Shown here: positions 1-31,523 of the stretch, piece by piece
How the letters are laid out: each line of letters starts with the position of its first letter
Numbering within the stretch: position 1 is the first letter of the stretch
From: a virus
Reading direction: 5' to 3' (one strand)
Length of the DNA: 31,523 nt
Virus record (IMG/VR): IMGVR_UViG_3300031857_000872
Span: 1 to 31,523 of that record
The notes under the pieces: model-generated
Databases searched by the model: none
Told to the model about the DNA's origin: nothing
Seen by the model: the letters and a program-made list of their open reading frames with translations, nothing else
Program-made: the position numbers and the translations under genes

Positions 1-212
1 TAGTAGCGATACATTGTGTCTTCTTTTTCTGTTAAACCAGGTAGGTCAGAGCATGCTTTAGAATGCGCAGCAAAGTAGAATGTCTTACCATCAACAAAAA
101 CCTGACTGGCCCATGAAGGAAGTGAATACATCCAAGAAAATAATACTGCTTCTTGATAATTGATTTGCCAAGCCATTACACATTCTTGGTCAATTGTTAT
201 AAATTTTCTCAT
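1..212 (-). CDS. Putative phage replication / winged-helix protein, N-terminal 70 residues (truncated by window edge)
   Basis: A minus-strand reading frame opens with ATG at 212-210 and stays open to base 1, giving 70 codons with no stop. The protein starts MRKFITIDQECVMAWQ and contains W-Q-I-N-Y-Q-E-A-V-L-F-S, then S-W-A-S, F-Y-F-A-A-H and D-T-M-Y-R-Y. This layout (aromatic helix, 'SWA', 'FYFA', then a helix ending in MYRYY) recalls the N-terminal helix-turn-helix region of phage replication initiator or DnaD-like proteins from Bacteroidota phages; that is family recall, not a search result. It is the only minus-strand gene and lies at a divergent junction, which suits an early or replication block facing away from the structural genes. 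A strong terminator-like hairpin with a U8 tail sits directly before its start codon. Confidence 0.5.
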   Translation of the reverse strand, partial: MRKFITIDQECVMAWQINYQEAVLFSWMYSLPSWASQVFVDGKTFYFAAHSKACSDLPGLTEKEDTMYRY

Positions 213-253
213 AAAAAAAACCCCCAGAACTTACGAGATTAGTCTGGGGGTTT
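213..253 (-). terminator. Rho-independent terminator-like hairpin abutting a start codon
   Basis: Bases 218-228 (AAACCCCCAGA) pair perfectly with 243-253 (TCTGGGGGTTT), an 11-bp stem with five consecutive G-C pairs and a 14-base loop. On the minus strand the stem is followed by eight U residues (bases 220-213), then AUG at 212-210. On the plus strand the tail is poorer (TTTAAGTTTTT), so the minus strand is the better reading, although weak bidirectional action is possible. Confidence 0.75.
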
Positions 254-324
254 AAGTTTTTAGGGTTTAACACTAAAAAACTGTTCCGTAATACGGTATT
301 ATCTCTCGTAAATAATAGCGCATC
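213..324 (-). promoter_or_regulatory. Predicted leader (or short RNA) of the minus-strand gene, ending in an attenuator-like hairpin
   Basis: If transcription starts a few bases past the minus-strand promoter core at 337-330, the leader runs from about 324 to 213. It contains a 16-codon frame, MRYYLREIIPYYGTVF, from 323 to 273, and ends in a hairpin followed by eight U residues. The AUG of the downstream gene follows those U residues immediately. Either the transcript is attenuated before the gene or a roughly 110-nt RNA is released here. The leader peptide is only a possibility: nothing but its position supports it. Confidence 0.35.
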
Positions 325-329
325 CGTAG

Positions 330-359
330 CAAATATAATTTTCGTTTTTTAAAAAGCAA
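330..359 (-). promoter_or_regulatory. Bacteroidota-type promoter, leftward
   Basis: Read on the minus strand, bases 337-330 give TATATTTG, matching the Bacteroidota -7 core TAnnTTTG, and bases 359-357 give TTG with a spacer of 19. That spacing fits the known -33/-7 arrangement. It drives the leader and the putative replication gene and lies back to back with the rightward promoter at 363-391. Confidence 0.6.
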
Positions 360-362
360 TTG

Positions 363-391
363 TTTGATAAAATAAAAATTGTTTATCTTTG
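363..391 (+). promoter_or_regulatory. Bacteroidota-type promoter, rightward, for the first structural operon
   Basis: TTTG at 363-366 and TATCTTTG at 384-391, spacer 17, match the -33/-7 elements used by Bacteroidota primary sigma factors. The expected start near 397 leaves about 15 bases before the ATG at 412. An in-frame TTG at 379 lies inside this promoter, so it cannot be the start codon of the mRNA made from it. Confidence 0.65.
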
Positions 392-411
392 AATTACAAA
401 AAGATACAATT

Positions 412-807
412 ATGAATGATGATATTTCAAACATAGCAGGTACGGTAACTCATTACCTTAGTATTGGAGAAGCTTTAGATTTAACAGGTTTAGATTATGG
501 TATTGGTAGAATTGTTGTATTATCCGATACTGAATTTGATTCATTAGAAGAACAATATATTGACAATGACCCTTCAAGTCCTACATATAATCAAACATTA
601 TCACAAAATGTTATGTTTAGTGCTGAGGACAATACAGGTCAAATAGGTCAAAACATAGTAGGTAAAATAATACCTGCTGGTGCTATTTTATGCCCAAAAA
701 GAGCTGCCTTTTCAAAAGTAGCTGTAGCAAGCGGAGTAAGCGGACTTGTTGAACTACACTTACTTATGCCTCAAAAATATACATCAAGAAAATATCCTGC
801 TGAATAA
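412..807 (+). CDS. Unknown small virion-type protein, 131 aa
   Basis: The ATG at 412 is chosen because the longer frame from TTG at 379 overlaps the promoter core at 384-391. The protein (MNDDISNIAGTVTHYLSIGE...) is acidic at the N-terminus and beta-rich, with a C-terminal V-E-L-H-L-L-M-P. No catalytic motif or membrane segment is visible. It is the first gene of the rightward operon, and its stop overlaps the next start by one base (TAATG at 804-808), so it is probably translationally coupled to the Ig-like gene that follows. The neighbours suggest a structural or fibre-accessory part. I do not recognise the family. Confidence 0.7.
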   Translation: MNDDISNIAGTVTHYLSIGEALDLTGLDYGIGRIVVLSDTEFDSLEEQYIDNDPSSPTYNQTLSQNVMFSAEDNTGQIGQNIVGKIIPAGAILCPKRAAFSKVAVASGVSGLVELHLLMPQKYTSRKYPAE

Positions 808-1220
808 TGGCTACTGGTATTGGCATAGGAACAAGTCAATCTCTAAGAAGGATTTTAACCACAGGAACTGGTCCTGTTGGTCCTATCAATACTGTGCCTC
901 CAGAAATTGATTCTGATGGTACAGGAGTTGGAAGTTTATTAAGTCTTGTTTCTAATGGTACATGGACTAACACAACAGGAACAGTTACATATACTTATCA
1001 ATGGTATAGAGGTAGTACTCCAATAGTTGGAGAAACTAACGATACTTACGCAATACAAGTTGCTGATAGTAATAAAAATTTAAAATTAAAAGTAACCGCA
1101 ACAGATAGTGTTGGTAGTGGTTACGCATTTTCAAACACAATAAGCATTGGTTACTTATGGGGAGCCAATACTATATCTCAAATATGGGGTTCATTAACAA
1201 ATTTAATTTGGGGGTCATAA
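807..1220 (+). CDS. Ig-like domain protein, 137 aa, putative virion surface adhesin
   Basis: Residues from about 30 to 115 form one bacterial immunoglobulin-like beta-sandwich. The run Y-T-Y-Q-W-Y-R-G, then I-V-G-E-T-N-D-T-Y, and L-K-L-K-V-T-A-T-D-S-V-G-S reproduces the typical pattern of Ig-like adhesion domains ('YQWYRdgtpI.gat..tY...... vkVTAtn..Gs'). The C-terminus is rich in W and G (L-W-G-A-N, I-W-G-S, I-W-G-S), a small triplicated W-G-(A/S) motif. Phages often use such domains on fibres or capsid decorations for weak carbohydrate binding. It sits between the unknown 131-aa gene (one-base overlap) and the fibre-like gene starting one base after its stop. The domain call is good; the exact virion position is unknown. 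Confidence 0.75.
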   Translation: MATGIGIGTSQSLRRILTTGTGPVGPINTVPPEIDSDGTGVGSLLSLVSNGTWTNTTGTVTYTYQWYRGSTPIVGETNDTYAIQVADSNKNLKLKVTATDSVGSGYAFSNTISIGYLWGANTISQIWGSLTNLIWGS

Positions 1221-1221
1221 C

Positions 1222-2676
1222 ATGGCAAATTTAAACGGACAAAACATAGGTCTAAACTACAAAGGAATATTAAACCTAAATGGTTTAAATGCACCATTAA
1301 GCACAACATTACAAGCCGTAAACGATGGAGATGGAGTAGCCTCTCCTTTGCAATTATCTACAACTGCTGTTTCAATAAATAGTGCATTAACTGTAATAGG
1401 AGAAACAAATAGCACTTCTTTAAAAATTTCTGGAACAAATGGTAATGGTCATATTCATTTAAGACATCAAGCTTCTGATGCGACTGCCTCTGGCCAAAAC
1501 ACAGCCTTATTTGCTGACAGTAATGGTGATATTAAATGGCAAAACGCCAACTTATATAGTACCACTTTAAGGACTGGTGGAGTTATTTCACAAAATAGTG
1601 TTTATACTTTTCCAGACTTTGCAGCAGTAACTCTTGCAGGGATAAACATTGCTCAAACATATACAGCAATTCAAACATTCCAATCAAATACTTTTGTATC
1701 TAATTTGTTTCATAGTGGATTTGTAAGTGGTTCATGGGTTACTACTCCAACCGGTACAGCAAATAACACAACACTATTTTACAGTACAAATGGTTATCTT
1801 GGAGTTAAGATAGGAACTGCTACTGGTGCTGCAATTTTTAATACAAGCGCGATAACAACAAGTGATAAAACATTTACACTTCCTAATTCATCAATGACAC
1901 TTGCTGGTCTTGAAATTGCTCAGACATACACAGCAACACAAACAGTAGGTATTACAAATACAGGAACGACAACCACATCTGGTTTTTATTTAAATGCAAC
2001 AACAAATGCATCTGGTGCTGCACCTGTTCAAAACTCACCAGTTTTGTATTTTTCTGCAAACGGATGGAATAACACAACAAGTACAAGTCTTACTGGTGGT
2101 TATAGGATGTATGTAAAATCATTTGCACCAGCTAACCCACCTTCTTTTGAAATGCAATTTGAAACAATAAGCGGTGGATTGGTTGCAACATTAAACACCA
2201 GTACATTTACTATGATTGGTGCTATTGTTGGAAATAGCTTTTCAACAACTGGAACAATTTTAATAAACAGTAGAATTACACTTTCTGAAAATGGTGATGG
2301 TGCTTTTAGAATTAGAAATAATGCAAACACAACATTAACAAGAGTTGAATTTGGAAATGTAACACAAGGTGCTAGATTAGTATTTCAAACTGGAGATGGT
2401 ATTCCGGGTTTCACAAAATCAGACAATACAGCAATACAAAGATTAGCTTTTGGTCCAACCGGAACAGCGGCACCAGCACTTGCTGTTGCTACAACTACTG
2501 CGGCAGGAGATACCTTAAAAGCTGTTTTTGCTGATGGAAGTGGTGATACATTTATAATGGGTAAGCATAAAACACATGCAGCTTATGTAGCAACAACAGT
2601 TACACCAGCAGGTTATTTAGTTATCTTTGATTCAACAGGTACATCATACAGAATACCGGCAGTAGCTGGAAATTAA
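1222..2676 (+). CDS. Tail-fibre or receptor-binding-like protein, 484 aa
   Basis: The protein is long, rich in T, N, S and G, with little charge and no membrane segment, as expected for a beta-rich trimeric fibre or head fibre. It contains two copies of a motif: T-L-A-G-I-N-I-A-Q-T-Y-T-A-I-Q-T at nucleotides about 1629-1676 and T-L-A-G-L-E-I-A-Q-T-Y-T-A-T-Q-T at about 1899-1946, each preceded by a 'F-P-D/L-P-N' turn. The pattern 'LRHQASDATASGQNTALFAD' followed by 'GDIKW' recalls phage fibre stem or peptidase-free tail proteins. The C-terminus (V-T-P-A-G-Y-L-V-I-F-D-S-T-G-T-S-Y-R-I-P-A-V-A-G-N) looks like a typical fibre end. No endosialidase-type intramolecular chaperone is seen. It follows the Ig-like gene directly, so the two may form one host-contact assembly. 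Confidence 0.65.
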   Translation: MANLNGQNIGLNYKGILNLNGLNAPLSTTLQAVNDGDGVASPLQLSTTAVSINSALTVIGETNSTSLKISGTNGNGHIHLRHQASDATASGQNTALFADSNGDIKWQNANLYSTTLRTGGVISQNSVYTFPDFAAVTLAGINIAQTYTAIQTFQSNTFVSNLFHSGFVSGSWVTTPTGTANNTTLFYSTNGYLGVKIGTATGAAIFNTSAITTSDKTFTLPNSSMTLAGLEIAQTYTATQTVGITNTGTTTTSGFYLNATTNASGAAPVQNSPVLYFSANGWNNTTSTSLTGGYRMYVKSFAPANPPSFEMQFETISGGLVATLNTSTFTMIGAIVGNSFSTTGTILINSRITLSENGDGAFRIRNNANTTLTRVEFGNVTQGARLVFQTGDGIPGFTKSDNTAIQRLAFGPTGTAAPALAVATTTAAGDTLKAVFADGSGDTFIMGKHKTHAAYVATTVTPAGYLVIFDSTGTSYRIPAVAGN

Positions 2677-2687
2677 TTAATTATATC

Positions 2688-2978
2688 ATGATATTAGTAA
2701 ACATCCCTAGCTTTTTAGCTACAACAGAGGAAACTCAAACACCGATTAAGGTAGAAAAAATAGTGGTTAACTACTCAACAAGATTGGGTGTTAAAAATGA
2801 TGCGCCACAGGGCTACATAGATTCTTACATTGGAACAGAATCTAATTCGTTTTTATACAATTTACCGCCAATAGAGATGGAAGATTTAGTTGGAGATATT
2901 CTTGCTGAATTGCATGATCTATATATCTTGCATTTGTCAGTATTAAATCCAAGTTTAACTTTTACATCAACTTTGTAA
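2688..2978 (+). CDS. Unknown 96-aa protein
   Basis: A small frame starting MILVNIPSFLATTEETQTP, with an acidic middle (I-E-M-E-D-L-V-G-D-I-L-A-E-L-H-D-L) that is probably helical and a beta-like N-terminal half. It lies 11 bases after the fibre-like gene. Its TAA stop (2976-2978) forms the first three bases of a TAATTTTG promoter core for the next gene. No family is recognised; fibre or virion accessory is only a guess from position. Confidence 0.6.
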   Translation: MILVNIPSFLATTEETQTPIKVEKIVVNYSTRLGVKNDAPQGYIDSYIGTESNSFLYNLPPIEMEDLVGDILAELHDLYILHLSVLNPSLTFTSTL

Positions 2979-2983
2979 TTTTG
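2954..2983 (+). promoter_or_regulatory. Promoter core TAATTTTG overlapping a stop codon
   Basis: TAATTTTG at 2976-2983 matches TAnnTTTG, with a weak -33 candidate TTTA at 2954-2957 (spacer 18). The predicted start near 2989 leaves a leader of about 18 bases before ATG 3007. The stop codon of the preceding gene is the TAA of the promoter core. Confidence 0.5.
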
Positions 2984-3006
2984 TAAAAAAACCCTATAAT
3001 TGTCAC

Positions 3007-3333
3007 ATGTCAAAAGTCAATATAAACCAAAACATTCTTACAGCTACAGGTGAGCCAATCACCGAAAACGGAAAAGCTATTTCTGTAAAAGACATTATAA
3101 TCAATGTTTTAAACATGGTTCAAGAAGGTCAACCACCAGAGGAATCTTATAAATGTGGTGAATTGATTGTTAAAATTTCAAGACACAAATCAAACGAAGA
3201 TTTTTTAATGGAATCAGAAGAGATAAGCCTTGTAAAAGCTAAGATTAAAAAGCATGGTTTACCAGTGACTATAATTCAGATTTGTGACATTTTAGAGGGA
3301 TATAAAAACCCCTTTGAAAATAATGAAATCTAG
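3007..3333 (+). CDS. Unknown 108-aa phage protein preceding the lysis cassette
   Basis: The sequence (MSKVNINQNILTATGEPITE...) has a short beta N-terminus followed by helices. A pattern of 'K-D-I-I-I-N-V-L', then a charged stretch and 'E-E-I-S-L-V-K-A-K-I-K-K-H-G-L-P-V-T-I-I-Q-I-C-D-I-L-E' resembles a widespread family of roughly 100-aa phage proteins of unknown role that I recall from many genomes. It has its own promoter at 2976-2983, and its C-terminus overlaps the holin start by 11 bases, so it is probably co-transcribed with lysis genes. No function can be assigned from sequence. Confidence 0.65.
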   Translation: MSKVNINQNILTATGEPITENGKAISVKDIIINVLNMVQEGQPPEESYKCGELIVKISRHKSNEDFLMESEEISLVKAKIKKHGLPVTIIQICDILEGYKNPFENNEI

Positions 3334-3754
3334 CAATGTTCCATTAGAGCTATTAGCTATAAAATACGCACCCTATATTTTAGCAGGAGTGCTTTCATAT
3401 ATTTCACCAATAGTACCGGCATTAATTTTTGTCGGTATGCTTGTTATGGCAGATTGGATAACAGGAATGATAAAAGGTCATAGGACCGATACTTTTACAA
3501 GTAGGAAGGTTATTCAAAAGTTTTACTCTGGTTGCGCTTATATAATTTGCATATTGGTTGTAAGGATGGCCGAAGTTTATTTCGGTGAAGAAATTCCATT
3601 TGTAAAACCAGTAGTTGCAATTATCGCTTTGGCTGAACTACAATCGTTAAGAGAAAATATTCAATCTATAACCGGAATTGATATTTTAAAACACTTTACT
3701 TCCGTAATAATGAGGAAGTCTGATCCATCTGAAAAAAACAACGAGGAGGAGTAA
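3323..3754 (+). CDS. Holin, phage holin family 4-like, 143 aa
   Basis: The protein has several hydrophobic segments at roughly residues 14-30, 31-47, 70-87 and 94-108. It carries the signature M-A-D-W-I-T-G-M-I-K-G, matching the 'D.iTG..Ka' core of the Phage_holin_4/toxin-secretion holin family, plus a later A-L-A-E-L-Q-S-L-R-E-N-I typical of its C-terminal part. The tail is highly charged (K-S-D-P-S-E-K-N-N-E-E-E), as in cytoplasmic holin ends. It would form the inner-membrane lesion that lets the amidase reach peptidoglycan. ATG 3323 is preferred over the in-frame TTG at 3314; either way it overlaps the upstream gene. The next small gene starts two bases after its stop. Confidence 0.8.
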   Translation: MKSSNVPLELLAIKYAPYILAGVLSYISPIVPALIFVGMLVMADWITGMIKGHRTDTFTSRKVIQKFYSGCAYIICILVVRMAEVYFGEEIPFVKPVVAIIALAELQSLRENIQSITGIDILKHFTSVIMRKSDPSEKNNEEE

Positions 3755-3755
3755 A

Positions 3756-3869
3756 ATGAAAAGCGATTTCAACAAAAACAATCCAAACAGAGTAGATTAC
3801 ACCTCATTAGTGTTGGCATTTTTTATTGTTGCTCTTATGGTTTGTTTTCTTATTTTAATAAATTTATGA
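3756..3869 (+). CDS. Small single-span membrane peptide in the lysis cassette, 37 aa
   Basis: ATG at 3756 opens a 37-codon frame: a polar, positively charged N-terminus (MKSDFNKNNPNRVDYTS) followed by one strongly hydrophobic segment ending V-C-F-L-I-L-I-N-L. It starts one base after the holin stop, follows a purine-rich GAGGAGG stretch, and its TGA stop overlaps the amidase ATG as ATGA (3866-3869). That tight coupling on both sides argues that it is translated. By position and topology it could be an antiholin, a second small holin or another lysis regulator. No homologous family is recognised. Confidence 0.55.
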   Translation: MKSDFNKNNPNRVDYTSLVLAFFIVALMVCFLILINL

Positions 3870-4393
3870 TAGTAATTACTGCTGGACACCACAACAACGA
3901 TCCTGGTGCTATATCAAACGGATTTATGGAATCCGACTTAACAAAGCATTTAAGAGAAAAAATATCAAGTTATATTTCACCAAAATACAAAGTCGTTAAA
4001 GACCAAGATTCTTGGACACTATCTCAAACAACATCCAATATTAAAACAGGTAGTGGTAGTGTAACTTTTGATATACACTTTAATGCAGGAAGTCCAAGTG
4101 CAACTGGGACAGAAATATTTGTTCCAGAAAACGCAACACCCAATGAGTTAAAAATTGCACATAAAATAGGTTTTGGTGTTTCAAAAGCTATTGGAATAAA
4201 ATATCGTGGATTAAAATTTCCTCAAGAATCGCAAAGAAAAACTCTTGGTATATTTAAGTTTATCGGAATAAACATGCTTATTGAAGTTTGTTTTATTACA
4301 AACAAAGATGACCTTGATAAATATTTTCATTCCATAGAAAGTGTAGCAAAATTAATTGCTGAAGTATTGATGGAAGCCGATGACTTACATTAG
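3866..4393 (+). CDS. N-acetylmuramoyl-L-alanine amidase (endolysin), Amidase_3 type, 175 aa
   Basis: The enzyme cuts the amide bond between N-acetylmuramic acid and L-alanine in peptidoglycan at lysis. Visible motifs follow the zinc amidase_3 fold: T-A-G-H-H-N-N-D-P-G-A near the N-terminus (first zinc His8), E22 in M-E-S-D-L-T as the likely second ligand, D-I-H-F-N-A with His71 as third ligand, and I-E-V-C-F-I-T-N with catalytic Glu140. ATG 3866 is chosen because the catalytic domain begins right there (MIVITAGH) and because it overlaps the preceding stop as ATGA; an ATG at 3842 would add eight residues inside the small gene. There is no signal peptide and no cell-wall binding domain, so release depends on the upstream holin. 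A strong terminator follows. Confidence 0.9.
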   Translation: MIVITAGHHNNDPGAISNGFMESDLTKHLREKISSYISPKYKVVKDQDSWTLSQTTSNIKTGSGSVTFDIHFNAGSPSATGTEIFVPENATPNELKIAHKIGFGVSKAIGIKYRGLKFPQESQRKTLGIFKFIGINMLIEVCFITNKDDLDKYFHSIESVAKLIAEVLMEADDLH

Positions 4394-4429
4394 TTTTTTA
4401 TATTGAATATTAGTGTTTTATACAACATT

Positions 4430-4464
4430 AACCGAAGTTAAGTAACGATTAGCTTCGGTTTTTT
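4430..4464 (+). terminator. Rho-independent terminator after the amidase
   Basis: Bases 4430-4441 pair with 4449-4460 (12 bp, one G-T) around a 7-base loop GTAACGA; the core is AACCGAAG/CTTCGGTT. The stem is followed by TTTT and then TATTATATTTG. It closes the holin-amidase unit and runs straight into the promoter core of the next gene. Confidence 0.85.
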
Positions 4465-4466
4465 AT

Positions 4467-4474
4467 TATATTTG
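4467..4474 (+). promoter_or_regulatory. Promoter core TATATTTG directly after a terminator
   Basis: TATATTTG matches TAnnTTTG and begins in the T-rich tail of the 4430-4464 terminator. No -33 TTG is seen at 17-21 bases. The predicted transcript start is only a few bases from ATG 4480, so the mRNA would be leaderless or nearly so. Confidence 0.45.
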
Positions 4475-4479
4475 AAGTT

Positions 4480-4980
4480 ATGAGGTACATATTTATATTA
4501 TTACTACTTTCAAGCTGCGTTACAAAACAAGCTTGCGAAAAAAAGTTTCCACCAGAAACAAGAATCAAGGATTCTATTGTAGTTAAAGATAGTCTGGTTA
4601 TAAAAGACAGTATTGTAATTAAGACAAAAGATTCTATTGTAATCGTTGAAGGGGTATCGGGAAGCGATAGTATTCCATGTGACGAAAACAGTAAAACTAC
4701 GGTCAGAAGAAACGGTGATGTCTTTACAATCAAAGTAAGAAATGGAAAGGTTTATTTTAATTATGATTTAAAAGGCACTACAAGCAGGTTTCAAGAATTA
4801 ATAACACAAAAGGACTACGAGATAAATAAACTCTCTGTAATGCAAAAAAACAGCGAAGAAACAAAGGTTGTAGTTTCAACTGTAACCTACATTCCTTGGT
4901 GGGTTAAAATTTTAGCATGGATTGGTGGAATTAGTATTGTTTGGTACGCAATAAAATACGCTATTGCAAAATGGATTTAA
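4480..4980 (+). CDS. Candidate single-gene (u-) spanin: lipoprotein with C-terminal membrane segment, 166 aa
   Basis: The N-terminus MRYIFILLLLSSC is a lipoprotein signal with lipobox L-S-S-C (Cys13). The C-terminus has one membrane segment at about 140-163 (starts W-W-V-K-I-L-A-W-I-G-G, ends K-W-I). An outer-membrane lipid anchor plus an inner-membrane anchor in one chain is the definition of a unimolecular spanin, the T1 gp11 type, which joins the two membranes in the last step of Gram-negative lysis. The gene follows holin and amidase. Residues 30-55 contain four KDS(I/L)V(V/I) hexads. Their codons differ between copies, so the repeat is old or maintained at protein level. About 120 residues lie between the anchors, enough for the periplasm. 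The function is inferred from topology and neighbours. Confidence 0.65.
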   Translation: MRYIFILLLLSSCVTKQACEKKFPPETRIKDSIVVKDSLVIKDSIVIKTKDSIVIVEGVSGSDSIPCDENSKTTVRRNGDVFTIKVRNGKVYFNYDLKGTTSRFQELITQKDYEINKLSVMQKNSEETKVVVSTVTYIPWWVKILAWIGGISIVWYAIKYAIAKWI

Positions 4981-5579
4981 GCGAATATGATTTTTCCAAA
5001 ATGGATATGCGCATAGACTTGATGTCTGATAGCGATGATCCATATTTTAAAAACCAGTTATTTCAAAAGTATTCAGAGTTTAATGCTATTGTTCCCCTAC
5101 ACAGGAGAAAGGTATTAAAGTACATTATTGGAGTTTACGATAAGAAAAGTCCATTAAGAACCTCTGATATAATGAAAACAAAGATACTGGCTGCGGAGTT
5201 GGCTGGTTTTAAAAGAACCTCAAACAGATTTGAAAGGCTTGTAGATGCCATGATGATGTGTGAGATTGAGCAAATAAACGCAATGATAGTTAGGTATGTT
5301 TCAATACAAAAAGATGTAACATATCAAAAGTATTGCATTTTACAAGAAGCGTATGCAAGAGCAGGTAAGGAGATTTTAGATGGAGCCACAAAGGACATTA
5401 ATCAGTTTACCAAAATTGAAGATGAACTAACAGCAACGCAAGATGAGTTAGTGCAGAACGACAACTCTGAAAAAATTAAACAGGAATTGTATAGATTTTA
5501 TTTAGAGGATAGAGTAGAGTTAAGACCAGAAGAAATAGCAGCTAAACTAAAAGAAAACCCAAATGAGCTTCCTTGCTGA
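4971..5579 (+). CDS. Unknown protein upstream of TerL, possible small terminase subunit, 202 aa
   Basis: ATG 4971 gives MDLSEYDFSKMDMRIDL...; an earlier in-frame TTG at 4941 lies deep in the spanin-like gene and is less likely. The chain is helical and charged. It has a central stretch (T-S-D-I-M-K-T-K-I-L-A-A-E-L-A-G-F) that could be a helix-turn-helix and a long helical C-terminal half rich in E, K and Q. It overlaps the spanin-like gene by 10 bases and TerL by 17. Small terminases commonly lie just before TerL and have a DNA-binding N-terminus with an oligomerising helical core, so this role is plausible but rests on position. Confidence 0.45.
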   Translation: MDLSEYDFSKMDMRIDLMSDSDDPYFKNQLFQKYSEFNAIVPLHRRKVLKYIIGVYDKKSPLRTSDIMKTKILAAELAGFKRTSNRFERLVDAMMMCEIEQINAMIVRYVSIQKDVTYQKYCILQEAYARAGKEILDGATKDINQFTKIEDELTATQDELVQNDNSEKIKQELYRFYLEDRVELRPEEIAAKLKENPNELPC

Positions 5580-7899
5580 TTTAATAGCAAAATACCCAGA
5601 ATTGGATGTTAATGTTCTTGTAGATTACAAGAAGGAGGATTCTCATGTAGTATTGAACCAAGATGACCCAGATTTACATCCTATATGGATTAAACTTCCG
5701 GCTCCTAATAAACCTTGGAAAGTACACACCATAGAAAACAATTTTGCTACAATTCAAATGCCTGATTACCACGAAATGGTAAACTTTGGATTACCTGCAA
5801 AAGAGCAGTTCTTTCAAAGGGAGGTTGTACCTGCAAGGCTTGAAGCTTTAATCAAAAAAAATGACAATAACCCAGATTTAATATGGCCCGTTCTAAAAAA
5901 CGATTCAGCATCTTGGTTTGATGAAATAAATTGGATAAAGAAAGTTATAAGAACTGGATTTACTGGCCAATGGCAATGGATAAAAGGCAAACCAACATAC
6001 CTTGATGGATGGCACTATGAGTACATAAACTTTTGGAGGTTTGCAGATAACAAGTCACCAGACTATCGCGATAAAGATAGGAGATGGTATCACTCGCTTC
6101 GGTATGTTTACACGACTACCGAATTTCCTGTTATTGAAAACGGTTATGTTATTTACGAAGATGAAAAGCTTAAAAAAGCTAAGATGAAATCTTACGGAAA
6201 CAGAACCATGATTGGATATTTGTACCCAAAGGGCCGAAGGGATGGAGCGACAAACAAACACTTATGCGCCCAGTACATTGAAACCAGAAGAAGATTTGGT
6301 GTTCACTCTGGAATCATGGCCGATACAGGAACAAAGGCTTTGGAGTTATTTGCAACCATATCTGTTCCTGGCTGGAGAAGTCAAATGTTTTTCTTTAAAC
6401 CAATGACATCAGCTTATGATGACCCATCAAAGGAATTACATTTTAGACCTCAAACATCTCAAAAGGTTACAAACCAAAAGCAAAGAGATGAAAACAAATC
6501 AATTGCCCTAAGGTCAAGAATTACATATTCAGACAAAGCAAGTGGAGCGTTCTATGATGGTCTTAAAATGTTTTGGCTTGATGTGGATGAGGCTGGTAAG
6601 ACAAAAGAGGTTGAGGTAGATGAAAGACACAAAGTTTTGGTTCCATGCGTAGCGCAAGGAAACAGGGCTGTAATTGGTGGTTTACTTGGTTACCCATCAA
6701 CAGTAGGTGAAATGGAAAAGAAGGGCGGTATGGCTTACTTTAGGCTGGCCAAACTTAGTCACTGGCAATACAGAGATATTACGGGCCAAACAGCATCGGG
6801 CCTAATGAATTTTTATTTCCCCTCTTACGATGGTTTGGAGGGTTACATTGATGAATATGGAGATACTGTAATAGAAACACCAGAAAAGCCTATTAGGGGT
6901 ATAGATGGCAAGTTGATACGAATAGGTTCAAAAGATGCGCTATTGTCAAAAAGAAGGGCATTGCTTGATGCGGAAGATATTGAGGCGTACAACGAAGAGG
7001 TTCGTTTATTTCCTATCAGATTTAGAGAGTGCTTTAGGTCAAAAGATGGTGACATAGGATTCAATACTAAAAAGATAGATGAAAGAATTGATGAGTTGAG
7101 ATTCATCAAGGAGCCATTGGGAGTAAAAGGTAACTTCAAGTGGAGAGATGGCGTGAAAGACAGCATAGTTGTTTTTGAGGAGGATTCGGAGTTTGGAAGA
7201 TGGTATATAACAAAACTAAACCCTAACAGCAACAAAAGATATTTGGATGGCGATATATGGAGGCCAGACCCTCTTTATGAAGATATTTACACGCACTCCG
7301 CTGACCCATTCAAAGCAAACAAAGTTCAAGGCAAAAGACTGTCTTTGGGTGGTGGTTCAGTATTTTTAAATTTTGATGAAGAACTTGATGGTAAAAAGCC
7401 TATCAAAGATTGGAGTTCATTTACAACAGTTGCGACATACCTACACAGGCCACCAACATTACCAGAGTTTTGTGAAGACCAATTGATGGCATGTTTGTAT
7501 TACAACTGCAAATCATTTCCAGAGATAGATGTTGCTGCTGTATGGACCCATTTTGAAGAAAGAGGTTATGGTGGATTCATGAAATATGATATTGACCATA
7601 GCACCAAAAAGATAAAAAACACCCCTGGATTCACTTCAAGGGGTAGTCAGCAAAAACTTTTTAACACTTTGAGGGATTATTTTGAAAAACACTCTCATAG
7701 AGAAAAACATTTAATTTTTTTAACTCAAGCAAGAGAGGCTCAAGGCTTGGAAGACTTTACAAATCTGGACTTATTGGTAGCTGGAGGAGGAGCAATTATG
7801 GGTTCAAATATTGTGTATGAAACTGAAGCTCAAAAAAGGTCAAATGAAAAAATTAAAACCAATGGCGTTCAATTGTTTACAAAAAAAAGATATTCTTAG
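5563..7899 (+). CDS. terL: Terminase large subunit, 778 aa
   Basis: This is the DNA-packaging motor: an N-terminal ATPase and a C-terminal RNase H-like nuclease. A Walker A-like loop is seen at residues about 223-231 (K-G-R-R-D-G-A-T-N). Walker B, F-W-L-D-V-D-E, is at 337-343 with catalytic Glu right after the Asp. In the nuclease half, S-A-D-P-F near residue 580 supplies an acidic residue, and the segment from E-D-Q-L-M-A-C-L-Y-Y to W-T-H-F-E-E-R-G-Y-G-G matches the usual 'E.N..G' nuclease region. The length suits large TerL proteins such as those of crAss-like phages. The Walker A loop lacks the standard GK(T/S) lysine. The portal follows from a separate promoter, 24 bases after the stop. 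Confidence 0.85.
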   Translation: MSFLADLIAKYPELDVNVLVDYKKEDSHVVLNQDDPDLHPIWIKLPAPNKPWKVHTIENNFATIQMPDYHEMVNFGLPAKEQFFQREVVPARLEALIKKNDNNPDLIWPVLKNDSASWFDEINWIKKVIRTGFTGQWQWIKGKPTYLDGWHYEYINFWRFADNKSPDYRDKDRRWYHSLRYVYTTTEFPVIENGYVIYEDEKLKKAKMKSYGNRTMIGYLYPKGRRDGATNKHLCAQYIETRRRFGVHSGIMADTGTKALELFATISVPGWRSQMFFFKPMTSAYDDPSKELHFRPQTSQKVTNQKQRDENKSIALRSRITYSDKASGAFYDGLKMFWLDVDEAGKTKEVEVDERHKVLVPCVAQGNRAVIGGLLGYPSTVGEMEKKGGMAYFRLAKLSHWQYRDITGQTASGLMNFYFPSYDGLEGYIDEYGDTVIETPEKPIRGIDGKLIRIGSKDALLSKRRALLDAEDIEAYNEEVRLFPIRFRECFRSKDGDIGFNTKKIDERIDELRFIKEPLGVKGNFKWRDGVKDSIVVFEEDSEFGRWYITKLNPNSNKRYLDGDIWRPDPLYEDIYTHSADPFKANKVQGKRLSLGGGSVFLNFDEELDGKKPIKDWSSFTTVATYLHRPPTLPEFCEDQLMACLYYNCKSFPEIDVAAVWTHFEERGYGGFMKYDIDHSTKKIKNTPGFTSRGSQQKLFNTLRDYFEKHSHREKHLIFLTQAREAQGLEDFTNLDLLVAGGGAIMGSNIVYETEAQKRSNEKIKTNGVQLFTKKRYS

Positions 7900-7907
7900 T
7901 AATTTTG
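7876..7907 (+). promoter_or_regulatory. Promoter for the portal gene
   Basis: TAATTTTG at 7900-7907 starts immediately after the TerL TAG stop and matches TAnnTTTG; TTTA at 7876-7879 is a weak -33 candidate at spacer 20. ATG 7924 lies 16 bases after the core. The same octamer occurs at 2976 and 25625. Confidence 0.5.
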
Positions 7908-7923
7908 AATAAATAATAAAATC

Positions 7924-10284
7924 ATGTCCGATAATTTAATGTCATTACACGATGATGAGAAGATAAGAAACTCTGTTACTTCAAAAGTTGAACCAACTGA
8001 TGATGTTAGTCCAGAGGTAAAAAAAGAAGCACCATGGTGTATAGCTTGGGCAGAGGCCATATACGCTAAGTTTCTATGCAACCAATCTTACACCTCTATT
8101 GAGCAAATAAGAAGGATGGAAGAATTAAGGCTTTATGGGGCTGGTGCGCAACCAAGAGATAAATACATGGATATTCTCATTGGCGGAGTAAATGAAAACC
8201 CAAATAGGGAAGGATATTACAATGTTGACTGGGAAATATTCTCTCCTATGCCTGCCTTCAAAAGAAAGGTAATGGGAAGGCTTGAAACACAGGACCACAA
8301 AATCAGAGTAAGTGCAGTTGATTCGCTTAGTGGCGAAGAAAGAGAGAACATGATGTGGGATAACTGGTTTGAATCTCAATACGGAGGACTGGTACAGCAG
8401 ATTCAAGAGATGGCAGGTATTCAGCCAATGGCAGAACCTAAAAAATACATTGCAGAATCAATGGAAGAACTTGAAGCATTCAATAGTGTTGGAGGTTTTA
8501 AACTCAAGCACGAAATTGACATGGAAAAAGCTATTGAGTACACAGAATATGTTTCAGACTTCAAGGAAATCAAGAGAAAGCTTATCAGCGACTTGGTTGA
8601 TATTGGTTGTGGAGCATACAGGGATTTTATTGATGTTGATGGCGTTGAAAAATATGAGTATGTTGACTTTGCGAGATTAATTATTGACTACGATAGAGAA
8701 AACTCGTTTAAGAAAAGTAGATTTTGGGGTTACTTAAAATTCTATACAATATCTGAGGTTAGATCATGGAGGCCAGACCTTCCAGAAAAGCAATTAATGT
8801 CATTGGCAAGAACATTTGCAAACAGACTTGGTAATCCTATATGGACTTGGGATTTTCAGAATGTAGTTGACTATCGTGACCCAATAGCAAACGCTTACAT
8901 CTACGACAATTACAGGGTTGCGGTGCTTTTATGTGAATGGCAGTCAATTGACTACAATTACAAAACACTTAGAAAGACAAAATACGGAACAGAGATTTAC
9001 GCTAAATCAGAGCATGGTCAAGTGCTAAATTCTGACAAGAAAAAAACTAAGGTAACAACGGTTCCAAACATTTATTTCTGCGATTGGATTGTCGGTACAA
9101 ACGAAACATTAAGACATGGACAGCAATATGATATACCGAGGTCTGGTAAGAAAAGAACACCAAGACTTTCGTTACACGCATACGCATTGCCAGGCAAATC
9201 AATTGTAGAATCTGGAAGAAATAATCTTGACCAAATACAATTAGCGTTTTTAAAGTTACAAAACGCATTGGCCATGGCTTCACCAGCTGGTTTGGAAATT
9301 GAAATTACCGCGTTGAATAATATCAACCTTGGGGATGGGGAGTTAAAGCCGATAGATTTAATCAACCTTAAAAGAGCAACGGGTGATGTTGTGTACAGAG
9401 CAACTACGCATGCAGGAAAGTATAACGCACCAGCAGGAAAACCAATCGGTAGGTCTGAAGGTGGAATTGGTGGCTTATTAAATGAAATTGTTCAGATATT
9501 TGAAATCAATTTCCAGTTCCTTTCAGAACTTACAGGTATTGACCGAGTAAGTGCAGTTGCACAAAAGAGTGGCGAATCAACAGCCACAGAAGCCAAGCTT
9601 TCGGTGGCAGCTACTTCAGATAGCGTTCAGCCAGTTTATGCAGCTTATACCACACTAAAAGAAATGGGAGCCAAAAACGCTTGTGACAGAATACAGATTC
9701 AAATTAAATACGGAGATGGCTACGATGTTTACTACCCTGTTATGGGTAAGTCATCAATGGAAATGTTTAAGATTTCAAAAGAATCAGCTGACAGGGTTTA
9801 TGGATTAAAAGTTGAAGCATTGCCTTCAAACGAGTTTAAGAACATAATCCTACAAGCAGCAACCGAAGCTCTAAAGCCTGGTAAAGATGGTGAGAACATT
9901 TCTTATGCAGATTACTTGATGATTGTAGGTATGATAGACAAGGGTATGCTCAAACAAGCACAAATGGTATTGAGTTTCAGACTTGAAAAGAGGAAGAAAC
10001 AAGCATTGCAGTTGCAAAGAGAAAATATAACTTTACAAGCACAACAAACACAAGAACTTGAGCAAATGAAGTTCAAAAAAGAGTTGGTTTTGGAACTTGT
10101 AAAACACATGAGTAACAAAGAATTAGCAAACGACCAATCTTACAATCAAATGAAACAAGCATTGGTTCAAGGCTTTGTTTTGCCTATGCTCATGCCTCAA
10201 CAACAAGGACCGGAAGGAGGTCAAGAAATGCCTCAAGAAGATCAACAGCAAGCACCACAAGAACAGTTAGAAATGCCTCAATAA
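7924..10284 (+). CDS. Portal protein, 786 aa
   Basis: Portals form the dodecameric DNA gate at one capsid vertex. The call rests on position (between TerL and scaffold/capsid genes), length (near that of crAss-like portals) and layout. There is an N-terminal helical region with W-C-I-A-W-A-E-A-I-Y, then a clip and wing region, then a long helical part with E-L-T-G-I-D-R-V-S-A near residue 540, a common portal motif ('lsGi...'). A coiled, Q- and K-rich barrel segment lies at about 680-740. The C-terminus is a Q/E/P-rich tail with repeated 'M-P-Q', 'M-P-Q-E' and 'Q-Q-Q', probably disordered inside the capsid. It has its own promoter, and the scaffold-like gene follows from another. Confidence 0.8.
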   Translation: MSDNLMSLHDDEKIRNSVTSKVEPTDDVSPEVKKEAPWCIAWAEAIYAKFLCNQSYTSIEQIRRMEELRLYGAGAQPRDKYMDILIGGVNENPNREGYYNVDWEIFSPMPAFKRKVMGRLETQDHKIRVSAVDSLSGEERENMMWDNWFESQYGGLVQQIQEMAGIQPMAEPKKYIAESMEELEAFNSVGGFKLKHEIDMEKAIEYTEYVSDFKEIKRKLISDLVDIGCGAYRDFIDVDGVEKYEYVDFARLIIDYDRENSFKKSRFWGYLKFYTISEVRSWRPDLPEKQLMSLARTFANRLGNPIWTWDFQNVVDYRDPIANAYIYDNYRVAVLLCEWQSIDYNYKTLRKTKYGTEIYAKSEHGQVLNSDKKKTKVTTVPNIYFCDWIVGTNETLRHGQQYDIPRSGKKRTPRLSLHAYALPGKSIVESGRNNLDQIQLAFLKLQNALAMASPAGLEIEITALNNINLGDGELKPIDLINLKRATGDVVYRATTHAGKYNAPAGKPIGRSEGGIGGLLNEIVQIFEINFQFLSELTGIDRVSAVAQKSGESTATEAKLSVAATSDSVQPVYAAYTTLKEMGAKNACDRIQIQIKYGDGYDVYYPVMGKSSMEMFKISKESADRVYGLKVEALPSNEFKNIILQAATEALKPGKDGENISYADYLMIVGMIDKGMLKQAQMVLSFRLEKRKKQALQLQRENITLQAQQTQELEQMKFKKELVLELVKHMSNKELANDQSYNQMKQALVQGFVLPMLMPQQQGPEGGQEMPQEDQQQAPQEQLEMPQ

Positions 10285-10291
10285 TAAATAA

Positions 10292-10324
10292 TTTGCATAA
10301 ATTGAAACAAACATTTTAAATTTG
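10292..10324 (+). promoter_or_regulatory. Promoter for the scaffold-capsid pair
   Basis: TTTG at 10292-10295 and TAAATTTG at 10317-10324 (spacer 21) match both elements of the Bacteroidota promoter. The core ends 7 bases before ATG 10332. The capsid gene starts four bases after the scaffold-like gene and has no promoter of its own that I can see, so both are probably read from here. Confidence 0.6.
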
Positions 10325-10331
10325 TATAACA

Positions 10332-11426
10332 ATGACTACTGAAAACACAGGCGGAGAAAACGCTTTTTTAGATGACTTATTTAATGAAAGTCAAACGGCC
10401 AGTCCCGTACAAACTGCAAAACCAACAACAGCTGAACCAGGTGAGGCTAATTCTAATTTGAACAGTCAACCAAATCCAGGTCAAGAAAACAAACTCACAG
10501 TAACACCAAAAGAGATTTTTGGTGATGAGTTTGAAGATGACTGGGACAAGGTTAAAACGAATGTTCAAGAATGGAAGAAAGCCGCAACGGAATTAAGTTC
10601 AAGTCGCGAGGAACTTGAGAAAGTAAAATCTATTCAGCAAAACCCTTTCGCAAATGATGAAATTGCCGGATATAATCAATTTGTGAAAGAAACAGGAATT
10701 TCAAACTTTGGAACTTATCAGTACATAAGAGGTTTGAATTTATCGGATGCGGATCCCGTTGAGATAATGGTAGCAAACGAGATAATTCAGAACCCTTCAT
10801 TGGTAGGTAAAGAAGCTGGAGTTCGTTCAAAAATTATTCGTGAAAACGGATTAAACGAGAATGAGTATTCTACGGAAGAAATTGAAGTAAACAAGGCTTC
10901 ATTAGCCTCAAAGGTTGCACCTATTATTGAGAAAATAAAAGGCTACCAAGAGAGCAAGTTTATTGCGCCAACAGTTGAGCAAATTGAAAGTGCAAGACAA
11001 TCAGCTCTTTCAGAGGTTGAACCAGAAATTATTTCAAGTATTTCGGATGTGGCTAATTTGCCTATCATGTCAGAGGCGCAAGATGGAACTAAATCTAAAC
11101 TTTTAGATTACGCCATTGATGCCAGCAGACTTTCAGAGAAAGCAAAGAAGATTACGAATACTCTTGTCGCAAACGGGTACTCTAAAAAGAACATTACACC
11201 AGAAGTTAGAAATGCAGCCAGACAGGCAGCAATAAACGAAATTATGGTGGAAGATTTTTCTAAGATTATCCATTCTGCTGTGAAGCAGGCTGAAACACAA
11301 TTGGCTCAAAAATTGGATGCTGAATTGCACAACCCATCCGCTATAAACAGGGGAACCGGTCATGCAAAACCTTTAATTCAAGATGCGAGTTCAGAAGAGC
11401 AATTTATTAATAGCTTTTTAGACTAA
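10332..11426 (+). CDS. Putative scaffolding / head assembly protein, 364 aa
   Basis: The protein lies between portal and major capsid protein, the usual place of the scaffold. It is acidic and almost entirely helical or disordered: a low-complexity N-terminus rich in T, P, N and E (about 1-60), 'E-F-E-D-D-W-D-K-V' near 75, helical charged segments through the middle, and a C-terminus 'A-E-T-Q-L-A-Q-K-L-D-A-E-L-H-N' plus a short acidic end. Scaffolds guide capsid assembly and are often lost or cleaved afterwards. No protease motif is visible here or between portal and capsid. It is read from the promoter at 10292-10324. Confidence 0.65.
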   Translation: MTTENTGGENAFLDDLFNESQTASPVQTAKPTTAEPGEANSNLNSQPNPGQENKLTVTPKEIFGDEFEDDWDKVKTNVQEWKKAATELSSSREELEKVKSIQQNPFANDEIAGYNQFVKETGISNFGTYQYIRGLNLSDADPVEIMVANEIIQNPSLVGKEAGVRSKIIRENGLNENEYSTEEIEVNKASLASKVAPIIEKIKGYQESKFIAPTVEQIESARQSALSEVEPEIISSISDVANLPIMSEAQDGTKSKLLDYAIDASRLSEKAKKITNTLVANGYSKKNITPEVRNAARQAAINEIMVEDFSKIIHSAVKQAETQLAQKLDAELHNPSAINRGTGHAKPLIQDASSEEQFINSFLD

Positions 11427-11430
11427 AAAA

Positions 11431-12984
11431 ATGAAAAATTTTAAATTATTATATTCTTTGGTAGTTGCATTCATGGTGAGTGCTGCACTATCATCTTTTG
11501 CGGAACCATCTATGCAAGTAAGCTTGTTTGGTGGATTATTCGCTATGTTGGGATTCGGAACTTTGGTTTTGAGTTCATCTTCTAACTTGTCTGGTTTAGC
11601 TTTTACCACTTTAGGTGCTGCTGTATCTGGTCAAGATTACTACGCTAACTATATTACCACTTTGGACTTACAAGCTCGTAAAGTATTACCTCAATTGACC
11701 CGTAGATACGGTTCTCAAGGTAAAGAGTTTTTTGACACTATTCGTGCTTTAGGTTTTGAAAGAGTTGATGGTATTCAAACTATTGAACACTATGAAGAAG
11801 AGTGGATTTGGAATAACTTTGCTATTGCTTCTCAAACTGGTGCTGGTACAAACACTGGTACATTTGTTTTGGCTGCATCTGCTTTAGACCCAAATAGCAA
11901 ATTCTTCCCTCAAGTTGGTAACACAATCATTTTAGCAGGTGATATTCCTGCGAGTATCATTAGCATCACTGGTGCTGGAACTTCAACAGTTACTTTAAGT
12001 GTTGTAACTCACGATACTAATGATTTGATTCCTACTGTAGCTGCTGGTCAAGAATTATTCATCGCTTCAAGTGTTGCCGCTGAAGGTTCTGGTCAACCAG
12101 GTAGTATCATCTCTGGTATTATCTCTTGGGCCAACAAAACCCAAACTATCAAATCAACAAGAGTTGCATCAGGAAGGGAATTAAGTACCGAATCTTGGAT
12201 TAAAATGGTTGGTTCTGACAAAGTTGAATCTTGGGCAAACAAAGGTTTCTTGGATTTAGAGTACGAACAACAATTAAAAATTCAAGGTGCTTTCTTGTCT
12301 GGAAAACAAATCACAAATACAGGTATGATTATCAACGGACAATCGTTAGTTGGTGAAGGTACAAGAGGTTTGTTACCAGAATTGAACAGCTATGCTATTC
12401 AGTATGGTTACACTCCTGGTACTTGGGAATTACAAGATTACTACAACATGGTTAAAGCTATGAAGAAGCAATACACCAATCAGTTTGTAGCTTTATTCTG
12501 TGGTTTAGAGTTCGGTCAAGAGCAAGACCAAATGTTATTTGAAGCCAACAAAGATACTGCTGTTGTTTATGCTGAAAGAGCTAAAACTGCATTATTTGGT
12601 GCTGGTGATGATGGCAGAGAAATGGATATGCACATTGGTTTCAAATACCTACATGTTGATGGATATACATTCTGTATCAAAAACATTGATTCATTCTACC
12701 ATCCTAAATTGTACGGAACAAGCGGTTACAACTATGTACAAAGAGGTATGGCTATTCCGTTACAACGCTACAAAGATCCAATAACTAAGAATAGTATTCC
12801 TTCTATTGGAGTTGTTTATCGTGGATTAGGTAAATACAATCGTAAAATGAAAGTATGGCAAACAGGTGCTAACGCAGATGTTCCTACTGATGACTTTGAT
12901 GTAAAAAGAGTGAACATGTTAACTGAAATGGCTGGTGAATTTTTCGCCACAAACCAAATGGTTAATATCATTCCTAACTCATAA
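11431..12984 (+). CDS. Major capsid protein, 517 aa
   Basis: The call rests on position after portal and scaffold, on length near that of crAss-like capsid proteins, on regular codon use suggesting high expression, and on a strong terminator right after it. The mature part seems to begin near S-G-Q-D-Y-Y-A-N-Y (about residue 66) and runs to E-M-A-G-E-F-F-A-T-N-Q-M-V-N-I at the C-terminus, which suits an HK97-type fold. The first 50 residues are unusual. MKNFKLLYSL begins a perfect-looking signal peptide core with a possible A-x-A-like site at S-F-A/E, followed by a second hydrophobic Gly-rich stretch. Capsid proteins should stay in the cytoplasm, so this is odd (see findings). Later ATG codons (M15, M28, M39) are possible starts, but M1 is only four bases after the scaffold stop. 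Confidence 0.8.
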   Translation: MKNFKLLYSLVVAFMVSAALSSFAEPSMQVSLFGGLFAMLGFGTLVLSSSSNLSGLAFTTLGAAVSGQDYYANYITTLDLQARKVLPQLTRRYGSQGKEFFDTIRALGFERVDGIQTIEHYEEEWIWNNFAIASQTGAGTNTGTFVLAASALDPNSKFFPQVGNTIILAGDIPASIISITGAGTSTVTLSVVTHDTNDLIPTVAAGQELFIASSVAAEGSGQPGSIISGIISWANKTQTIKSTRVASGRELSTESWIKMVGSDKVESWANKGFLDLEYEQQLKIQGAFLSGKQITNTGMIINGQSLVGEGTRGLLPELNSYAIQYGYTPGTWELQDYYNMVKAMKKQYTNQFVALFCGLEFGQEQDQMLFEANKDTAVVYAERAKTALFGAGDDGREMDMHIGFKYLHVDGYTFCIKNIDSFYHPKLYGTSGYNYVQRGMAIPLQRYKDPITKNSIPSIGVVYRGLGKYNRKMKVWQTGANADVPTDDFDVKRVNMLTEMAGEFFATNQMVNIIPNS

Positions 12985-12997
12985 TCATATTGATTAC

Positions 12998-13041
12998 AAT
13001 AAAGAAAGCCCTTGCATTTGCGAGGGCTTTCTTTATTTTTG
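12998..13041 (+). terminator. Strong terminator after the major capsid gene, with a promoter in its tail
   Basis: Bases 12998-13014 pair with 13021-13037 (17 bp, one G-T; core GAAAGCCCT/AGGGCTTTC) around loop CATTTG, followed by more T residues. This limits readthrough from the abundant capsid message. Confidence 0.9.
13012..13041 (+). promoter_or_regulatory. Promoter embedded in the capsid terminator
   Basis: TTG at 13012-13014, on the terminator stem, and TATTTTTG at 13034-13041, in its tail, are separated by 19 bases and match the Bacteroidota -33/-7 pair. Initiation near 13047 would give a leader of about 80 bases for the gene at 13128. Confidence 0.5.
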
Positions 13042-13042
13042 T

Positions 13043-13127
13043 ACCAAGCATGGTGGGTGTTGTTAGATAATCATTGCCAAAAAGTAACTGATTGTTGGTG
13101 CAAATCCAGCCACAAAAAAATAAAACT
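13043..13127 (+). other. Structured 5' leader with a T-arm-like hairpin
   Basis: Three small hairpins can be drawn. The first is ACCA/TGGT at 13043-13054. The second is a 9-bp stem with a bulged C at 13069-13093 around loop CAAAAA. The third is GTTGG-TGCAAAT-CCAGC at 13094-13110, which has the geometry and nearly the sequence of a tRNA T-arm. No convincing D-arm or anticodon arm is present, so this is not called as a tRNA. It is the longest leader of any plus-strand unit here. Confidence 0.3.
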
Positions 13128-14066
13128 ATGCCATTATTAAAAAACGGGGTTGCTTATACCCTAACATCTTCCGACAAGGAAAGAATCAGAAAGGAAGTTT
13201 CAAGTAAATTTCCTGTAGTTCTTAAAATGCCATCTCATTGGCAGATTAAAGACCCAAATCCAAAAAACAGAAACAGAGTCATTAGACCTCCAGGTGTAAT
13301 TATCAGAACAAAGTCTGTAATTGCAAGCGAAGGTAGTTTTGATACTTGGCAATGGAGTAGAACATTTACGCCAACTAACACATCTGGAGTTTTTAGGGCA
13401 TCAGATTCTATGATTCAGTTTAACACAGAAACTAAGATTGGCCAAAACGAAATGGACAAATTGTTTTTTCTATTGTTCTGTACACCCCAAAGAGGTGGAG
13501 TAGCACATTCTGGTCAAAACCCAGTATTTGTTGTTGAGGATAGAGAAAAAGAAGCATTGAGCGTATTGGATATGGATGTGTTACAAGCAAGTGCTATACA
13601 TTATATCAGTAAAGAGTTTACTGAAGATAGAATTCGTAAGATTGCAGCACACTTTAATATACCTGGCGCGCTTGATGTTAAAAATGTTGGTCCAGCAGAA
13701 GTGAGAATTTCACTTATCAGTATGTTGAAAATCAGAAAAAATGGTTTCCAAGAGTTTTCTAAAGTTGTAAAGCTTGAAGAGGAAATTGAAATTTCATCTG
13801 AAATAGCATGGTTAGAAGAGCAAAACCTATTGAAGTACATTGATGGAGAGGGATGGATATTGCTTAAACAAACTGATGATGGAAACTATGTTAAAAATAT
13901 TCCATTGACTGATGTGATTGGTCAAAGAAGTCCAAAAGAATCATTAATCTATTTCTTGAAATCTGACCCTAAAGAGTGGGAGTTTTTCAAAATCTACTCT
14001 GAACAAAGGTGGGAGGATGAGATGAATAAGAAAGAAGTTGTAAAGAGAGGTCCAAAATCAAAATAG
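13128..14066 (+). CDS. Unknown head-associated protein, 312 aa, insulated between two terminators
   Basis: ATG 13128 gives MPLLKNGVAYTLTSSDKERI...; the in-frame TTG at 13092 would begin within the structured leader. The N-terminal half is beta-like (P-P-G-V-I-I-R-T-K-S-V and D-T-W-Q-W-S-R). The middle and C-terminal parts are helical and charged, with L-F-C-T-P-Q-R-G-G near 117 and D-R-E-K-E-A-L-S-V-L near 140. The C-terminus is basic (K-K-E-V-V-K-R-G-P-K-S-K). It follows the capsid gene, as some head or DNA-associated proteins do in crAss-like phages, but I do not recognise the family. Terminators on both sides and a promoter of its own suggest separately tuned expression. Confidence 0.65.
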   Translation: MPLLKNGVAYTLTSSDKERIRKEVSSKFPVVLKMPSHWQIKDPNPKNRNRVIRPPGVIIRTKSVIASEGSFDTWQWSRTFTPTNTSGVFRASDSMIQFNTETKIGQNEMDKLFFLLFCTPQRGGVAHSGQNPVFVVEDREKEALSVLDMDVLQASAIHYISKEFTEDRIRKIAAHFNIPGALDVKNVGPAEVRISLISMLKIRKNGFQEFSKVVKLEEEIEISSEIAWLEEQNLLKYIDGEGWILLKQTDDGNYVKNIPLTDVIGQRSPKESLIYFLKSDPKEWEFFKIYSEQRWEDEMNKKEVVKRGPKSK

Positions 14067-14084
14067 GACAAAAAATAAAAAAAG

Positions 14085-14115
14085 ATGCTTACCAAAAACG
14101 GTAAGCATTTTTTTT
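14085..14115 (+). terminator. Rho-independent terminator
   Basis: ATGCTTACC (14085-14093) pairs with GGTAAGCAT (14100-14108) around loop AAAAAC. It is followed by a T run to 14115 and preceded by A runs, so it may work in both directions. An ATG at 14085 lies inside the stem and is rejected as the start of the next gene. Confidence 0.9.
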
Positions 14116-14127
14116 GTACAAAAAATG

Positions 14128-14135
14128 TAACTTTG
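14128..14135 (+). promoter_or_regulatory. Promoter core TAACTTTG for the next structural operon
   Basis: TAACTTTG matches TAnnTTTG and lies 13 bases after the terminator T run, 18 bases before ATG 14154. No TTG at the expected distance is seen; the terminator T run sits where the -33 would be. The following genes to 24736 overlap or abut and could form one long operon from here. Confidence 0.5.
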
Positions 14136-14153
14136 TCTAAAACAATAAAATAC

Positions 14154-15341
14154 ATGTACAAATCATCATTTTTATTCGGAACCACTTTTAATTTAAGTGC
14201 TTCAGGTGGCCCGAAGGTAGTATTGCAGGATAATACTCAATATACAGTGAACGGGATTGACCCAACTAAGGTTCAAGGTATCGTAAAAGCACAAAGGGGT
14301 TCATCTATTTTTCAGAATAATACTGATTATAATTTTCCCGATATATCTCCAAGTTCATCAACATCATTTCAGTTTAATCTACCTGTAGATTCAAATGGAA
14401 ATGTACCACAAGCATCTTATTTATTCACATATTCAATAAGAGTGTTAGATGAATTATTTTTGCAGCAAGTAGCAACAATGTCCAATGCTAATACTATTAG
14501 CTTTGGAAGTTCAGTCAATTATGATATTCAAATCTCTACGATTCTTGGTCAAGCTTCTGCAGTTAAACTACAACTTTTTAATAGTGGTAATGTTTCACTT
14601 GGAGAGGTTGTTGTTACAGGTTCATCGTTTACTCCAAATGTTCAATCTATTACCTTAGAAACATTTGCAAACTTTGAGAATGTACACTATGCAAGAATAG
14701 TGACATACTACACAAGAGAAACATCGTACAATTACTGCTACACATTCCCTGGTGTATCTTTATCGGTTTTCCCAGACTGCTTTAGGTCGCAATTAACTGT
14801 AGTTGATAACACAGTATTTTCAGCAAGCTATACAATCATAAACAGAACATTGACCGTTCAGTTTCCAAAAGACTTGAATGGAAATCCGGTATCAGCAACA
14901 GTCGTTACAGAAAATGCAAGTATCACAGTTGGTCCTAACATTTGGACTGGCGGTTACACTATATCTTCTCAAATTAACGCTAACTACTTACAAAGCGATG
15001 GTTTGGTAGTAAACAAAACAATAGTTGGTTATTTGTACCCAGATGTACAATGTGACCCTGGTTTGTGTTGCATATCACCTTGCTTAAAATCGTTGCAAAA
15101 GAAATATCAAGAAGCTGTAACGGTTGGTAGTAACCAAACAGGCTGGTTAAGAGAAGTTTTATTTCAAGCTGGAATTTACATTAATAGATATTTAATTTAC
15201 ATGAATTGCCAAGATACAGGAAACGCAACTTGTGTTGCTGCTGAATTGATAGCATACTTAAACGGACAAGGTTGCGAGTGTGATTGCAAAACATGTGGTA
15301 CAAGTTCTGAATCTGTAGAAATTCAACCATTTGGAGTATGA
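14154..15341 (+). CDS. Putative virion structural protein with Cys-rich C-terminus, 395 aa
   Basis: ATG 14154 (MYKSSFLFGTTFNLSASGG) is preferred because the upstream ATG 14085 lies in a terminator stem and the promoter core at 14128 separates them. Residues 1 to about 290 are beta-rich with low charge, like tail or collar proteins. The C-terminal 100 residues hold a Cys cluster: C-D-P-G-L-C-C-I-S-P-C, then C-Q-D-T-G-N-A-T-C, then G-C-E-C-D-C-K-T-C-G. Helical text between them (L-Q-K-K-Y-Q-E-A and L-F-Q-A-G-I-Y-I-N-R-Y) suggests a helical domain capped by a metal or disulfide knot. It starts the connector gene run; its stop overlaps the next start as ATGA. The exact virion location is unknown. 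Confidence 0.65.
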   Translation: MYKSSFLFGTTFNLSASGGPKVVLQDNTQYTVNGIDPTKVQGIVKAQRGSSIFQNNTDYNFPDISPSSSTSFQFNLPVDSNGNVPQASYLFTYSIRVLDELFLQQVATMSNANTISFGSSVNYDIQISTILGQASAVKLQLFNSGNVSLGEVVVTGSSFTPNVQSITLETFANFENVHYARIVTYYTRETSYNYCYTFPGVSLSVFPDCFRSQLTVVDNTVFSASYTIINRTLTVQFPKDLNGNPVSATVVTENASITVGPNIWTGGYTISSQINANYLQSDGLVVNKTIVGYLYPDVQCDPGLCCISPCLKSLQKKYQEAVTVGSNQTGWLREVLFQAGIYINRYLIYMNCQDTGNATCVAAELIAYLNGQGCECDCKTCGTSSESVEIQPFGV

Positions 15342-16072
15342 GAAATATCTGGGACATATACCAGTTCATAAATTGGAGAGCTAACAAGGAGCAGAACGGA
15401 AGGGTTTTTACGCCCGACCAGTTCAATAATGCTTGTAAGTTTGCCGACTATGAATTGTTAAAATATAAATACGGATTGCCAGAGCAATATAGGCCTGGCT
15501 ATCCCGTACCCGCGCAGGCGTGGGAAATAACTCAAGAGATAACAGATGCTTTAATCCATTTAAAAGTTTATATGGGTGGCAGAACTGATGCTCAATTAAA
15601 AGTTGACCAATATGGTTTTGCTGATATACCTGCAAACTATTTTCATTACTCATCCTTAGCTTGGATTGATATATCGCACGAAAACTGCGGAGAAGATGAT
15701 GAAGAATCTAGAACACCAGTTGAAGTGATTAGAGATGGAGATTGGGATTTAAGATTGTCAAATGTATTAAAGAAACCTACATACGAATATCCTGTGTGTA
15801 GGTTTCAAAGTAATTACATAGAGTTCAGACCAAGGAAACTTGGCTTTGTTGATTTTACATATTTGAGAAAACCAAATGCAGCTGTGCTTGGATATACAAT
15901 TAATCCAGTTACAACAAACATTGAGTATGACCCAGCAACATCAACTCAACCAGATTGGCCAGAGCAAATGTATAACGAGTGGGCAAACCTACTTTACTCA
16001 TGGTTGGCTATCAATATCAACAATCAGATTAATATTCAAGATGCTCAAAACCGTAAAACTCAAGGATTCTAA
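15338..16072 (+). CDS. Head-tail connector / ring-like protein, 244 aa
   Basis: The protein is MRNIWDIYQFINWRANKEQNG..., with helical N-terminal (F-T-P-D-Q-F-N-N-A-C-K-F-A) and C-terminal parts flanking beta segments. It sits in a string of three overlapping small genes between head proteins and the giant nozzle-like gene, the place of ring or stopper proteins in crAss-like podoviruses. Overlaps are ATGA with the gene before and TAATG with the gene after, so stoichiometric co-translation is likely. The ring assignment is by position and size; no motif proves it. Confidence 0.55.
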   Translation: MRNIWDIYQFINWRANKEQNGRVFTPDQFNNACKFADYELLKYKYGLPEQYRPGYPVPAQAWEITQEITDALIHLKVYMGGRTDAQLKVDQYGFADIPANYFHYSSLAWIDISHENCGEDDEESRTPVEVIRDGDWDLRLSNVLKKPTYEYPVCRFQSNYIEFRPRKLGFVDFTYLRKPNAAVLGYTINPVTTNIEYDPATSTQPDWPEQMYNEWANLLYSWLAININNQINIQDAQNRKTQGF

Positions 16073-16692
16073 TGAATAAAAAAGAACTCATAGCGTTAAT
16101 ATCAGAAAGGCTAACAGGGGGAGATACTACTTCTGCTTCAAGAGGAAAGTACCATCCAGTTGTTATAGAAAAAACCATTGAGGTGGCTTATAATGATATT
16201 ATAAGATTAACAGTAGATCAAGCTATAAAAGAAAATAAATTGTTTAATACAGACCATTTAGTTAAGTCGTATTATTACAAACCAGTTATTGATATAAAAA
16301 GAAATCAATGGTATATTGAATCTGGATTTTCATTGGATTCAAAACTAATTAGGCAAATATCACAACCAAGAAACAGACAAGCAAATTTTGCCCTTATAAG
16401 CAATGTTTCTGAATTTATGTGGGATGAGTTAGATGTTACAAAAGTTGATTTCACCATTGGGGCAATGGTTGAAACAAAGAGGATTTATTTTGATGACCTG
16501 TTTCATCCTCAGTTCTTTGGAGAAGAGATTGGTGAAATTATGGTTAAAATGGTTCCTAACTTTGATGGCTTGTCTAACGAAGATGATGTTAATGTTCCAT
16601 TGGAAGTAATTATGGAAAGCGTTAATAGATTCTGGGATAGACAGAAAAAGGATGACCAAATTGATGACAACAACATTGAACAAGGCAGATAA
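16072..16692 (+). CDS. Tail ring / adaptor-like protein, 206 aa
   Basis: The N-terminus (MNKKELIALISERLTGGD) and the helix H-P-V-V-I-E-K-T-I-E-V-A-Y-N-D-I-I-R resemble the helical start of connector proteins in crAss-like phages. The rest alternates beta strands (W-Y-I-E-S-G-F, R-I-Y-F-D-D-L) with an acidic C-terminal helix ending I-E-Q-G-R. It overlaps both neighbours by one base in TAATG. I infer a ring protein beneath the portal; the evidence is gene order plus the helical pattern. Confidence 0.55.
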   Translation: MNKKELIALISERLTGGDTTSASRGKYHPVVIEKTIEVAYNDIIRLTVDQAIKENKLFNTDHLVKSYYYKPVIDIKRNQWYIESGFSLDSKLIRQISQPRNRQANFALISNVSEFMWDELDVTKVDFTIGAMVETKRIYFDDLFHPQFFGEEIGEIMVKMVPNFDGLSNEDDVNVPLEVIMESVNRFWDRQKKDDQIDDNNIEQGR

Positions 16693-17495
16693 TGAAACAT
16701 ACATGGGAACAAAATAATCAGGTAGAGCCTGTTAAAGAACAAGGTGCAGGAGTTACCTTGAGATATGTCGTATTATCTGCTTTAAACAGGGTAGGAGATA
16801 CGAGCATGCACTCATATAGACAATTGATGCAAATTGCAATTGAGTGTCTTAGAGATGAGATGAGAATGTTTAATGCTGTAGCACTTGAGGTGTTCTATGG
16901 CAAAGTAAATGAAGCAGGTATATTGCAGATGCCACCAGACTGCTTAAATTGGATTAAAATTGGTATTGAATTAAACGGCCAGTTGTACAATCTTGCAGTA
17001 AACAATGATATGGTACTAAACAGAGGCACAATGTGTGGCAATGATGTAAGAACCATGTTAAAGGGCGCATTTGGAGGCTTCTCTCCTACAGATGGGTTTT
17101 ACTATGCTGACCACTTTGCGCCATCAGGAAGATACCTTGGGGGTCTTTACGGTGTAGGTGGTGGTTTTGCTGCGCCAGTTTATCGCTGGGATAAAACATT
17201 GAAGAGATTTCAGATTAATGGAAGTTTGATTAATAGCGAAGTAATTGTTGAATATAGTTCTACTGGTATTAAGCCAGGTACTATTATTGAGAATGAGTTA
17301 ATTACGCCATTAAGAAACTACATAATTTGGCAAAGAATAGAAAACGACCCAAGGGTTGCAAGAAGTGAGAAGGATTCAAAAGAAAGGCAATACAATGAAT
17401 CAGTTGAGAGATTAAGGTCTTATGTAAACAGATTTACATTGAGAGAATTTTTAGATACTAAGTACAGACATGTAAAACAAGGTATTAAGCGATGA
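16692..17495 (+). CDS. Tail tubular / ring protein, 267 aa
   Basis: The sequence contains V-V-L-S-A-L-N-R-V-G-D-T-S-M-H-S-Y, then C-L-R-D-E-M-R-M-F-N, then I-L-Q-M-P-P-D-C-L-N-W-I-K-I-G-I. This is the pattern of podovirus tail tubular A-type proteins and crAss-like ring proteins: a helical adaptor, 'elnmf', then 'LP.Dyv....vg'. It binds between connector and nozzle. A Gly-rich insert (Y-L-G-G-L-Y-G-V-G-G-G-F) lies near residue 155. The C-terminus is helical and charged. Its TGA stop overlaps the nozzle start as ATGA, which fits co-assembly. This is the surest of the three ring-like calls. Confidence 0.65.
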   Translation: MKHTWEQNNQVEPVKEQGAGVTLRYVVLSALNRVGDTSMHSYRQLMQIAIECLRDEMRMFNAVALEVFYGKVNEAGILQMPPDCLNWIKIGIELNGQLYNLAVNNDMVLNRGTMCGNDVRTMLKGAFGGFSPTDGFYYADHFAPSGRYLGGLYGVGGGFAAPVYRWDKTLKRFQINGSLINSEVIVEYSSTGIKPGTIIENELITPLRNYIIWQRIENDPRVARSEKDSKERQYNESVERLRSYVNRFTLREFLDTKYRHVKQGIKR

Positions 17496-20400
17496 GCGTA
17501 GAACAAACAAATGATTTCTTGGCAGGTCTTGACCTTGAAAGCGATTTAAGGGATGTAGATGCTGGGTTTTACACCTACCTACTAAATGGTACAACCAATT
17601 CAACTTTTGCCCGTAATAAGGGTACTGCTGAATCTGTTGCATCCAATGTAAAAATAACAAGGTTCTGGAGTTACATTACCAAAACATACATTGACTTTGA
17701 GTTACCTACTGGAGTAAACAAATGTATTGCTGTTTGCAAAGACTTGAGGAATGATGCAATAATATTTTTTAACTATAACTCATTAGGCAATCACTGTATA
17801 TACAGGTATTGGCCAAAACCAGCAGGTATAGAGCCATTTATTGAAACATTGACTTACTTCCTAAAAACAGCAGGCGGTTTTAATACATGGGGTAATATTT
17901 TAAATTTTAGCGAAGAGAATAAAATCTACAACGCAAGAATTATGGAAACCGGAGAGTTGATGGAAGATTGGGAAAACATACTTCCAGAGCATCCCGTTTT
18001 TGGTAACTCAATTCCAGTTCAGTATTTATGGTTTACAGATGGCGTTAATCCACAAAGAAGATATAACCTATCTGACTTGTATTACATAGCAGATAACAAT
18101 TTTACATTTGACCAATATTGGATTAATGTAGCAAAACAGGCTCCACAAAAAAGCCCAGGAATACAATTGCAGTACAACCTAAATAGAGTTTCAAACTTTC
18201 TTTCGTATAAGCATTTTCAATTTAGGGTTAGATACAAATACAAGGATGGTGAATTTTCAAGTTTAAGTCCTATATCTGATATTAGCTTGTTGACAAAACC
18301 TGATATATTAGGAGTTGCTTTTGATAGGCCTGTTTATGGTGCTAATCCAGAAAATAATGAAATACTTGTTTTTAATAATGAGATAAACAGTATTCATCAA
18401 ACAGTAGTTGAAATTGAATTTTACTATAGAAATGGTAATGGGTCTTCATCAACAGGAACTACAGACCCTAATTGGTATAGATTTTTTATAGCCAAAAGAG
18501 ATCAGGGTTATTTTACTGATAGTAATTATTTTGCTTATTTTTATGGAAACGAAGCGACCACACCAATAAGCAATGTTGAAACAGATAGGTTATTTTATAC
18601 CGCACCATTAGTTGCAAGGCATCAAGAAATTGTTGATGATAATCAAGTGGTTTTTCTTGATATTACAGAAGGCCAAGATAGGGTTAATACTATTGCGGAG
18701 GTTACTTATGTAAAAGAAGAGTTTCAGACACCATATTTTCCAAAACAAATAATAACACCATTTGCACTTTATGGTTCGGATGGAAAATTGCAATATTCTT
18801 TTGGTGAGTATAATTCAGCTGTCGGTGCTGCAAATTTAAGGCCTGGAGATGTATTGTCTGGAACTGTCTCTGAGTGGCCATACCCATTCCAAATTATAAG
18901 GCCAATAGCTCCATTTATTTATGTTTACAATACATTAAACATACCATATACATACACAATTACATTTGCTGATATAGGTGATGTCAATCTTTTTATAGAT
19001 AATCTTTGCGCAGCACTTTTAGAGCAAACGGGATATACTTTTTTTAGAACTGGTGGTAATAAAATAGCCGCAAACCCTAAGAATGGTAAAATACTAATTT
19101 TTGCCGATGAAATAAGAGCAATGAATGGAACAATATATTCAGACCAACCAGGATTTGCAAGAAGTCCAACCGATTTACAAAGAGGGTTCAAGGAAGGTTG
19201 TACTCATAAAACAGGAATTATACATTACGACAAAGAAATGAGGCAGGGGGCGTTTGAACCATTCCCAGATATATACATCCCATTCATAACAGAAACATAC
19301 CCAAGGGATGATAGTTATAATCAAGTTGCAGAAACTTATGGGTTGAATTTTAAGATAAACACACCACCCCCAAGTTGGGCGAGTTATTATAAAATAGTTC
19401 ATAAGGGTCAGATACAGAAAACCGCATACTACTCTGTGACTAGAATGTTTTATAACGATACAACTGGATTGCTTGAGTTGGTTCTTGAATCTTACGACAC
19501 ATTCACAATAGGCGCACCAGCTTCAGCATCATCAAGTGGATTTAATGCTCATAACAGAGGTATAGCTGATTTTCCTAAAACAGATTGGAAAAACTGTAAA
19601 ATAAGATTTTTAACAGAAGCAATACAAGAGGACCAAACACCAAATTCGGTTAGAACTGTTATAGGTGGTTATATTCAATGTCAAATAACAGATGTGTTTA
19701 TTCAAAAAGTAGATAACACAAAAGATGTTACAGCGGTTTATATAAGTGATTTTGGCTATCCAAAATACAATATTGGACCAGGAAGTTTGGTTGAAATATA
19801 CCTTGAAAATTACGACCCAGTATATTTTGAATTGCCACTCATAGGAGAATCAAATGAGCCTCTTGGTAAAATTGTAGAAGTTGATGGTATTAGGCAATAT
19901 GATTTTGGAACAGATGTAACAACTTACTATGGAGATGTGTATAAAAGATTTAGAGCCATGCAAGCTTACAGAGAAAGGGCAAATAAACCATTTCCTTGGT
20001 ACATATATTTTATAGAAAGTTTTAGTATTTCAGATTGGTGGTACAGCGAATACACAGGAAAAGGTAGGGTTCAAGTTGAAACGCCAAATATGAAAAAACA
20101 AAGGCTAACAACTATGTTAAGGTGGACCGGTAGGCTTTTACAAAACACATTGGTAAATAATACAAATGTATTTGATGAAGGTAACTACGAAATACTATCA
20201 ACAAGATTTGGAGATATAGTGGGAGCAAGACAGGTGGGATATGTATTAAAAGTAATCATGTGGAATAACACACCTTCATTATATATCAAGAGAAGAGAAA
20301 TTCAGAGTTTAGATGGAAGCACCCAGTTGTCTGTTACAGATAATTTAATAGGCACTGTCAATTATTCCGAACAACCTTATGGCTCAAAGCACCCTGGTAG

Positions 20401-21199
20401 TGTAATTGCGATTGAAAGGTCTGTTTATTTTTACGATGTAATTAATAGATGTTTTGTAAGAAATGACCCTAATGGCTCTGATAATTTATCACTAAGAAAA
20501 GCACAAAGATTTTGGGTTAATTTGAGTGAAAACATAGCTGCCGAAAACATGGATGTTATAACAGGATATGATTCAGCTATGGGTTTAATCTATGTTACAG
20601 CAAGAGATAATAACGGAAATGGGGATAAAACCATTACAATATCTTACTCTGAAGCTAAAAACTATTGGAACGGATTTCATACATTTTCAAAAAGCATAGA
20701 AGGAGTTACAATTCCAATTGATATAATGGGCAATATTGGGTCAGAAATGGCTTGCTTCCTTAATGGAGAGGTTTGGGCAATGAACAAAGGAACAGACTTT
20801 TTGAATTTGTTTGGTAGTTCAGTTTTATTTAAAGCTGGAGCAGCAACAAACATGTCAAAGTCAAAAATTAAGATGTTTATGAATCATATTGTTAGAGCCA
20901 ATAGAAGATTAAACAAGTCAACACAATCAATACCAGATACAGATACAAATACGCCTGGAATGGCATCATACATACCAGGTGCTAAATATATTTATAAGGA
21001 AGGAGTGTATTACTCTGATACTAACAAAAACATTAATACATTTGGAGTACCTCAAAATCTTCAACAAGAATTAAATGGATTAGTACAAGGGCAATCATTA
21101 AGGGGTCATGCGTGCGATACAATAGTAGAGTTTGATGGCAACGAACAAGTAATATTAAAAAGTATAGGAATGGGCGTAATTCCGTCTGAAAAAAGCTAA
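17492..21199 (+). CDS. Tail nozzle / muzzle-like protein, 1235 aa
   Basis: A very large, mostly beta protein with no membrane segment. The N-terminus (D-F-L-A-G-L-D-L-E-S-D-L-R-D-V-D-A-G-F-Y) followed by 'A-R-N-K-G-T-A-E-S-V-A-S-N-V' and 'A-I-I-F-F-N-Y-N-S-L-G-N-H-C-I-Y-R-Y' matches the start of podovirus tail nozzle (tubular B) and crAss muzzle proteins, in which such beta-propeller repeats surround the DNA channel. Large size (T7 gp12 is about 800 aa, crAss muzzles are bigger) fits the latter. It directly follows the ring protein with an ATGA overlap, and the Thr-linker gene begins at the base after its stop. It probably forms the distal tail tube and may carry side fibres. Confidence 0.7.
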   Translation: MSVEQTNDFLAGLDLESDLRDVDAGFYTYLLNGTTNSTFARNKGTAESVASNVKITRFWSYITKTYIDFELPTGVNKCIAVCKDLRNDAIIFFNYNSLGNHCIYRYWPKPAGIEPFIETLTYFLKTAGGFNTWGNILNFSEENKIYNARIMETGELMEDWENILPEHPVFGNSIPVQYLWFTDGVNPQRRYNLSDLYYIADNNFTFDQYWINVAKQAPQKSPGIQLQYNLNRVSNFLSYKHFQFRVRYKYKDGEFSSLSPISDISLLTKPDILGVAFDRPVYGANPENNEILVFNNEINSIHQTVVEIEFYYRNGNGSSSTGTTDPNWYRFFIAKRDQGYFTDSNYFAYFYGNEATTPISNVETDRLFYTAPLVARHQEIVDDNQVVFLDITEGQDRVNTIAEVTYVKEEFQTPYFPKQIITPFALYGSDGKLQYSFGEYNSAVGAANLRPGDVLSGTVSEWPYPFQIIRPIAPFIYVYNTLNIPYTYTITFADIGDVNLFIDNLCAALLEQTGYTFFRTGGNKIAANPKNGKILIFADEIRAMNGTIYSDQPGFARSPTDLQRGFKEGCTHKTGIIHYDKEMRQGAFEPFPDIYIPFITETYPRDDSYNQVAETYGLNFKINTPPPSWASYYKIVHKGQIQKTAYYSVTRMFYNDTTGLLELVLESYDTFTIGAPASASSSGFNAHNRGIADFPKTDWKNCKIRFLTEAIQEDQTPNSVRTVIGGYIQCQITDVFIQKVDNTKDVTAVYISDFGYPKYNIGPGSLVEIYLENYDPVYFELPLIGESNEPLGKIVEVDGIRQYDFGTDVTTYYGDVYKRFRAMQAYRERANKPFPWYIYFIESFSISDWWYSEYTGKGRVQVETPNMKKQRLTTMLRWTGRLLQNTLVNNTNVFDEGNYEILSTRFGDIVGARQVGYVLKVIMWNNTPSLYIKRREIQSLDGSTQLSVTDNLIGTVNYSEQPYGSKHPGSVIAIERSVYFYDVINRCFVRNDPNGSDNLSLRKAQRFWVNLSENIAAENMDVITGYDSAMGLIYVTARDNNGNGDKTITISYSEAKNYWNGFHTFSKSIEGVTIPIDIMGNIGSEMACFLNGEVWAMNKGTDFLNLFGSSVLFKAGAATNMSKSKIKMFMNHIVRANRRLNKSTQSIPDTDTNTPGMASYIPGAKYIYKEGVYYSDTNKNINTFGVPQNLQQELNGLVQGQSLRGHACDTIVEFDGNEQVILKSIGMGVIPSEKS

Positions 21200-24100
21200 A
21201 TGGAAAATTTAACAAACAAAGTAATCTATGAGAATAACATTAATTTTGGTAATGAATGTTATTTGACCCATGCTGTACAAAGATTTATCAATACAGATAT
21301 AGGTCTAAAGTATTGGTATGAAATCGTGTACCTAAATACAGGCAAAAGCATTTTTTTAAATGATGCCCAAATAAAAATATTTACAATTCAAGACAATGTA
21401 AAAGTACACTTAGCGACTGTTTATGCTATGGGTGTTATCGGGTCAAAAGTTTCAGATTTTGTGCCTGATACGGTTATGGGTATTGACCCTTGTAGTTGCG
21501 AACCTTACATTCAAATACTACCAGAAAGCAATGTGGTTTGTCCTGCAATTGTAATTAACCACCACTACGAAGTTGAAGAAGATGTATTAGATTTTTATTT
21601 CTCTTCTGAAACAGAGTTGACTACTTTAGATTTGGTTATCTACCCAGACTTGGGAGAGCCAATTGAGTACGGAGAAATAGTTATTACAAATGGTACATGG
21701 CAAAAAGAAGGAATATTATACGGAACATACATGTTCTATTATAGCCCAGATTGTAGCTACAGAACTGTTGTTTCGGGTGGAATTAACCCAACAACTACAA
21801 CCACTACAACAACTACTATATGTAACATAGATGTGCTTGGAAGTATTGTAAGTCAAACAGTTATATTGTTTGAAAGCGACTATTTTGGCCCTTATAACAT
21901 TTCTTTTATATCTGAAAACGGGGAAACATCTTTTTACGAAAACCTTGATTTACCTAAAGTTTTTGATTTGGGTTCAAGTGTTTACGGAACATGGACATTT
22001 TCTATAAGTCCAGAGTGTTCAAGACAATATAATTACGAAAGAGTTACTACCACAAGTACAACTACAACAACAATAAATTGCTTATGTACTATTGGGTATA
22101 TCACATACTTCCCTTTTTATCCAACAGAAGATCCTCATAAAATATTTTTTGAAGATACATGCTTAGATAATAGGGCGTATAATATAACCTTTACGCCATC
22201 TGATGAAGGCGATGAAGAGTATTTTCCTAACACCATACTACCAGCTGAATTATATGTAAACGCGACTGATTACGGAGGAACTTACGAATTTACACCAGTA
22301 GGCCCTTATAGCGTTTGTGGTCCTGTAACTATAGAGGTTGCATCTCCAGAGCCACCATCAACAACATGCGCTCCAGATGAATTGGAATATGCAATATTTG
22401 ATAATTTCCAAAATATGGTAATTAGCGGGAGTCCATCAGTATTTCAGCAAATATTATCTCCATCTAACATTATTTATGAATCTGTATTTTTACCAATTAC
22501 AGTTCCGTATGAATCTGGAACATGGATTTTTATAGGCGAATCAAATCCATTATATCCAGTATGTGAATATGAATTAGAGGTAATATGTGTAGCCAACATT
22601 AGTTACACATATTTGGATGAAAAACAAATAAGAGTAACATCTCCAAATCCGGGTCCTTATGTAGTTGATGTGTACTACCCGGGCGGTGAAACAGAAAGAT
22701 TCACAAATGTAACTTTGCCGTTTACATTTGATGCCGATTTACCTGTAGATGGAAGTAGTTGGCAGTTTACTGCTTTTAATGGTTGTGGACAAACAATAAA
22801 TGTTCAAGCTACTACAACTACCACTACAACATTATTCTGTGATTGTGAGTTAGAATGGGCTATAAATCCAGTTGATTATATGGATGGTACTGATGTAATA
22901 TTTACAAGTGCATGTCCAGGAAGATATTGGGATGTTTACAAGCCTGGAAGTCCAACATCTTACAATTGGACAAATGTTCAATTACCATTCTTGTTTACAA
23001 GTTCAGCATACTGGGGAACATACATATTTACACCAAAAAGTCCTTATGCGGGATGTGGTCCAATAACAGTTGTAATACCTATGCCAGTAACCACCACAAC
23101 AACATGCCCAGTTCAAGTAATTGATTATGTTATGGCAGATGATTTTGAAAGCGTAACATTTACAGCTGGAAGCCCATATACTGAATTCTTACAAGTTATA
23201 AGTCCAAGTGATGAAATTTATGAATTTGTTACCATACCATTCACAGTGCCATACGAAGCAGGAGATTGGTTATTCTTATCACCAACAGGATGCGAATACA
23301 CTATAAATGTAGGGTGTGATAAATTAGGATTATCGTGCGAATTGCTTCCAAACAATCAAGTTCAAGTAAATGTAAATATACCGGGTATTTATGAGGTAGA
23401 GATATTTATTACACCGGGGGGACCTACTTATATTATACCAGTAAAACAATTACCAGGTATTGTTGATATGTTAAATTACTCTCCATTTGGAACATGGACA
23501 GTAAGACCTGCGGATGGCCCTGGATGCGAAGAGGTGTTTGTGCTTAGACCAGCATCTACAACAACTACTACAACAACCTGCCCTGCAAGTATAGATATTG
23601 TACCAACTTATTATCGCGCACCGGGTGACCCAATTAACTATGTGTTGTTTACGGGAACACCAAGCTTTTTCACTAAAATAATTTCACCAGAAACGGAAAC
23701 AGAATATAACAATGCCAATATTCCTTTGATGATAGATTTTGAGGCTGGCAACTGGAGATTCTATATAGGAAATTGCGAATACATAGTTTATGTTCCGGGT
23801 TCTTATACAACAACCACAACAACTACATCAACTACCACTAGCACGACATTGTGTCCACCAGAAGTGTTTACATACGAGTGGGTTGACCAATACGGAAATC
23901 CATTTAACCCAGACAATAACAGAGCAATTCCTTATTTAAAAATAAATTGCCCTACTGCTTTAGTGCCAAGAACTTATAATGTTTCTGTAGCTGATACAGA
24001 AGAGGGAAGTCATAATTACGGACCTCAAATATTTACTTATGCAAATCCTGTAATAATTGCACCAGAAGATTGGTTCCCTGCTATGCAGCCATATTTGAAC

Positions 24101-24736
24101 TATTTAGCCGGAACATGGACATTTGAAAATGGGCCTTGCGAGTTTACATTAGTAGTTGATGGTCCGCCACAACCGACACCAACAACAACTACCACAACTT
24201 CTACAAGTACAACTACCACAACGACTTGTCCTCCAAACGCAATAACATGTACATTTGATTTGGCTAATGATTCAATGGAGTTTAATGGTACGCCTATTGG
24301 TCCTTTTGATGCAATATATGACCCTACAAACTTTAGGGTGGGAACTGGTATATTTTTACCATTCAACTACCCTTATACTGTGGCAGGTTTATGGACATTT
24401 ATATTAGGAAATTGCAGTTATCAATACGATGTTCCTGTGTTTATTAATGGCCCTTACGAAACTTCAGATGAAGCTTGTGCTACAGAAACCGTAGCTGTAA
24501 CGGAAGTGTTCGTAGATATAGATGTAAAGCTTACAGATTTGGATTTAAGAGCAAAATTCATTGGACATGACCCGTTGGTAATTTATTCTGATTCTACAGC
24601 AACCACCTACTACCCAGCAGGTTGGTACAGAACAAACGACCCTCTTTATCCAATAATTCAAGTAGATTCTTTTGGAAATGTAATTGCTTATGTAAATTGC
24701 CCCACAACTACAACTACAACAACAACAATTGAATAA
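21200..24736 (+). CDS. Large virion protein of repeated Cys-bounded beta domains joined by poly-Thr linkers, 1178 aa
   Basis: A unique N-terminal part (about 1-195) is followed by about ten domains of 70-100 residues, most beginning with Cys (C-P, C-x-C) and ending in a second Cys before 'x-Y-x-x-x-V'. Recurrent text includes P-Y-E-(A/S)-G-x-W-x-F and G-T-W-T-F. Linkers are runs of 5-15 Thr with occasional Ser. The end is N-C-P followed by eight Thr, I and E. Domains look like Ig-like beta sandwiches, perhaps stabilised by one disulfide each. Thr runs use mixed ACA, ACT and ACC codons. It lies between the nozzle and a glycosyltransferase gene. It is probably a long tail appendage or fibre reaching to the cell; mucin-like linkers would be stiff if glycosylated. 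Confidence 0.7.
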   Translation: MENLTNKVIYENNINFGNECYLTHAVQRFINTDIGLKYWYEIVYLNTGKSIFLNDAQIKIFTIQDNVKVHLATVYAMGVIGSKVSDFVPDTVMGIDPCSCEPYIQILPESNVVCPAIVINHHYEVEEDVLDFYFSSETELTTLDLVIYPDLGEPIEYGEIVITNGTWQKEGILYGTYMFYYSPDCSYRTVVSGGINPTTTTTTTTTICNIDVLGSIVSQTVILFESDYFGPYNISFISENGETSFYENLDLPKVFDLGSSVYGTWTFSISPECSRQYNYERVTTTSTTTTTINCLCTIGYITYFPFYPTEDPHKIFFEDTCLDNRAYNITFTPSDEGDEEYFPNTILPAELYVNATDYGGTYEFTPVGPYSVCGPVTIEVASPEPPSTTCAPDELEYAIFDNFQNMVISGSPSVFQQILSPSNIIYESVFLPITVPYESGTWIFIGESNPLYPVCEYELEVICVANISYTYLDEKQIRVTSPNPGPYVVDVYYPGGETERFTNVTLPFTFDADLPVDGSSWQFTAFNGCGQTINVQATTTTTTTLFCDCELEWAINPVDYMDGTDVIFTSACPGRYWDVYKPGSPTSYNWTNVQLPFLFTSSAYWGTYIFTPKSPYAGCGPITVVIPMPVTTTTTCPVQVIDYVMADDFESVTFTAGSPYTEFLQVISPSDEIYEFVTIPFTVPYEAGDWLFLSPTGCEYTINVGCDKLGLSCELLPNNQVQVNVNIPGIYEVEIFITPGGPTYIIPVKQLPGIVDMLNYSPFGTWTVRPADGPGCEEVFVLRPASTTTTTTTCPASIDIVPTYYRAPGDPINYVLFTGTPSFFTKIISPETETEYNNANIPLMIDFEAGNWRFYIGNCEYIVYVPGSYTTTTTTTSTTTSTTLCPPEVFTYEWVDQYGNPFNPDNNRAIPYLKINCPTALVPRTYNVSVADTEEGSHNYGPQIFTYANPVIIAPEDWFPAMQPYLNYLAGTWTFENGPCEFTLVVDGPPQPTPTTTTTTSTSTTTTTTCPPNAITCTFDLANDSMEFNGTPIGPFDAIYDPTNFRVGTGIFLPFNYPYTVAGLWTFILGNCSYQYDVPVFINGPYETSDEACATETVAVTEVFVDIDVKLTDLDLRAKFIGHDPLVIYSDSTATTYYPAGWYRTNDPLYPIIQVDSFGNVIAYVNCPTTTTTTTTIE
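21791..21817 (+). repeat. Poly-Thr linker 1 (9 codons)
   Basis: Nine consecutive Thr codons (mixed ACA/ACT/ACC) between the N-terminal domain and the first Cys-started domain of the 1178-aa protein. Confidence 0.9.
22046..22072 (+). repeat. Poly-Thr linker 2 (Thr with one Ser, 9 codons)
   Basis: Three Thr, one Ser, five Thr, followed by I-N-C. It separates beta domains one and two. Confidence 0.9.
22079..22810 (+). repeat. Three-domain super-repeat, copy A
   Basis: About 244 codons holding three consecutive beta domains: a C-x-C type ending in 'T-Y-E-F-T-P..P-Y-S-V-C-G-P-V-T', a C-A-P type with 'S-P-S-N-I-I-Y-E' and 'V-P-Y-E-S-G-T-W-I-F', and a third with 'P-G-P-Y-V-V-D-V-Y-Y-P-G-G'. The same three types recur in the same order at 22838-23557, so a large internal duplication is likely. 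Confidence 0.6.
22811..22831 (+). repeat. Poly-Thr linker 3 (7 codons)
   Basis: Seven Thr codons between the two super-repeat copies, followed by L-F-C-D-C. Confidence 0.9.
22838..23557 (+). repeat. Three-domain super-repeat, copy B
   Basis: About 240 codons matching copy A domain by domain: C-D-C type with 'G-T-Y-I-F-T-P-K-S-P-Y-A-G-C-G-P-I-T', C-P-V type with 'S-P-S-D-E-I-Y-E' and 'V-P-Y-E-A-G-D-W-L-F', and a third with 'P-G-I-Y-E-V-E-I-F-I-T-P-G-G'. A short poly-Thr linker at 23090-23104 lies between its first and second domains. The protein identity is clearly partial, so the duplication is old. Confidence 0.6.
23090..23104 (+). repeat. Poly-Thr linker 4 (5 codons)
   Basis: Five Thr codons before C-P-V; the shortest linker. 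Confidence 0.85.
23558..23578 (+). repeat. Poly-Thr linker 5 (7 codons)
   Basis: Seven Thr codons after A-S and before C-P-A. Confidence 0.9.
23807..23848 (+). repeat. Poly-Thr/Ser linker 6 (14 codons)
   Basis: Twelve Thr and two Ser over 14 codons, then L-C-P-P. The codons include TCA, AGC and ACG, so it is not a simple DNA slippage product. Confidence 0.9.
24182..24226 (+). repeat. Poly-Thr/Ser linker 7 (15 codons)
   Basis: Thirteen Thr and two Ser over 15 codons after P-Q-P-T-P, before C-P-P-N; the longest linker. Confidence 0.9.
24704..24727 (+). repeat. C-terminal poly-Thr tail (8 codons)
   Basis: Eight Thr codons after N-C-P, with only I-E before the TAA stop. A Thr run at the very end of a protein links nothing within this chain, so it is an exposed tail or the join to a lost domain. 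Confidence 0.9.
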
Positions 24737-24742
24737 TAAAAT

Positions 24743-25627
24743 ATGATATATGTAAGCGTACAGCCTGACAATGTTTACTTTCACTGGCAAGTAGAAGTTT
24801 GTTCAAAAAATCTTTTGTCTTGGGGAGCGAAACCCCAAGACATTCATGTAGTATGGATGATTAGCGGTTCGCCATCACCAGGGTTAGAAGCCTTGATGGA
24901 GAAGTTAACTGTAAGTCATTTTACATACCAACTTGAAGATGTAAAAGGATACTTGCCGGCGATAAAGCCACAAGGCATGAAACATCATTGTAAGCACTTA
25001 GGAGTGAAGAAGTTTTTCTTCCATGATTCAGACATCATTTTCCTTAAAAAACCAATGATAGACAATCTTTGTGCATGTGCTTGGCATAGTTCAGACTGTC
25101 GCTCTTACTTAGATTCTAAATACATCAAATCAAAAAGTGAAGAGCTGTTTGTTGGAATGTGTAATATCGTTGGGGTAAACCCAAGATTCATTGAATCTAA
25201 AGATGGTGTAGCAGGTGGAGCGCAATGGGTACTAAACAATACTACTCCAGAATTTTGGGAAAAGGTTGAAAAAGATTCAATTGCTCTTTACAAATATTGC
25301 TCAAGCTTTCCGTATGACACATCTAAGGGGCAGTATCCAATACAATCTTGGACAGCGGAAATGTGGGCAACTTTATGGAACGCTTTGGCTTACGGAAAAG
25401 AAGTCTGCATAACCGATTCAATTGATTTTACATTTGCTACAAGTAGCTACGAGCGGACAAAGAATGTGAAAATACTACATTTGGCTGGAGTAGTAGCACA
25501 AAACAAAGATAAAATGTTCTACAAGGGAGATTATACAAGGAAATCTCCACTTGGCGAAAACTTTGACCATTTAAGTAAAGATTTTGCTGCTTGGAGATAT
25601 GTAGAAGAAATGCAAAAAATAACTTAA
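24743..25627 (+). CDS. GT-A-type glycosyltransferase, candidate peptidyl Ser/Thr glycosyltransferase, 294 aa
   Basis: The N-terminus (M-I-Y-V-S-V-Q-P) opens a Rossmann-like fold. F-F-F-H-D-S-D-I-I-F-L-K-K-P at 91-104 holds the DxD metal/nucleotide-sugar motif (D95, D97). G-V-A-G-G-A-Q-W-V-L-N-N at 155-166 is the usual acceptor-side Gly-Gly segment. Q-S-W-T-A-E-M-W at 201-208 and I-L-H-L-A-G around His246 complete the pattern; the His could be the third metal ligand. The combination of DxD, Gly-Gly and W-x-x-E-M-W recalls eukaryotic peptidyl-serine galactosyl- and hydroxyproline arabinosyltransferases; this is recall, not a search. It starts seven bases after the Thr-linker gene. The substrate is unknown: linker Thr residues of its neighbour are the best guess, host surface glycan an alternative. 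Confidence 0.65.
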   Translation: MIYVSVQPDNVYFHWQVEVCSKNLLSWGAKPQDIHVVWMISGSPSPGLEALMEKLTVSHFTYQLEDVKGYLPAIKPQGMKHHCKHLGVKKFFFHDSDIIFLKKPMIDNLCACAWHSSDCRSYLDSKYIKSKSEELFVGMCNIVGVNPRFIESKDGVAGGAQWVLNNTTPEFWEKVEKDSIALYKYCSSFPYDTSKGQYPIQSWTAEMWATLWNALAYGKEVCITDSIDFTFATSSYERTKNVKILHLAGVVAQNKDKMFYKGDYTRKSPLGENFDHLSKDFAAWRYVEEMQKIT

Positions 25628-25632
25628 TTTTG
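25625..25632 (+). promoter_or_regulatory. Promoter core TAATTTTG overlapping the glycosyltransferase stop
   Basis: TAATTTTG matches TAnnTTTG, and its first three bases are the TAA stop of the glycosyltransferase gene. No -33 TTG is found at 17-21 bases. ATG 25651 lies 18 bases after the core, similar to the spacing at the other starts. Confidence 0.45.
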
Positions 25633-25650
25633 TTTAAAACAAGATAGGTT

Positions 25651-26484
25651 ATGGATGAACAATTAATGGGAATACTTTCAATGCTTGGTATTGGAAACCC
25701 TAATGGTGTCGGAAACACAAATTTTAACCAAAACAAAGGTGTTGCAGGTTACTACAACCCATCATCTACAGATACAAAAGAAGACTATACAAGTAAACTT
25801 CTTGCATCTTTAATGCCAGCAGCACCTAAACTTCTTTTAGGTGGCTATCAAGCTTTAAAAGGTTATATGTCTGATGAGCCTAAAAGACCAGAAATGAAAG
25901 TTCCTGGTTCTGTAATGACAGCTACCAAAAATATTCAAGACCAAGCAAGTAATGTTTTATTGCCTGGACAATCTGCAATTGAGGGAAATATAGACCAACA
26001 GACAGCAAACATTCTTCAAAACATAGAAAGAATGGGTGGTGATGTTAATATGGCATCAAGAGCGTATGGACAGAATTTAGGTTCTAAAACTAATTTAGGT
26101 ATAAAAGCTGCTGAAAATTACAATACAAATCAAGGAAGATTAAGAGAGCAATTAAACAGAGTTGGTGAGTACGAAAGAAGAAACTTTGACTACAACGAAG
26201 CCATGCCTTACCAAGAAAAAGTAAGAGCGTTATCTGCATTAAAAGGTGCCGGTTTGACTAACACTACAGAATCATTAACCGATATGTTAAAATCTTATGG
26301 TATAATGAGTATGATGAAACCTAAAAACCTAAAAAGTGAAAAAAGGGTTCAACAAGATGGTATGTTTTACACAGGTGGAGAATCATCAAATTATGGAGAA
26401 TTATATAATCCAAATACTGGTTCTGATTTTATTGCACAAGATGGTAGTTTGATGGATGCACTTAATATTACACCATTTAATTAA
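25651..26484 (+). CDS. Putative internal virion protein, 277 aa
   Basis: The protein is Gly-, Asn- and Gln-rich near the N-terminus (G-I-G-N-P-N-G-V-G-N-T-N-F), with a hydrophobic helix L-L-A-S-L-M-P-A-A-P-K-L-L-L-G-G-Y near 50-66. A long amphipathic helical middle follows, with K-N-I-Q-D-Q-A-S-N-V-L-L and R-L-R-E-Q-L-N-R-V-G-E-Y-E-R-R. The C-terminus is flexible. Such small helical proteins with a short membrane-active helix occur beside podovirus ejection proteins (compare the T7 gp14-16 set), and this gene begins the last block of the window. The ejection role is inferred from place and composition. Confidence 0.5.
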   Translation: MDEQLMGILSMLGIGNPNGVGNTNFNQNKGVAGYYNPSSTDTKEDYTSKLLASLMPAAPKLLLGGYQALKGYMSDEPKRPEMKVPGSVMTATKNIQDQASNVLLPGQSAIEGNIDQQTANILQNIERMGGDVNMASRAYGQNLGSKTNLGIKAAENYNTNQGRLREQLNRVGEYERRNFDYNEAMPYQEKVRALSALKGAGLTNTTESLTDMLKSYGIMSMMKPKNLKSEKRVQQDGMFYTGGESSNYGELYNPNTGSDFIAQDGSLMDALNITPFN

Positions 26485-26493
26485 TTTTAAGGA

Positions 26494-28176
26494 ATGACAA
26501 ACGATGGTTTAAGTTCAGTTGCCCTTGGTAGAGAAGGAACTGGAGAAGCTGTTTTGATAAAAGGTTCACCAGCGAGTGAACTGGCTAAAATATACGCTCA
26601 AGATTACAAGTTAAAAGAAGCTAAAAAGGCCAAAGAAGCTAAAGATATTGCTGACTTAACTGGTGATGTTCCTGTCGCTAAGTGGACAGCCGGTAACTTT
26701 AATTACTACGGTCCAGCATTAAACAATTGGAGAGCAAAAGCACCAAAAATAATGGCTGCTATACAAAACGAAGCAGACCCTTATAAAAAGGCTGCGCTAA
26801 AAAGAGAGTACGAACAAGAAGGTATAAACCTTAAAAGAAGTGTTGAAATTGATAACCAAACATTTGAAAACTGGGGAAAAGAAATTGCTAATAAAAGGTC
26901 AAATCCTGGAAATTACAGCGATGAGGTAGAAATAGATGGCAAAGTAATTCCTTATGACCAAGCTGAAAAAATATACGCAGATCCAGTAGGAAGTGGATTA
27001 GGAAAAGAAGTTGAGCAGGCTGGTAGTTTAGCTATGTGGAGAGTAAATAACTTTGACAAATACAAACCTCAATTATCTTATGACAGAAACAAAGACTTGA
27101 ACGAAGAAGTAAACAAGGTAAAGAAAGATAAGTGGTACTCTAAAGAAGTTAAAAATATTGGTGGTGCTAAAGTAGTTGATATTTACGAAGGAGTTCCAGA
27201 GGATAGAGTTGAATCTGAACACGAAACATTTTGGAGTAGAAGCGATAATAAGGGTAAGAAATGGAGAAAATCAGCAGCAGATGAAGCGTCAAAATATGTT
27301 TCAATTTCTGATAAAGGAAAAGAGATGGTTTTACCCACTCCAATACCAGGTCAACCACTTGTAGTTCCTGCTTCCAAGATAATGACAGTAGGCTTAGATG
27401 CGCCAAGCTATGTTATGGATGCAGTTGAAAAAATAAATAGTGAAAAGAATTTGTCAATTGAAGAAAAGATAAAAAGATTACCAAAAGAAATAAGCTTTCA
27501 AGAGTACAAGTCAAAACTACCTAAATCAGCAACACCACATTTCTTACCTAAAGGAGATATATTTAATTTTGGTGATGGTGGTGCAACAGGTGTTGGAGAT
27601 ATTATGGATATGGATAAATCCGTATCAAGAATGTATGGTGATGAAAGAAAAACAAATATTGTAAAAGGAAAAGGTTTTCAATATGACCCAGTAGATGTAA
27701 CAATACAAACTCCAGAGGTTTTGTTTAATTCTGAAACAGGAGAGCCAATTAAGGATTCTGAAGTTAGAAACATTAAGTTTGGAGAGTTTCAAGTGGTTCC
27801 TGTTTTGCAAGACAACTATAAGCTTCCAAATGGTGTTGTAGAAAACAAGGGTTCTATTTTAACTCAAGAATTAACGAATAACCCTGCTGTAGTTGAAAAC
27901 CTAGCTAAAAAAGGTTTATTGAAATACGAAATTGTGGGGTATGGAACCAATATGAAAGCAGAAGGAAGTGGCGCACCTCCTACAAAAGAATCGTTTTATA
28001 CGAGATTAAGTAACATACAAGGTAGGTTAACATCAGGTGGTGATAAAAAATCTATGGCATTAAAGAAAAGAATACAAGATTTACAGAGATTAGCGGATGA
28101 GCAAAACGCTTCAATAAATCAAACATCAGCATTAGCACAAAAACTAAAAAATAGATTCAGTAAAAAGACTAATTAA
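26494..28176 (+). CDS. Putative internal virion (cargo) protein, 560 aa
   Basis: The chain is highly charged (many K, E, D) and soluble, with a helical, Lys-rich N-terminal part (K-L-K-E-A-K-K-A-K-E-A-K), a mixed centre and a final coiled-coil-like helix (R-I-Q-D-L-Q-R-L-A-D-E-Q-N-A-S). No enzyme motif is recognised. It lies between two other proteins of internal-protein type and starts 9 bases after the previous stop, near a degenerate TAATTTTA (26482-26489) and an AAGGA stretch. In crAss-like phages the nozzle region is followed by large cargo proteins ejected with the DNA; that is my best guess. Confidence 0.5.
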   Translation: MTNDGLSSVALGREGTGEAVLIKGSPASELAKIYAQDYKLKEAKKAKEAKDIADLTGDVPVAKWTAGNFNYYGPALNNWRAKAPKIMAAIQNEADPYKKAALKREYEQEGINLKRSVEIDNQTFENWGKEIANKRSNPGNYSDEVEIDGKVIPYDQAEKIYADPVGSGLGKEVEQAGSLAMWRVNNFDKYKPQLSYDRNKDLNEEVNKVKKDKWYSKEVKNIGGAKVVDIYEGVPEDRVESEHETFWSRSDNKGKKWRKSAADEASKYVSISDKGKEMVLPTPIPGQPLVVPASKIMTVGLDAPSYVMDAVEKINSEKNLSIEEKIKRLPKEISFQEYKSKLPKSATPHFLPKGDIFNFGDGGATGVGDIMDMDKSVSRMYGDERKTNIVKGKGFQYDPVDVTIQTPEVLFNSETGEPIKDSEVRNIKFGEFQVVPVLQDNYKLPNGVVENKGSILTQELTNNPAVVENLAKKGLLKYEIVGYGTNMKAEGSGAPPTKESFYTRLSNIQGRLTSGGDKKSMALKKRIQDLQRLADEQNASINQTSALAQKLKNRFSKKTN

Positions 28177-28181
28177 TAAAA

Positions 28182-31100
28182 ATGAGTAGCACAGATAACA
28201 TAAAAACATTCTACAAAATACTTGAAAACTCAAGAGAGTTTAAAGGTGTTTTTGATTCTGAAGATAATTTGAGAAAATCATTATCAAACGAAAAAGATAT
28301 TACTGATTTTTATAACATTATCAAAGAGGCTGGTGAGTTTAAAGATGCTTACCCGACAGAGGATTTTTTCAGAAGGTCATTGATGTTACCTTCAAAAAAA
28401 AAAGAAGATACAGGTTTGGAATCTGGCCAATCAGAATTACCTTCCACATCCACATCCATAAATAGAGATTTTGCTACAACCCCAGAAGAGGGTTTACAGC
28501 AGTCTTATGATTTAAACTATAAACCTGGAGATTTAGTTAAGCCAATAAAGGAAACTCCATTTCCTACAACTCCACAAGGAGGAGTAAAAGAGGGATTAAG
28601 ATTATCAATGTTTTCAACTCCAGAAGCGAAGGACCAAGCAGTCACTTCGCTTTTAGAGTTTAATGAAAAATACGGAACCGTATATACCCAAGATGAGTTT
28701 GAGGGTAAACAAAGTACACCAGACCAAAAGGCTGCATTAATTCTAAGACAAGCAGCCAAGATAAACGCCAAAGAAAATGATGTTCCAGACCTTGCGAGTG
28801 TTTACCAAAAGCAGGGCGAAAGAAACTTAGCTTACATGGAATCCTCAAAAATGTCCGAAAAGGAGATTAAGGATATAATGAAAGGCGAGTATGATAACTG
28901 GACACAAACACCTGAATATCAGAATTCATTTGCACAAGTTCAACAACAATCTCAAGCGGCTCTTGAGCAGAAAAAGAACGAGTTACAACAACTTGTTAAC
29001 CAAGGGAAACTCAATAAAGATGTTGCTAACTCTCAACTAAAAGGATTGGCAGAAGGCTTAAACCAAAAAGCTTCTGATGTTATTGATGGAGAATGGCAAA
29101 AGTATTATGAGGCTAAAGTAAAGCCAGTTGTAAACAAAAGAATTGGAGATGAGCAAACCAAAAGGTACATGACTCTTTTGAAATCAAACAACTTGCTTTC
29201 AAGAAGAGCGGTATGGACAATTGATAACATTGCTAAAAGAGATGAGTTTGTTACAATGAGTTTGCAGGAAAAAAAGAGAGCCATTGCAAACATTTGGGGG
29301 TTTACTAAAGATGCCTTGATTAAAAAGGGTTACGACAACGATTATATTCAAAGATATAAAGAGCAGTTTGTAGGAGAATTTGTTGAAAGAGCATACCACG
29401 ATAAAGAGAGCAAAATGACTTCTTATGGTATAAAAGATTGGGGTGAACAAGCTTTAAAGGAATTAGATGAAAGACAAAAAGAATTAGAATCTCAATCAAA
29501 AACACAACAAAGCAGATTTGTACCATCAATAGGAGGTGGTTCATCTACTTTTGCGAATGTTAACGATTATTCTGAAGATGTAAGAAACGAACTTCGGGAT
29601 ATAATGCAAGCTAAAGAGCAGATACAAAATACACTTGCAAGACCAGAAAAAGACCAAGGTACTTTACTTGGAGGTTTAAAGTATGGATTTGTAAATGAAC
29701 ATAACCTTCCACTTCCTTATCTTAAAACAGCAATTGACTTAAATAACAATATAAATTTATATCAAGCAGCCAAAAAGGCTCAAGAAGGAAAACAACTTAC
29801 GGAAGGGGAAAAGTTTTTATTGCATGCTTCTGGAATGGAAGAAACATACAAGCAAAACATAAAACCTTCTTTTGGATTTGGTGCCGGTACAGGAACAGCA
29901 TTTGCTATTCCATATATGGTTGATTATTTGGCAGGTGGATGGGCGGCAGCACCAACAAGAAAGGCGGTTGCAGAATCTATTGCAAAGTATGTTGGTAAAA
30001 CAGCTGAAAATGCGTTATTTAAAAATACAGTTACAAGACCATTATCTGTTATAATAGGAGAAGTAGCTCGTACATCATCAAACCCTATGGGTTGGGCTAA
30101 AGCAACACTGGACCACTTATCACCAGAAATAAGGTTTTCATTAGGCGGTGAACAGGAAAGTTCTAAAATAAAGAATGTTAGAATTGGGGATATGGTTGCG
30201 GTTCTTGATTCATCAACACAAAATATTGATGGTTCAAAAACTGGAAAGGGAATGTCACCAATGGAGGCATTTGCTTATGGTTTTTTAGATACATATATAG
30301 AAAACTTAACAGAATCATTAGGCGGTGCTTTTGGTGTTGTTGGTAATGATGCTGTAACATATTTGATTAAAAATAATGGTTGGGCAAAAAGACTTTACAT
30401 AGGTTATATGCTCAAAATGAATGGCGGCTTAACTGAAGGTTCAGTTGCCAGAACAATGAATCAATTAAGGAGAGGTATTGCAAGGCAAACTGGAAACGAT
30501 GGTTTTTTTGGTGAAAACATAGAGGAATATGGAGCTGCGGTTGCTCAAGATTTTTTATATGGAAGAAAATTTGGGGCATCTTTTAATGAAGATTTTTTCA
30601 AAGAAACGGCAGCTGTAACAGGACTGATTCAAGTGCCATTTGCAACAATTGGTATAGGGGCAAAAGCTATTGATAGGTTTGGTAGGGGCGGTAAAAATGT
30701 TGACCTAAATTACCAAGACCAAAATGGATTTAATAAAAATGTAAAAGTACCAATTCGTGAATTTGCTAAAGCTTACGAAGCAACTAGACAAGGAAAGGTA
30801 GCTGTGGTTGATTGGTTGAATAATGAGTTAGGTAAAACCAATTTAACACCAGACCAAAGACTTGCTGTACAACAAGCTATTCAGTCTAAAATGTATTGGG
30901 ATGAGGTTAATACTCAATCAAAATCAATGTTTGGTGTGGCATTTGAAAAGCTTAATGATGCCAAACAACAAGAGGTAAAACAAAAAGCTTACGAAGCTGT
31001 ATTGCCATATATTCAAGGAAAGGACAAACAGATACTTGAACAAGTAGATAAGAAATTCTGGGATTCACTACCTGTTGAAGAGGTAGAGGTAGAAGAGATT

Positions 31101-31523
31101 CCTGGTACAGGTACTCAAACCGAAACTAAAACAGAGTTCATACCTGCTGAAGGCGGAACAAACATTTCAAATCAAAAGCAATTACCAGAAGGCCCATCTC
31201 CAAGACTATTGCCTCCAATGACAGTAGAAGAGGAGGGTGACTTTGATAAATCAGAACAAAGGTTGTTTGATATTTTAAACAACATGGAAAGGGGTTTGCC
31301 ATTATCGGAAGAAGATAGATATATCGTGGCTCAAAACTACGAATGGTTTGCTGATAACGGAATAGAAACACCAGAGGTTGAGTTTTCTCTACCTCAAGAA
31401 GATAAAAGCATTTACGACCAATTTACTGATATAGAAAAGCAAACATTTAGCAACTTAGACCAAGAAGGTCAGGCTAAAATGATTGAAGCCAAGAGAGGCG
31501 AATTGGGTGTTGCTCCTATTGAA
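28182..31523 (+). CDS. Giant internal virion / polyvalent-type protein, first 1114 aa (runs off the window)
   Basis: From ATG 28182 the frame is open to the last base (1114 codons, no stop), five bases after the previous gene. The first 70 residues carry a tandem pair of 25-residue motifs, F-Y-K-I-L-E-N-S-R-E-F-K-G at 10-34 and F-Y-N-I-I-K-E-A-G-E-F-K-D at 43-67, each ending in R-x-S-L. A long helical region follows, then a Gly/Ala-rich, hydrophobic middle at about 565-830 (G-F-G-A-G-T-G-T-A-F-A-I-P-Y) with N-L-T-E-S-L-G-G-A-F and N-I-E-E-Y-G-A-A-V, then an acidic linker region. Membrane-active helices in a giant soluble protein fit an ejected internal protein or a large polyvalent protein. 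No RNA polymerase DxDxD motif is visible in this part. The C-terminus is not in the window. Confidence 0.65.
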   Translation, partial: MSSTDNIKTFYKILENSREFKGVFDSEDNLRKSLSNEKDITDFYNIIKEAGEFKDAYPTEDFFRRSLMLPSKKKEDTGLESGQSELPSTSTSINRDFATTPEEGLQQSYDLNYKPGDLVKPIKETPFPTTPQGGVKEGLRLSMFSTPEAKDQAVTSLLEFNEKYGTVYTQDEFEGKQSTPDQKAALILRQAAKINAKENDVPDLASVYQKQGERNLAYMESSKMSEKEIKDIMKGEYDNWTQTPEYQNSFAQVQQQSQAALEQKKNELQQLVNQGKLNKDVANSQLKGLAEGLNQKASDVIDGEWQKYYEAKVKPVVNKRIGDEQTKRYMTLLKSNNLLSRRAVWTIDNIAKRDEFVTMSLQEKKRAIANIWGFTKDALIKKGYDNDYIQRYKEQFVGEFVERAYHDKESKMTSYGIKDWGEQALKELDERQKELESQSKTQQSRFVPSIGGGSSTFANVNDYSEDVRNELRDIMQAKEQIQNTLARPEKDQGTLLGGLKYGFVNEHNLPLPYLKTAIDLNNNINLYQAAKKAQEGKQLTEGEKFLLHASGMEETYKQNIKPSFGFGAGTGTAFAIPYMVDYLAGGWAAAPTRKAVAESIAKYVGKTAENALFKNTVTRPLSVIIGEVARTSSNPMGWAKATLDHLSPEIRFSLGGEQESSKIKNVRIGDMVAVLDSSTQNIDGSKTGKGMSPMEAFAYGFLDTYIENLTESLGGAFGVVGNDAVTYLIKNNGWAKRLYIGYMLKMNGGLTEGSVARTMNQLRRGIARQTGNDGFFGENIEEYGAAVAQDFLYGRKFGASFNEDFFKETAAVTGLIQVPFATIGIGAKAIDRFGRGGKNVDLNYQDQNGFNKNVKVPIREFAKAYEATRQGKVAVVDWLNNELGKTNLTPDQRLAVQQAIQSKMYWDEVNTQSKSMFGVAFEKLNDAKQQEVKQKAYEAVLPYIQGKDKQILEQVDKKFWDSLPVEEVEVEEIPGTGTQTETKTEFIPAEGGTNISNQKQLPEGPSPRLLPPMTVEEEGDFDKSEQRLFDILNNMERGLPLSEEDRYIVAQNYEWFADNGIETPEVEFSLPQEDKSIYDQFTDIEKQTFSNLDQEGQAKMIEAKRGELGVAPIE

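Follow-up and report, generated by a model that had tools for sequence, protein, structure and literature searches.

A family of predicted phage glycosyltransferases is paired with virion proteins that carry poly-Thr tags or linkers, and this pairing is general across many unrelated bacterial viruses. On sequence and structural models, it is likely that these enzymes O-glycosylate the poly-Thr tags and linkers, and the phages that bear them very probably sugar-coat their own particles. The pair from which the analysis set out, ORF A and ORF B, lies in the window, by which we mean the whole stretch of DNA analysed, a 31.5-kb fragment of one IMG/VR virus record.

The window and its virus

The window has a late structural gene order of terminase, portal and then virion proteins:

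5563-7899, terminase
7924-10284, portal
11431-12984, virion structural protein
16692-17495, further virion protein
17492-21199, 1235-aa virion protein
21200..24736, + strand, ORF A, putative Thr-linker virion protein of 1178 aa and proposed acceptor (ORF call, segmentation, repeat fold)
24743..25627, + strand, ORF B, predicted GT-A glycosyltransferase of 294 aa, phrog_4417 (profile, AF2, Foldseek)

An Amidase_3 endolysin is encoded at 3842-4393, upstream of the structural genes. The earlier note on this DNA had called the virus crAss-like, which is not supported as stated. The terminase and portal are closest to those of Flavobacterium Elemovirus and Cellulophaga podoviruses (a distant 25-28% identity), the gene order is Elemovirus-like, and no crAss Pfam model matched the window, which is a genome fragment only. 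The virus therefore appears Elemovirus-like rather than demonstrably crAss-like. In Elemovirus a single short gene follows the large virion protein, whereas the window has ORF A and ORF B at this place. Terminase-based collection found no close relatives of the window.

ORF B has a predicted GT-A fold

ORF B had been described as a 294-aa GT-A-like enzyme with a D-S-D motif, a Gly-Gly segment and W-T-A-E-M-W. This description was confirmed, and the motif residues counted below are invariant in 150-151 relatives, W208 excepted in one:

25025..25033, + strand, DxD motif D95-S-D97; both Asp in 151/151 relatives; by analogy a putative metal/nucleotide-sugar site
25349..25366, + strand, W203-T-A-E-M-W208 family motif; W203 and M207 in 151/151, W208 in 150/151
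25478..25525, + strand, H246-x-x-G249 ... K261; H246, G249 and K261 in 150/150 relatives

The Gly-Gly segment is GGAQ (residues 158-161), with G159 and Q161 invariant in the 151 relatives. The third element is reminiscent of the HxxG..K motif that GT8-type enzymes carry towards the C-terminus as a metal/phosphate site, and ORF B would have this element in common with them.

ORF B matches phrog_4417 ("unknown function") over its full length (residues 1-293, E 5.3e-66). Its AlphaFold (AF2) model, made from an alignment of 32 sequences from the window and the collected loci, has a pLDDT of 95.8 and a pTM of 0.92. Foldseek matched the model to 169 PDB entries at E<=0.001. GT-A enzymes lead the list, with WbbM at E 2e-7, glycogenin at E 3.5e-6 and UGGT (catalytic domain) at E 1.1e-5; xyloside xylosyltransferase, Skp1 galactosyltransferase and GT6 enzymes are among the further matches. 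The model thus points with confidence to a GT-A fold glycosyltransferase, nearest to retaining enzymes of the GT8/GT24/GT6 type such as glycogenin. ORF B shares the fold and the DxD with glycogenin (GT8), UGGT (GT24) and GT6 enzymes, but differs from them in its low identity (9-16%), in TM-scores of only ~0.4-0.5 and in having no Pfam family match. Pfam and PDB sequence searches with ORF B gave nothing, and Pfam GT8 was matched neither by 13 members of the family nor by its longer relatives, whose Pfam matches lie in fused domains. Structure prediction gave a confident fold without GT8 membership by profile, and we found no characterised close homologue.

The earlier note had also seen kinship with enzymes that add sugars to hydroxyproline or Ser. 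This was not borne out, as the nearest folds are retaining ones and ORF B had no match to Pfam HPAT (PF23452) at E<=10, a model that was silent in the control genomes too, which makes this a weak negative. The W/DxD resemblance to HPAT/SGT1 is a loose one. What ORF B would share with plant and algal HPAT (GT95) and SGT1 (GT96) is the proposed chemistry, in which linker-type peptides receive a sugar on their hydroxyl-bearing residues. With a hydropathy maximum of 0.87 over 19 residues and no membrane-like segment, ORF B is soluble as judged by its sequence.

ORF A and its Thr runs

Six intergenic bases separate ORF A from ORF B. The ORF call and segmentation bore out the description of ORF A as a 1178-aa protein with seven internal Thr/Ser runs of 5-15 residues each and a Thr tail, the C-terminus being Thr8 followed by a final Ile-Glu:

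21791..21817, + strand, Thr run 1, aa 198-206, T9
22046..22072, + strand, Thr run 2, aa 283-291
22811..22831, + strand, Thr run 3, aa 538-544
23090..23104, + strand, Thr run 4, aa 631-635
23555..23578, + strand, Thr run 5, aa 786-793
23807..23848, + strand, Thr run 6, aa 870-883
24182..24226, + strand, Thr run 7, aa 995-1009
24704..24727, + strand, Thr tail, aa 1169-1176

An N-terminal domain of ~197 aa is followed by repeated beta domains of ~75-110 aa with the poly-Thr linkers between them. One repeat (~75 aa), modelled together with nine others, forms seven beta strands in AF2 (pLDDT 91), and a PDB search found no significant match to the fold. The runs use ACA, ACT, ACC and ACG in proportions close to those outside the runs. 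These mixed synonymous codons rule out a DNA microsatellite or slippage origin and indicate that the runs are maintained by selection on the protein. From its position between structural genes we infer that ORF A is a virion protein. Named phage records contained no relative of it; a homologue of 479 aa (37% identity over 279 residues of the N-terminal part), which has the ~197-aa domain too, is found in L002, the phage whose enzyme is closest to ORF B (53% identical).

The enzyme foretells poly-Thr, but poly-Thr does not foretell the enzyme

Relatives of phrog_4417 type number at least 530 among 600 viral candidate stretches and occur in 74 named phage records. Starting from enzyme similarity only, we gathered 80 viral-contig loci and 44 genome loci in addition to the earlier loci, and defined a strict poly-Thr run as at least seven Thr/Ser residues with at least 60% Thr. 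A protein with such a run is encoded on the enzyme strand in 108/137 loci. The gene immediately upstream is poly-Thr in 74 of the 123 distinct loci that have an upstream gene, against a mean of 5.5 and a maximum of 13 when random genes from the same loci were drawn 2000 times. Of the 98 loci flanked by 3 kb or more on each side, 84 contain a strict run; a Thr-rich protein is present in 89 and was undetected nearby in about nine. The pairing also occurs in the cultured phages phiFL1A, 1706, Semele, MA9V-3, VPE25, iLp84, SA2, PT1-4 and TPWB06. The MTP (major tail protein) of Lactococcus phage 1706 has T10 at its end, and in iLp84, which like PLE3 is an enzyme-bearing Lacticaseibacillus phage, the major capsid protein and the MTP both finish with T7-Ser-Lys. 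In Levilactobacillus phage ENFP1 (L398:7374-7967), mucin-like (TTVAP)n repeats directly upstream of the enzyme replace pure poly-Thr.

In the reverse direction, we scanned for ten Thr codons and obtained 62 loci in which the poly-Thr ORF is real. The enzyme is present in eight of these, each time directly downstream, and whole-record searches of 40 of the other poly-Thr records added two more. The enzyme thus foretells poly-Thr, but the idea that poly-Thr implies the enzyme has to be rejected, as most poly-Thr phages are without it. A one-to-one pairing, whose absence the earlier note had named as a refutation of its proposal, is therefore not supported, in one direction only: the enzyme mostly comes with poly-Thr, but poly-Thr is common without the enzyme.

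The frequency of poly-Thr linkers in enzyme-free phage proteins could mean that the runs are passive flexible linkers or tails and that the enzyme targets other sites on the same virion proteins, or DNA. The absence of glycosyltransferases from the 25 commonest Pfam families near enzyme-free poly-Thr genes fits with this. We nevertheless consider it very unlikely, as tags at the extreme C-terminus connect nothing and, as described below, homologous tail and capsid protein bodies are tagged only with the enzyme, which would not be expected of a generic linker.

Tags and enzyme in homologous tail and capsid proteins

To avoid the bias of an enzyme-based collection, we also gathered loci by tail-protein similarity. 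In the first family of major tail proteins (MTPs; 71 distinct proteins), 15 have both a C-terminal tag and the enzyme, none the tag only, one the enzyme only and 55 neither (Fisher 1.7e-14). In the exception, L259, the enzyme has moved to a position directly after an 83-aa poly-Thr protein. A second MTP family, unrelated to the first, gave 18 with both, none with the tag only, one with the enzyme only and 24 with neither (Fisher 3e-11); the exception here, L393, has an apparently frameshifted MTP and a split enzyme. The major capsid proteins (MCPs) of the family-1 phages follow the same pattern, with 13 both, no tag only, one enzyme only (an incomplete capsid ORF) and 41 neither. Counting any poly-Thr protein across both MTP sets, 31/32 enzyme loci have one, against 2 of the 58 loci of 12 kb or more that lack the enzyme. 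Whole-record searches of 40 enzyme-free records found the enzyme nowhere, using the same model that did match enzymes in the reverse scan.

Without the enzyme, homologous tail proteins end untagged or in an extra domain. On the tail-protein tree the tag changes 8 times and the enzyme 9, with supported independent pairs concordant in ~4/4, although with four such pairs (p 0.125) the tree test alone is under-powered. Two enzyme-free loci, L284 and L319, have a Thr/Ser tail on the head-tail protein. The L284 tail (8486-8803, Thr10) possibly reflects recent enzyme loss or the action of another transferase.

A single phage may have two or three non-homologous virion proteins tagged, and their final residues often agree; in one prophage the tag can be found on the capsid protein, the MTP and a head-tail protein of ~105 aa. 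The residues after the run are common to 13/32 same-genome pairs against 4.1 shuffled pairs, a comparison not corrected for kinship.

The earlier note had proposed that the phage glycosylates its neighbouring Thr-rich protein. The fold, the catalytic residues, the adjacency and the two MTP tests together favour this strongly, as indirect evidence.

Phage glycosyltransferases often modify host surface polymers. The enzyme might therefore alter teichoic acid, capsule or LPS against superinfection, its adjacency to poly-Thr being a cassette effect, and a role of this superinfection-blocking type has been proposed for another gut-phage glycosyltransferase (PMC8008677). We regard this as highly improbable for the present family. 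The enzyme appears soluble and sits among late structural genes. Its position shifts between MTP, MCP and small poly-Thr genes, always with a poly-Thr partner, and MTP and MCP tags occur only alongside it, even where the two are 2-3 kb apart.

Overlapping poly-Thr frames

MTPs from Staphylococcus Sextaecvirus and from Arcanobacterium phages terminate in ...TTTTTTTTP at ACT-CCC-TAA, and past the stop an overlapping +1 frame encodes a poly-Thr extension of 50-70 aa. In the Enterococcus phages Planchet and VPE25, the last part of the major capsid gene is overlapped by a poly-Thr frame in the -1 register, in Planchet with the classical slippery sequence C-CCA-AAA:

L401:7117-7930, MTP end with +1 poly-Thr frame (Sextaecvirus/Arcanobacterium phages)
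L400:7164-7926, MTP end with +1 poly-Thr frame (same group)
L397:~6508-7210, MTP end with +1 poly-Thr frame (same group)
L399:7742-7888, capsid-overlapping poly-Thr frame, Planchet
L012:~7700-7890, capsid-overlapping poly-Thr frame, VPE25

The MTP overlap is probably an SPP1-like +1 programmed frameshift that puts a long tag on some of the subunits, and the Planchet and VPE25 arrangement suggests a frameshifted capsid tag.

Fused and neighbouring domains

Some viral contigs encode the enzyme domain as part of a longer protein, joined to radical SAM-SPASM, methyltransferase or GT2-like domains:

L066:9986-11983, enzyme fusion of this set
L085:9986-11968, enzyme fusion of this set
L073:9001-10644, enzyme fusion of this set
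L023:4727-6271, enzyme fusion of this set
L087:9986-11740, enzyme fusion of this set

Genes downstream of the enzyme include GT2, GT4 and GT7-type genes and several methyltransferase families (Pfam). The fusions hint at more complex modified glycans. Taken together with these neighbours, they may mean that the enzyme starts a longer glycan, built by phage and host enzymes and given a phage-specific cap by the radical-SAM, methyltransferase and GT2 domains. We hold this extension of the preferred explanation to be possible though doubtful, as we identified no further glycan gene nearby in the window or in most prophage loci. Distant relatives of the enzyme also lie inside proteins of 656-1057 aa on actinobacterial and myxococcal MAG contigs (L132-L135), in L133 as a fusion with PF11397, a glycosyltransferase domain of GlcNAc type.

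Discussion

We propose that ORF B is a soluble GT-A enzyme that would add sugar to the hydroxyls of Thr, and some Ser, in poly-Thr linkers and tails. Enzyme and acceptors would be produced from the same late operon. In the window the acceptor would be ORF A, with its repeated beta domains linked by tagged runs; other phages would use their major tail or major capsid protein, a head-tail protein or a dedicated short poly-Thr protein. By analogy, D95 and D97 would bind the metal and the nucleotide sugar, and the sugar would pass to the Thr hydroxyls of the runs during or before assembly. Transferases and methyltransferases, fused to the enzyme or encoded near it, probably lengthen or modify the first sugar in some relatives. 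Both the O-linkage to Thr and the identity of the sugar are putative. Glycosylation of this kind would give extended, protease-resistant, surface-exposed chains on the particle; the chains are likely to be stiffened, protected and hydrophilic, and roles in adsorption or shielding are possible.

We lean, though only slightly, towards a wider picture in which poly-Thr is a portable glycosylation tag. One undescribed glycosyltransferase family, in phages of Bacillota, Bacteroidota and other hosts, would put sugar on any tagged virion protein, fused radical-SAM, methyltransferase or GT2 modules would produce lineage-specific coats, and frameshifting would set the number of long-tag subunits in some phages.

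Low-complexity acceptors with a dedicated enzyme are known from bacteria. The serine-rich repeat adhesins of Gram-positive bacteria have cytosolic GtfA/GtfB encoded beside the hydroxyl-rich acceptor, and here too a dedicated transferase gene adjoins the gene for its proposed acceptor. GtfA/GtfB are GT-B enzymes acting on bacterial surface adhesins, whereas the present enzymes have a predicted GT-A fold and would act on virion proteins. An encoded transferase genetically tied to a tagged virion protein, as phage virion O-glycosylation would have it, is what we find.

In the earlier note such self-coating was thought to be new. Phage self-glycosylation as such is already known, as far as the cited account goes: mycobacteriophage capsid and tail-tube proteins carry glycans on their C-termini (Freeman et al. 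2023, Cell Host Microbe, as reported in PMC12619734), and related phages are reported to encode glycosyltransferases for virion glycosylation. This is the nearest precedent, and the tagged capsid and tail proteins described here resemble these. In contrast to what that account describes, the proposed acceptor here is a tag or linker of almost pure poly-Thr, in phages of Bacillota and Bacteroidota, and mycobacteriophage records contained no phrog_4417 relative at E<=1e-5. Phage MTPs and MCPs can bear Ig-like or carbohydrate-binding decorations, some made by programmed frameshift, with lactococcal 936 phages as an example (PMC6669499). These too are C-terminal additions to the same proteins, comparable to the +1 poly-Thr extension of Sextaecvirus, but the poly-Thr tag is tied to an enzyme gene. 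What appears new is that phages of Bacillota and Bacteroidota combine a poly-Thr tag with an enzyme of this family; the open-licence literature searched contained no report of the family or of poly-Thr virion glycosylation, which leaves novelty unproven.

If the proposal is true, the cultured phages that carry the pair are on hand for tests of self-glycosylation, and a soluble enzyme with a simple Thr tag as its recognition site would be useful for making defined glycoproteins in bacteria. The proposal would also give a function to a large "unknown" family of phage proteins and would explain why many capsid and tail proteins of phages end in poly-Thr.
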